From: Salvelinus alpinus
Lineage: Eukaryota > Chordata > Actinopteri > Salmoniformes > Salmonidae
NCBI RefSeq assembly: GCF_045679555.1
Contig: NC_092087.1
Span: 87,828,390-87,892,389, forward strand
Direction of reading: 5' to 3'
DNA length: 64,000 nucleotides
Below the pieces are notes generated by a model, which had not been told where the DNA came from, ran no database searches, and worked only from the letters and a program-made list of their open reading frames with translations. The translations under genes and the position numbers were made by a program. This document shows positions 1-64,000 of the stretch, one piece after another. The number at the start of each line of letters is the position of its first letter. Position 1 is the first letter of the stretch.

Positions 1-2769
1 ATCCCCGTTATTTGCAAGAGGAAGCGACGCAGGTACAGAGGACAATGAGCCGGATGCCTTGTCAGGACCCGGAGAGGGTGACTGGGAAAGCTGCCGTTAC
101 CGTCAATACTACTCGCCAACGTGCAATCACTGGACAATAAATTAGACAAGGTACGATCACGAATATCCTACCAACGGGACATCAAAAACTGTAATATCCT
201 ATGTTTCACGAAATCGTGGCTGAATGACAACATTGATATTCAGCTAGCGGGATACACGCTGCACTGGCAGGATAGAACAGCACACTCCGTAAGACGAGGG
301 GGGGCAGTCTGTGCATATTTGTAAACAACAGCTGGTGCATGAAATCTAAGGAAGTCTCTAGATTTTGCTCACCTGAAGTAGAGTATATTGTGATAAATTG
401 CAGGCCACACTACTTGCCTAGAGAGTTTTCAGCTATACTTTTCGTGGCTGTTTATTTACCACCACAGACAGATGCTGGCACTAAGACCGCATTCAGTCAG
501 CTGTTTAAGGAAATAAGCAAACAGGAAACCACTCACCCAGATGCGGCGCTCCTAGTGGCCGGAGATTTTAATGCAGGGAAACTTAAACCAGTTCTACCAA
601 ATTTCTATCAACATGTTAAATGTGTAACCAGGGAGGAAAGACTTCTAGATCACCTGTACTCCACACACAGAGACGCGTACAAAGCTCTTCCTCGCCCTCC
701 ATTTGGTAAATCCGACCACAACTCTATTTCCTGATTCCTGCTTACAAGAAAAAATTAAAGCAGGAAGCACCAGGAACTCGGTCTATAAAAAAGTGGTCAG
801 ATGAAGCAGATGCAAAGCTACAGGACTGGTTTGCTTTCACAGACTGGAACATGTTCCGGGATTCCTCCAATGGCATTGAGGAGTAGAGCACATCAGTCAC
901 TGGCTTTATCAATAAGTGCATCGAGGACGTCGTCCCCACAGTGACTGTACGTACATACCCCAACCAGAAGCCATGGATTACAGGCAACATTCGCACTGAG
1001 CTAAAGGGTAGAGCTGCCGCTTTCAAGGTGCGGGACTCTAACCTGGAAGCTTACAAGAAATCCTGCTATGCCCTGCGATGAACCATCAAACAGGCAAAGC
1101 GTCAATACAGGGCTAAGATTTAATCATACTACACCGGCTCCGACGCTCGTCTTATGTGGCAGGGCTTGCAAACTATTACAGACTACAAAGGGAAGCACAG
1201 CCGCAAGCTGGCCAGTGACACGAGCCTACCAGACGAGCTAAATCACTTCTATGCTCACTTCGAGGCAAGCAACACTGAGGCATGCATGAGAGCATCAGCT
1301 GTTCCGGATGACTGTGTGATCACGCCCTCCGTAGCCAACGTGAGTAAGACCTTTAAACAGGTCAACATACACAAGGCTGCGGGGCCAGACTGATTACCAG
1401 GACGTGTGCTCCGGGCATGTGCTGACTAACTGGCAGGTGTCTTCACTGACATTTTCAACATGTCCCTGATTGAGTCGGTAATACCAACATGTTTCAAGCA
1501 GACCACCATAGTCCCTGTGCCCAAGAACACTAAGGCAACCTGCCTAAATTACTACAGACCCGTAGCACTCACGTCCGTAGCCATGAAGTAGTTTGAAAGG
1601 CTGGTCATGGCTCACAACACCATTATCCCAGAAACCCTAGACCCACTCCAATTTGTATACCGCCCAAACAGATCCACAGATGATGCAATCTCTATTGCAC
1701 TCCACACTGCCCTTTCCCACCTGGACAAAAGGAACACTTATGTGAGAATGCTATTCATTGACTACAGCTCAGCATTCAACACCATAGTACCCTCAAAGCT
1801 CATCACTAAGTTAAGGATCCTGGGACAAAACACCTCCCTCTGCAACTGCATCCTGGACTTCCTGACGGGCCGCCCCCCAGGTGGTGAGGGTAGGTAGCAA
1901 CATCTGTCACGCTGATCCTCAACACTGGAGCCCATCAGGGGTGCGTGCTCAGTTCCCTCCTGTACTCCCTGTTCACCCACGACTGCATGGCCAGGCACGA
2001 CTCCAACACCATCATTAAGTTTGCAGACGACACAACAGTGGTAGGCCTGATCCCCAACAACGACGAGACAGCCTATAGGGAGGAGGTCAGAGACCTGGCC
2101 GGGTGGTGCCAGAATAACAACCTCTCCCTCAACGTAACCAAGACTAAAGAGATAATTGTGGACTACAGGAAAAGGAGGACCGAGCACGCCCCCATTCTCA
2201 TCGACGGGGCTGTAGTGGAGCAGGTTGAGAGCTTCAAGTTCCTTGGTGTCCACATCACCAACAAACTAGTATGGTCCAAACACACCAAGACAGTCGTGAA
2301 GACGGCACAACAAAGCCTATTCCCCCTCAGGAAATTAAAGATTTGGCATGGGTTCCACAACTCAAAAGATTCTACAGCTGCAACATCGTGAGCATCCTGA
2401 CTGGTTGCATCACTGCCTGGTACGGCAATTGCTCGGCCTCTGACCGCAAGGCACTACAGAGGGTAGTGCGTACGGCCCAGTACATCAATGGGGCTAAGCT
2501 GTCTGCCATCCAGGACCTATATACCAGGCGGTGTCAGAGGAAGGCCCTAAAAATTGTCAAAGTCCCCAGCCACCCCAGTCATAGACTGTTCTCTCTACTA
2601 CCGCATGGCAAGCGGTACCGGAGTTCCAAGTCTAGGACAAAAAGGCTTCTCAACAGTTTTTACCCCAAGCCATAAGACTCCTGAACAGGTAATCAAATGG
2701 CTACCCGGACTATTTGCATTGTGTGCCACCCCAACCCCTCTTTTTACGCTGCTGCTACTCTCTGTTTTT
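1..2769 (+). mobile_element. L2/CR1-group LINE, endonuclease and reverse transcriptase part, decayed
   Basis: The window opens inside a non-LTR retrotransposon. About 110-735 encodes an apurinic-type endonuclease with the hallmark GDFN (near 565) and SDHN (near 712) motifs. About 1150-2675 encodes the reverse transcriptase and C-terminal region, including FADDTTVVGL near 2025 (the catalytic F/YADD box) and the fish LINE phrase YRPVALTSV near 1560. Stops and frame changes separate the open pieces, so it is a dead copy: for example a TGA at 1391 ends the KAAGPD block, a TAG at 1589 lies in the RT, and a frame change falls between 1880 and 1945. The 3' untranslated tail begins near 2680 and is interrupted at 2769 by an L1-type insertion; it resumes at 5296. 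The sequence resembles the second L2 copy at 47919-53488. The family assignment comes from motif recognition only. Confidence 0.9.
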
Positions 2770-5277
2770 ATTTTATTTTTTTATTTATTTTTTTGTCTTT
2801 TTTTTTGTGGGGGTTGGATCAGCTTAATCTTGCGGAAAGAATGTTGCTTCCAATGTAATTGTCTGCATCATTTCCAATCCCCCATATTTTTTTGGGTAAA
2901 TATATATATCCATACACGCATGCATACATATACACATATATACATACACATACCTATATAGACATACATACTTTTTAAAAGAATATACCTTTATTATTAT
3001 TCCCCGCACCCTACCACCGATCCCCCAATTGGAGTAAACTAATAAACACTTCTGCTTTTACCTTCAATTTATACATCTTATACCCATCTTACAGACACAG
3101 TCCACTTTACAATAGTTCTCTCTTATTTGTTCTTAGTCCTTCCTCTATTTCTGTTGTCCATCCAATTTTATTTCCACTTGTAACTGTGCTATTTCACAAA
3201 AGCTCCGCACCTATACACATTTCACAGATCCCGTATGCCCTACATTGTTTATCTTGTTATTAGTCCCACCCTTCAGTTCCACTCAACCCCTCCCATCTAT
3301 CTTCCAACATCATCCATTTCGGATTTTTATTTGCCATATATTTTTCAACTGTGCTGTGATGCTTCACAAAAGACTTGAACCTTCCTATTCTCATAGCTTC
3401 TATAGATTGTAAATTAAAAAAAATTGCTAAAATAATTATTATATTATTGATTGATTGACTATGGCTTTTCAAATCCCCCAGTATTGCTATCTGTAGCGTT
3501 AGTTTTAGGCAAATGTTGCAATTCTTCAGCCATTCCTGGACCTGTGACCAAAAACGAGCTACATATGGACAATACCAAAATAAATGATCTAATGACTCTG
3601 CCTCCTCACAACAGAATCTGCAGAGCTGGGAAGATTGTATACCCCATATATATAACATTCTATTAGTTGCAAGAATTTTGTACAGTAATTTAAATTGAAA
3701 AATTCGAAGTTTTGAATCCGGCGTTGTTTTGCGTATCAATTCATAAACCATGTGCCATGGAATGGGTACATCGAAAATCTCTTCCCAACTATTTTGCAAT
3801 TTATATGGCACAGCTGTCAGTTTTTTGGTCCTTAAATGAAATTGGTATATATTTTTATTTATCACACTTTTCTTTAACCATTTATGTTCTTTAATACAGG
3901 GCCGACATACAAGTTCCTTACTTTTTTCCCCTTCTACTTGCCTCTTCCATTTTTGTGGTAATGCTGCAATTAATTGGTTGTAATTTTGGGTAGAGCAGAC
4001 ATTTCCATATGTCTGTGTTAGCTGCATGTGTGACATAACTCCACCAGTCCTATTTATGACATCATTCACAAAAATTATACCTTTTTTAAACATTTCTTCA
4101 ATAAATACAGTTTTTTTATCAATTACTATATTTGAATTTAACCACAATATTTGTTGTACTATTTGTTCCGTCCTTTCAGGTGGATTAAACTGAAATTGCA
4201 ACCAACTTTCTAAGGCTTGTTTAAAAAATAAGGATATTTTGGAGATTATTTCCTTTTCAAACAACCGAAAGTGAGCAGGTGTAATCTGAATAAAGGGGAA
4301 AAGGCCCTTCTTGAATATAGGATGAGACATTCGTACCAATTTACTAGAGAACCAGTTTGGATTTAAGTATAACTTTTGTATGACTGATGCCTTTAGTGAG
4401 AGGTCTAATGCTTTAATATTTAATAATTTCTGCCCTCTGAATTCATATTCGTTATATAAATAGGCCCTTTTAATTTTATCTGGCTTGCCGTTCCAAATAA
4501 AATGGAATATTTTTTGTTCATATAATTTAAAAAGCAGGTCACTAGGTGTAGGCAAAACCATAAGCAAATAGGTAAACTGTGATATGACTAAAGAGTTAAT
4601 CAGGGTGATTTTTCCACAAATAGACAGGTATTTTCCTTTCCATGGTAGAAAGATCTTATCTATTATTGCTAACTTTCTATAAAAATTTATTGGAGTGAGA
4701 TCATTTCTTTCTTTTGGGATTTTTATACCGAGTATGTCCACATCTCCGTCAGACCATTTAATTGGTAAACTACATGGCAATATAAAATGTGTATTTTTTA
4801 GTGATCCAATACGTAATATGGTACATTTATCATAATTTGGTTTTAATCCAGAGAGGATAGCAAAGGTATCTAGATCCTCTATGAGGCCCTGGAGGGACTC
4901 TAGTTGTGGTTTTAAAAGAAAACATGAATCATCAGCATACAATGACACCTTAGTTTTTAAGCCACGGATTTCTAATCCCTTAATATTAATGTTTGATCTA
5001 ATTTTAACAGCTAACATTTCGATGGCAATAATAAATAGATATGCCGATAGTGGACAACCTTGTTTTACTCCTCTAGATAGTTTAAAACTTTCTGAGATGT
5101 AGCCATTATTTACTATTTTACACCTAGGGTTACTATACATCATTTTAACCCATTTTATAAGAGATTCCCCAAAATTGAAATATTCTAGGCATTTATATAT
5201 AAACTCCAGTCGTACTTTATCAAAAGCCTTTTCAAAATCAGCTATGAAAACCAGGCCTGGTGTCCAGGCCTGGTGTC
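2770..5277 (-). mobile_element. 5'-truncated L1/Tx1-type LINE inserted in the L2 tail
   Basis: A minus-strand non-LTR element. An open frame runs from about 5258 down to 3260, starting inside the reverse transcriptase (FEKAFDKV, then GVKQGCPLS, then YADD near 4945) and continuing through the long C-terminal region to a CX2C-type motif (LCRFCCEEAESLDHLFWYC) near 3600. The first methionine in frame is at 5143, but it is not a true start: the 5' half of ORF2 and all of ORF1 are missing, as in most L1 copies. The 3' end is T-rich on the plus strand (2770-2812), meaning a poly-A tail. An 18-base direct repeat beginning ctgctactctctg flanks it (2752-2769 and 5278-5295), which is the target-site duplication. 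The long uninterrupted frame of about 660 codons suggests a fairly recent insertion. Confidence 0.9.
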
Positions 5278-5295
5278 CTGCTACTCTCTGTTTTT

Positions 5296-5690
5296 TATAT
5301 ATGCATAGTAACTTTAACTATACATTCATGTACATACTACCTCAATTGGGCCGACCAACCAGTGTTCCCGCACATTGGCTAACCGGGCTATCTGCATTGT
5401 GTCCCGCCACCCGCCAACCCCTCTTTTACACTACTGCTACTCTCTGTTCATCAGATATGCATAGTCACTTTAAGCATATCTACATGTACATTCTACCTCA
5501 ATCAGCTACTTTTATAACCTTGCTACTGTATATAGCCTGTCTTTTTACTGTTGTTTTATTTCTTTACTTACCTATTGTTCACCTAATACCTTTTTTGCAA
5601 CTATTGGTTAGAGCCTGTAAGTAAGCATTTCACTGTAAGGTCTACACCTGTTGTATTCGGTGCACGTGACAAATAAACTTTGATTTGAGC
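5296..5690 (+). mobile_element. 3' tail of the interrupted L2-like LINE
   Basis: This continues the untranslated tail cut at 2769. It contains the typical salmonid LINE end: 'gcatttcactgtaaggtc', 'gttgtattcggtgcacgtg' and a terminal 'tttgatttg'. Part of the tail is duplicated: the 'ctatctgcattgtgt...gctactctctgtt' block near 5388-5450 repeats the one at 2710-2768. No coding capacity. Confidence 0.8.
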
Positions 5691-5990
5691 TTTAAGTGCA
5701 GCCAGATAGATACTATTATGGGAAATAAACTGATCCTACATCCTGCTCTGTGGGGTTTAAGGCTGGTTATCTGTAAATCACTTTGTGACAACTTCTGATG
5801 TAAAAAGGGCATTAAAAAATACATATGAATGATTGATTGATCCGTCTGAATTATGTAACTTACAGTATAACCACTGAGCGAACGCCAGTTTTGCATGTTA
5901 GCTCCTAATTGTGATGGTTGGGACCGTGGGTATATAAACTGATCCTAGGCCTTTGATTGACAGAGCTTAATTATTAACTCGATCGGACCA
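5691..5990. other. No gene or repeat recognised
   Basis: Unremarkable AT-rich sequence; the short minus-strand open frame at 5642-5896 has no recognisable protein features and overlaps the LINE tail. Confidence 0.5.
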
Positions 5991-5992
5991 TG

Positions 5993-6110
5993 GTTGCATC
6001 CAAAATGGCACCCCATTCCCTTTGTAGGGCACTACTTTTGGGCCCATAGGGCACTACTTTTGGGCCCATAGGGCACTACTTTCAACCAGAGCCCATAGGA
6101 CCCATAGAGC
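5993..6110. mobile_element. Left half of a salmonid palindromic non-autonomous element
   Basis: The motif 'aatggcaccccattccctt' followed by 'tagggcactacttttgg' is one arm of a very common palindromic repeat whose other arm reads 'agtagtgcac...aatagggtgcc'. The matching right arm lies at 7424-7525, so the 29-bp array and the element at 7185 sit inside what was once a single short element. Other copies occur at 14265, 15925 and 58390. Confidence 0.7.
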
Positions 6111-7175
6111 TCTGAACAAAGGTCAAGGGACCATAGAGCTCTGAACAAAGGTCAAGGGACCATAGGACTCTGAACAAAGGTCAAGGGACCATAGGACTCT
6201 GAACAAAGGTCAAGGGACCATAGGACTCTGAACAAAGGTCAAGGGACCATAGGACTCTGAACAAAGGTCAAGGGACCATAGAGCTCTGAACAAAGGTCAA
6301 GGGACCATAGGACTCTAAACAAAGGTCAAGGGACCATAGGACTCTGAACAAAGGTCAAGGGACCATAGGACTCTGAACAAAGGTCAAGGGACCATAGGAC
6401 TCTGAACAAAGGTCAAGGGACCATAGGACTCTGAACAAAGGTCAAGGGACCATAGAGCTCTGAACAAAGGTCAAGGGACCATAGGACTCTAAACAAAGGT
6501 CAAGGGACCATAGGACTCTGAACAAAGGTCAAGGGACCATAGGACTCTGAACAAAGGTCAAGGGACCATAGGACTCTAAACAAGGGTCAAGGGACCATAG
6601 GACTCTGAACAAAGGTCAAGGGACCATAGGACTCTGAACAAAGGTCAAGGGACCATAGGACTCTAAACAAAGGTCAAGGGACCATAGGACTCTGAACAAA
6701 GGTCAAGGGACCATAGGACTCTAAACAAAGGTCAAGGGACCATAGGACTCTGAACAAAGGTCAAGGGACCATAGGACTCTAAACAAAGGTCAAGGGACCA
6801 TAGGACTCTGAACAAAGGTCAAGGGACCATAGGACTCTGAACAAAGGTCAAGGGACCATAGGACTCTGAACAAAGGTCAAGGGACCATAGGACTCTGAAC
6901 AAAGGTCAAGGGACCATAGGACTCTGAACAAAGGTCAAGGGACCATAGGACTCTGAACAAAGGTCAAGGGACCATAGGACTCTGAACAAAGGTCAAGGGA
7001 CCATAGGACTCTGAACAAGGGTCAAGGGACCATAGGACTCTAAACAAGGGTCAAGGGACCATAGGACTCTGAACAAAGGTCAAGGGACCATAGGACTCTG
7101 AACAAAGGTCAAGGGACCATAGAGCTCTGAACAAAGGTCAAGGGACCATAGGACTCTGAACAAGGGTCAAGGGCC
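6111..7175. repeat. 29-bp minisatellite, about 36 copies
   Basis: The unit is ggaccataggactct followed by gaacaaaggtcaag. The period is exactly 29 (the word tcaaggg recurs at 6181 and 6210). Variants swap gagctct for ggactct and aaacaa for gaacaa, and neighbouring copies often share a variant. The unit resembles the centre of the palindromic element that flanks it on both sides (gaccagag...catagggctctggtc). Confidence 0.95.
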
Positions 7176-7184
7176 CATTCTGTC

Positions 7185-7423
7185 CTACCAAGCAAAAAGG
7201 CAGTAACTGCTCATAGCGTGGAACTGAGAAAAATGGCTTTTATTTACCTTGCTTTCACAGTAACGTTATACAGTTACTGCTAACATGACCCCCATTTTCT
7301 CCCAAACACAATACAATAGAGGCAGGATACTTGTCCACATGATTAAGCATGTATTTAATGTTGCAAAAATGACATGAACTAATTTTCAATCAAATGAGCA
7401 GTTACTGACTTTTTGCTTGGTAG
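7185..7423. mobile_element. 239-bp non-autonomous DNA element with 30-bp inverted termini
   Basis: The left end begins ctaccaagcaaaaaggcagt and continues to 7214. The right end (7394-7423) is its reverse complement with a single mismatch. The interior is AT-rich and noncoding. It sits at the distal end of the 29-bp array: a shortened array unit resumes at 7432 (catagggctctgaacaaagg). I could not settle a target-site duplication or a superfamily. Confidence 0.85.
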
Positions 7424-7525
7424 AGCAGCATAGGGCTCTGAACAAAGGTCAAGGACCAATAGGGATCTGGTTAAAAGTAGTGTGGTACATAGGGAACAGG
7501 GTGGTGTTTGGGAAGTAGCCCAGGT
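7424..7525. mobile_element. Right half of the palindromic element begun at 5993
   Basis: It contains 'catagggctctgaacaaagg' and then 'ttaaaagtagtgtggtacat' and 'gggaacagggtggtgtttgg', the inverted counterpart of the arm at 5993-6060. Confidence 0.65.
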
Positions 7526-7806
7526 TTGAATGTAATTACAGTATCCATCTCATTTTACTCCTGTTCGGCCATCTTGGATTAAACTGAATTAAACTCAGGT
7601 GTGATGGTGATTAATGATAGAAAAGCTGAGATTCTCCTCAGAGGAAGAGATGTGTTAGGTTGGGTTGGTGGGACAGAGGGGTTTCTTCATTCATCAGGGT
7701 TCCCAACATGACGCTTTGTCAATTAGATTGTTAGGTTGATCAGTTTTCGATTTGATAAAAACATTTTCCCTAAGTGTCTCATTCCTGTTATCTGTCAATC
7801 CAGCAG
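7526..7806. other. No gene recognised
   Basis: No open frame or known repeat was recognised between the palindromic arm and the 32-bp array. Confidence 0.5.
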
Positions 7807-8338
7807 CAACATCACATAATCAGACAGGTATACTAACCGGACCACAAATAATCAGACAGGTATACTAGCCAGACCACAAATAATCAGACAGGTATACTAG
7901 CCAGACCACAAATAATCAGACAGGTATACTAGCCGGACAACAAATAATCAGACAGGTATACTAGCCGGACCACAAATAATCAGACAGGTATACTAGCCGG
8001 ACCACAAATAATCAGACAGGTATACTAGCCGGACAACAAATAATCAGACAGGTATACTAGCCGGACCACAAATAATCAGACAGGTATACTAGCCGGACAA
8101 CAAATAATCAGACAGGTATACTAGCCGGACCACAAATAATCAGACAGGTATACTATCCGGACCACAAATAATCAGACAGGTATACTAGCCGGACCACAAA
8201 TAATCAGACAGGTATACTAGCCAGACCACAAATAATCAGACAGGTATACTAGCCAGACCACAAATAATCAGACAGGTATACTAGCCAGACCACAAATAAT
8301 CAGACAGGTATACTAGCCGGACCACAAATAATCAGGAG
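7807..8338. repeat. 32-bp minisatellite, about 16.5 copies
   Basis: The unit is aataatcagacaggtatact followed by agccggaccaca. The period is 32 (caggtatact at 7921, then 7953). The main variants are ccagacc/ccggacc and gacaaca/gaccaca. It is noncoding, with no unique spacers, so it is not a CRISPR array. Confidence 0.95.
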
Positions 8339-8430
8339 ATGGGCCGACAAATTGTTTGACACACCTGTGTTACAGAATTACAGCTGCACACTCACTAGAC
8401 TCTACCCACACACACATACTACACTGACAC

Positions 8431-8560
<130 letters not shown>

Positions 8561-8584
8561 CATAAACTCCCACACACACACACT

Positions 8585-8689
8585 TCACATACGCTGCTGC
8601 TACTCTGTTTATTATCTATCCTGATTGCCTAGTCACTTTTACCACTACCTACATGTACATATTACCTCAACCAGCTCAACTACCTCGTA
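8585..8689 (+). mobile_element. LINE 3' tail, part left of the 27-bp array
   Basis: The words 'gctgctgctactctgttta', 'cctagtcacttttacc' and 'acatgtacatattacctcaa' match the L2-type tail at 5280-5520. The tail continues past the array at 9781, so the array grew inside a LINE tail. Confidence 0.75.
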
Positions 8690-9780
8690 CCCCTGCACAT
8701 TGACTCAGTACTGGAACCCCTGCACATTGACTCAGTACTGGTACCCCTGCACATTGACTCAGTACTGGTACCCCTGCACATTGACTCAGTACTGGTACCC
8801 CTGCACATTGACTCAGTACTGGTACCCCTGCACATTGACTCAGTACTGGTACCCCTGCACATTGACTCAGTACTGGTACCCCTGCACATTGACTCAGTAC
8901 TCGTACCCCTGCACATTGACTCAGTACTGGTACCCCTGCACATTGACTCAGTACTGGTACCCCTGCACATTGACTCAGTACTGGTACCCCTGCACATTGA
9001 CTCAGTACTGGTACCCCTGCACATTGACTTAGTACTGGTACCCCTGCACATTGACTCAGTACTGGTACCCCTGCACATTGACTCAGTACTGGTACCTCTG
9101 CACATTGACTCAGTACTGGTACCCCTGCACATTGACTCAGTACTGGTACCCCTGCACATTGACTCAGTACTGGTACCCCTGCACATTGACTCAGTACTGG
9201 TACCCCTGCACATTGACTCAGTACTGGTACCCCTGCACATTGACTCAGTACTCGTACCCCTGCACATTGACTCAGTACTGGTACCCCTGCACATTGACTC
9301 AGTACTGGTACCCCTGCACATTGACTCAGTACTGGTACCCCTGCACATTGACTCAGTACTGGTACCCCTGCACATTGACTCAGTACTCGTACCCCTGCAC
9401 ATTGACTCAGTACTGGTACCCCTGCACATTGACTCAGTACTGGTACCCCTGCACATTGACTCAGTACTGGTACCCCTGCACATTGACTCAGTACTGGTAC
9501 CCCTGCACATTGACTCAGTACTGGTACCCCTGCACATTGACTCAGTACTGGTACCCCTGCACATTGACTCAGTACTGGTACCCCTGCACATTGACTCAGT
9601 ACTGGTACCCCTGCACATTGNNNNNNNNNNNNNNNNNNNNNNNNNNNNNNNNNNNNNNNNNNNNNNNNNNNNNNNNNNNNNNNNNNNNNNNNNNNNNNNN
9701 NNNNNNNNNNNNNNNNNNNNACTCAGTACTGGTACCCCTGCACATTGACTCAGTACTCGTACCCCTGCACATTGACTCGG
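8690..9780. repeat. 27-bp minisatellite grown from a LINE tail, about 40 copies
   Basis: The unit is tacccctgcacattgactca followed by gtactgg. The unit length is a multiple of three, so long but meaningless frames are open on both strands (SMCRGTSTE on minus, TQYWYPCTL on plus). The single-unit sequence is part of the normal L2 tail, whose remainder flanks the array. A 100-base gap interrupts it at 9621-9720, so the true copy number is unknown. Confidence 0.95.
9621..9720. other. Assembly gap (100 N)
   Basis: Exactly 100 undetermined bases inside the 27-bp array. The round length suggests a placeholder and not a measured size. Confidence 0.99.
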
Positions 9781-9968
9781 CACTGAAACTCCTTGGATAT
9801 CGCCTCACTGTTGTTTTTATTGTGTTACTATTTCCTTTTCATTTAGCAAATATTTGGTTGACTTTAACTCTGCATGGTTGGGAATGAGTTCGTAAGTCAG
9901 CATTTCACTGTAAAGTCTTCACTTGTTGTATTCGGCGCATGTGACCAATAAAATCAGATTTGAATTGA
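9781..9968 (+). mobile_element. LINE 3' tail, part right of the 27-bp array
   Basis: It continues the tail with 'tatcgcctcactgttgttt', 'gcatttcactgtaaagtct', 'gttgtattcggcgcatgtg' and a final 'cagatttgaattgatttg'. Confidence 0.8.
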
Positions 9969-10095
9969 TTTGACAAGAGACAGACAGATACAGTAGGTCT
10001 CTATATAGCGTGTTAATCATTTGAACAGGTACTGCCACCTAGTGGATAAAATAGGTTACAACAGCTAAACCGACTTGAATAGGCCTACTACTCTG

Positions 10096-10330
10096 ACCTC
10101 AAATCAAATCAAATTCTATTTTTAACACGTGCCGTATACAACTGGTGTAAACTTTACCGTGAAATACTTGCTTACAAGCCTTTCCCAACTATGCATATTA
10201 AAAACATTTAAAAATAAAATTATAATAGAATAGCAACACAAGACAAATAAAATACACAAGAATGGAGCGATATACAGGGAGCACCAATACCTCCCTCCCT
10301 GGCTCCTCCCTTCTCTCACGTGGTGGACCA
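10096..10330 (-). mobile_element. LINE 3' tail on the minus strand, 5'-truncated
   Basis: It starts with 'caaatcaaatcaaattct' and contains the reverse complement of the standard tail words ('gtgaaatacttgcttacaag'). It is a short truncated LINE copy without coding sequence. Confidence 0.75.
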
Positions 10331-10375
10331 ATTAAAACACCTGATGTGCTTCATCTAAGCGGGTAAGGAAGTCAG

Positions 10376-10935
10376 TTTTATTTGATTTATTCAACTTTTA
10401 TTGAACCAGGGAGACACACTGAGAGCTAGGTCTCATTCACAAGCCTGGGAACAACAGTCACATCAGCACACACACAGTTATATACACAATATACACAAAC
10501 AATATACACATTAGCCATTATGATCAAATAAAACAAACACATTCATCACTATAAAAATCCTTAAACAATTTCCTAAATTGACCCAGAGACACAAAATGAT
10601 CCAAACGAGGTCCTGAAATTCTACATTTCAACAGAGATGTTAAGTATGTTGGCAGCTTGTGGAGTAGGGCTTTAAAAACAAAAAGACAGTAATGAAGTGA
10701 TCTACGTGTCTTTAAAAGGGGTCCCAGACAACTTGGTAAAGGATGCAGTGATGAGTATTAAAGCTGTCAGATGTAATAAATGAAGGGCGCTGTGATAAAG
10801 ACAATCAGGGGATTTTAGAGTAGAATCAGTTGTACTTCAGGAGATGGTATCACCATAGTCAAGAACAGGTAGAAACGTTGATTCTACAATTAGCTTCCTG
10901 CTAGCCAGTGAAAAACAAGCTCTGTTTCCATATAG
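10376..10935 (-). mobile_element. Fragment of another fish LINE (end of the reverse transcriptase)
   Basis: Read on the minus strand, 10920 down to 10560 gives decayed peptide pieces such as FLPVLDYGDT, LYHSALHLL-like and FFKALLHKLPTYLTSLL. These belong to the end of the RT region of fish jockey-group LINEs. Below them lies a tail with 'tgtctccctggttcaataaa' in minus sense (10385-10425). It contains several stops, so it is an old fragment. The subfamily is not resolved. Confidence 0.65.
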
Positions 10936-11254
10936 GAAACCCACTTTACACTGTTAAAATCACATCATTTTTAATCATGTAGTTTGCTAATAAAACAAAA
11001 CTGTCCATAGCCTGCATGTGCTTTCTCACATGCTCACCAATTTCACTTGTTTTATTTGTTGTTGTTGTTTATATAGCACAGTCCTAGCCGACCTCAAACC
11101 AGCTATTTGCTCTCGTGTCTAAGGGGTATTTTTCACCCATTAGTTTGACTGATATGATCTAGGTGTGGATCAGCACATTAGACAGGTCGTCATTGTTATC
11201 ATATTCCAGCCATGACTGGCTACAGCTTACATTTGTTTAGATATAAACATTAGG
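10936..11254. other. No gene recognised
   Basis: No supported open frame; there is a short (TTG)n run near 11057. Confidence 0.5.
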
Positions 11255-12897
11255 ATCCATAGGCATAGGCTCCATAGGGTTCAAACCGGCTCCTTAAATT
11301 ACCATAGACTCCAGAGTCCAAACTGTCTCCTTAAATTACCATAGACTCCATAGGGTCCAAACTGATTCCTTAAGTTACCATAGACTCCAGAGTCCAAACT
11401 GACTCCTTAAATTACCATAGACTCCATAGGGTCCAAACTGCCTCCTTAAATTACCATAGACTACATAGGGTTCAAACCAGCTCCTTAAATTACCATAGAC
11501 TCCAGAGTCCAAACTGCCTCCTTAAGTTACCATAGACTCTATAGGGAACAAACTGCCTCCTTAAGTTACCATAGACTCTATAGGGTCTAAACTGTCTCTT
11601 TAAGTTACCATAGACTCTATAGGGTCTAAACTGTCTCTTTAAGTTACCATAGACTCTATAGGGTCTAAACTGTCTCTTTAAGTTACCATAGACTCTATAG
11701 GGTCTAAACTGTCTCTTTAAGTTACCATAGACTCTATAGGGTCTAAACTGTCTCTTTAAGTTACCATAGACTCTATAGGGTCTAAACTGTCTCTTTAAGT
11801 TACCATAGACTCTATAGGGTCTATACTGTCTCTTTAAGTTACCATAGACTCTATAGGGTCCAAACTGCCTCCTTAAGTTACCATAGACTCTATAGGGTTC
11901 AAACCGGCTCCTTAAGTTACCATAGACTCCATAGGGTCCAAACTGTCTCTTTAAGTTACCATAGACTCTATAGGGTCCAAACTGTCTCCGTAAGTTACCA
12001 TAGACTCCATAGGGTCCAAACTGCCTCCTTAAATTACCATAGACTCTATAGGGTTCAAACCGGCTCCTTAAGTTACCATAGACTCTGTAGGGTCCAAACT
12101 GTCTCTTTAAGTTACCATAGACTCTATAGGGTCCAAACTGTCTCCTTAAGTTACCATAGACTCTATAGGGTCCAAACTGTCTCTTTAAGTTACCATAGAC
12201 TCCATAGGGTCTAAACTGTATCTTCTTAAGTTACCATAGACTCTATAGGGTCTAAACTGTCTCTTTAAGTTACCATAGACTCCATAGGGTCCAAACTGTA
12301 TCTTCTTAAGTTACCATAGACTCTATAGGGTCTACACTGTCTCTTTAAGTTACCATAGACTCTATAGGGTCTAAACTGTCTCTTTAAGTTACCATAGACT
12401 CCATAGGGTCCAAACTGCCTACTTAAGTTACCATAGACTCTACAGGGTCCAAACTGTCTCCTTAAGTTACCATAGACTCTATAGGGTTCAAACTGCCTCC
12501 TTAAGTTACCATAGACTCTATAGGGTCCAAACTGTCTCCTTAAATTACCATAGACTCTATAGGGTCCAAACTGCCTCCTTAAGTTACCATAGACTCTATA
12601 GGGTCTAAACTGCCTCCTTAAGTTACCATAGACTATATAGGGTTCAAACTGTCTCCTTGAGTTACCATAGACTCTATAGGGTCCAAACTGCCTCCTTAAA
12701 TTACCATAGACTCTATAGGGTCCAAACTGCCTCCTTAAGTTACCATAGACTCTATGGGGTCTAAACTGTCTCCTTAAGTTACCATAGACTATATAGGGTC
12801 CAAACTGTCTCCTTAAGTTACCATAGACTCCATAGGGTCCAAACTGTCTCTTTAAGTTACCATAGACTCTATAGGGTCCAAACTGCCTCCTTAAGTT
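11255..12897. repeat. 39-bp minisatellite, about 42 copies
   Basis: The unit is aagttaccatagactctata followed by gggtctaaactgtctcttt. The period is 39 (aagttacc at 11641 and 11680). Many variants occur, with ctcc/ctct, gggttcaaaccggc and aaattacc blocks in clusters. It is the longest array in the window, and I cannot identify an element that seeded it. Confidence 0.95.
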
Positions 12898-13594
12898 ATC
12901 AGAGCTTTAAACTTAAGATCCCTTCCCGTGTCTTACTTCAACAGAGTGCGTTCAAGATAAGTCTTACATCAACATAATGTACTCAAGATATCAAGTGAAA
13001 AGTACAATTCCTGTGATTAGGAGTCGGGTCGTAGAATGTGTCTGACTCTGACCAGCTCCCTCCTCAGTAATACCATCGATGCGTCCTCAGCTCTCAATAC
13101 TTTCCAATCTGCTTCAACTCCTAGAGACCTCCCATCCTGACTTTCTGACATTTTAATTGTCTTTGTTTACTTGTATGGGAGGTGTACTGTAATTCAGCTT
13201 TTCAGCTGCCAAGTAGAGCCTACATGTAACAATAATAATTAACCAGTACTGTTACTACTAACTTGACCCACCTCATCCACTAGGTGGTGGTTTTGACTGA
13301 GCCAATAGAGGTAACACTGAAGATACGTTTAACTGTTTCCTCTTTTATCTGTGGTAATAGTGTCTCGATGTTATTGTAATATTCATGTATCCACTCTCAA
13401 ATACCCATATATTATATGGTCATTCACTTCTATTGGTTTTCTAATTATTGCTAAATATTGTCAGATAAAAATGCACATGAAGATTTCGTAACCTTTCAGT
13501 CAGGTAAGTCATTGAGAAAGTGAGGCCAGTTTCAAAACTTCATTTTTAAGCTTTATTAGTAAACCCAACACTCCCAAGTATCACAAAAGTTATA
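12898..13594. other. No gene recognised
   Basis: About 700 bases without a supported gene or repeat. The stretch at 13040-13135 is richer in C and T and could be an old LINE scrap, but I cannot support that. Confidence 0.4.
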
Positions 13595-13602
13595 TGTATA
13601 AG

Positions 13603-14166
13603 CAGCGGTGGGAAAAGTACTTAATTCTCATATTTGAGTAAAAGTTGAAATATCTTAATAGAAAATGATTCAAGTAAAAGTGAAAGTCACCCAGTAAAAT
13701 ACTACTTGAGTAAAAGTCTAAAAGTATTTAGTTTTAAATATACTTCAGTATCAAAAGTAAATGTAATTGATAAAATATACTTAAGTATCAAAAGTAAAAA
13801 TATAAATAATTTCAAATTCCTTATATTAAGCAAACCAGGCGGCACCATTTTCTTGTAAACTCAGTCATCGTTTCCAAACGAATCATGTGTTTAATGAGTC
13901 CGCCAGAACAGAAGCAGTAGGAGGACCAGGGATGTTCTCTTGATAAGTGTGTGAATTGATCCATTTTCCTGTCCTGCTAAGCATTCAAAATGTAACAAGT
14001 ATTTTTGGTTGTCAGGTAAAATGTATGGAGTAGAAAGTACATTATTTTCTTTAAGAACGTAGTGAAGTAAAAGTAGTCAAAAATATAAATAGTTAAGTAC
14101 AGACACACCAAAAACCTACTTAAGTAGTACTTTAAAGTATTTTTACTTATGTACTTTACACCACTG
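13603..14166. mobile_element. 564-bp hAT-like non-autonomous element
   Basis: Its ends are cagcggtgggaaaagtact and ...gtactttacaccactg, inverted copies with the CAG-N-GGTG form usual in hAT elements. The sub-terminal DNA is full of 'agtaaaagt' words. Imperfect 8-bp duplications (tgtataag at 13595 and ggtgtaag at 14167, 6 of 8 matching) fit hAT target-site size. It has no transposase. Confidence 0.85.
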
Positions 14167-14264
14167 GGTGTAAGGTCAGATAGCTCAAGTTTAAAGGAAA
14201 AAACAAGTGAAACGGAATTGTGTCATTTTGACCAAAAGGCATCCATCCTATACAGAGGCTGCTC

Positions 14265-14440
14265 TCCAAATGGTTACAAATGGCATCCTATTCCCTATGT
14301 AGTGCACTACTTTAGACCAGGGCACATATGGCTCTGGTCAAAACTAGTGCACTATATAGGTGATAGGGTGCCATATTGGCCCCGGACAAAAGTAGTGCAC
14401 TACATAGGGAATAGGGTGCCATTTGCGACACATCCAGAGT
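14265..14440. mobile_element. Salmonid palindromic non-autonomous element
   Basis: One arm, 'atggcatcctattccctatg' plus 'tagtgcactactttagacc', is mirrored by 'aaaagtagtgcactacatag' and 'ggaatagggtgccatttgcg'. An extra partial arm lies in the middle (14340-14380). Confidence 0.8.
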
Positions 14441-14517
14441 GTTGCTGCAGTAAAGGATTTAGTTGGTACTGTAACAACAATGTAAAAAGCCTCAGTGATA
14501 CACAGAAACACACATAC

Positions 14518-14797
14518 ACAGATGTAGGATCTTAAATTGATCACTCTTTTGTTGCTGAGAATTTACCTGCACCACAGGAAATGCAGATGAGCTTTGTGAT
14601 GTACATAACTTCACTGAAAGCCCCGCCCTAAAACACAAGATTATATTAACAGTATTGTACTTTTCATGTAGCCTACTTTTGTACAGCTAATAGCCTAACC
14701 ACCGATCCAGCAATATTACGGACAAAACGTTTAAATCCTGTTACTACAGGATTATTTTGCTGTGACAATATAGGTCAAATTACAATCCTACATCTGT
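14518..14797. mobile_element. 280-bp non-autonomous element with inverted ends
   Basis: It begins acagatgtaggatcttaaat and ends aatcctacatctgt. The outer 13 bases pair perfectly and the similarity runs on with mismatches. The 'gatgtaggatctt' end is a common salmonid repeat terminus. Noncoding. Confidence 0.8.
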
Positions 14798-15216
14798 AGC
14801 CTACACACACACATACCAATATGAAACTTCAATGTACAGCAAACTACAGCGGAGGCTAGCATTATATCAGAATGATAAGTAAAGCATGTTTACAGTAATA
14901 GCAAACACAACATTCTTAAAGCTGAAATCCGCACCAGGGGAAACAGCGCCACTGTTCAACCCAGCATATTTGTTAATGTTATTGTTATTGTTTTTGTTGA
15001 GGAGTATCAACAAAACAATTTTGCAGTACATACTCTGCTGTTATATTGTATGTACAATGACGTACAATGGTGTCCAAGGAGAAAAGAACTGTGTACATTG
15101 TTGTTGTAATATCGCAAAAGGATGAGGCAGTTTCACAATGACGGATTCCAGGGATAAAGGGATACTGCAAGATCCTGGTATTTACAATATAATTTATATT
15201 TCTCTGCGTGCAGTAT
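14798..15216. other. No gene recognised
   Basis: AT-rich sequence; short frames on both strands (14886-15125 and 14985-15227) overlap each other and have no protein features. Confidence 0.5.
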
Positions 15217-15221
15217 GAAGG

Positions 15222-15565
15222 TGTCACGACTTCCGCCGAAGTTGGTGCCTCTCCTTGTTCGGGCGGCGTTCGGCGCTCGTCGTCACCGGCTTTCTAGCTT
15301 CCACCGATCCATGTTTCTGTTTTCCATTTGTTATGTCTTGAGTGTACACACCTGGTTCCCATTTAGTTATTATTATTTCCCTATTTAACCCTCTGGTTCC
15401 CATTATGTTTTGTGTGTGTTTGTTCCTGGTTTGTTGTTAGTCTTTTGTGTTAAGGTTAATGATCCCTGCGTGGCTTTATTTTTCCAGAGTAAAGTTCGTT
15501 ATTTTACTCAGTTCTGTGTCCTGCGCCTGACTCCGTTCTCACCTCTGCACAACTAACACCTGACA
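15222..15565 (+). repeat. Solo LTR, same family as the element at 35616-40610
   Basis: It starts tgtcacgacttccgccgaag and ends acacctgaca, the TG...CA form of an LTR. A perfect 5-bp duplication, gaagg, lies on both sides (15217-15221 and 15566-15570). Its start matches the LTR of the Ty3/Gypsy-type element at 40610, and it contains a poly-A region with aataaa-like words. No internal region is present. Confidence 0.92.
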
Positions 15566-15570
15566 GAAGG

Positions 15571-15920
15571 AAGTTAGCGGTGCTTTCGCGAGCCAATGCT
15601 AACTAGCGTTAGCGCAATGACAGGAAGTCTACAGGTACGGTAGCATTGAAGGCTAGTTTACACAGTTGTACATTAAAAAAACTGGTTCCAACTTCTTGTT
15701 TTGTTCAAAACAATTCAAGACAATTTGTGAGAAACAAACTACTTCATAAAAAATATATCTTGGATCCTATAGCATATATGTAGGAACTTGTTTTAAAGTG
15801 TTACTGTAACAATAATATAAACTCTTGATAGTCTTTAGAAAAGCAGCAGGCACTCCTTACACATAAGATATAGACACCATCATCAAACATGCAGTCAGAG
15901 ACACAATAAGAATTAGGTTA
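15571..15920. other. No gene recognised
   Basis: No open frame or repeat recognised. A short near-palindrome, gctaactagcgttagcg, occurs at 15599. Confidence 0.5.
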
Positions 15921-15924
15921 GCAT

Positions 15925-16005
15925 CCTAAATGGAACCCTATTCCCTATATGGTACACTTATTTCGACCGGGGTCCATATAGGGAATAGGGTGCCATTTGG
16001 GACTC
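15925..16005. mobile_element. Short copy of the palindromic element
   Basis: 'aaatggaaccctattccct' and 'agggaatagggtgccatttg' form the two inverted arms around a short centre. Confidence 0.75.
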
Positions 16006-16284
16006 ATATTTACACTATGCAGAACTGTAATGTAGTCACTGAGAAATCACTGGGATGGGTGACTTGTTGGCACCAATTCCCTCCCTGTTGAACAAAATAC
16101 ACCACAGTTTGAGTTTTTACATTTGTGCATTTTGGTTGTTAGCATTGATTGACTAAGAAGCAGTTATTAACATATTATTCATTTATATTGTTGGTCTTAA
16201 AGTGACAGCAGCACAATCATGGGGGATAGATACTGTAGAGGCAGAGAGTAACAGACTGAACAATAAACTATACTATCTGTCTAT

Positions 16285-16470
16285 AGAGATCGGCAGGTAG
16301 CCTAGCGGTTAGCGTATCTCACAGTATCCCTTGCCGAAAGCCGACAAGATGTGCCCTTGAGCAAGGCACTTAACCCTAATTTGCTCCAGGGGTGCTGTAC
16401 TACTATGGCTGACCCTGTAAAACAACACATTACTGCACCTATCCGGTGTATTTGACAATAAAACATCTTA
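16285..16470 (+). mobile_element. tRNA-derived SINE, old
   Basis: The head contains 'ggtagcctagcggttagcg', with TAGCCTAGCGG at 16298-16308 matching the pol III A box. The B box is eroded. 'ccttgagcaaggcacttaac' is the core shared by several fish SINE families, and the tail ends in 'acaataaaac'. It lies just beyond the splice donor of the class II beta transmembrane exon. Confidence 0.75.
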
Positions 16471-16477
16471 TACTCAC

Positions 16478-17903
16478 CATCACCACCAGTGGTCTTCCTC
16501 CTGTTGTAGTAGAGGAGACCAGCTGCAGCGAAGACCAGCCCCAGCACCAGCCCAGATGCCCCGATGGCTATCTTACTCCTCTCAGACCCTGGCAGAGACA
16601 TGTCTGGGATGAAACGTAGTGAGATGAATGTAGTTATAGTTACAGTTGTTTGAAAAACAATACACATCATTAATAACCCAACTTATCAGAGCTCTTTGCT
16701 CCCTTATTTCAACCTTTCCTTACTTCATTGCTTCCTTACTTCCTTGCTTCCTTATTCCCTTCCCCAAACCATTTCCAGTAACACTCAGTTTGTTCCCTGA
16801 CTTCCTTGTCCCCTTTTTCCTAGTTCCCTTGCTTCCTTGTTCCTTTACTTCCTTGTCCCCTTACTTCCTTACCCCAGTGGAGGATCTTTGGTTCAGTGAA
16901 GCTGGCATGCTCCACCATGCAGGAGATCTTCTCTCCAGGTGTGGGAGTGTACTCCAGGTAGGAGTGGATCTGATAGTGCCAGTCGCCATTGGATAGCTCC
17001 TCAGAGGAAGTCATGTTTGAGGTCACTTCCTGTCCGTCCTTCCACCAGGTCACCCTGATCTGTTTGGGGTAGAACTTGTAGGCGCTGCACGTCAACATGG
17101 AGGGGTGTCTGTCACTGTGGGGCGTCATGGACCTCAGATGGACGGAGGGCTCAACTGAGAGGGGAAAATAATAAAATAGTATTCTTTTGTTTTCTACTGC
17201 TTGGTGTTTTCAATGGACAGGTATGTACATGTCCACTAAGGTTGTACATCTATATACGGGTCAGTTCCCTTTCTAGCTTGGGTGTCAATGTGTTCCACCT
17301 ATAAGCTTTAGTAAGTGTACTTTTAGACAGAGTCAATTGAGGTGGCTTGTGTTGTGTCAGACTGATACCCAAGCTAGTTCTCTTTCACTTCCTCAAAACA
17401 ACCTCGGCAAGATTCCACCCTGGGATGGTGCGAGTTAGATAAGAACTGCACAGACAGGTTTCTTTCTGGAAGTTCCCTGACTTGTCAAACCCAAACGTAA
17501 CTCATGTAATAATCAACAAAATGGTGCTTAAAAATAATATTATAAAATTATGATGTGAAATCAATTTTTCCTGAAATATCTTATGCAAATGTGTTTTATT
17601 TTCACCACCGTTCTCCATAGAACTGCTTACCATTGTTGTTTATTCCAGCTTCGTAGGCGAGGGCACCATAATGTTTGCAGAAGAAATGAAGTGGAGTTTG
17701 AAACGATGCCAGGACCACGGGATCTGCTTTAAATTGCTCGGCGATATGTATCCCAAAGGGTGTGTAACCAGTAAATCTATTGAGAGTGCTGTTGTATTCC
17801 ATAACCTTCACCATGTCTGAAATAGCTCTCCAGACGTACTCCACATCGTGTGGATCTTCCCCTCTGTAATAACAAAGGTCGAGGAAGGTCATAAAGTGTC
17901 CAT
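16478..17903 (-). CDS. MHC class II beta chain (leader and last exon not found), probably non-classical
   Basis: Three exons with matching phase-1 splice sites. The beta-1 domain is at 17631-17903 (273 nt, acceptor tctcaccag, donor gtaagc). The beta-2 Ig domain is at 16873-17154 (282 nt). The connecting, transmembrane and cytoplasmic exon is at 16478-16603 (126 nt, SERSKIAIGASGLVLGLVF). All are open. The beta-1 cysteines (LCYY, FFCKH) and beta-2 cysteines (LTCSAY, ISCMVE) are kept, and NST and NMT are possible glycosylation sites. The product would sit in the membrane, pair with a class II alpha chain and present peptides. In classical fish beta chains the conserved peptide-gripping residues lie in EAWNKDP-like and CKHNA-like segments. 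Here these read EQFKADP and CKHYG, so the Trp and Asn seem replaced, which points to a non-classical chain. No signal-peptide exon was seen upstream (to about 19500, now LINE and array DNA) and no terminal exon below 16478, so this could be a partial gene or a recent pseudogene. Confidence 0.85.
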
Positions 17904-18299
17904 CTGGTGAGAAAAAACATGAATGCATGTAAACCTTTATACTCTGCCACATAATAGATATACGTTATTATACAATAATATGCAGTTCTCTTTTATTTGG
18001 CTATAAATAATTACTCTTAATATACAGTATATATTTTTACTATCTCTTTAAAGGGGCAATCTGCAGTTGCTACATCGATTTATTTAGACTTAAATTATAT
18101 ATACCCATGGATTCTTGGAGAATATAACCTATAAATGCCTCACGAGCTCAGTTCAATGGTCGTACCCCATCAGAACCAAAAACATGAGCTTGTTTTACTA
18201 CAATGTAAACTTTGTAAATGTAAACAAGCACTGTGCTCGTGGGTTGCATGTGCGAGTACCGGCTGACTGTACAGAGATTGTGACAGCCGGTTAAATGGC
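17904..18299. other. Upstream side of the beta-1 exon; no leader exon seen
   Basis: I looked on the minus strand for an ATG followed by a hydrophobic stretch and a GT donor in phase 1, and for X/Y boxes. None was convincing. Confidence 0.45.
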
Positions 18300-19410
18300 G
18301 TCCCTTGAGAGGGCAAGAACAAGATGTATGTCAGGAGAAGTGCAGTATTATCATAAGGAGACGTATACTTGGAATAGGGAGGAGGAATGGAGGGCAACAA
18401 CAGAGGCAGAGGAGGTCTAAGAGAGAGGAAGAGGGTGAGCTTGAGTTGGTTGAAGATGGCGGAAAAAAGGGAGATGGTTTGTTAAAGAATGGTAGAAAGT
18501 GTAAACAGAGTGAGCTGTAAGCCGGATCGAAGACAGGAGGAGAAATGGAAGTGAATGAGGGTGAAGTATAGGAGGTGGTAGGTGTGGTGAAGTATAGGAG
18601 ATGGTAGGTGTGGTGAAGTATAGGAGATGGTAGGTGTGGTGAAGTATAGGAGATGGTAGGTGTGGTGAAGTATAGGAGGTGGTAGGTGTGGTGAAGTATA
18701 GGAGGTGGTAGGTGTGGTGAAGTATAGGAGATGGTAGGTGTGGTGAAGTATAGGAGGTGGTAGGTGTGGTGAAGTATAGGAGATGGTAGGTGTGGTGATG
18801 TATAGGAGGTGGTAGGTGTGGTGAAGTATAGGAGATGGTAGGTGTGGTGAAGTATAGGAGATGGTAGGTGTGGTGAAGTATAGGAGATGGTAGGTGTGGT
18901 GAAGTATAGGAGGTGGTAGGTGTGGTGAAGTATAGGAGGTGGTAGGTGTGGTGAAGTTCTCAGAGCCCCCGGCTTGCAACGAGGGTCAGGATAAAGATGC
19001 GTCTGTGACAATAGGAGTGAAGTTGCCTTTTGGCTGATCCATGTGTGGTTTCAGGGTGAAAAACAGAGTTTGGTGCTGTGGAATCGGTGAAGGTAATCAG
19101 AAGGGGTCTTGTGATAATTGTTTGTGTTTCTGCTGGTCAGAGGGAGCGGGAACTCCGCGTTAAATGAATGGGGACAAGAGAGGTGAATTGTTTTGCTCTC
19201 AAGGAACGGGTGCCATTGAGTGGAGTGACTACAGGGGTAGCGGTAAATGTGAAAGTTGAACCAACTGAAGGGGAAGATTCCCGGTATTTGTGATGCTCGT
19301 CGTTTGGTGCGACGCAGACAGGGGGGCGTGAGTGGGGAAACAGAAGAGTTGTTGTCTGTCCTTTTGAGTTTTGATGTTGAGTCTTTGCCCGAAAAAATGA
19401 TGTTAGGATA
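18300..19410 (+). mobile_element. LINE ORF1 (gag-like) fragment split by a 26-bp array
   Basis: Plus-strand pieces before the array (GGKKGDGLLKNGRK, near 18455-18500) and after it (VTTGVAVNVKVE near 19225, PEKMMLGYTV near 19388) match my memory of the N-terminal, pre-zinc-knuckle part of a salmonid LINE ORF1, with a basic, acidic and serine-rich head. Frame changes are present and the zinc knuckles and ORF2 are absent. A Tc1 end follows at 19409. Confidence 0.55.
18564..18957. repeat. 26-bp minisatellite, about 15 copies
   Basis: The unit is gaagtataggagatggtagg followed by tgtggt, with agatgg/aggtgg variants. The period is 26 (atggtagg at 18601, next at 18627). It lies inside the LINE ORF1 fragment, whose pieces flank it. 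The long minus-strand frames across it (HHTYHLLYFTTPT) are by-products of the repeat. Confidence 0.95.
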
Positions 19411-19465
19411 TACAGTACCAGACAATGTTTGGACACACCTACTCATTCAAGGGTTTTTCTTTATT
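19409..19465 (+). mobile_element. Tc1 terminal fragment
   Basis: 'tacagtaccagacaatgttt' followed by 'tcattcaagggtttttcttt' is the left terminal repeat of the Tc1 family seen whole at 27068 and 43800. Only about 55 bases remain. Confidence 0.8.
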
Positions 19466-19765
19466 TTCATGTGCGAAGATGATGGGTGATTGTTGATGGC
19501 TGACAGGCAGTACAATGAACAGAAATCAATCTCATTTGCCAACAAAAATAACAGCTAACGACCGTGCAAAACAATTTCCAAATGTTTTTGGAAACAAGAA
19601 AAAGTCGACAATAAACAGTACCTTCGAATCACCAAAGCATATGAGAATGTCAGAACAGTTCCCACCAGCGGCAGATCACCAGAACTGAAGTGGTAGCAGG
19701 GAAGACAGTGGCAAGCGCTGGAAGAATCAAGGTGAGTGGTGTTTTACTCAACTTTTACTCCGCTA
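19466..19765. other. No gene recognised
   Basis: No supported feature; a possible donor-like 'caaggtgagtgg' at 19728 has no matching exon that I can identify. Confidence 0.4.
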
Positions 19766-20930
19766 ACCTTGGCTTTAGTAGGGTGGTCGACACTCTGCTC
19801 TCCCCAGTCTAACCTTGGCTTTAGTAGGGTGGTCGACACTCTGCTCTCCCCAGTCTAACCTTGGCTTTAGTAGGGTGGTCGACACTCTGCTCTCCCCAGT
19901 CTAACCTTGGCTTTAGTAGGGTGGTCGACACTCTGCTCTCCCCAGTCTAACCTTGGATTTAGTAGGGTGGTCGGCCCTCTGCTCTCCCCAGTCTAACCTT
20001 GTCTTTAGTAGGGTGGTCGGCCCTCTGCTCTCCCCAGTCTAACCTTGGCTTTAGTAGGGTGGTCGACACTCTGCTCTCCCCAGTCTAACCTTGGCTTTAG
20101 TAGGGTGGTCGACACTCTGCTCTCCCCAGTCTAACCTTGGCTTTAGTAGGGTGGTCGACACTCTGCTCTCCCCAGTCTAACCTGGGCTGTAGTATGGTGG
20201 TCGACACTCTGCTCTCCCCAGTCTAACCTTGGCTTTAGTAGGGTGGTCGGCCCTCTGCTCTCCCCAGTCTAACCTTGGCTTTAGTAGGGTGGTCGACACT
20301 CTGCTCTCCCCAGTCTAACCTTGGCTTAGTATAGTGGTCGACACTCTGCTCTCCCCAGTCTAACCTTGGCTTTAGTAGGGTGGTCGACACTCTGCTCTCC
20401 CCAGTCTAACCTTGGCTTTAGTAGGGTGGTCGACACTCTGCTCTCCCCAGTCTAACCTTGGCTTTAGTAGGGTGGTCGACACTCTGCTCTCCCCAGTCTA
20501 ACCTTGGCTTAGTAGGGTGGTCGACACTCTGCTCTCCCCCAGTCTAACCTGGGCTTTAGTAGGGTGGTCGACACTCTGCTCTCCCCAGTCTAACCTTGGC
20601 TTTAGTAGGGTGGTCGACACTCTGCTCTCCCCAGTCTAACCTTGGTTTTAGTAGGGTGGTCGGCCCTCTGCTCTCCCCAGTCTAACCTTGGCTTTAGTAT
20701 GGTGGTCGACACTCTGCTCTCCCCAGTCTAACCTTGGCTTTAGTAGGGTGGTCGACACTCTGCTCTCCCCAGTCTAACCTTGGCTTTAGTATGGTGGTCG
20801 ACACTCTGCTCTCCCCAGTCTAACCTTGACTTTAGTAGGGTGGTCGACACTCTGCTCTCCCCAGTCTAACCTTGGCTTTAGTAGGGTGGTCGACACTCTG
20901 CTCTCCCCAGTCTAACCTTGGCTTTAGCCA
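19766..20930. repeat. 46-bp minisatellite, about 25 copies
   Basis: The unit is accttggctttagtagggtg followed by gtcgacactctgctctccccagtcta. The period is 46 (tccccag at 19801 and 19847). A variant with gtcggccctct recurs in scattered copies. It directly abuts the hAT fragment at 20931 and was probably seeded in or next to it. Confidence 0.95.
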
Positions 20931-21240
20931 TTACAAGGCCCAACTTGCCAGATTGATTAAAGAAGCCCCCCCAATTCATTCACCAGACCCGTTGAATCTC
21001 TTACCAGTGGAGAGGCTACACAGGCAGCCTGCGTAACTACGTTCACACAGTGTGGACCACAGTCACAATACATATCCAGCGGGTTGTTCTCTCCTTCAAA
21101 TGGCTTGCACCCCCTGCAATCGTCCAGCCATGTTTGCGGCACCGTCATAGGTTTGTCCTGGAAGTTGGGACAGAGGAAGGCCTAGACGCATCATCACATC
21201 ACATGCCATCTTGGCTATATTTGCCCTGTCGTTGATGACC
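20931..21240 (-). mobile_element. hAT transposase fragment, central part (ZMYM1-like / TTF-type family)
   Basis: Minus-strand translation gives ANIAKMACDVMMRLGLPL, GQTYDGAANMAGRLQGCKPF and LVRDSTGLVNELGGLL. The G-Q-x-YDGAANM segment and the following H/N-rich block are hallmarks of hAT transposases related to ZMYM1. Between this piece and the one at 22663-23967 part of the gene is lost and an LTR-bearing retroelement is inserted. It is a decayed DNA transposon. Confidence 0.8.
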
Positions 21241-22662
21241 CAGGAATTCTGGAGGCCGTCTCTGGAGGCTCCGGGCTGGAGGCCGTCTCTGGAGGCTCCG
21301 GGCTGGAGGCCGTCTCTGGAGGCTCCGGGCTGGAGGCCGTCTCTGGAGGCTCCGGGCTGGAGGCCGTCTCTGGAGGCGCCGGGCTGGAGGCCGTCTCTGG
21401 AGGCTCCGGGCTGGAGGCCGTCTCTGGAGGCTCCGGGCTGGAGGCCGTCTCTGGAGGCTCCGGGCTGGAGGCCGTCTCTGGAGGCGCCGGGCTGGAGGCC
21501 GTCTCTGGAGGCTCCGGGCTGGAGGCCGTCTCTGGAGGCTCCGGGCTGGAGGCCGTCTCTGGAGGCGCCGGGCTGGAGGCCGTCTCTGGAGGCGCCGGGC
21601 TGGAGGCCGTCTCTTGAGGCTCCGGGCTGGAGGCCGTCTCTGGAGGCGCCGGGCTGGAGGCCGTCTCTGGAGGCGCCGGGCTGGAGGCCGTCTCTGGAGG
21701 CGCCGGGCTGGAGGCCGTCTCTGGAGGCTCCGGGCTGGGCTTAGGCACAGGACTCACCAGGCTGGGGAGACACACAGGAGGCCTCTTCCTTGGCCGAGGC
21801 ACCGGATACACTGGGCCGTGGAGGCGCACTGGCGGTCTCGAGCGCAGAGCTGGCCCCACCCGTTCTGGCTGGATGCCCACTTCCACCCGGCAAATGCGGG
21901 ACGCTGGCACCGAGCACACTGGCCTTTGAATGCTCGGCCGAGACACAGTGCGCATCACCCCATAGCACGGGGCCTGACCAGTCACATGCTCGCCACGGTA
22001 AGCACGGGGAGTTGGCTCAGGTCTCCAACCTGACTCTGCCACACTCCCCGTGTGCCCCCACCCAAAAAAATTTAGTGGCTGCCTCTCGGGCTTCCTTGCC
22101 AGCCGTGTTCCAGTGTAATCCTTGGCCCCTTTCCTAGCTGCCTCCGCCTTCCTGGCTGCCTCCACCTGTTCCCATGGGAGGCGATCCCTTCCAGCCAGGA
22201 TCTCCTCCCATGTGTAGGATCCCTTGCCGTCCAGGATGTCCTCCCATGTCCAGTCCTCTCTTCCACGCTGCTTGGTCCTTTGGTGGTGGGTAGTTCTGTC
22301 ACGGCCGTCAAAGAGAGGAGACCAAGGTGCAGCGTGGGATGCGTACATACTTCTTTATTTAAAGAACGAACACTAAACAAACTAACAAAACAACTAACGA
22401 ACCGTGAAGCTATACAAACATGAGTGCTGACAGGCAACTACACATAGACAACTACCCACAAATACAGGTGGGAAAAGGTAACCTAAGTATGGTTCTCAAT
22501 CAGAGACAACGATAGACAGCTGCCTCTGATTGAGAACCATACCAGACCAAACACATAGAAATAGAAAACACAGGGAAAAAAACATAGAATGCCCACCCCA
22601 ACTCACGCCCTTACCAAACCAAAATAGAGACATAAAAAGCTCTCTACGGTCAGGGCGTGACA
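21241..22662 (-). mobile_element. Partial LTR retroelement in the hAT gene
   Basis: A minus-strand fossil with one LTR at 22297-22662 (starting tgtcacgccctgaccg and ending cggccgtgaca in element sense) and an internal stretch reaching to 21241. The internal part carries a long proline-rich open frame that includes WTWEDILDGKGSYTWEEI and then a 9-residue repeat. I recognise the LTR as a common salmonid Gypsy-like type. The opposite LTR is not present, so the copy is incomplete. Confidence 0.7.
21245..21740. repeat. 27-bp minisatellite inside the retroelement, about 18 copies
   Basis: The unit is ctccgggctggaggccgtct followed by ctggagg, with ctccggg/cgccggg variants. In element sense each unit encodes nine residues (SPEPPETAS or SPAPPETAS) in the frame of the flanking proline-rich sequence. 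Confidence 0.95.
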
Positions 22663-23967
22663 CCACCAGATTCAAAATGGTGTTTTGCATTTGGGGACTG
22701 GTGAAATCAAAGTGACCTTTCAGCCAAGGGGTCAGCTCTGCATCGCCCTCTGCCTTGTTCAGCTCTGCATCGCCCTCTGCCTTGTTCAGCTCTGCATCGC
22801 CCTCTGCCTTGTTCAGCTCTGCATCACCCTCTGCCTTGTTCAGCTCTGCATCACCCTCTGCCTTGTTCAGCTCTGCATCGCCCTCTGCCTTGTACAGCTC
22901 TGCATCGCCCTTTGCCTTGTTCAGCTCTGCATCGCCCTCTGCCTTGTTCAGCTCTGCATCGCCCTCTGCCTTGTTCAGCTCTGCATCGCCCTCTGCCTTG
23001 TTCAGCTCTGCATCGCCCTCGGCCTTGTTCAGCTCTGCATCGCCCTCTGCCTTGTTCAGCTCTGCATCGCCCTCTGCCTTGTTCAGCTCTGCATCGCCCT
23101 CGGCCTTGTTCAGCTCTGCATCGCCCTCGGCCTTGTTCAGCTCTGCATCGCCCTCGGCCTTGTTCAGCTCTGCATCGCCCTCGGCCTTGTTCAGCTCTGC
23201 ATCGCCCTCTGCCTTGTTCAGCTCTGCATCGCCCTCTGCCTTGTTCAGCTCTGCATCGCCCTCTGCCTTGTTCAGCTCTGCATCGCCCTCGGCCTTGTTC
23301 AGCTCTGCATCGCCCTCTGCCTTGTTCAGCTCTGCATCGCCCTCTGCCTTGTTCAGCTCTGCATCGCCCTCTGCCTTGTTCAGCTCTGCATCGCCCTCTG
23401 CCTTGTTCAGCTCTGCATCGCCCTCTGCCTTGTTCAGCTCTGCATCGCCCTCGGCCTTGTTCAGCTCTGCATCGCCCTCTGCCTTGTTCAGCTCTGCATC
23501 GCCCTCTGCCTTGTTCAGCTCTGCATCGCCCTCTGCCTTGTACTTTAGACACTGGCTGAAATTCCCACTCTCCTTATCAACGCCTCAAAAAGCCTGACCT
23601 TGCAGCGCCAAGAACTTCACACCCCCAACAATCTTCATAAGATTTCTCCTCGCGTGTTGCTGCTGTCTTTAAAGCTCACGTGAAAGTTGCACATGAACAG
23701 GCTTTGGCTCCTGAATCCAAGTCATCACAGCTCATTTGTGACACTGGCTGTCTTTATGCGCACTACATTTCTCCAGTGCCTTCTTCCAATTTTGAAAGCC
23801 AGTCTGGACAAAAGCTGAATCTGCTTTTGTCGCAAGCTTAGACTTTTGTGTTGCAAAGTATTTATCACAATAGAAACAGAGGACCCCCTTTAAGGAGGGG
23901 CTGTAATGGAGCCAAGGATGATCTTTAAACCCTTTCTCCTGAAAGTAGAGTGTCCTATTTGATAGGG
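22663..23967 (-). mobile_element. hAT transposase fragment, N-terminal part with an in-frame array
   Basis: The minus strand from 23967 down encodes HPWLHYSPSLKGVLCFYCDK, TGFQNWKKALEKCSAHKDSQ and HK, the TTF-type zinc-finger region of ZMYM1-like hAT transposases. After a few stops come GVKFLALQGQAF and GNFSQCLKY, then the 27-bp array (22738-23548), then LTPWLKGHFDFTSPQMQNTI at about 22720-22665, a known hAT segment. The retroelement insertion begins directly after NTILNLVV. The reading frame is the same on both sides of the array. Confidence 0.8.
22738..23548. repeat. 27-bp minisatellite in frame with the hAT gene, 30 copies
   Basis: The plus-strand unit is gttcagctctgcatcgccct followed by ctgcctt, with a ctcggcctt variant. 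On the minus strand in the transposase frame each unit reads KAEGDAELN, and the frame joins the transposase on either side. Because the period is a multiple of three and units lack stops, several other long frames (such as LCIALCLVQ) are open and meaningless. Confidence 0.95.
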
Positions 23968-24097
23968 TTTGTAACTCTGTGTTGTTGTTTGTGTCGCACT
24001 GCTTTGCTTTATCTTGGCCAGGTCGCAGTTGTAAATGAGAACTTGTTCTCAACTGGCCTACTTGATTAAATACAGGTGAAATAAAAAAAAATATATA
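23968..24097 (+). mobile_element. 3' tail of a LINE or SINE
   Basis: 'gtcgcagttgtaaatgagaa', 'cttgttctcaactggccta' and the A-rich end 'aggtgaaataaaaaaaaat' form a tail common in salmonid genomes. It abuts the start of the hAT fragment. Confidence 0.7.
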
Positions 24098-24540
24098 TAT
24101 ATATTTAAAATAAATAGTTTTCAACAGGAGAGATTTGTATAAACTTTACTGTCTGTCTCTCCGACATTTGCAACATTGTTTCAATATTCAAATTAGATCT
24201 CCAACTGTCCGATAGTAATGATCCTGTAGGGCTCGGGAGTAGGGACGAGAGAGAGGCAGGCAGCGTTTCTCAGCCAGTTGAAAACACGAATCAGCTGGCA
24301 ACATTTTTATGGATATATACAAAGAAATGTAAATTGAAAAAAAGTACAACGAAACGAAGTGCAGCTGGTTTTCAGTCTTTCCATCTTCAGTTCGAAGTTA
24401 TTGTGTTAGCTGTGTTGTTGGCTAGCTCCTCTGAACATTTAGGATTAACGACTGGGTCGCGTCTATAGATACAGAACACAAAGATAATGAAAGTATGTCG
24501 ATCATTATTTGAATATGTTGGTAACCCGTTTTATATAAGT
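24098..24540. other. No gene recognised
   Basis: No supported gene; possibly part of the repeated unit that continues at 24541. Confidence 0.4.
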
Positions 24541-24880
24541 GATAATGCCATCGAAGCCTCGGGCATTATCCCTTAATTTGGGCACCACTATGGCGCGCCG
24601 ATAAGAGGGCATTTTGAGAACATTCTTAACAATGGCATGACGCGACCGGGTGACGGAACAGCAGATTATCCCTTTAAATCTGGTAGCAACAGAGTTGTTC
24701 ATACTGCAACTAACTTCATCTAAACCAACAACAACTTTCACATTTAAAGAGCAGGATTCATTGACAGTCTTTCAGCAGGGTAATTCATTGACAGTCTTTC
24801 AGCAATATAAATAATCTCAGAGTCTTATAAAAAATGTTTGTTTTTGTGCAGATACTGTGCAAAATGGTATAGTTTACTAA
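24541..24880. repeat. Dispersed repeat, parent of the insert at 25783
   Basis: Starts near 'gataatgccatcgaagcctc' and ends near 'cagatactgtgcaaaatgg'. Both ends and the 27-base word ending in gacagtctttcagc reappear at 25783-25975, where the middle (about 24566-24755) is missing. A 'cattat...ataatg' inverted pair at 24543-24569 hints at a mobile element. The family is unknown. Confidence 0.6.
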
Positions 24881-25594
24881 CCAATTTTTAAGATTTCTAC
24901 TTACCAGTTGGAGTGAAGAATGAAAACATAACCACAACCAACAAATATGACTGCAAGCAAGCCCTCATAATTATAGAATGTTGAAAGGACGGAACTATGA
25001 CCTACTCATTGCAGTAGTTATGAGAGCCAATATTTTTTCAGAGAAGAGTTCTGTCATCTGTTTCTGGCTGGTATGAACTTTTCATTTATTTATATGAACT
25101 TTTCAAGCTCTGCAGCTCTTGACTTCAAAAACGTTTTAAAACACGAATTTGATGTAAATGTGGAGTATAATGTTTAAGTCAATAGGTCTAAAAATTAACT
25201 AAATCAAACATTTTATTTTGGGAGGGGGGAATATTAAGCGACCCCCCCCATTTAATACAATAACATCTGATCATTTGTGTTGACAATCATAGTTTAGATT
25301 TTTTTTTCTCATTGAAAACATGCTGTTTGTTACAAAAGCATTCCCATAACTTGATTAGAAAAAGGTTTTCTCAATGTCCTCACTGTATCAAAATAATCTT
25401 GACTCAGAAATAATGATACCATAAGGATGATACACACAACCATAAACAAATAATATCACTAACAAAAACATTTGAAATAACCTTTATTCCACATCCACAC
25501 ATTACATGTATGAGGACTCGGATAATAATATGTTGCCGCTTGCAAATGTTTTTTCTGATGAGTTAAACATGTTGATGCAGTAAGCAAGTTAATA
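24881..25594. other. No gene recognised
   Basis: AT-rich sequence of about 700 bases with no supported open frame or known repeat. Confidence 0.5.
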
Positions 25595-25596
25595 TA

Positions 25597-26845
25597 CAGT
25601 GCATTCGGGAAAATGTATGTCGGACTTTTTCCAGATTTTGTTACATTACAAAAATAAAAAACAGATACCTTATTTACATTAGTATTCAGACCCTTTGCTA
25701 TGAGACTCGAAATTGAGCTCAGGTGCATCCTGTTTCCATTGATCATCCTTGAGATGTTTCAACAACTTGACTGGAGTCCAGTTGGCCATCGAAGCCTCGG
25801 GCAGGGTAATTAATTGACAGTCTTTCAGCAGGGTAATTCATTGACAGTCTTTCAGCAGGGTAATTCATTGACAGTCTTTCAGCAGGGTAATTCATTGACA
25901 GTCTTTCAGCAATATAAATAATCTCAGTCTTATTTTTAAAAAAATAGTTTTTGTGCCGATACTGTGAAAAATGGTAAATTCAATTGATTGGACATGATTT
26001 GGTAGGTCCCACAGTTGACAGTGCATGTCAGAGCAAAAACCAAGCCATGAGGTCAAGGGAACTGTCTGTAAAGTTCCGAGACAGGATTGTGTCGAGGCAC
26101 AGCTCTGGCGATGGGTACCAAAACATTGTGGCCTCCATCATTCCTAAATGGAAGAAGTTTCGAACCACCAAGACTCTTTCTATAGCTGGCAGCCTGGCCA
26201 AACTGAGCAATCGGGGGAGAAGGGCCTTGGTCAGGGAGGTGACCAATAACCCAATGGTCATTGACAGAGCTCCAGAGTTCCTCTGTGGAGATGGGAGAAC
26301 CTTCCAGAAGGACAACTATCTCTGCAGCACTCCACCAATCAGGCCTTTATGGTAGTGTGGCCAGACGGAAGCCACTCCTCAGTAAATGGCACATGACAGC
26401 CCGCTTGGAGTTTCGCAAAGGCACCTAAAGGAGACTCAGACCATGAGAAACAAGATTCTCTGGTCTGATGAAACCAAGATTGAGCTTTTTGTCCTCAGGA
26501 TCTCAGACTGGGGCAAAGGTTCACCTTCCAACAGGACAACGACCCTAAGCACACAGCCAAGACAGTGGCTTCGGGACATGTCTCTAAATGTCCTTGAGTG
26601 GCCCAGCCAGAGCCCGGACTTGAACCCGATCAAACATCTCTGGAGAGACCTGAAAATAGCTCTGCAGCGACGCTCCCCATCCAACCTGACAGAGCTTGAG
26701 AGGATCTGCAGAGAAGAATGGGAGAAACTCCCAAATACAGGTGTGCCAAGCTTGTAGCGTCACACCCAAGAAGACTTGAGGCTGTAATCGGTGCTTCAAC
26801 AAAGTACTGAGTAAAGGGTCTGAATACTTATGTAAATAAGAAAGA
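25597..26845 (+). mobile_element. Tc1-like transposon A, broken
   Basis: The left terminus cagtgcattcgggaaaatg follows TA at 25595. The transposase region is about 26050-26812: ELSVKFRDRIVSRH (HTH), ASIIPKWKKF, then NKILWSDETKIELF (first catalytic Asp), then LNVLEWPSQSPDLNPI. The last catalytic position reads NPIKHLW where the family has NPIEHLW, so the third acidic residue is lost. Deletions and frame changes split the gene, including loss of the segment with the second catalytic Asp. The right terminus is missing; the element stops near 26845 at a fragment of another Tc1 family. It carries a foreign insert at 25783-25975. Confidence 0.88.
25783..25975. repeat. Insert in Tc1 A: deleted copy of the 24541 repeat with four 27-bp units
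   Basis: It begins with ccatcgaagcctcgggc and ends with gatactgtgaaaaatgg, matching both ends of 24548-24870. In between, agggtaattcattgacagtc plus tttcagc is repeated four times, against fewer copies in the parent. Confidence 0.75.
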
Positions 26846-26849
26846 AAAA

Positions 26850-27004
26850 TCTTTCTTTAACCTGTCTCCTCCCCTTCATCTACAGTGATTGAAGTGGATT
26901 TAACAAGAGACGTCAATAAGGGATCATAGCTTTCACCTGGATTCACCTGGTCAGTCTATGTCATGGAAAGAGCAGGTGTTCATAATGTTTTCTTCACTGT
27001 GTAT
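26850..27004 (-). mobile_element. Terminal fragment of a third Tc1 family
   Basis: 'ctgtctcctccccttcatct', 'tttcacctggattcacctgg' and 'agcaggtgttcataatgtt' are, in reverse complement, the left end found at 33484-33850. Confidence 0.75.
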
Positions 27005-27067
27005 AGTAGAGCATAAATAATTTTAAATTAATGAATAAGACCCAAAGTAGAATTTCAAACAGACATA

Positions 27068-28572
27068 CAGTACCAGTCAAAAGTTTGGACAGTTTGGACC
27101 AGTTTGGACCAGTCAAAAGTTTTCTACATTGTATAATAATAGTGAAGACATCAAAACTATGAAATAACACACATGGAATCGTATAGTAACCAAAAAATTG
27201 TTTAACAAATGAAAATATATTTTATATTTGAGATTCTTCAAAGTAACCACCCTTTTCCTTGACAGGTTTGCACGCTCTTGGCATTCTCTCAACCAGCTTC
27301 TTGAGCTAGTCACCTATAATTTGTGGAATTTCATTCCTTAATGCGTTTGAGCCAATCACTTGTGTTGTGACAAGGTAGGGTTGGTATACAGAAGATAGCC
27401 CTATTTGGTAAAATACCAAGTCCATATTATGGCAAGAAGAGCTAAAATAAGCAAAGAGAGACGACAGTCCATCATTACTTTAAGACATGAAGGTCAGTCA
27501 ATACGCAAAATTTCAAGAACTTTGAAAGTTAAGTGCAGTCGCAAAAAACATCAAGTGCTATGATGAAACTGGCTCTCATGAGGACAACAACAGGAAAGGA
27601 AGACCCAGAGTTACCTCTGCTAAAGAGGGTGAGTTCATTAGAGTTACCAGCCCCAGAAATTGCAGCCCAAATAAATGCTTCACAGAGTTCAAGTAACAGA
27701 CACATCTCAATGTCAATTGTTCAGAAGAGACTGCGTGAATCAGGCCTTCACGGTCAAATTGCTGCAAAGAAACCACTACTAAAAGACAATAAGAAGAAGA
27801 GACTTGCTAGAGCCAAGAAACACGAACAATGGACATTAGACCGGTAGAAATTCGTCCTTTGGTCCAATGAGTACAAATTTGAGATTTTTGGTTTCAACCG
27901 CTGTGTCTTTGTGAGACGCAGAGTAGGTGAACAGATGATCTCTGCATGTGTGGTCCACATCGTGAAGCATGGAGGAGGAGCTGTGATGGTGCTTTGCTGG
28001 TGACACTGTCAGTGATTTATTTAGAATTCAAGGCACACTTAACCAGCGTGGCAACCACAGCATTCTGCAGCAATACCCCATCCCATTTGGTTTGCGCTTA
28101 GTGGGACTATCATTTGTTTATGAACAGGACAATGACCCAACACACCTCCAGGCTGTGTAAGGACTATTTGACCAAGGATAGTGATGGAGTGCTGCATCAG
28201 ATGACCTGGCCTCCACAATCACCTGACCTCAACCCAATTGAGATGATTTAGGATGAGTTGGACCACAGAGTGTAGGAAAAGAAGCCAACAAGTACTCAGC
28301 ATATGTGGGAACTCCTTCAAGACTGTTCGAAAAGCATTCCAGATGATGCTGGTTGAGAGAATGCCAAGAGTGTGCAAAGCTGTCATCAGGGCAAAGGGTG
28401 GCTACTTTGAAGAATCTAAATATATTTTTATTTAACACTTTCTTTGGTTACTACATGATTCCATATGTGTTATTTCATAGTTTTGATGTCTTCACTATTA
28501 TTCTACAATGTAGAAAATAGTACAAAAATAAAATGATTGAATTAGGCATGTCCAAACTTTTGACTGATACTG
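27068..28572 (+). mobile_element. Tc1-like transposon B, full length but decayed
   Basis: TA at 27066 and 28573 flanks the termini cagtaccagtcaaaagtttg and ...cttttgactgatactg. The transposase starts near 27430 (MARRAKISKER) and continues LRHEGQSIRKISRTLKV, but frame changes and stops follow (for example after YDETGSH-like sequence at 27560 and TAG at 27846). [20 protein letters not shown] near 27728 and the end SVGKEANKYSAYVGTP-like region are recognisable. About 1.5 kb, the usual Tc1 length. The left repeat contains a small local duplication of 'cagtttggac' (27091-27115). Confidence 0.9.
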
Positions 28573-28574
28573 TA

Positions 28575-28915
28575 TAGTGTATGTAGCCTAAGAAATTAGG
28601 TTCATGAAATCGATTACTTGCTAGTAACAGCTGACATGTGTAGTTAACTAGTGATTATCTGACGATTGATTGTTTTTTATAAGATAAGTTTAACGCTAGC
28701 TAGCAACTTACCTTGGCTCCTTGCTGCCACAAGATCCTTTAGACGCTGCACTCGCGCAAAAGGTGGTCAGCCTGCAACGCAGTTTCCTCATGGATTGCAA
28801 TGTAATCGGCCATAATCGGCGTCCAAAAAGGCAGATTACCGATTGCTATGAAAACTTGAATTTGGCCCTAATTAATCGGCCATGACGATTAATCTGTCGA
28901 CCTCTAGTACGTACG
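28575..28915. repeat. End of a large salmonid repeat ending in 'gtcgacctctag'
   Basis: 'tgtgtagttaactagtgatt', 'aacgctagctagcaacttac', 'taatcggccataatcggcgt' and 'aatctgtcgacctctag' are words from a long repeated element I recall from many salmonid loci. Only its last 300 or so bases are here. The superfamily is uncertain. Confidence 0.55.
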
Positions 28916-28919
28916 TTCA

Positions 28920-29493
28920 TGTCGGGTTAGGTTCCTTGTTCCTTGTCAATCATTGGCTTATTGGTGAAATCAGCAGTCAGACAATATCTTATTTAAGTAA
29001 ATCAATCAAACCTTTATTAATGCAATTGCAGACAGAAGTTGACAATGGAAACACAGCATGTGTGTTTCAGAGTAGGTTCCCACCTAAGGGCACAGCTGAT
29101 ATTATACATGTGATCATATCCTAGTTGTATGATCACCTACGTCAATGTATGTATGCAGCAATAAGCTGAGGTTACCTTAGAAAGTAACCTAGTACAGTAG
29201 CTTCTCTGAATTAATTAGCATTGTCCACTGTCACACAAGATCAAAATGTCAAAACCAGACAGTGGTTACTTCTCTTTATCTAGTGTCGGTCTGACTCAGG
29301 CCTAGCCTGCAAGCACACTCTTGCAACAGCCAGGGCTTAACCACAAAGACTAATATAGATGCTTGTGCAACATATAGTGGCAGAGTTTTAGACACACAGC
29401 AACAGTATCTATTATAAGGCCTGCAGCAAAACATATGAATATTAAGGTCCCCTTAATCAATAATGGGGAGGGTCTTTGGGACTACCCCCTACA
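28920..29493 (-). repeat. Probable solo LTR inside an L2 fragment
   Basis: The plus-strand edges are tgtcgggttaggttccttg and ...gactaccccctaca, the TG...CA form. On the minus strand an aataaaggtttgattga polyadenylation-like word lies inside. LINE sequence is interrupted at exactly this interval: gtacgtac on the left and gtcactgtgggga on the right are adjacent in the copy at 925-950. A degenerate 4-5 bp duplication (gttca / agtca type) is possible. The family is not known to me. Confidence 0.6.
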
Positions 29494-29670
29494 GTCACTG
29501 TGGGGATGACGTCATCGATGCACTTATTGATGAAGCCAATGACTGATGTGGTGTACTCCTCATTGCCATCGGAGGAATCCCGGGAACATATTCCAGTCTG
29601 TGCTAGCAAAACAGTCCTGTAGCTTAGGATCTGTTTGCTCGGAGCAATTTTTTATTGATCACACCCACTC
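29494..29670 (-). mobile_element. L2-like LINE fragment
   Basis: It matches the reverse complement of 830-950 of the first LINE ('gtcactgtggggatgacgtc', 'cattgccatcggaggaatcc'). Confidence 0.8.
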
Positions 29671-29674
29671 ATTC

Positions 29675-29895
29675 AATGTTTTTTCCTTATTTTTACTATT
29701 TTCTACATTGTAGAATAATAGTGAAGACATCAAAACTATGAGAACACATGGAATCATGCAGTTAACAAAGTGTTAAACAAATCAAAAAATACTATATATT
29801 TTAGATTCTTCAAAGTAGCCACCCTTTGTCTTTCGTTACTACATGATTCCATATGTGTTATTTCATAGTTTTGATGTCTTCACTATTATTCTAGG
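29675..29895. mobile_element. Internally deleted Tc1 B copy
   Basis: The left 150 bases of Tc1 B ('ctacattgtagaataatagt', 'caaagtagccaccctttg') join directly to its right end ('gttactacatgattccatat', 'gtcttcactattattcta'). The transposase is gone and the outermost ends are eroded. Confidence 0.8.
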
Positions 29896-30425
29896 CTACA
29901 GCATTAACGGTCAGGGAGTTGTAAAGGAGACGCACATATTTCCCTACTCTTGACAAACTAGGCCTACAACATATGCTAATGTACCTTTCTGGACTGTCGA
30001 GAATAGACACAAACGGATCTAAAAAATTACAGGCTGATGGCCTAATATCTAGCCAATATTTAGCTTCCTACTTCGGCTACACATCACTGGCCTCTCTTCC
30101 AGCTGTTCCCATGTTCAACAGACTAAAGGCTGTGCCTCTACGCAATAGGCCATTCCTCCTCTCCTGAAATTCCAGGAAAAGCTATAGGCTACAAAATCTA
30201 TAGGACATTTATTTTTATAGTAGGTCTAATAGCCTATTCGTGTGATCACTTTTGGCATGTTATGATAAGATTGTTGCTCTGATGCATTGTAAATAGTTGC
30301 ACAGGACAGACCGAGATGAGCACATTGAAAAATAATGTTGTAAAGATGCGCAGGCTAAACAGAGTTTTTCGTTGAATTGCTACATTTAAATACAAGTTAC
30401 TATATTATTTTTCATTTGGCCTACA
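29896..30425. other. No gene recognised
   Basis: About 530 bases without a supported feature. Confidence 0.5.
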
Positions 30426-30428
30426 TGT

Positions 30429-30861
30429 ACAGTGCAATCGGAAAGTATTCAGATGCCTTGACTTTTTCCACATTTTGTTAGGTTACAGCCTTATTCTAAA
30501 ATGGATTAAATAAAAAATTAGATCGTTATTTTTGTTCTCATCAATCTACACACAATACGCCATAATGACAAAGCAAAAGCAGGTTTTCAGAAATTTTTGC
30601 AAATGTATAAAAAAAATAAACAAATATCACATTTACATAAATAATCAGACCCTTTACTCAATACTTTGTTGAATCACCGTTGGCAGCGATTACAGACTCA
30701 AGTCTTCTTGAGCTACAAATTTGGCACACCTGTATTTGGGGAGATTTTCCCCATTCTTCTCTGCAGATCCTCTCAAGCTCTGTCAGGTTGGATGGGGAGC
30801 GTTGCTGCACAGCTATTTTCAGGTCTCTCCAAAGATGTTAGATCGGGTTCAAGTCCGGGCT
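30429..30861 (-). mobile_element. Tc1 A fragment (minus strand)
   Basis: 'cagtgcaatcggaaagtatt' is the terminus after TA. 'ctgtatttggggagattttc' to 'gggttcaagtccgggctc' is the antisense of the transposase end (EEWEKLP to PDLNPI). The rest is missing and the fragment runs straight into the 37-bp array. Confidence 0.85.
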
Positions 30862-31615
30862 CATAGAGATTATACTGTGTATTATCACCCAGAGATTATA
30901 CTGTTTATTATCACCCAGAGACATATAGGAGATTATACTGTATATTATCACCCAGAGACATATAGGAAATTATGCTGTGTATTATCACCCAGAGATGTAT
31001 AGGAGATTATACTGTGTATTATCACCCAGAGACACATAGAGATTATACTGTGTATTATCACCCAGCGACAGAGACATATAGGAAATTATGCTGTGTATTA
31101 TCACCCAGAGACATATAGGAGATTATGCTGTGTATTATCACCCAGAGACATATAGGAGATTATACTGTGTATTATCACCCAGAGACATATAGGAGATTAT
31201 ACAGTGTATTATCACCCAGAGACATATAGGAAATTATGCTGTGTATTATCACCCAGAGACATATAGGAAATTATGCTGTGTATTATCACCCAGAGACATA
31301 TAGGAGATTATGCTGTGTATTACCACCCAGAGACATATAGGAGATTATACTGTGTATTATCACCCAGCGACATAGACATATAGGATATTATGCTGTGTAT
31401 TATCACCCAGAGACATATAGGAGATTATACTGCGTATTATCATCCAGCAACATATACATATAGGAGATTATACTGTGTATTATCACCCAGAGACATATAG
31501 GAGATTATACTGTGTATTATCACCCAGAGGCACAGAGATTATACAGTCTATTATCACCCAGCGACATATAGGAAATTATGCTGTGTATTATCACCCAGAG
31601 ACATAGAGAGTATAC
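30862..31615. repeat. 37-bp minisatellite, about 20 copies, at the 3' end of the class II alpha gene
   Basis: The unit is gattatactgtgtattatca followed by cccagagacatatagga. The period is 37 (cccagagac at 31141 and 31178); a few units are shorter or carry extra 'gacata'. It stops about 10 bases before the stop codon of the MHC alpha gene (31625), so on the minus strand it would form the start of that gene's 3' untranslated region or replace it. Confidence 0.93.
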
Positions 31616-31624
31616 TGGGTATCA

Positions 31625-33217
31625 TCATTGACATTGGGTTCCTTTGACGAGGAAGAATGTTCCGGTAGCGACTCCCAGCAGCCCCAGAGTCAGACCCAGT
31701 CCACAGAAAACAGCAGGACCAACACTGGGACGGGGGGGCACCTCGAACTCTGTGGGAAGATATTTCTCTCTTTAAACATGTTTTACTACAAAGATTTCAG
31801 TCAAATGTAAATGTAACACTATGTTACATAAATATTTAATCACCCCATGTCCTGGTTAGAGGTTCATCTAGGGCCGTGTGATCCACAATACAGGTGTAGA
31901 TGTCTCCCTCTTGTGGTTCAAAGGTCAGAGTGGAGAAATGGTAGAAAGTGTAATCACTGTTGGTTGCATATTGACCCGCTTTAACCCCCTTGGGGACGTT
32001 CTCATCATTCTTGGTCCATTTGACTTGGACAGGCGGAGGAAAGAAATGATTGACGAAGCAGACGAGAGAGTTGTTTATTCCCAGGTTCACTTCTTCCTTG
32101 GCATACAATTTGATCTCAGGAGGAACTGTGGTTGAAAAATACAATACTATTAAGGGTTCTAACTAACTAGCTATCTCCAAAAGTGGTCATTAGCTATGAC
32201 TGCATGTTGGCTTGGCAGTCCTTTCAGACCAGCAGCTAGCCGCAAGATTCATTTGACCAGGTTCTCTTTTAGTGATTGTATTGACCATCCACCACAACAT
32301 ACCTGAGGGTCTTACTAGCAAGAGGTGGATGGCATTTAGTTTCAAGTAGTCAAATCTGACAAGTCTTTTCCATACATTTTCATCATTAAAATATTTTTGT
32401 TGTAAAAATGTGTCAGAATACATTTCGAAATGATTTTGAAATACTCCCAAAGTCCCAAATGTTTAAACTCTGCCCACCTCGTACCAGGCAAGCTAAAGCC
32501 ATTTCAACTAGAATTTGCCAGGTCTAGAAAAAAATATAAACAAAAATACTGTACCTTTAGCTTCTGGGGTTTCAAGGCTGAGTACTTTAATGGAATTGTT
32601 AAGACCTGCTCTTTGCCTCTCTGCAACTCTGACGCAAATAGGACAATCTATATAATTTGCCCATTCTGGGCGCGTTACCACGTCTTCTTTGTTGTTTAAA
32701 TATACATGGAGATATTCATTACCGTCTACTACAACGGTCATGTTAAATTCCTCCGTTTCAGAACGTGCGTTTATGACGTTGAATACATGTTGCGCTGTGG
32801 AGGAAGAGGGTAGAAGTCATCAACATGAATTCTGTTACAACCAACCATACTATCATTGTAATGCAACAAATAAAGAACATTTTATATTTTTGCTTGGAAG
32901 TTGTTTTTCTTATAATAAATCTTAAAACAACAAAAATAGTTTTATCAAAACATGTTCTACACACAAGTATTTCAATTACACACCGTAATGGTGAAGTTTT
33001 TATGACATGTATTGTGTTGCACTACATTATAAATAGCTGAGGAACGTGCAACTCTGCAAGATAACAGTTGAACATTCCTCAGTTACTGTACATTGTAAGG
33101 AACCATGTGTAATCTCAGGTTAGTGCCTCGTGGTTTGCCTGTCAATCTGTTCTTACCTTGTCCTTGTGTAGAACTCACACTGAAAAGCAGAATCATAAAC
33201 ACAAGAGCCATCATCAT
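31625..33217 (-). CDS. MHC class II alpha chain, intact four-exon gene, probably non-classical
   Basis: Exons: leader 33157-33217 (61 nt, signal peptide MMMALVFMILLFSVSSTQG), alpha-1 32555-32794 (240 nt), alpha-2 Ig domain 31844-32125 (282 nt), transmembrane/cytoplasmic 31625-31749 (125 nt, ending GTFFLVKGTQCQ then TGA). All boundaries have GT/AG sites and phase 1, and the spliced frame is open for 235 residues, the normal class II alpha length. The alpha-2 Ig cysteines (SLVCFVNHF, YTCIVDH) are present, as is a G-rich transmembrane helix (VFCGLGLTLGLLGVATG). The protein would pair with a class II beta chain in the endosomal pathway and show peptides to CD4 T cells. Alpha-1 has NMT and NNS glycosylation sites and an unusual CPIC pair, and its helix is hard to align to the usual Asn-rich peptide-binding segment, suggesting a non-classical lineage. 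An X/Y-box promoter lies upstream. The start could be any of three adjacent ATGs. Confidence 0.92.
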
Positions 33218-33320
33218 ACCATCAATTCACGATGACTGCTGTGTTTGAGTGTTCAATCTAAAAGGGAAATACAACTAAATCATAACTTCCTCCTCACTCC
33301 TCTAGCTTCTCTCATATGTT

Positions 33321-33353
33321 GCACCAATTAAAAATCTGTATGCTGTTTCTAGG
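33321..33353 (-). promoter_or_regulatory. X-box and Y-box of the class II alpha promoter
   Basis: On the minus strand cctagaaacagcataca (33353-33337) resembles the MHC X box (consensus cctagcaacaga, bound by RFX), and attggtgc (33328-33321) is an inverted CCAAT Y box (NF-Y). The spacing between them is close to the usual two helical turns, and the Y box lies 104 bases before the ATG. I see no clear S/W box upstream. Function is inferred from the known class II S-X-Y module. Confidence 0.7.
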
Positions 33354-33483
33354 CAGACAAGTTTGTGTCAAAATTGTTTTCCACCCAGGTTTTGACTGTG
33401 GTCAAAAACCTATTTGGAATTAGAGTCAACATATTCAACATACAGTCATTATTATTTGCCCCAAAAATATATACTGTGAATAC

Positions 33484-33850
33484 AATGAGTGTACAAAACA
33501 TTAAGAACACCTGCTCTTTCCATGAAATAGACTGATCAGGTGAATCCAGGTGAAAGATATGATCCCTTATTGATGTCCCCAATTGATGTTAAATCCACTT
33601 CAATCAGTGTAGATGAAGGGGAGGAGACAGGTTAAAGAAGGATTTCTAAGTTTTGAGACAGTTGAGACATGGATTGTGTATGTGTGCCATTCAGAAGGTG
33701 AATGGGCAAGACAAAATAGTTAAGTGCCTTTGAACAGGGTATGGTAGTAGGTGCCAGGCGCACCAGTTTGAGTGTGTCAAGAACTGCAACGCTGCTGGAT
33801 TTTTCACGCTCAACAGTTTCCTGTGTGTATCAAGAATGTGGGGCGGAGGG
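33484..33850 (+). mobile_element. Left part of a third Tc1-like family
   Basis: 'gagtgtacaaaacattaaga', 'cctgctctttccatgaaat' and 'ggtagtaggtgccaggcgca' followed by 'agaactgcaacgctgctgga' form the terminus and the beginning of a Tc1 transposase in a decayed state; the copy ends near 33850. The peptide pieces include VGARRTSLSVSRTATLL-like sequence. Confidence 0.75.
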
Positions 33851-33913
33851 GGTCATACCATGGATCATTTAGCTATTTGATTTAGAATTTTAGGACCCCT
33901 TTAGGTATAAAAG

Positions 33914-34127
33914 AAATGCATTCACTACCGGTCAAAAGTCTTAGAACTCATTCAAGGGTTTGTCTTTATTTTTACTATTTTCTACATTGTAGAATAATAA
34001 TGACGACATCAAAACTATGAAATAACACATATGGAATCATGTAGTAACCAAAAAAGTGTTAAACATATCAACATATATTTTATATTTGAGATTCTTCAAA
34101 TAGCCGCCCTTTGCCTTGATGACAGCT
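33914..34127 (+). mobile_element. Left end fragment of Tc1 B
   Basis: 'ctaccggtcaaaagtcttag' and 'ttctacattgtagaataata' to 'gccgccctttgccttgatga' are the first 200 bases of Tc1 B. Truncated at 'gacagcttt'. Confidence 0.8.
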
Positions 34128-34132
34128 TTAAA

Positions 34133-34290
34133 CCTGGCCTCTTCTATTTTTGCAGTAATGCTGCAATTAGTTGGTTGTAATTTTGGGAAGAGCAGACATT
34201 TCCATATATTTTTGATAGCTGCATGTATGACAACTCCACCAGTCCTATTTATGATAGAATTTACAAAGAATATACATTTATTTTAATTTT
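34133..34290 (-). mobile_element. L1-type LINE fragment (first piece)
   Basis: 'gcagtaatgctgcaattagt' to 'actccaccagtcctatttat' matches 3955-4060 of the L1 copy at 2770-5277, same strand. A second piece of the same family lies at 34526-34620. Confidence 0.8.
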
Positions 34291-34299
34291 TTTGTTGCT

Positions 34300-34525
34300 G
34301 AAATTAGTATATTTGAGGGGGGGGGGGTTTCTCCTTTTTCTCCCCAATTTCATGGTATCCAATTAGTAGTTAGTCTTGTCTCATCGCTGCAACTCCCGTA
34401 CGAAAGTCGAGAGGCAGGCGTCCTCCGAAACACAACCCAACCAAGCCTCACTGCTTCTTGACACAATCCCCACTTAACCCGGAAGCCAGCCGCACCAATG
34501 CAGGAAACACCGTACACCTGGCGAT
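34300..34525 (-). mobile_element. tRNA-like SINE fragment
   Basis: 'ctcctttttctccccaattt', 'atcgctgcaactcccgtacg' and 'ggaagccagccgcaccaatg' are words of an abundant salmonid SINE in antisense. It lies between the two L1 pieces. An 11-base G run starts at 34317. Confidence 0.7.
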
Positions 34526-34620
34526 CGAAAGTGGACAACCTTGTTTTACTCCTCTTGACAGTTTAAAACTTACTGAGAAGTAGACATTATTTAAAAAAAT
34601 TATTTGATGGTCCTGTCAAC
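34526..34620 (-). mobile_element. L1-type LINE fragment (second piece)
   Basis: 'gtggacaaccttgttttact' matches 5051-5070 of the L1 copy, antisense to GVKQGCPL in the reverse transcriptase. Confidence 0.75.
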
Positions 34621-34639
34621 ACTTTTTTAAACGTTGGTT

Positions 34640-34712
34640 GAATACAATTACAGTGAAATGGTTGAATTACAGTGAAATGCTTACTTACAGGCTCTAACCA
34701 ATAGTGCCAAAA
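34640..34712 (-). mobile_element. LINE tail fragment
   Basis: 'cagtgaaatgcttacttaca' plus 'ggctctaaccaatagtg' is the reverse complement of the L2-type tail at 5600-5635. Confidence 0.75.
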
Positions 34713-34714
34713 AA

Positions 34715-34832
<118 letters not shown>

Positions 34833-35615
34833 AAACAGAAATATAATTTACATAAGTATTCAGACCCTTTACTCAGTACTTTGTTGAAGCACCTTTGGCA
34901 GTGATTACAGCCTCTTTGGTATGATGCTACAAGCTTTTCACACCTGTATTTGGGGAGTTTCTCCCATTCTTCTCTGCAGATCCTCACAAGCTCTGTCAGG
35001 TTGGATGGGGAACGTCGACTGCATAGCTATTTTCATCAAGGATCTCTGCACTTTTCTTCGTTCATCTTTCCCTTGATCCTGACTAGTCTCCCAGTCCCTG
35101 CCGCTGAAAAACATCCCCACAGCATGGTGTTGCCACAACCATGCTTCACCGTAGGGATGGTGCCAGGTTTCCTCCAGGCGTGATGCTTGGCATTCAGGCC
35201 AAAGAGTTCAATCTTGGTTTCATCAGACCAGAGAATCTTGTTTCTCATGGTCTGAGAGTCCTTTAGGTGCCTTTTGGCAAACTCCAAGCAGGCTGTCATG
35301 TGCCTTTTAATGAGGAGTGGCTTCCGTCTGTCCACTCTGCCATAAAGGCCTGATTGGTGGAGTGCTGCAGAGATGGGAAAACCTTCCAGAAGGATAACTC
35401 TGGAGCTCTGTCAGATGTTAAGGAGAGATGCTGCAGAAATTTTTTGGAACCCTTCCCCAGATCTGTGCCTCGCCACAATCCTGTCTCGGAGCTCTACGGA
35501 CAATTCCTTCGACCTCATGGCTTTGTTTTTGCTCTGACATTTTTTTGCATTGTCAACTTTGTGACCTTATATAGACAGGTGTGTGCCTTTCCAAATCAAT
35601 TGAATTTACCACAGG

Positions 35616-35969
35616 TGTCAGGGTTGTGTGCGGCGAAGTAGCAGAGTCAAATGCAGGACACAGGTGTTGAGCGAAACACAAAACGTTTACTCAAAAATCT
35701 CAGCAAAATTCCACAACGGGAATAATTACAAAAACATATATGAAATAACAACAACCACTAACGTAACAAACAATCACGGACAAAACAGAAATGAAAGCCA
35801 GAGGGTTAAATAGGGAACATAATAGGGGAATTGAAACCAGGTGTGTATAATACAGACAAAACAAAACGAAACAGAAAAATGGATCGGTGGTGACTAGAAA
35901 GCCGGTGACGTCGACTGCCGAACACCACCCGAACAAGGAGAAGGGCCGACTTCGGCGGAAGTCGTGACA
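35616..35969 (-). repeat. 3' LTR of the retrotransposon
   Basis: 354 bp. Plus-strand edges tgtcagggttgtgtgcgg and cggaagtcgtgaca. A purine-rich tract (aagggggggtac in element sense) lies just inside it, as expected for plus-strand priming. Confidence 0.93.
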
Positions 35970-38890
35970 GTACCCCCCCCTTGACGCGCGGCTCCAGCAG
36001 CGCGACGACACCGGCCTCGAGGACGACCCGGAGGGCGAGGTGCAGGGCGATCTGGGTGGAGACGGTGAAACTCTTGTAACATAGACGGATCTAAAATGTC
36101 CTCCACCGGTACCCAGCATCTCTCCTCCGGACCGTACCCCTCCCACTCCACGAGGTACTGAAGGCCCCTCGCCCGACGCCTAGAATCCATGATGGCTCTT
36201 ACGCTATACGCCGGGACCCCCGCGATGTCAAGAGGGGGCGGAGGAACCTCCCGCACCTCAGACTGCTGGAGCGGACCAGCCACCACCGGCCTGAGGAGAG
36301 ACACATGGAACGAGGGGTTAATACGGTAATCAGGGGGGAGTTGTAACCTATAACAAACCTCGTTCAATCTCCTCAGGACTTTAAATGGCCCCAGAAACCG
36401 CGGACCCAGTTTCCGGCAGGGCAGGTGAAGGGGTAGGTTTCGGGTCGAGAGCCAGACCCGATCCCCCGGTGCATACACCGGGGCCTCACTGCGGTGGCGG
36501 TCGGCACTCGCCTTTTGTCTCCTGATGGCCCGTTGTAGCCGTACGTGGGCAGCGTTCCAAGTCTCTTCTGAGTGCCGAAACCATTCATCCACCGCAGGAG
36601 CCTCAATCTGGCTCTGATGCCATGGTGCCAGGACCGGCTGATAACCCAGCACACACTGAAAAGGTGATAGGTTGGTAGAGGAGTGGCGGAGGGAGTTTTG
36701 GGCCATCTCGGCCCAGGGGATGTAAGCTGCCCACTCCCCCGGCCGGTCCTGGCAATAGGACCTCAGAAACCTACCCACATCCTGGTTTACTCTTTCCACC
36801 TGCCCGTTGCTCTCGGGGTGGAAACCTGAGGTAAGGCTGACCGAGATCCCCAGGCGTTCCATAAACGCCCTCCAGACTCTAGACGTAAATTGGGGACCCC
36901 GATCAGAAACTATATCCTCAGGCACCCCGTAGTGCCGGAATACATGGGTGAACAGAGCCTCAGCAGTTTGTAGAGCCGTAGGGAGACCGGGCAAAGGAAG
37001 GAGACGGCAGGACTTAGAAAACCGATCCACAACGACCAGGATCGTGGTGTTACCCCGCGACGGGGGAAGATCCGTCACGAAATCCACTGATAGGTGTGAC
37101 CATGGTCGCTGTGGAACGGGAAGGGGTTGTAATTTCCCTCTGGGCAGATGTCTAGGTGCCTTGCACTGTGCACATACCGAACAGGAGGAAACATAAACCC
37201 GCACGTCCTTAGCTAAAGTGGGCCACCAGTACCTCCCAGAAAGGCAGCGCACCGTCCGACCGATACCAGAATGACCAGAGGAGGGTGACGTATGAGCCCA
37301 ACAGATCAAACGATCGCGGACATCAAACGGAACGTACAGACGCCCCGCTGGACAGTCATGTGGAATGGACTCTGTACGTGACGCCCGTTCGATGTCCGCG
37401 TCCACCTCCCACACCACCGGTGCCACCAGGCGAGAGGCTGTAATTATGGGAGTGGGATCTGTGGACCTCTCCTCTGTATCATACAGCCGGGACAGTGCAT
37501 CTGCATTAACATTCTGGGAACCTGGTTTGTAGGTAAGGGTGAAATCAAAACGGGTGAAAAACATGGCCCACCTTGCCTGGCGAGGGTTCATTCTCCTCGC
37601 TGCCCGGATGTACTCCAGATTGCGGTGGTCAGTCCAAATGAGAAAAGGGTGTCTAGCCCCCTCAAGCCAGTGTCTCCACGCTTTCAGAGCCATGACAACA
37701 GCCAGCAACTTCCGGTCCCCCACATCATAGTTTCGCTCCGCCGGGCTGAGCTTCTTCGAAAAGAATGCACAGGGGCGGAGCTTTGGTGGCGTACCCGAAC
37801 GCTGAGACAGCACAGCCCCTATCCCCGCCTCGGACGCGTCCACCTCAACTATGAATGCTAAGGAAGGATCAGGATGAGCCAGAACTGGAGCCGAGGTAAA
37901 CAGAGCCTTCAGGTGACCAAAAGCCCTGTCCGCCCCAGCTGTCCACTGCAGTCGCACTGGTCCTCCCTTCAGCAGTGAGGTAATGGGAGCCGCTACCTGA
38001 CCAAAACCCCGGATAAATCTCCGGTAGTAGTTGGCAAACCCTAAAAACCGCTGCACCTCCTTTACCGTGGTTGGAGTCGGCCAATTACACACGGCTGAAA
38101 TGCGGTCATTCTCCATCTCTACCCCTGACGCTGAAAAGCGGTACCCTAGGAAGGAGATGGATCGTTGGAAGAACAGACATTTCTCAGCCTTGACGTACAG
38201 GTCATGCTCCAACAGTCGACCAAGCACCCTACGCACCAGGGACACATGCTCGGCGCGTGTAGCGGAGTATATTAGAATGTCATCTATATACACCCCTACA
38301 CCCTGCCCGTGCAGGTCCCTGACGATCTCATCCACAAATGATTGGAAGACTGATGGAGCATTCATTAACCCGTACGGCATGACGAGGTACTCATAATGCC
38401 CAGAAGTGGTGCTAAATGCTGTCTTCCACTCATCTCCCCCCTTAATACGCACCAGGTTGTAAGCGCTCCTGAGGTCCAATTTTGTGAAGAAGCTCGCCCC
38501 GTGTAATGACTCGGTCATACTGGCTATGAGTGGTAGCGGGTAACTGTATTTTACCGTGATCTTATTTAATCCTCGATAATCAATACACGGGCGCAAACCT
38601 CCATCCTTGTTCTTCACAAAAAAGAAACTCGAGGAGACAGGTGAGATGGAAGGCCGAATGTATCCCTGTCCCAGAGATTCGGTGACATATGTCTCCATAG
38701 CCACCGTCTCCTCCTGTGACAGAGGATACACGTGACTCCTGGGAAGTGTAGCGTCTACCAAGAGATCTATCGCACAATCCCCCGGTCGATGGGGTGGTAA
38801 TTGAGTCGCCTTCTTTTTACAGAAGGCGAGTGCCAAATCGGCATATTCGGGAGGAATGTGCATGTTGGAAACCTGGTTTGGACTTTCCAC
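35970..38890 (-). mobile_element. pol region of the retrotransposon
   Basis: A long open region with reverse transcriptase (YIDDILIY near 38275), RNase H, integrase with a zinc-binding head and catalytic core ([28 protein letters not shown]), and a C-terminal chromodomain ([17 protein letters not shown] near 36150). The chromodomain places it in the chromovirus branch of Ty3/Gypsy. Confidence 0.93.
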
Positions 38891-38959
38891 CGTAGTGGCA
38901 CCTAAGGAAACACCTACACATCTACCTGAACACTGACAGGACCATCCCTTGAGAGTCCT

Positions 38960-40265
38960 CTGTTGCTACGAAATAATCGGATCATGAGAGGCCAACCAGG
39001 GAAGACCCAACACAACAGGAAACGCAGGAGAGTCGATAAAAAAGAGACTAATTCTCTCCTCGTGATCCCCCTGCGTTCTCATAGCGATGGGCGCTGTGAC
39101 CTCCCCAATCAGCCCCGACCCCAAAGGACGACTATCTAAGGCATGTACAGGGAAGGGAACATCAACAGGAATAATAGGGATCCCTAATCTATGTGCTAAA
39201 GAGCGATCAATAAAGTTCCCAGCTGCGCCTGAATCTACTAGCGCCTTATGCTGGGGATGCGAGGAAAACTCAGGAAATTCTATATGTAACCACATGTGCG
39301 CAACAGAAGACTCTGGGTGAGTTATGTGCCTACTCACCGGAGATGACCCATCAGTGCTCCGCCTGCTACCTCGACTTCCAGGAGAAACACCCCAGCACCG
39401 GACAGCAGTGTGTCCTCTGCGTCCACAGTTGGTGCATGGAGTGGTCCTCCCTCCGGTCTCCCTACTAGCAGCCCCTCCTAACTCCATCGGTGTAGGATCC
39501 AAGGGGCTGGGTAATGGAACGGGCGGACCCCGATCTAGACGTCCGCGGGAGGCCAACAGGTTATCCAGCCGGATAGATAAATCCAACAGCTGGTCCAGGT
39601 TAAGAGTGGTGTCCCTGCAGGCTAACTCCCTACGAACGTCCTCTCGTAGACTACACCTGTAGTGATCGATCAGGGCCCGCTCATTCCATCCCGCACCAGC
39701 GGCCAGAGTACGGAAGTCCAGGGCGAAATCTTGAGCGCTCCTCATCCCCTGTCTGAGATGGAACAAACGCTCTCCCCTCAGGTGGATGATCAAAGACCGC
39801 CCGGAAGCGGCGAGAGAAGTCATCATAGTCATCCAGGGTTTGGCCCTCTCTTCCCCAGATGGCGTTGGCCCACTCCAGGGCCTTACCAGTCAGACAGGAG
39901 ATGAGGGCGCCCACTCTCTCTCGTCCTGAAGGGGTCGGATGAACAGTTGCCAGGTATAACTCCAACTGTAGGAGGAACCCCTGACACCCGGCGGCTGTAC
40001 CGTCATACGCTCCTGGGAGCGAGAGCCGAATCCCACTGGGTCCTGACGATGGAGGGATGACCGGTGGAGTAGGGAGAGGCGCGGGCGGGGCTGATGGGGT
40101 ATGATTTACCGGGAGACCTCCTCTCTCCCATCGGTCCATTGTCTGCAGCACGCGATCCATGGCGGTCCCTAAACTGTGTAACATGGTCGCGTGCTGTTGA
40201 ACTTGCTCCTCGACTGGGAGAGAGGGGCTGGCTGCGCCTGCTGACTCCATTTGAAGTTTGGTCCG
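38960..40265 (-). mobile_element. gag and protease region of the retrotransposon
   Basis: Gag-like sequence, a CCHC zinc knuckle (CTNCGRRGHTAVRC near 39410) and a retropepsin-like active site (VDSGAAGNF near 39230). Confidence 0.9.
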
Positions 40266-40271
40266 TGATTC

Positions 40272-40610
40272 TGTCAGAGTTGTGTGCGGCGAAGTAGCAG
40301 AGTCAAATGCAGGACACAGGTGTTGAGCGAAACACAAAACGTTTACTCAAAAATCTCAGCAAAATTCCACAACGGGAATAATTACAAAAACATATATGAA
40401 ATAACAACAACCACTAACGTAACAAACAATCACGGACAAAACAGAAATGAAAGCCAGAGGGTTAAATAGGGAACATAATAGGGGAATTGAAACCAGGTGT
40501 GTATAATACAGACAAAACAAAACGAAACAGAAAAATGAATCGGTGGTGACGTCGACCGCCGAACACCACCCGAACAAGGAGAAGGGCCGACTTCGGCGGA
40601 AGTCGTGACA
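40272..40610 (-). repeat. 5' LTR of the retrotransposon
   Basis: 339 bp, close to identical with the 3' LTR apart from a 15-base length difference and about three substitutions. Confidence 0.93.
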
Positions 40611-40817
40611 ACAGGTGGACTCGAAGTTGTAAAAACATCTCAAAGACGATCAATGGAAACAGGATGCAACGGAGCTCAATTTAAAGTCTCATAGCAAAGG
40701 GTCTGAATACTTATGTAAATAAGATATTTCAGTTTTTTTGTTTTGTTTATATATTTGCAAAAATGTCAATGATTTTTTTTGCTTTGTCATTATGGGGTAT
40801 TGTGTGTAGATTGATGA

Positions 40818-40844
40818 GGGGGGGGGGGGGGGGGGGGGGGGGGG
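40818..40844. repeat. Run of 27 G
   Basis: A pure guanine homopolymer in the left part of the Tc1 A copy, where the same element at 30535 has mixed sequence after 'ttgatga'. It could form a G-quadruplex. Confidence 0.97.
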
Positions 40845-41113
40845 ACTATTCAATCAATTTTAGAAAACCCTGTAACATAATAAATGTGTCTAGGTGTCTG
40901 AATAGTTTCTGAATGGACTGTATCTGCTCTTAGAAAAATAGTGCATTCTCCACTGCTATTTTTGTTGCCAGTTAATCATTGATTTAATTGACTTATTTCA
41001 GCAATTTGATTTTTTACATTTTTATAGTAGTCTAATGTTGGTGGGGCATATTATTCTGTTTTAATGTTACCCCTGAATCACTTTGATAAATATAATAGTT
41101 ATTCTTGAATATA

Positions 41114-42676
41114 CACTGCTCAAAAAAATAAAGGGAACACTTAAACAACACAATGTAACTCCAAGTCAATCACACTTCTGTGAAATCAAACTGTCCACTT
41201 AGGAAGCAACACTGATTGACAATAAATTTCACATGCTGTTGTGCAAATGGAATAGACAACAGGTTGAAATTATAGGCAATTAGCAAGACACCCCCAATAA
41301 AGGAGTGGTTCTGCAGGTGGTGACCACAGACCACTTCTCAGTTCCTATGCTTCCTGGCTGATGTTTTGGTCACTTTTGAATGCTGGCGGTGCTTTCACTC
41401 TAGTGGTAGCATGAGACGGAGTCTACAACCCACACAAGTGGCTCAGGTAGTGCAGCTCATCCAGGATGGCACATCAATGCGAGCTGTGGCAAGAAGGTTT
41501 GCTGTGTCTGTCAGCGTAGTGTCCAGAGCATGGAGGCGCTACCAGGAGACAGGCCAGTAGACGTGGAGGAGGCCGTAGGAGGGCAACAACCCAGCAGCAG
41601 GACCACTACCTCCGCCTTTGTGCAAGGAGGAGCACTGCCAGAGCCCTGCAAAATGACCTCCAGCAGGCCACAAATGTGCATGTGTCTGCTCAAACAGTCA
41701 GAAACAGACTCCATGAGGGTGGTATGAGGGCCCAAAGTCCACAGGTGGGGGTTGTGCTTACAGCCCAACACCGTGCAGGACGTTTGGCATTTGCCAGAGA
41801 ACACCAAGATTGGCAAATTCACCACTGGCGCCCTGTGCTCTTCACAGATGAAAGCAGGTTCACACTGAGCACATGACAGACGTGACAGAGTCTGGAGATG
41901 CCGTGGAGAACGTTCTGCTGCCTGCAACATCCTCCAGCATGACCGGTTTGGTGGTGGGTCAGTCATGGTGTGGGGTGGCATTTCTTTGGGGGGCCACACA
42001 GCCCTCCATGTGCTCGCCAGAGGTAGCCTGACTGCCATTAGGTACCGAGATGAGATCCTCAGACCCCTTGTGAGACCATATGCTGGTGCGGTTGGCCCTG
42101 GGTTCCTCCTAATGCAAGACAATGCTAGACCTCATGTGGCTGGAGTGTGTCAGCAGTTCCTGCAAGAGGAAGGCATTGATGCTATGGACTGGCCCGCCCG
42201 TTCCCCAGACCTGAATCCAATTGAGCACATCTGGGACATCATGTCTCGTTCCATCCACCAACGCCACGTTGCACCACAGACTGTCCAGGAGTTGGCAGAT
42301 GCTTTAGTCCAGGTCTGGGAGGAGATCCCTCAGGAGACCATCCGCCACCTCATCAGGAGCATGCCCAGGCGTTGTAGGGAGGTCATACAGGCACGTGGAG
42401 GCCACACACACTACTGAGCCTCATTTTGACTTGTTTTAAGGACATTACATCAAAGTTGGATCAGCCTGTAGTGTGGTTTTCCACTTTAATTTTGAGTGTG
42501 ACTGCAAATCCAGACCTCCATGGGTTGATAAATTTGATTTCCATTGATAATTTTTGTGTGATTTTGTTGTCAGCACATTCAACTATATAAAGAAAAAAGT
42601 ATTTAATAAGAATATTTCATTCATTCAGATCTAGGATGTGTTATTTTAGTGTTCCCTTTATTTTTTTGAGCAGCTG
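41114..42676 (+). mobile_element. Tc1-like transposon C, full length, lightly damaged
   Basis: TA at 41112 and 42677 flanks the termini cactgctcaaaaaaataaag and ...tttatttttttgagcagctg. The transposase starts at 41411 ([23 protein letters not shown]), but TAG at 41558 and a frame change near 41573 interrupt it. [20 protein letters not shown] and [12 protein letters not shown] follow, with a stop at 41875 and a frame change before MVWGGISLGGH. The last 150 codons (41965-42417) are open and hold QDNARPH and PNPIEHIWD, so all three catalytic acidic residues (D, D, E) survive. It is the best-kept Tc1 here. Confidence 0.93.
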
Positions 42677-42699
42677 TAGGAATACAGGTCAAATCAGTC

Positions 42700-43090
42700 A
42701 TTGACACAGACATGGTGGCGTAGCAGGAAGACATGCCATACCATAAACCAAGAGGTTGGAGTTCAAATCCCAGATGAGGACATGTTGAATAATAATTACT
42801 GTATAAATATACAGTACATACACTATGTAATCATTTATGTCATACGTACATTGAAAACGCTGACGCTATTTCGTGATGTTCTGGGGACATCCTTATTTAT
42901 GTTTGATGGGAGGCATCATTTGAACATTTGAATGCACATGTGCAGAGTTATGTGAACATGTGAATTATCATCACATGTGAATCACATGTGGTTTCACGAT
43001 TTCACATGAAATTTCACATGTGAAATATGCGCAAATCATGTGATTTTCAACATGTGAAATCATGTGGGTTTTTTTTTATAAGGGTAACTG
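42700..43090 (+). mobile_element. SINE-like repeat with A and B boxes
   Basis: tggcgtagcag (42716-42726) fits the pol III A box and agttcaaatcc (42760-42770) fits the B box, 44 bases apart, as in a tRNA-derived SINE head. Downstream 'cacatgtgaaatttcacatg'-type words repeat in both orientations (42945-43075). I do not know this family by name. Confidence 0.55.
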
Positions 43091-43799
43091 CACATTCTTG
43101 TATGATAACAATCAATATGTGGTGGTGCAAGTATACAGGTGAATTCCATGTTTTTTCTCTCCAGATGTACACTTTGTCACCACCCTCGAACTTTGTTATT
43201 ACAGAGGGGAAGATCCACAACATGTGAGTTCATCATCAGAATCTATTCAACATGGTGACGGTTGTGGAATACAACAGTGCTTTCAACAGATACACTGGAT
43301 ATACAGTTGGAATATATCATGCTGAGATACAGAACAAAGATCTGTTTTTCTACTGCAAAGATGATGGTGAACTTGTCTACAAAGCTGGATTTAATAAAAC
43401 AGGTAAGCACCCATAGAGGACAGTAGTGAAAACATAATAAATGTGCTTCAGGCAAAATGTATTTTACATCATGTGTGTTTTATGGCATATAAAATATTCT
43501 GCTAAGCACTATTTGGTTGACTCTAACATGAGTGAGGTTTGTATTTGACAAGTCAGGGAACTTCCAGAAAGAAACCTGTCTGTGCAGTTCTTATCTAACT
43601 TGTACCATCCCAGGGTGGAATCTTGCCGAGTTTGTTTTGAGGAAGTGAAAGAGAACTAGCTTGGGTATCAGTCTGACACAACACAAGCCACCTCAATTGA
43701 CTCCGTCTAAAAGTACACTTACTAAAGCTTATAGGTGGAACACATTGAAATACAAGAGACCTGGCCAGTATGAATCTGTCCAACCTTATTGGACATTTA

Positions 43800-45856
<2,057 letters not shown>

Positions 45857-46730
45857 TACATGTGCATTAGTAAAATGGTAGAAAAAGAAAATAAGTGTTT
45901 TATGATATTTTCCCCTCGCAGTTGAGCCCTCCATCCATCTGAGGTCCATGACACCCCTCCAAGTTGACGTGCAGCTCCTACAAGTTCAACCCCAAACAGA
46001 TCAGGGTGACCTAGTGGAGGGACGGACAGGAAGTGACCTCAGATGCAACTTCCCCTGAGGACTTGGCCAATGGCAACGGGTACCACCAGATCCACGCCTA
46101 CCTGGAGTACACGCCCATACCTTTAGAGAGGATCTCCTGTATGGTGAAGCATGCCAGCTTCACTGAACCAAAGAGCCTACACTGGGGTAAGGGAACGAGG
46201 GTGTAAGGGAACGAGGATGTAATGGCTCAAGGAATTAAGGGAATGAAGAGATGAGGAAACAAGTAGCCACACTGAGTTTGACAGGAATTTACTGGTTTAA
46301 CAAACTGAGTGATACTGGAATGGCTTAGGGAAGGGGGGGAACAAGGAGATTAGGAAATTGGAAACAAGCAGGCAAGTGTGACTCAAAATGGCTAGGGTAA
46401 GGGAATAAGGAAGTAAGGAAGCAAACTGAGTGACTGACTGGAATTTCTGTGGTAAGGGAGCAAGGAACTAAAGAAATAGGGAAGTGGGGAATCAAAGAGC
46501 TCATATTAATGTGGTTCACCATTTCAGACATACTTTTATTTCATCCCAGACACAACTCTGCATGATTTAAGTGTGGTTATATGCATGTTAGAGATGTGTT
46601 TGTTTTGTGACTAACTTGAGCCATTCTAACTCAGTCTGAGAGGAGTAAGATAGCCGTCTGGGCTGGTGCTGGGGGTGGTCTTTGGTGCAGTTGATCTCGA
46701 TTACTACAACAGGAGGAAGACCACTTGTGG

Positions 46731-46850
46731 TGAGACATACAAGAATCTATCAAAGATAGTATAGTTCACTGGTGGTGAGACATACAAGAATCTATCAAAG
46801 ATATTATAGTTCGCTGGTGGTGAGACATACAATCCTCTGAGATATTACAT
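46731..46850. repeat. 45-bp tandem duplication, 2.5 copies
   Basis: gtgagacatacaagaatcta... recurs at 46731, 46776 and partly at 46821, beginning at the degenerate donor of the pseudogene's transmembrane exon. Confidence 0.85.
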
Positions 46851-46859
46851 TCAGAGGCC

Positions 46860-47890
46860 TACCTTTTGACCCACAATTGCCTCACAATGACCATGGCACT
46901 AAGTTTACCTGTGATAAGTGTGTAACTTTTTACAATGCCCTCGTTAAGCTAAGGCCAGACCAAGTGGATAGGTTGACGCATGAAACACAGACGCAGAGCG
47001 CCTCCCAGCTGTGGCACAATGCAAGGATACTGCGCATCACTGCCAGCACAGCACAACAAACCCAGGAAAATTCTTAAATGAACACTTGCTCCTGGCTTTT
47101 AGAGGGAATTCTGCCACTTGGTACTGCAACAAGGACAAAGGCACACAACTGATGGAAGGCAGAGGATTTGCTGTGGAGAGAAAAGGCCTGGTGGTGCATC
47201 CTGGCCATCCCTGGTCGGCAGCTGGGATTCTGGATCCTGGAAGTGAAATGTGACCTGAGGCTCCAAATCAAATTTTATTGGTCACATACACGTGTTTAGC
47301 AGATGTTATTGCGGGTGTATCGAAATGCTTGTGCTTCTAGTTCCGACAGTGCAGCAATATCTAACAAGTAATATCTAACAATTTCACAACATATACCTAA
47401 TACACACAAATATAGTAAAGGAATGGAATTAAGAATATATAAATACTTGGACGTGCAATGTCAGAGCGGCATAGACTAAGATACAGCAGAATAGTATAGA
47501 ATACAGTATATACATATGAGATGAGTAATGCAAGGTATGTAAACATTATTAAAGTGACATTATTAAAGTGACCACATCACTGAAGGAGTTTTTGACCCAG
47601 TCACGTGGTGACGTCAAGTCACGTGGTGACAACAAACAGTTTGTCATCCTTCCAAATGGGCCAAGTGGATATTACCTCCAGGTCCAGTTGTCCATGTTCT
47701 GTTTGGTCATCTGGACACCTACAGAAGACCTGGACATCCCTTTAATGCAGACTATACACAGGGTCATGTGACACGGTTACATAATTTTTACGTTCTGCAC
47801 ATGCTCCCCAGAATTGTAGATGACTTTGTGGCCAGTAAAATTAAGCTCTGCAGCAAGTACAGCGGGTTAGTAAAGATGCCAGTGAACTAG
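46860..47890 (+). pseudogene. YqaJ-type nuclease fossil
   Basis: Peptide pieces in order: DHGTKFTCDKCVTFYNALVK and LTHETQTQSASQLWHNARIL (46900-47035), then in another frame KFLNEHLLLAFRGNSATW, GRGFAVERKGLVVHPGHPW and GILDPGS (47074-47245), then after a LINE tail LKEFLTQSRG and PSGYYLQVQLSMFC (47580-47690) and DDFVASKIKLCSKYSG (47818-47865). These match the YqaJ/lambda-exonuclease fold proteins found in large numbers in fish genomes: QLWH, a PDG-like core (here disturbed near 47225) and the QVQ motif. Frame changes and loss of the catalytic segment make it dead. Such genes may travel with DNA transposons; I cannot tell which here. Confidence 0.7.
47264..47575 (-). mobile_element. 5'-truncated LINE tail in the YqaJ fossil
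   Basis: Begins caaatcaaattttattggtc on plus, the reverse complement of a LINE end, and runs through 'aggtatgtaaacattattaa'. It separates the two halves of the YqaJ sequence. Confidence 0.8.
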
Positions 47891-47892
47891 AT

Positions 47893-47918
47893 GAAGAGGA
47901 GATGGGGGATGGGCATAA
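47893..47918 (+). repeat. Left target-site duplication of the L2 insertion
   Basis: gaagaggagatgggggatggg plus cataa recurs at 53489-53514 with one or two mismatches, on either side of the L2 LINE. Confidence 0.85.
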
Positions 47919-48143
47919 ACTTCTCAGCCCTCTCCTGTACTCCCTGTTCACCCATGACTGCGTGGCCATGCACACCTCCAACTCAATCATCAAGTTTGCA
48001 GACGACACTACAGTGGTAGGCTTGATTACCAACAACGACGAGACAGCCTACAGGGAGGAGGTGAGGGCACTCGGAGTGTGGTGTCAGGAAAATAACCTCA
48101 CACTCAACATCAACAAAACAAAGGAGATGATCGTGGACTTCAG

Positions 48144-48163
48144 GGGCCTGTTGCACAAAAGTA
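48144..48163 (+). repeat. Left terminal inverted repeat of Harbinger
   Basis: gggcctgttgcacaaaagta; pairs with 52584-52603. Confidence 0.9.
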
Positions 48164-48367
48164 GAATTAAGACATCCGGGATAAATGACTCAGCTGAGCT
48201 CAATGAAGCCAAAACATGTGCGTCCAGGCTTAATTGGTTGCACAAAGACCAAGCCAGGATGAGCAGACACGGATTCATTAAGCCAGGTGAAACCAATCCT
48301 GGATAGGTGCGCGCTCACGGCTCACTCAAATAGACCCCGCCACAGATCACAGATTAACTGATTTACC

Positions 48368-48786
48368 ATGGCAACTAGAGCCGCGTACTTTCCCCCGTCG
48401 GAAGCACAAATCCTCATGGAGGCATACGAGGAGGTAAAATATATAATTAAGAAGAAAGGCAACACCGCCACAGTGATAAAGCAAAGAGAAAAAGCGTGGC
48501 AAAGTATTGCAGACCGCCTGAATGCGTAAGTAGTGCACAATTACACACTCACCGCTCCGCTGAAACATCACAATTACAATTCAAATATTTAATTCACATC
48601 TCCAAAAATGCAGTTGTACTGTAATTATGAAACGGTAAAATTTTTAATTGAAATGCACTGCAGATATGAGTGAAATTGTGTAAAGTAACTCCATCACACT
48701 GTATAAAGCTATGATAATTTTTTTGATATTTTTACTGAAAACAAGACAAAAATACCAAGTAATTTTTTGCAGTGTGACTCCATTAA

Positions 48787-48824
<38 letters not shown>

Positions 48825-49964
48825 TAAACATGAACGGGCCAAAACGGACATGGCAGCAGGTCAAAATCAAATACAAGAACATTCTGCAGAATGGTATGGT
48901 CCCTGACTAATATTTAACAAAGCACAAGCATATATTGTACCCAGAAGGTGCCTGCTCACACATTGTCTGTACTGTTTTAGCAGTGAAAAAGAATACCCAC
49001 AGACAAGGCACGGGTGGTGGGTCACCAAAGGCTGACCTTACCCCAGCAGAGGACATGGCCTTGGAGCTAAATAAAGGCAGGCCCGTCTTAGAGGGGATCC
49101 CTGGGGGGAAAGAGACGAGCATAGGTTCCTCCCAAGATGCCACCCGCTTCATTCAAGGTATGTCCTTCCATCTCTACATGGGATACAACCACATTCATAT
49201 TGAATCAATTTGGACTGTCTGACTTTGGTTTACCTATTGCCTTGCAGTGTCTGGCAGCACTGTGTTCCTGTTAGAGCCACCAGCACAAGCACCAGACGAT
49301 GCTGATCCAGTGAGTACTCCATCAAAGGCATACTGTAGGCCTGGCATGTCTTGTCTACTAGCTTCAATATGAATCCGATTAAATGTGATAGGGTGAAGGC
49401 CCCAGTGCAGCAGCAACAGCACATGATGGAGACGATGATGAGGAGGAGACCATCTCTCTGGATTCCAGAAGGCATGAGGTATCATGTTAAGACTGTGAAA
49501 GTACTATTTACTCTACAATGGTGAGGAGTCCTCATCAAAATCAAAAAATCTAATTTATTTTACAGGACCCAGATGCTATACAGTGGGAAAACCAGCCTGG
49601 CAACATAGTGCGTATTAATAAAAGGACACCACATCCTGCCAAATTCCAGCTGCGCTAATTGTATTGTGTTCACAGAGCTCACAAGCTATCAGAAAGTTGT
49701 ATGGCAACCACCTCCGGCGCCAAATAGAACTGGCAGACATAGACATTCAGTACAAGAAGAAAAAGATGGAAAATCTTGCACTGGAGTCCGAAATAAAAAA
49801 GAGGACAATTAGGAAACTGGACCTTGAAATAAAAAAACTTGAGAGGGAGGTGAGATATGCCTTCAATGTACACTGTATGCTAACTGTAACACAAATGTAT
49901 TAATCATTATTTTTCTTTCCTCCCCCAGCTCCAAGAAGATGACACAGCTCAAAATAAAAATTAG
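48368..49964 (+). CDS. Harbinger Myb/SANT-like DNA-binding partner protein
   Basis: Eight exons with GT/AG sites: 48368-48525, 48823-48893, 48981-49157, 49248-49309, 49392-49478, 49566-49607, 49676-49849, 49929-49964. Together they make 807 nt, an open frame of 268 residues ending NKN-TAG. The N-terminal third is a Myb/SANT-like trihelix (PPSEAQILMEAYEEV, REKAWQSIADRLNA, RTWQQVKIKYKNIL). A linker with acidic residues follows, then a basic, highly charged coiled coil (IELADIDIQYKKKKMENLAL, TIRKLDLEIKKLEREL). In Harbinger elements this protein helps bring the transposase into the nucleus and onto the element ends. The first ATG has the context taccatgg. The second exon follows a (GT)n tract instead of a pyrimidine tract, an unusual acceptor. 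I recognise the protein as an MSANTD4/NAIF1-like family member common in salmonids. Confidence 0.88.
48789..48820. repeat. (GT)16 at the exon 2 acceptor
   Basis: A GT repeat that ends in the AG acceptor at 48821-48822 of the Myb/SANT-like gene, taking the place of the usual pyrimidine tract. Confidence 0.9.
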
Positions 49965-50184
49965 GTATATTCTCGTAAAGTCAAGTGAGCCATGACATAT
50001 GAGCTCTTATTGTGAGCACACAGGACGGTGGCATCTTTCTAAGGTTTTTTTTATTTTCCCAGCAATCAGTACAACCAAGTCATCGTTATAAGGCATCGCC
50101 CTCTTTTGCCCACCCCCCCAGCACCAGGTGTGGCCACTAGCCTATATGAAGGCCCAAAATTGTGTGTTCCTTTCTGCTCTGACA

Positions 50185-51475
50185 ATGGCATGCCCATTCG
50201 TGCGAGATGTGGTGGATGAAGAAGCACTTGTGCTGAGGAGAGCCTTCAGGCGAGAAAGGGTCTTCAGGGACCGGTTGGACCCACTGGCCTTCCCTGATGA
50301 CCATCTATATGAAAGATACAGGTTTTCTGCAGATGGCATCAGGTATCTATGCAGACTACTGGGTCCCAGGATTAAGCACCGCACTGCACGGAGCCATGCA
50401 CTGAGTGTGGAGCAAATGGTTTGTGTGGCCTTGCGCTTTTTTGCTAGTGGAGCCTTCCTGTACTCAGTGGGGGATGCAGAACAGCTGAACAAGGCCACAA
50501 TTTGCCGCACAATAAGGAGTGTGTGTCTGGCTATCAAAGCATTAGCAGATGTCTTCATCTCCTTCCCTGGCCACAGAAGACTCTGTGACATCAAAGAGGA
50601 GTTCTATAGGATTGCAGGTAAGAGGATCTACAAATTACAGGACAACTGTTAACACATAGTAGGATACTCATTACTTTGCGTGACAGGTTTCCCCAATGTC
50701 ATTGGTGCAGTGGACTGCACACACATAAGGATAAAAGCCCCCTCAGGTGCCCATGAGGCCGATTTTGTGAATAGGAAATCCTTTCACAGCATTAATGTTC
50801 AGGTGAACATAACTTTTTGATATTGTCCATTGACGAACACTCTGCATTGCCAGTGATGTGCATTGATTGGTGTAATATTCCTCATCTTATGATTTCAGAT
50901 GGTCTGCAATGCTGACTGTGTGATCAGCAATGTTGTGGCAAAATGGCCTGGCTCAGTCCATGACTCCAGAATCTTTCGGGCCTCTGAAATCTATCAGTGC
51001 CTATCACAAGGTAAGCCACACAACCCCTATTTATAACCATCATGGCTGTGTCAAGAATATCACTGTGTTTATGAGGTAGTAATGATGAGATTTTGTGTTG
51101 ACAGGTGAATTCTCTGGTGTGTTGCTGGGAGACAGGGGGTATGGCTGCCAGCCTTTTCTCCTGACACCTTTCACAGACCCCCAGGAAGCACAGCAGGCCT
51201 ACAACCATGCCCATGCCAGGACCAGGGCCAGAGTTGAAATGACCTTTGGCCTCCTGAAGGCACGCTTTCACTGCCTTCACAAATTAAGGGTCAGCCCTGT
51301 TAGGGCATGTGATATTACTGTGGCTTGTGCTGTCCTCCACAATGTGGCCTGCCTGAGGAAGGAGAGGGCCCCCAGAGTGCCACCAGCCATGGACTGGGAC
51401 AATCCGGCAATCTTCCCTGATGACGACAGTGGTCGGCTGCTGAGGGACCAATATGTGTTGAATTATTTTAGTTAG
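50185..51475 (+). CDS. HARBI1-like Harbinger transposase
   Basis: Four exons: 50185-50617, 50687-50802, 50899-51010, 51105-51475, all with GT/AG sites, joining to an open frame of 343 residues from [10 protein letters not shown] (HARBI1 is about 350). Upstream in-frame ATGs at 50128 and 50146 would add 19 or 13 residues and cannot be excluded. The N-terminal half is a helical DNA-binding region ([38 protein letters not shown]). The DDE nuclease follows: [15 protein letters not shown] (first Asp), [12 protein letters not shown] (second Asp), [17 protein letters not shown], and [15 protein letters not shown] (Glu). All three catalytic positions are kept. It would cut and join the element ends in the nucleus with the partner protein encoded just upstream. 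Confidence 0.9.
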
Positions 51476-51832
51476 TATGTGTGCTTTCAATTTTGGTTAA
51501 ATATGTCCTGCGGTGGCAGAGGAATTTGGGTTTTTTTGGGTTCGTTTTTTGACGAATTTGGCCTCTTATGATGTTTGTGCGGTATACTGTGTGTAATACA
51601 AGGCTGCAGGGAGGCTACTGCATCCATTCATTTGTCTGTTCAGTTGATGTGTATGGATTTGTCCTGCATTTATTTTAGTGTGCAGACATGCAGGGTGTGT
51701 TATATACAGACCTTTGAATGTGTATGTATCATTTTGTATAATATGCTTGGATTCTGTGCTTTCCATCTTGTAGAGTCACTGTGACTTCAGTTTCGAAAGG
51801 AGCTGATGGTTTACCTGCTTTGTTTTGTCCTT

Positions 51833-51850
51833 ATTCAATAAAGGAACATA
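51833..51850 (+). terminator. Polyadenylation signal after the transposase
   Basis: ttcaataaaggaacataa contains AATAAA at about 51838, about 360 bases past the transposase stop. Confidence 0.5.
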
Positions 51851-52583
51851 ATGTTACACATTGTGTTTTTATATTCATATGGAATGTGTATTTGTTTATA
51901 TGACAGAGTACTAGGGCCACACTGAAGAAAAAGGATAAAGTCATAAATTTATGAGGCTGGTTCTTTCTGCAGAAAAGCTACATATTGTTTTTACAGTTTT
52001 GATACTTATGACAATGTGATACTTAATATTCTGGCACATCAGCATGTCTTTGTTTATGAAACCATACTGAAGTACAATTTCACGAAATGCCCCACATCTG
52101 TCATTTTAACAACTGTCCTCCTTTAAAACAACTGGTTACAATATTATGACTTGTGTTTTTTTCCCCTCTGTGGCCCTAATATTCTATCATTTTATATATA
52201 GCCTTATAGTCTATGGGAAACTGTAAATTATCTAATGATAGCAACATCATCTAAAAATCATTTTTTATCCAAAATCATTGAAATTAATGATCACAAACGT
52301 TTAAATAATAACAGTGGGTCTAGTTATATGTGATAACAATGTATAGTGAGCAGTGAAATAACTATTGGTTTCCATTTGTGGTGACTGCTGACTGACATTA
52401 GGGATGAGATTAAATAGATCCTGGAATTTAGCCTGGTCTGGAGCAGGCTAGCTCCACAGAATAAATCTCCATGGTAATTTATACCATAACATATCCTCCT
52501 GCCCCCTATCCATCTTTAGTGCAACCGGATTACGGATCAATTGAGCCAGGATCACCAAGATATCCTGGCTTAATCCCTTATCC

Positions 52584-52603
52584 TAGTTTTGTGCAACAGG
52601 CCC
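52584..52603 (-). repeat. Right terminal inverted repeat of Harbinger
   Basis: tagttttgtgcaacaggccc; reverse complement gggcctgttgcacaaaacta matches the left end in the first 17 bases. Confidence 0.9.
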
Positions 52604-53488
52604 CAGGATACAGAAGAGGGCGCACCCCCCTATCCACATCAAAAGGACAGTAGTGGAGAATTTTAAGTTCCTCGGCGTACACATCACGGCAAACTGAAAT
52701 GGTCCACCCACACAGACAGTGTGTGCGCAACAGCGCCTCTTCAACCTCAGGAGGCTGAAGAAATGTGGCTTGTCACAGAAAACACTCACAAACTTTTACA
52801 GATGAACAATCGAGAGCATTTTGTCGGGCTGTATCACCGTCTGGTACGGCAACTGCTCCGCCCACAACCGTAAGGCTCTCCAGAGGGTAGTGAGGTCTGC
52901 ACAACGCATCACCGGGGGCAAACTACCTGCCCTCCAGGACACCTACACCACCCGATGTCACAGGAAGGCCAAAAAGATCATCAAGGACAACAACCACCCG
53001 AGCCACTGCCTGTTCACCCCGCTATCATCCAGAAGGCGAGGTCAGTACAGGTGCATCAAAGCTGGGACCGAGAGACTGAAAAACAGCCATCACTAACATT
53101 GAGTGGCTGCTGCCAACATACTGACTCAAATCTCTAGCCACTTTATTAAAAAAATGGATGTAATAAATGTATCACTAGTCACTTTAACCAATTCCAATTT
53201 ATATAATGTTTACATACCCTACATTACGTATAGGGTATATATGTATATACTGTACTCTATACCATCTACTGCATCTTGCCTATGCTGTTCGGCCATCGCT
53301 CATCCATATATTTATATGTACATATTCTTATTCATTCCTTTACACTTGTGTGTAAAAGGTAGTTGTTGTGAAATTGTTAGATTACTTAGATATTACTGCA
53401 TGGTCAGAACTAGAAGCACAAGCATTTTGCTACACTCACATTAACATCTGCTAACCATGTGTATGTGACCAATAAAATTAGATTTGAT

Positions 53489-53514
53489 AAAGAGGAGATG
53501 GGGGAGGGGCATAA
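53489..53514 (+). repeat. Right target-site duplication of the L2 insertion
   Basis: aaagaggagatgggggaggg plus gcataa, partner of 47893-47918. Confidence 0.85.
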
Positions 53515-54035
53515 TGTTAAGAGTAGGTAAGTTCATAACATTTCTCAGAAGTCTATGAATTCACAAACTGGTAGGGATAAATGATCGTGTGATATTGTGT
53601 TTTATAAAAGGGTGATAACTGCCACTAAATCATCTCATGTATTGAGAGAGGAGATATGTTGTTACTCATTATGATTTGTTATGCTGTATTCATTATGAAA
53701 ATGGAGTTCACATCATCTTGACTGAAACCAATAACGTAGTCGACTCTCTGTAATCATTTTGTCATGCCCACTACCAACCTTTTTGCTTATGTTGCCTAAT
53801 CATTTGGTTATGTTATGTCACTACTGCAACAAAATATTAATAAGAAAAGTAGGTTATCTGTCAGTGTTAAATATACTACCAAGTTGTACATCATTTGTTC
53901 AGAGTCACTGTATTTCATGTTTTCAAATAAAAATTCAGTTACATTGAACAATACATTGCAGTTAATGAGGTTACTAGTACCCTCCCCCCACCCCACACTA
54001 CTTGCTGGAAATAAGCTCCCCTCTCAGATTCACAA
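53515..54035. other. No gene recognised
   Basis: AT-rich sequence after the L2 duplication; possibly the former 3' region of the YqaJ unit. Confidence 0.4.
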
Positions 54036-54039
54036 GGCC

Positions 54040-55270
54040 AGCACAGATATGTAGTATTTTATCGATTTTGGAGACCAGTGTGATTGGCACAGTCTTTCAA
54101 ACGCTGTATTGCCCTTTCGACATGGATGCGGACGTTTGCAATACGCCGAGCGTTGGTCGCCTTCTCACAGGTGAGCTGCCCTCCTTGGCACGTGAACGCT
54201 GGAATGACCAAGGTCACTCTACGTTCATCCGGTACGTCCCGGATGTTAAATCCACGACCCCCAGTCGCCTCATCCCCAGAGCGAAGGTAATCCAGAAAAG
54301 CCTGAGTGCTGTGTTGTGTATTTATCACTGCACCTGCCACCATAGACATCTGAAATGAACACAACTACTCCACAAGGAGCAACAGCCACTAAATACTTTA
54401 CAGTGTTGCTGGCATAATAATGGCCGTAAGATTCACTCTGTGAGTCTAAATGTTTTAGACTGTGTGACACCAAAGCGCTGTGTTAAATCAGCCATGACCA
54501 AGTTGAGTCTAAGTTTCCTGAGGGTCATCAGTGTCTTGTCCACTACATGCACTGAAAATGATGTAGGAGCAAAAGGCTGTAAACATGATACATGGGTATG
54601 AAAGGCAAGCAATGGTAGTCCTTTATATAATATAGTATCTGCAGGTTTGGCAACCAGACTGTCGGCAAAAGTTCTCGATCCCTCATTGGATACCTGGGTC
54701 ATCTCCATGGCACTGCTGATCTGTATAGTTTGACTGCAATAGTTGTGGTCCTCCAGCATAAGATCCATCCATTGTGACTGAGCATCAGAGAAGCCCTGGG
54801 ATGCAGGAGGTGACCCACTCACCCTGCTTGACTACAGTCATCTTCACGGTTAAGCATAAAATAATAGTTGTCATTGTAAGCTTGGACAGGCAATGGCACT
54901 GGAATATCTGATCAATAACATAGACATTTTGGAAGTGAACTAATAAAAACTGTTTGCCTGGTCAGTGAGCTGAAAACACCAACCTGCTGTTGTAATGTTG
55001 TCAGTGACTGCAACTGTCGTTGCCGTGTCTTCTCTGGGGCTCTATCGTAGCCTAGTCATAGCGTTGGGTAAGGGTTCTCGACTTTGTCAACAAAGTGGAA
55101 CGAGTCTTCGGCGGTTTCTTTAATTTGAGATTTCGCAACCACAATTGCTTGTCTTCTTCCGCAGTTGGTAGACGATGGAATGTGTACCATGGTGGACGTG
55201 CATTCTGACCTTTTTAATGGTGTATTAGCTTTAACCACAAACGTCATTAGCTTTAACCACAAAAAATAAC
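54040..55270 (-). mobile_element. DDE transposase fossil of the DDE_Tnp_4 type (ISL2EU/IS4EU-like)
   Basis: Minus-strand pieces from high to low coordinate: a basic head (CGRRQAIVVAKSQIKETAED, 55165), a helical region DTILYKGLPLLAFHTHVSCL and LRKLRLNLVMADLTQRFGVT (54640-54460), then after a loss that removes the first catalytic block NTVKYLVAVAPCGVVVFISD with VYGGRCSDK (54420-54330), then FLDYLRSGDEATGGRGFNIR and RRIANVRIHVERAIQRLKD (54300-54085). GGRGF stands where the family has a catalytic DRGF, so the second Asp is changed; the VHVER Glu is kept. This family (HTH_Tnp_4 plus DDE_Tnp_4) is known from fish ISL2EU-type transposons. Dead. Confidence 0.75.
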
Positions 55271-57150
55271 GTTAACAACGAAGGTAAAATGTACTATTCA
55301 ACTAGCGATTAAGTTAGCTAACTCCGGGAGCAAACATCTGCAATAAGAAGTCTACTTCAAACTGGAAACTGTTCAGAATATTGTGGATTGAGATTCCTGC
55401 ACATTCTGGAGTCTACATTATTTTTGATTGTGCATCCTCATGCCACTAGATGGCACTTTTGTAATAATGAAGAATAACAAAAGATGGGTTAGTTTACAAC
55501 GGGCAGAAGGTCGTGTGTTGTGATTCTGGATGGCCAGATAATTAGCAACAATGACAAGAAGCTGCCTTGTGGGGAATCGTATGTGTCTCTTTTCAGCTAG
55601 TTATCTAACCAGCACCTGTAATGATGTATTTGAGAGTCAACAAGTGCTCAATGTGCAAATGTATTTATCTTTTCAATGAACATTGGAGATGAAATCTAGT
55701 TTCCATGTTGTCAACAATCTAAGCCAACCCAGTGTGTTTTGCCCCATAGTTGCGCAAGCATCAGTTTGTTGCTAAACAACCAACCTTATCATTTGGGGCG
55801 TAAAACAGAGGTATACTGGACCCCCTAAAAACATACCACTTCGATACAGCTACGACTAGAAGTGACTTTTCGTAACAGGTGCAGACATCGCTGGGGGAAG
55901 TAGTTTGGGGGCGTCATATTTCCGTTAGGGAACGCCTACTCTGTGAAGTGCACGTGTGCAATAACTCAATTCGCCTTTGCACTCCTTCTAAACAATGCCA
56001 TATTTGGAAACTTTGAAAATCGTAAAGTCTACAAAACTTAGTCCACTCTGTTCGTAACCGTTTATAGTATTGGGAACAGAAAACTGTATTGAGATCAAAT
56101 GTTTAATCGATGAGAAGATTTGCAGAATGTCTGCAATTCCATCTTCTCCCATCTCATTCTATCTTCTCCCATTGCCGGCAACTGGGCTTCCTCTCACTAC
56201 CATATTTGGTAGTGAGTGGAAACGCCAAGCGGATGCTTCACATTTATACACCCAGTGAAATATCTGTTCAAATGTCAGATGTGTTCAGACTGACATGGCT
56301 ACTCTAGTTGTCATGGTAATGGCGGGTGTGTGCAGGCTGCATAGGCTGATTGGTGGTGGTGCCCATTCTTCCTCTCAATCAGAAGTTGTTTTGTAGCATG
56401 CAGTCTACCCGAGATGCTTTTAATGTTCGATATGAAAGTCTACCCCAGATGCTTTTAATGTTCGATATGAAAGTCTCCCCCAGTTGCTTTGAATGTTTGA
56501 AATCTTAGTGTAAGAACACTTTTAAAGCCTCAAAGGGTAAGACGATCCAACTTTCAAAAATAGTCCTTTTTGGCTAGCCACAGCATTCAACTAGCTAGCT
56601 ATGTAGCTGTTTAGCTTTCACATTCAAGCGTTCAAACAATGAACAAACTTGTGAGCTACCAGATGTTCTTGTCAAACTGTCAAGAGAGTAGCTAGCAAGC
56701 AACAATATATGCTAAATCACAGTCTAGAAACCACTTAAGGGCATTTGACCTTTCAGACAAGTCACATGGCCAGGAATCAGATTTATGTGATTTCAAAATG
56801 TGGCTTGAAATATCTGATTCCATGTGCTTTTTGTCTGTGCAGACTACAGGAAAAATATCAGATTTGACTCAACTATATACATATTTTTTTTGTATTTGAG
56901 TCAAACTTCAAACTGCCACTCTGGCGTTGCAGTTGGGTTGGACATAAAACTAGAAAACATTTATTTGACAGGTATAAAATCTGTTCTTCGTTTGCGTTGA
57001 CTTTGACATGATTAAGATTTGACATATCAAAGATATTTAATTTGGGGCTTTCTGCAGAGGCCAAAGCGAATCGGATGACGATCTGATTTCCGGTCAGTTT
57101 TTCTCTTACTTGCAAAACAGTACTTGGTTATGATTTGAGCAAGATACATT
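55271..57150. other. No gene recognised upstream of pprc1
   Basis: About 1.9 kb with no supported open frame. A 35-bp tandem lies at 56402-56505. 'cactagatggcacttttgta' near 55444 and several palindromic words could belong to unknown repeats. Confidence 0.5.
56402..56505. repeat. 35-bp tandem repeat, nearly 3 copies
   Basis: agtctacccgagatgctttt plus aatgttcgatatgaa starts at 56402, 56437 and (diverged) 56472. Confidence 0.85.
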
Positions 57151-57175
57151 GATCCCAGATCTGCGTTTACCGGTA

Positions 57176-57274
57176 ACTTCCGTGTGCTGGCGACCACGTG
57201 TCGGTGCGCTGACCAATGGCAACGCTACTAGCTATAGCTGAACGAAGCCATGTGAGGATCTGTAAAATGGCGGC
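57176..57274 (+). promoter_or_regulatory. Probable proximal promoter of pprc1
   Basis: Within 100 bases of the start codon are an ETS/GABP-like acttccg (57176-57182), an E-box cacgtg (57195-57200), a CCAAT (57213-57217) and a YY1-like aaaatggcggc (57264-57274) that overlaps the ATG. This combination fits a growth-regulated housekeeping promoter. The transcription start is not visible and use of these sites is inferred. Confidence 0.5.
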
Positions 57275-60200
57275 GCAGTGGCGTGGAAAAGATCAGCATA
57301 TAATCACCGGCAACACGGACTTTCTGACCACAAACACATTCAATGAGGTACGGCTTTGATACATAATTTTTCTGCATACATGTGGCCAAATAAAAATTAC
57401 TTGTACCACTTGGCTTGGACTATTTTTCGTGTTTGAAAAAGGCAAACCAGCACGCGGTGCCTACACGTGGATGTGAACGGCTAGTAGTAGCTAACGTTAG
57501 CTGCGAGTCGCATGGTGGCATGGGAAAATAACTACTGGTGACACAAGTATTCAACTATAATGTCTCCATTATTTCACGATTTAGTTCGGCATAAAACAAT
57601 TTCATTGGCTTTCTGCAAAGTAATACCTGTCTAAGTTGCCGTGACAGTAAATGTAATGTGCTATAATTATGTAAGGAGTCAGCCAAGTTTCTTCTCTACT
57701 CGGAAAAGGCGATGTTCTGTCTGCTGCTAACGTTTATAGTTGCTGGACACCTAAAGACTGGTCGTGTTGGGTATGCGGAAGCTGGCAACAATGAATTGTC
57801 GGTTGGCGTCAATCAAAAGCAAATGATAAGATTCAATTGTTGAGTTTATTCTGCATTCACGTGGCTGCCGATATGCATATTTAGCAAAGTACTGGAACGT
57901 ACACACTCACTGTCCCATACATATTCAGACAGGGACACGTTACTTTTGTAATGTTGTAACTGTTACGGTCCAAGTGTTGGGCATGTTACCTATGTCAACC
58001 ATGGGCTCATACAGAGGTACATCTAATTCCGCTACAATACACCCTTATTTTACTCGTTTTTATAGCATTGCATTTCAATTGCCTTTGCGTACCACCCATT
58101 TCAGTAAATATTCTCCATATATCATTAACACCTGTCAACACTGGTCTCACACCCAGGGTCTTGTTTTACTGAACTAACTATAGCCGCTCTACTCTTGTGG
58201 GAAACATTCATGATAAACAGAGTTGTAGCTAGTGTGATTGTATAGGCCTGACATTGACGTTAATAGGAGTGAGTGTCAGGCACCTAGTAGCCTACAATGG
58301 CCTATTTCAACGCTGTCCACGTCTTTGTACTACTGTACTATCCCCGCTCAATTAAAATAATTTATATTTCCTGAGAGGTAATGAGGGATTAGTGCATAGG
58401 GACCCAATGGGCTCTGGTCCAAAGTAGTGTACTATATAAGGAATAGGGTACCATTTGGAACGTGCTCAATAATAAATAAAGGCCAAATAAAAAAATAACG
58501 TTACGCGACGCTTTTCTGTTTTCCCCAGTCTGAGCATTTTACAATGCTCCCATTGTTACTGTTCGCAGTCGGATCTCATCTCCCACACACTGATTGGTTG
58601 GGTGACACTGAGAAAAGAACACTGACTGGAAACTCTCCCAAATGCCACCCTACTCCCTATAGTGCACTACTTTAGACCAGAGAATGGGCCTTGGTCAAAA
58701 GTAGTGCACTGCACTTCATATGTAATAGGATGCCATATGGGATGCAGCTTGTGACTATCACGTTTCTCAAGATCCATTTGGATCTATAAGCCCTGGTCAT
58801 AAGTAGTGCACTGCGTTTGGGAATAGGGTGTAGGGACGTAGGCCCATAATCATATTATAGACAGACAGTGTCCCAGCAACAACCACCACCACACCCAGGG
58901 AGGGGCCCGTTGTTGTCAAGGAGTGAGAGTGCGGACTAGTGTGCTATGGGCTAACTGTCACTTTTTATGACAAGCCAACTCATGTCCTTATGATGCGAGA
59001 CACTTTGTGCTGCTGTTTTTACACCTTGTTGGATACATCAAACTGAAGAGTGGGAATGACTGTCCGAACATTCCCCTCCGCCCCCGCCACAGGGCTCTTC
59101 AACAGTCTGAAAACATGCACCCACACTCATTCTGATGGGAGGAAGCATACAAACGCAGCCTCAACAAACACTAATGACTAGCAGCTTGTTTTATTGTATT
59201 CAGACTGCCCTTTGAGTTATGTTACTCAAGTGTCTTTTAGTAGAAATGTGTTAACTTTCTCAATCTTTCCTTAATTAATTTTACATTTACATTTTAGTCA
59301 TTTAGCAGACGTTCTTATCCAGAGCGACTTCCCCCCATCCTTCCTCTTTGCCACTTTCTGTAAATACATTAAAGAAGAACGTAAGAAGGGAGGGACCTTT
59401 GGACTTTCTCCTCCAATACGGTTGGGAAAGAGACGAGGAGATGGGATGTGGGGAATCACAAAAAGACTTATGATCGAGCAACTGTTTCTGTAGGCTGCGT
59501 TTACACAGGAGGCCCAATTCAGATATTTTTGCTTGCTCTTTTGACCAATCAGATCAGATCTTTTTCCAATAATTGGGCAGCCTATTTGCCTGACTCGTGA
59601 TTGAACTTGTTCTCCCTTTCTGATCTTGTTGCTTGTTACAGGCTGTCCTGGGTAAAGGGGAAGTCAGTGATCTGGAAATGGACACTCACTCCTGCCTGGA
59701 CCCTTCCATCCTGGCTATGTTTGAAGACTCCGCCGTAACTGCAGAGGTCAGTATCAGGACACAATGTTGGCCAACATTCAGATATACAGATATTCATTAC
59801 GCTGATTCTGTTGTAAAACGTTTCTTAAAAGAAGGCAAACGAAACGGGGAGGGAACTACCTGAATTTGTCCTAGAAACTCTAACTTTGTTGTTTGCTACC
59901 GTTTGGGTCTTAAACGGTTTCCGTAATGAATATGCCCCTGATGTAGACCCTGTTCCCATCCGAGACAGGTTCTACATCAGTGGTTCCCAAACTTCAGGTC
60001 GGGACCCAATCTGGGGTCCCCTGAGAAAATGTGTGATCTTATCAAACAAATTAAGATTTTTTAGAATCTTCCAATGGGTCTAGAGTAGAACCTTTTAGTG
60101 TCAACTAAGGGCCGTTTACACTATTAGAATGCTCTTTCCTGTCGTTATTATGAGTTGGGACAGCCTGCGGGACCTAAAGTTGAGGAAATATCAACACGCA

Positions 60201-63200
60201 GCGTTAACTAGGGAATATCATGTTTCCAAGTGGGGTCCCCTGCATTTTCTAGTGTCCATTTGGAGTCGTGTGCAGAAAAACTCCTGGTTTACAGTAACTT
60301 GTCCAATTAGAAACAGAAATGAGAGATGCCAGTTGTATTATTTTTAATTAATTCAATTTATTTCAGAAATGAATGACATTTGTTTTTCAGACTAGGAGCA
60401 GACTGGATGAGGAGAGTGAGTCCACGTTGTTGACAGCTCTAACAGAGATACTGGACAGTGTTGACGATGAGACCCTGTCTCCCTTTGACACCCTGCCTGA
60501 AACTGGGCTCTTCTCTGACCAGAGGCTACGGGACAACTCACCGGTGGGTAAAACCAAGTGTGGGTCTGTGTGTGTGATTCAGAGTAACCAGCAGTCCTAC
60601 TCTGAGACGCTGTGTGAATACAGTCCCAGGTGTTGTTGATTTGATGACAATCAGGGGTACTGCTTTTATTTTGGTTTTATCTGGAAGTCATGGTGAAAAT
60701 GGTGTCTGTGGGAGGACGTGATTGTTGTTTTGTAATTACTGTATTTCTCCTGTTTGGTGTGTTTCTCCAGTTGAGGCGGCTGCTGAGTTTCACACGGTCT
60801 CCACCTGATAAAGAAGCACTCTTTCGTTCCATAAAGACCCCCTCTTCATCTTCATCCCCCTCTTCCTCTGTTGGAAAGGTAGAAACCTCATCCCTTTCTG
60901 TTTTATGGAAGTGTGTGTGTGTCAGATTAAAATTAGCCGTACTACTACTGGTAATCCCACCCGTTAATCTAGGTTTACAGAGGTCATTTCAATGATAAAA
61001 GAACCACTAGAAGAGTGCTCTCCAACCCTGTTCCTGGAAGCTATCCTCCTGTAGGTATTCACTCCAACCCTGTTCCTGGAAGCTATCCTCCTGTAGGTAT
61101 TCACTCCAACCCTGTTCCTGTAAGCTACCCTCCTGTAGGTTTTCACTCCAACCCTGTTCCTGGAAGCTGCCCTCCTGTAGGTTTTCACTCCAACCCTGTT
61201 CCTGGAAGCTATCCTCCTGTAGGTTTTCACTCCAATCCTGTTCCTGGAAGCAACCCTCCTGTAGGTATTCACTCCAACCCTGTTCCTGGAAGCTATCCTC
61301 CTGTAGGTTTTCACTCCAACCCTGTTTCCTGAAGCAACCCTCCTGTAGGTTTTCACTCCAACCCTGTTCCTGGAAGCTATCCTCCTGTAGGTTTTCACGC
61401 CAACCCTGTTCCTGGAAGCTATCCTCCTGTAGGTTTTCACTCCAACCCTGTTCCTGGAAGCAACCCTTCTGTAGGTTTTCACTCCAACCCTGTTCCTGGA
61501 AGCAACCCTTCTGTAGGTTTTCACTCCAATCCTGTTCCTGGAAGCAACCCTCCTGTAGGTTTTCACTCCAATCCTGTTCCTGGAAGCAACCCTCCTGTAG
61601 GTTTTCACTCCAACCCTGTTCCTGGAAGCAACCCTTCTGTAGGTTTTCACTCCAATCCTGTTCCTGGAAGCAACCCTCCTGTAGGTTTTCACTCCAATCC
61701 TGTTCCTGGAAGCAACCCTCCTGTAGGTTTTCACTCCAACCCTGTTCCTGGAAGCTATCCTCCTGTAGGTTTTCACTCCAATCCTATTTGTAACTAACCT
61801 GGGGTGTATTTATTACGTCTTGCAACGGAAACCGTTTACTGTTTAAGAAGCAAACATAATGAAACGGGGAGGGTCCTACTTGAATTTGTCCAATAGAAAC
61901 TCGCTCTGCCTACAAGAAAATCTCTTGCACAGTTCGTTTTGTATACTAAGTCTTGCGTAGTTGGTTTTGTATACTAAGTCTTGCGTAGTTCGTTTTGCAT
62001 ACTAAGTCTTGCGTAGTTCGTTTTGCATACTAAGTCTTGCGTAGTTCGTTTTGCATACTAAGTCTTGCGTAGTTCGTTTAGCATACTAAGTCTTGCGTAG
62101 TTCGTTTTGTATACTAAGTCTTGCGTAGTTCGTTTTGTTTCGGTATGTTGCATTGAAAGGGGCTAACATTTCGTTGATTCGATCCCAATTCCCACAGTAG
62201 AGGGAAACGTTGATAGTGTTAACTAACGGGGGAAACTAGAAAGTCGAGTGAGGTTCAGTCTCATGCTTCTCTGCGCGGGCTGATATTTAATCTGCGTGGC
62301 AGTCCGAGGCGAGCTGCGCCCCCACGCATGCACCGTCACGCAAAGAAAATAATTCTGTCGAGGGGCACTTTGAAGATGCTGGAACAGTCAACATTTACTT
62401 TTCCTCTGCAAACAAAACAAGTTACGAATAGAAAAATCGGACAACCCCATTGTAGAATTATCTATTTCTATGCAAGATAAATATTCCTCTCGAGGCACAT
62501 TCACGTTATGAGTACCATAGGAAGAGCCCTGCGCTGGAGTAACTTGTTTGATTTCAAATAAGAAAAACGGTTAAAGATTTACATTCGTTTTAATGTACTA
62601 AATAAAATGTCTATCATAATGAATTTGACATACATTAGTATGGGATTGGGTTGTGTCATAGTTTGGAAATCATATACAAAAAATATTAGTGTACTAGACT
62701 ATGGGATTGAGTTTGTCATGAAAAATATTACAGAGAATGATATCTTTATTAAAAATAGAGAAATGGCGAGCACGATTATGAGCATAGCTGGCTCTGCTGG
62801 AATAACAGTCTTGACGTCATTCTTCCTTACAGGTTGAGACAGTCATTACTGACAGACCCAGGAGGGCTAGGCTAACTCCCAGAGCCCAGGGCTCTTCCAC
62901 ATCCATACAGAGGAGCGATGGAGAGGTCCACATTCACAGTCCGCCTCGGGGCTTCAATCTGACCAATCAGGACTCGGGAAAACTTTTCCTTGACCAATCA
63001 GAAGTCAGAGCGCTGAACTCTGTAGAGAAGGACCATGGCTACTCCTCTACAGTGTCCCTGGTGGACCTGGTGAAACTCATGCACCCCTACTGCCTGAGGG
63101 TGTGCCTGGATGAGGAGGAGAAGGACTGGGTCGGCACATCCAGGCAGGAGGCCTCCTCCCTGGGGGAACGGAGCGCGGACCAGAGAGTACCCCTGGAGGG

Positions 63201-64000
63201 CGAGGTGTGGAGGTATACGAAGCCTGGTTCGGAAGAGAGCGATGAGGAAATTGATGTGGACGGATCAGATGACGAGTGTCCCTCGGGAGGAGGGATGAAG
63301 GATGAGAAAGAGGGGGGTGGAGAACAGGGAAGTAAAGGTGAAGAAGTGAAGCAACTAAAAAGTCTACTTGTGAAGTGGGACGTGTCCCAAGAAGGCCAGA
63401 AGACCAAGAACAAAAAAAGAGTGAGCTTCGGACCCGTCCTGGTGACATCCTACGAGCTACCAGAAACAGACGAACTTGACTTAAACGTGCTCCCGGACTT
63501 GAGCGAGCTCACCAGCCAAATCCCCATTTTTGACTTCAACAACGACACGAAAACAACGACCATTTCCCTCACAACATCCTCTCCAGAGTCTTCAGCAGCA
63601 TCGTCAAAGGACAACCAACACCCGGTTGTAACTGACATACCTGAAAGGACCGGAGATAAGTCGTCGTCGGAGCCTCCACCACAGCAAGGCGAGTCCAAGC
63701 CCAGACCGGCCCTCAGTCTTCAGCAGTACCGCCTGCTGCGCCAGCAGAAAATACTACCCCTGGTGGTGAAACCTGAGAATTACACCACCAAATGGCCCTC
63801 TCTACCTGAAACCCCCAAGGAGTTGCCTCCTATACCCTATTTGCAAGGACCTAAATATAACGTTTTGGGACCAACGACCACACATCATTACATAGGAAGT
63901 AAAACAGGGGATGATGTCAGTGGATTCAAGCCTATATCTAAGACTAGGACAAAGATTGTCTCTCCTGCTTGTCCCAGTAAACCTGGTAAAGGCATTGGCA
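57267..64000 (+). CDS. pprc1: PPRC1, PGC-1-related transcriptional coactivator (5' part, runs off the window)
   Basis: Exons: 57267-57347 (MAAQWRGKDQHI), 59642-59746 (LEMDTHSCLDPSILAMFEDS), 60391-60543, 60771-60878 and 62833 to beyond 64000. All have GT/AG sites and phase 0, and everything is open. Exon 3 holds the acidic activation segment LLTALTEILDSVDDETLSPF, characteristic of the PGC-1 family. Exon 4 starts with LRRLLSF, an LxxLL nuclear-receptor box, followed by a Ser-rich stretch. Exon 5 has STVSLVDLVKLMHPYCLR (conserved in PGC-1 members), an acidic tract near 63240-63300, RVSFGPVLVTSYELPETDEL and WPSLPETPKELPPIP, found also in mammalian PPRC1. The C-terminal RS and RNA-recognition domains must lie beyond the window. 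The protein acts in the nucleus with NRF1 and other factors to drive mitochondrial biogenesis genes in response to growth signals. Intron 4 carries two minisatellites; intron 1 is about 2.3 kb. Confidence 0.95.
58390..58835. mobile_element. Palindromic element remnants in pprc1 intron 1
   Basis: Three arms: 58395-58466 ('aaagtagtgtactatataag', 'gaatagggtaccatttgg'), 58630-58746 (two arms, 'aatgccaccctactccctat' and 'gtcaaaagtagtgcactgca') and 58785-58832. Same family as 14265. Confidence 0.75.
59281..59332 (-). mobile_element. SINE core fragment in pprc1 intron 1
   Basis: 'tttagtcatttagcagacgt' and 'tcttatccagagcgacttcc' are a widespread fish SINE core in antisense. Confidence 0.7.
61015..61795. 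repeat. 42-bp minisatellite in pprc1 intron 4, about 18 copies
   Basis: The unit is tccaaccctgttcctggaag followed by ctatcctcctgtaggttttcac. The period is 42 (tccaaccc at 61021 and 61063). The unit and the boundary word 'gtaactaacctg' (61790) match one arm of a common palindromic fish repeat, so it was probably seeded there. Open on the minus strand as a by-product (RVASRNRIGVKTYR). Confidence 0.93.
61921..62145. repeat. 28-bp minisatellite in pprc1 intron 4, about 8 copies
   Basis: The unit is ttgcgtagttcgttttgcat plus actaagtc. The period is 28 (61981 and 62009). Confidence 0.93.

Follow-up and report, generated by a model that had tools for sequence, protein, structure and literature searches.

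A high-copy, near-identical PIF/Harbinger family in Salvelinus alpinus, with both genes open in most copies compared and middle-base mismatches in some target-site duplications

The closest described systems are Harbinger transposons of vertebrates and rice. In vertebrates both proteins are required, excision is precise and a 15-bp target is preferred (PMC2836001); in Harbinger3_DR, a reconstructed active element of the zebrafish, the Myb-like protein recognizes a 9-bp motif in the subterminal region and carries the transposase into the nucleus (PMC9710019). The element that we describe here, from a 64,000-nucleotide window (the whole stretch of Salvelinus alpinus DNA that was analysed), resembles Harbinger3_DR in its pairing of a transposase with a Myb-like protein and in its 3-bp duplication within an extended target, which measures 15 bp in vertebrates (PMC2836001, PMC9710019). 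This likeness is by description and not by sequence; moreover, subterminal binding by the Myb-like protein is documented for Harbinger3_DR (PMC9710019), whereas here there are candidate words only, and Harbinger3_DR was reconstructed, whereas the family here displays natural copies with both genes open. The rice Ping/Pong/mPing system likewise features two required proteins and a duplication of 3 bp in which the middle base is free; a staggered 5′ cut at this duplication has been proposed (PMC2836001, PMC4561436); there the duplicated triplet is TWA, whereas here it is CNG. Harbinger-Snek of sea kraits is described as having expanded recently and explosively, to a degree comparable to that seen here, with intact copies in the hundreds (269 in Laticauda colubrina; PMC8437027). 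Among salmonids, Harbinger-1_OK of the coho salmon is 97-99% alike in the salmonids tested in that study, which also covers a relative in carp and considers transfer to carp likely (PMC9179366). Judged by description, Harbinger-1_OK may be the same family as our element or a close one; apart from this, no such burst is described among the titles and opening lines of abstracts that a search for salmonid Harbinger literature listed, with few subscription journals covered.

Element architecture and predicted genes

The element occupies 48144-52603 (4460 bp) and is bounded by short terminal inverted repeats and a 3-bp target-site duplication, both typical of the superfamily (Table 1). The paired termini reported in the initial annotation hold: the inverted repeats agree without exception over their outer 17 bases, and at 22 positions when extended to 25. 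Just 5′ of the element, the frame read from 47845 to 48306 matches a reverse transcriptase domain (RVT_1/PF00078, E 3.5e-7), and taking out the element together with one CAG leaves the LINE frame continuous at the joint, as had been claimed, with stops present elsewhere in the joined frame. Both subterminal regions carry AGCCWGG-like words and GGCTTAAT words, and the 8-mer AAGCCAGG, a word chosen from many, occurs at three places within the terminal 474 bp (counted over the two ends) and never in the interior. Such words are perhaps candidate binding sites for the Myb protein.

We predict two spliced genes in the element, in agreement with the exon chains first proposed for it. The first joins eight exons across seven introns, all GT-AG, into an unbroken frame for a 268-residue Myb/SANT-like protein (PF13873, E 9.6e-15), the second gene product expected of this superfamily. 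The other joins four exons across GT-AG introns into an unbroken frame for a 343-residue protein that covers the whole 158-position profile of PF13359 (E 2.2e-38) and thus is a DDE transposase of the DDE_Tnp_4/HARBI1 type; an upstream in-frame ATG means that its true start is not certain. The D, D and E that had been noted are in place as D154, D205, D230 and E265, a candidate catalytic set in which the assignment of the aspartates is provisional. Pattern searches for relatives of the transposase gave three matches in viral contigs and 41 in bacterial and archaeal genomes, none of which was confirmed, and a sequence search for a solved structure returned none at E up to 1.

The transposase of the window copy equals the majority protein of the copies compared below. 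In its Myb protein, S9P is private and D25Y belongs to a minority (6/38 copies, including this one); both fall within the Myb/SANT domain, and the profile score is lower (54.7 versus 59.1 bits). These changes may weaken the protein, leaving the activity of the window copy itself uncertain, and a working Myb protein could come in trans from other copies, whatever this one makes. The description of the element as complete-looking is borne out by its ends, its open genes and its transposase, and is qualified by its Myb protein.

Table 1. Features of the PIF/Harbinger element and its insertion site (window positions)
Feature	Positions	Strand	Remark
Interrupted LINE reverse-transcriptase frame, upstream half, already broken	47845..48143	+	RVT_1 match
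Left target-site duplication CAG	48141..48143	+	joining across CAG restores LINE frame
5′ terminal inverted repeat	48144..48160	+	17 bp perfect; 22/25 matched out to 48168
5′ subterminal region, AGCCWGG and GGCTTAAT words, both strands	48224..48287	.	candidate Myb-protein binding sites
Myb/SANT exon 1, ATG at 48368	48368..48525	+	
(TG)n microsatellite, Myb intron 1	48788..48820	+	
Myb/SANT exon 2	48823..48893	+	
Myb/SANT exon 3	48981..49157	+	
Myb/SANT exon 4	49248..49309	+	
Myb/SANT exon 5	49392..49478	+	
Myb/SANT exon 6	49566..49607	+	
Myb/SANT exon 7	49676..49849	+	
Myb/SANT exon 8, including stop	49929..49964	+	
Transposase exon 1, ATG at 50185	50185..50617	+	second in-frame ATG near 50146
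Transposase exon 2, D154	50687..50802	+	PF13359
Transposase exon 3, D205	50899..51010	+	
Transposase exon 4, D230, E265, stop	51105..51475	+	
AATAAA 3′ of transposase gene	51837..51842	+	putative polyadenylation signal
3′ subterminal AGCCAGG words, both orientations, and one GGCTTAAT word	52544..52574	.	mirrors 5′ side
3′ terminal inverted repeat	52587..52603	-	17 bp perfect
Right target-site duplication CAG	52604..52606	+	
Same LINE frame, downstream half	52607..53096	+	frame continuous across joint

Copy number, divergence and target sites of the family

Across the 2.37-Gb genome, the first 67 bp of the element have 774 exact matches; the reversed pattern does not occur at all, so chance is not the source of these matches. 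Exact 32-bp ends adjoining a YNG triplet number 783 (5′) and 778 (3′) genome-wide, with controls at 0. On the two contigs examined (C1 and C2), 89 of the first 100 5′ ends listed pair with a listed 3′ end, after dropping the last nine rows of the 3′ list (one on C2, eight on C3), which lie past the point where the 5′ list stops. As 75 of these 89 pairs span 4350-4600 bp and none is under 3 kb (32-bp ends being required), full-size elements carried the burst; the many short, internally deleted copies with the same 32-bp ends that mark a Tourist-type MITE burst are thus not seen among the pairs on these contigs. In rice, by contrast, the short mPing carries the burst, and Harbinger-Snek is described with many single-gene and short non-autonomous forms (PMC8437027). 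If nearly all of the 774 copies are full length, they amount to ~3.5 Mb or 0.15% of the genome, near the top of the 0.002-0.14% that a teleost survey gives for all Harbinger-like DNA (PMC9179366).

To this window copy we compared 37 two-ended copies from 40 fetched loci (the other three lack a 3′ end in the fetched stretch), giving 38 copies that were selected by the exact 67-bp end from C1 and the start of C2, with a mild lean towards young ones. Excluding the (TG)n stretch, they differ from the majority base by a mean of 0.107% (95% 0.089-0.127) and from each other by a mean of 0.203%; 114 of the 127 distinct changes are private, and the flanks are mostly unrelated to one another. At usual mutation rates, the burst would be roughly a few hundred thousand years old. 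Fifteen pairs of shared sites were compared, and nine of them present all four combinations, which means that copies recombine with or convert one another, or that the same changes recur; exchange among copies can make a family look younger. Both genes are open in 26 of the 38 copies (Myb in 31, transposase in 30), the remaining 12 being broken in at least one gene, and pN/pS is 0.52 and 0.33 for the Myb and transposase genes, respectively, on small counts. The initial annotation had proposed a recently moved, possibly still mobile Harbinger, to be supported by many near-identical copies and refuted by old, shared substitutions. The copies were found, the preponderance of private changes argues against the latter, and mobility itself stays at "possibly". 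The same annotation had set this copy apart as intact among wrecks: the intactness stands, but not the exceptional status, for the family is large and young and this copy is typical of it.

Insertion favors a palindrome near GACCWGGTC. The symmetrized consensus of 36 sites is approximately CAGACCWGGTCTG, strongest at CCWGG. Symmetrizing imposes the symmetry, but a preference that extends past the 3 bp is no product of it. The target of Harbinger3_DR reportedly contains CACCWGGT, which is similar. In the 37-locus set, chosen with no condition on the duplication bases, 36 duplications are readable, of which 30 are identical and six differ at the middle base only (one is unreadable). Among the 75 pairs of 4350-4600 bp, the middle base differs between the two duplications in 11, with the provisos that L092-L095, L099/L101 and a tandem array are duplicates and not all separate insertions, and that the genome-wide end patterns, needing Y first and G last, are blind to some outer-base changes. 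The remaining 14 of the 89 pairs have some other length, and five of these also mismatch at the middle base; such pairs may reflect mispairing or rearrangement and are outside the count, as is L075 (CCG/CAG), which is part of a nested tangle. We rejected point mutation as the source of the mismatches, with ~0.5 changes expected in 75 pairs. At two mismatch loci, comparison with element-free relatives indicates that one duplication holds the base of the target and the other a foreign one. A literature search for mismatched duplications in Harbinger found only PMC4561436, where the mismatches were engineered.

Alternative origins of the family and of the mismatches

We consider it very probable that this element is a PIF/Harbinger transposon of the autonomous type and that its family is young and high in copy number. 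Exchange among the copies, to which the shared-site combinations point unless mutations recur, could instead keep old copies alike so that the family merely looks young; we regard this as improbable, because the duplications, which lie outside the element, hold no aged changes, their differences being confined to the middle base, and because most changes are private. The expectation of ~0.5 changes at the element's rate itself assumes a young age, and the weight therefore falls on the unchanged outer bases. Growth mainly by host duplication of element-bearing DNA, and not by transposition, is less probable still. It has local support: head-to-tail copies at C2:107.127-107.141 Mb are set apart by the same 50-bp spacer at each of three junctions, the 3′ flanks of L092-L095 (C2:108.1-108.9 Mb) are alike at 75 to 77 of 77 bases (one pair at 105/105), those of L099 and L101 agree at 125/125, one flank in the region of these loci recurs at at least 32 places among the matches listed, and nine neighbor gaps are of 13 kb or less versus 0.5 expected (94 copies, C1 and C2). 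Yet ~17 of those 94 copies sit in such clusters, the 38 compared copies have for the most part unrelated flanks, and separate insertions are marked by matched duplications and a target consensus. L090 and L100 agree in their first nine flank bases but overall at only 55 of 107 ungapped positions, which does not show them to be duplicates. Local hopping, first hinted at by the nine close gaps, was discarded, as the tightest cluster is the tandem array with the identical spacer and other members share long 3′ flanks. Finally, the open frames and pN/pS values below 1 would also suit a domesticated HARBI1/NAIF1-like gene pair used by the host, but such pairs are single-copy and devoid of terminal repeats or duplications; with perfect ends, hundreds of end copies, duplications wherever examined and 12 of 38 copies broken, domestication is hardly credible.

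The mismatched duplications fit retention of a donor overhang, with terminal gene conversion as the main rival. We tentatively propose, as a reading that falls short of probable, that Harbinger brings along the 3-nt CNG overhang of its donor site, which is sometimes kept, such that a middle-base mismatch records the previous address. Close to an even bet is that the mismatches arise post-insertion, through a conversion tract reaching just past the edge of the element or recombination between copies. Copies indeed seem to exchange sequence; L026 and L027, 757 bp apart with their 5′ ends facing, form a reciprocal pair that an inversion would explain; of the 11 mismatches, the tandem array accounts for two and a minisatellite with both A and T units for one more; and in the fetched copy L038 the assembly is interrupted by a gap where the duplication lies, which makes misjoins near copies possible. 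Rearrangement as the source of all 11 of the 75 would need swapped flanks in an estimated quarter of copies. We retain chimeric joins for L026/L027, where an inversion fits, and for the two tandem-array copies. Such joins are unlikely as the whole cause at four loci: the flanks of L022 are colinear at one related element-free place, those of L048 and the copy at C2:112.75 Mb are contiguous at at least six and at least 34 places, respectively, among the matches listed, and those at C2:63.78 Mb are two halves of one repeat. L025, another mismatched copy, was included in the search that gave the contiguous flanks and has no entry among the 40 matches listed. Exchange between elements that occupy matching positions in two copies of a repeat would nonetheless escape notice at the latter three of the four loci, and these flank tests do not count against a conversion tract ending within the duplication.

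Proposed transposition and its implications

Judged from sequence, the family combines intact ends, a 3-bp duplication, two open genes, ~780 end copies and a palindromic target preference, with near-identical copies at mostly unrelated sites that are mostly full-length on the two contigs examined. By analogy with the studied relatives, the Myb/SANT protein would bind the element ends, perhaps at the repeated subterminal words, and carry the transposase to the nucleus and to those ends; the transposase would cut the duplications with a 5′ stagger of 3 nt, and the element would insert at GACCWGGTC-like sites with duplication of CNG. Our data suggest that amplification proceeded as full-size elements and dates from approximately the past few hundred thousand years, and the family may still move.

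Integration by piggyBac bypasses gap-filling DNA synthesis. If overhang retention is true, Harbinger integration too would partly bypass such synthesis, and the hundreds of fresh copies would let the base of the previous site be read statistically. A working vertebrate Harbinger had to be rebuilt in the laboratory; this family offers a natural, possibly still active example, and because its near-identical natural copies run into the hundreds and the majority of the examined ones have both genes open, natural activity becomes directly testable, both on unmodified copies and through population data. Its full-size burst and middle-base mismatches bear on how Harbinger elements spread and on how their insertions are repaired.

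The window element and its family

The outer 17 bases of the window's PIF/Harbinger element are perfect inverted repeats with CAG adjoining each end; when the element and one of the two CAG copies are taken out, the LINE sequence on either side reads through in one frame. Both predicted gene models have open reading frames and GT-AG at every splice joint, and Pfam assigns the Myb/SANT-like protein to Myb_DNA-bind_5 and the HARBI1-like transposase to DDE_Tnp_4. Three instances of the word AAGCCAGG lie in the element's outer 474 bp and none in its interior; by analogy, they would be candidates for subterminal binding sites such as those reported for Harbinger3_DR in PMC9710019. No second copy was found inside the window at E 1e-5. 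Minisatellite arrays are plentiful there.

Positions of the features discussed (G000, the window's own genome; C1, C2 and C36, contigs of its assembly; L-numbers, individual Harbinger copies)
Feature	Location	Particulars
Harbinger element	window 48144-52603	4460 bp
Minisatellite arrays	window 6102-23541 and 61020-62137	units 26-46 bp, up to 42 copies
L026 and L027	G000:C1:61.63 Mb	opposite orientation, 5' ends 757 bp apart
Place colinear with both L022 flanks	C36:5701498-5701716	70% identity
Split-repeat copy	C2:63.78 Mb	flanks are two halves of one repeat
Minisatellite copy	C2:106.69 Mb	sits in a minisatellite containing A and T units
CCG/CAG copy	C2:112.75 Mb	
L049-L052 array	G000:C2:107126900-107141000	head to tail; identical 50-bp spacer (CAG...CTG) at three junctions
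Duplicated region	G000:C2:101-115 Mb	one flank sequence at at least 32 places over about 14 Mb, 93-98% identity

In the 2.37-Gb genome from which the window comes (928 contigs), the element's 5'-terminal 67 bases have 774 exact matches (378 + 396) and a reversed 67-base control pattern has none. Patterns of 32 terminal bases with an adjoining YNG triplet gave 783 hits genome-wide for the 5' end and 778 for the 3' end, and none for their controls. Among the matches listed on C1 and C2, 100 5' ends were set against 91 of 100 3' ends, giving 89 pairs, 75 of them at 4350-4600 bp, 10 longer, four shorter and none under 3 kb, with 11 5' ends and three 3' ends partnerless; this pairing detects only forms with all 32 end bases, and short forms keeping fewer escape it. 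Because of this length distribution, we conclude that full-size elements made up the burst on C1 and C2. We retrieved 40 loci, namely all 32 C1 places and the first eight C2 places among the listed 67-base matches; 37 have both ends (three lack the 3' end in the retrieved stretch) and form, with the window copy, a comparison set of 38.

Target site and mismatched duplications

Symmetrising 36 sites gave a target of approximately CAGACCWGGTCTG, with CCWGG as its strongest part. In the 75 length-class pairs, whose end patterns constrain the outer duplication bases (YNG) and which include non-independent insertions (L092-L095 and L099/L101 have common flanks), the duplications match in 64 and differ in 11, always at the middle base (5'/3' sides: CAG/CTG four times, CTG/CAG five times, CAG/CGG and CCG/CAG once each); mutation alone predicts about 0.5 changes against these 11. 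Among 36 readable copies chosen without an outer-base condition, mostly included in the 75, the duplications are identical in 30 and differ in six at the middle base only, and another 56 junctions, read under no condition on the 3' side, yielded 39 scorable cases, 35 identical and four with middle-base mismatches. Copies L045, L024, L015 and the split-repeat copy occupy about the same position in related copies of another repeat, one of them pointing the other way; this position resembles a target hit repeatedly.

Of the 11 mismatched pairs, two lie inside a tandem array whose spacer starts with CAG and ends with CTG, and those of L026 and L027 are reciprocal, as an inversion between the two copies would explain. 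For the remaining seven (L019, L022, L025, L048 and the split-repeat, minisatellite and CCG/CAG copies) the flanks were checked for belonging together; the locus-level readings concern all of these except L019 and L025. The target base of L022 is unreadable at the one other place where its flanks are colinear because about 40 bases are absent there at the joint. Three other retrieved copies have hit the repeat that surrounds the split-repeat copy, at roughly the same position within it. Among the 40 matches listed in all, the joined flanks of L048 (CAG/CGG) are contiguous at at least six places and those of the CCG/CAG copy at at least 34; the target reads CAG in five of six places and AAG in one for the former, and CAG in all six places read for the latter. 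In both, therefore, one duplication equals the target; a middle base foreign to it stands in the other duplication, on the 3' side at L048 and the 5' side at the CCG/CAG copy.

The region at C2:101-115 Mb is heavily duplicated, and some of its Harbinger copies have 3' flanks in common. The outer flank of the L049-L052 array is similar to its spacer, as if a minisatellite unit and the element had been amplified together.

For mPing, the cited part of PMC4561436 proposes a cut that leaves 3-nt 5' overhangs derived from the duplication. If an excised Harbinger likewise carried a 3-nt 5' overhang of its donor site, pairing of this overhang with a target of different middle base could leave one target-like and one foreign duplication. 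We posit that such donor-overhang retention may lie behind the mismatched duplications, and consider it about as probable as terminal gene conversion, which would also produce them and makes much the same predictions. Conversion is kept plausible by signs of sequence exchange among copies: nine of 15 site pairs outside homopolymers show every one of the four combinations of their shared variants, which points to exchange between copies or to recurrent mutation.

Age, gene integrity and possible activity

Across the 38 copies, the mean distance from the majority base is 0.107% (95% 0.089-0.127) and the pairwise difference 0.203%; each copy has on average 4.7 changes, about three of them private, and 114 of the 127 distinct changes are private, a star-like pattern. 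At the mutation rate for such fish, 2-4e-9 per site and year, the family would be about 0.27-0.54 million years old. Both genes are open in 26 copies (Myb in 31, transposase in 30), and seven retrieved copies encode both majority proteins. The pN/pS values of 0.52 for Myb (26 changes) and 0.33 for the transposase (21 changes) are below 1 and, on such weak counts, hint at some selection or history. Transposase residue E265, which we take to be the catalytic glutamate, is lost in two natural copies, L017 and L041 (one stop, one E265K); either proteins encoded elsewhere in the family may have mobilised them, or the changes arose after insertion.

The window transposase is identical to the majority protein, and the window Myb protein carries S9P, private to this copy, and D25Y, present in six of the 38 copies including this one, and scores 54.7 bits with PF13873 against 59.1 bits for the majority. 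The window copy, which the initial annotation read as complete and possibly still mobile, does seem complete from its sequence, yet the best evidence for activity comes from the family rather than from this copy.
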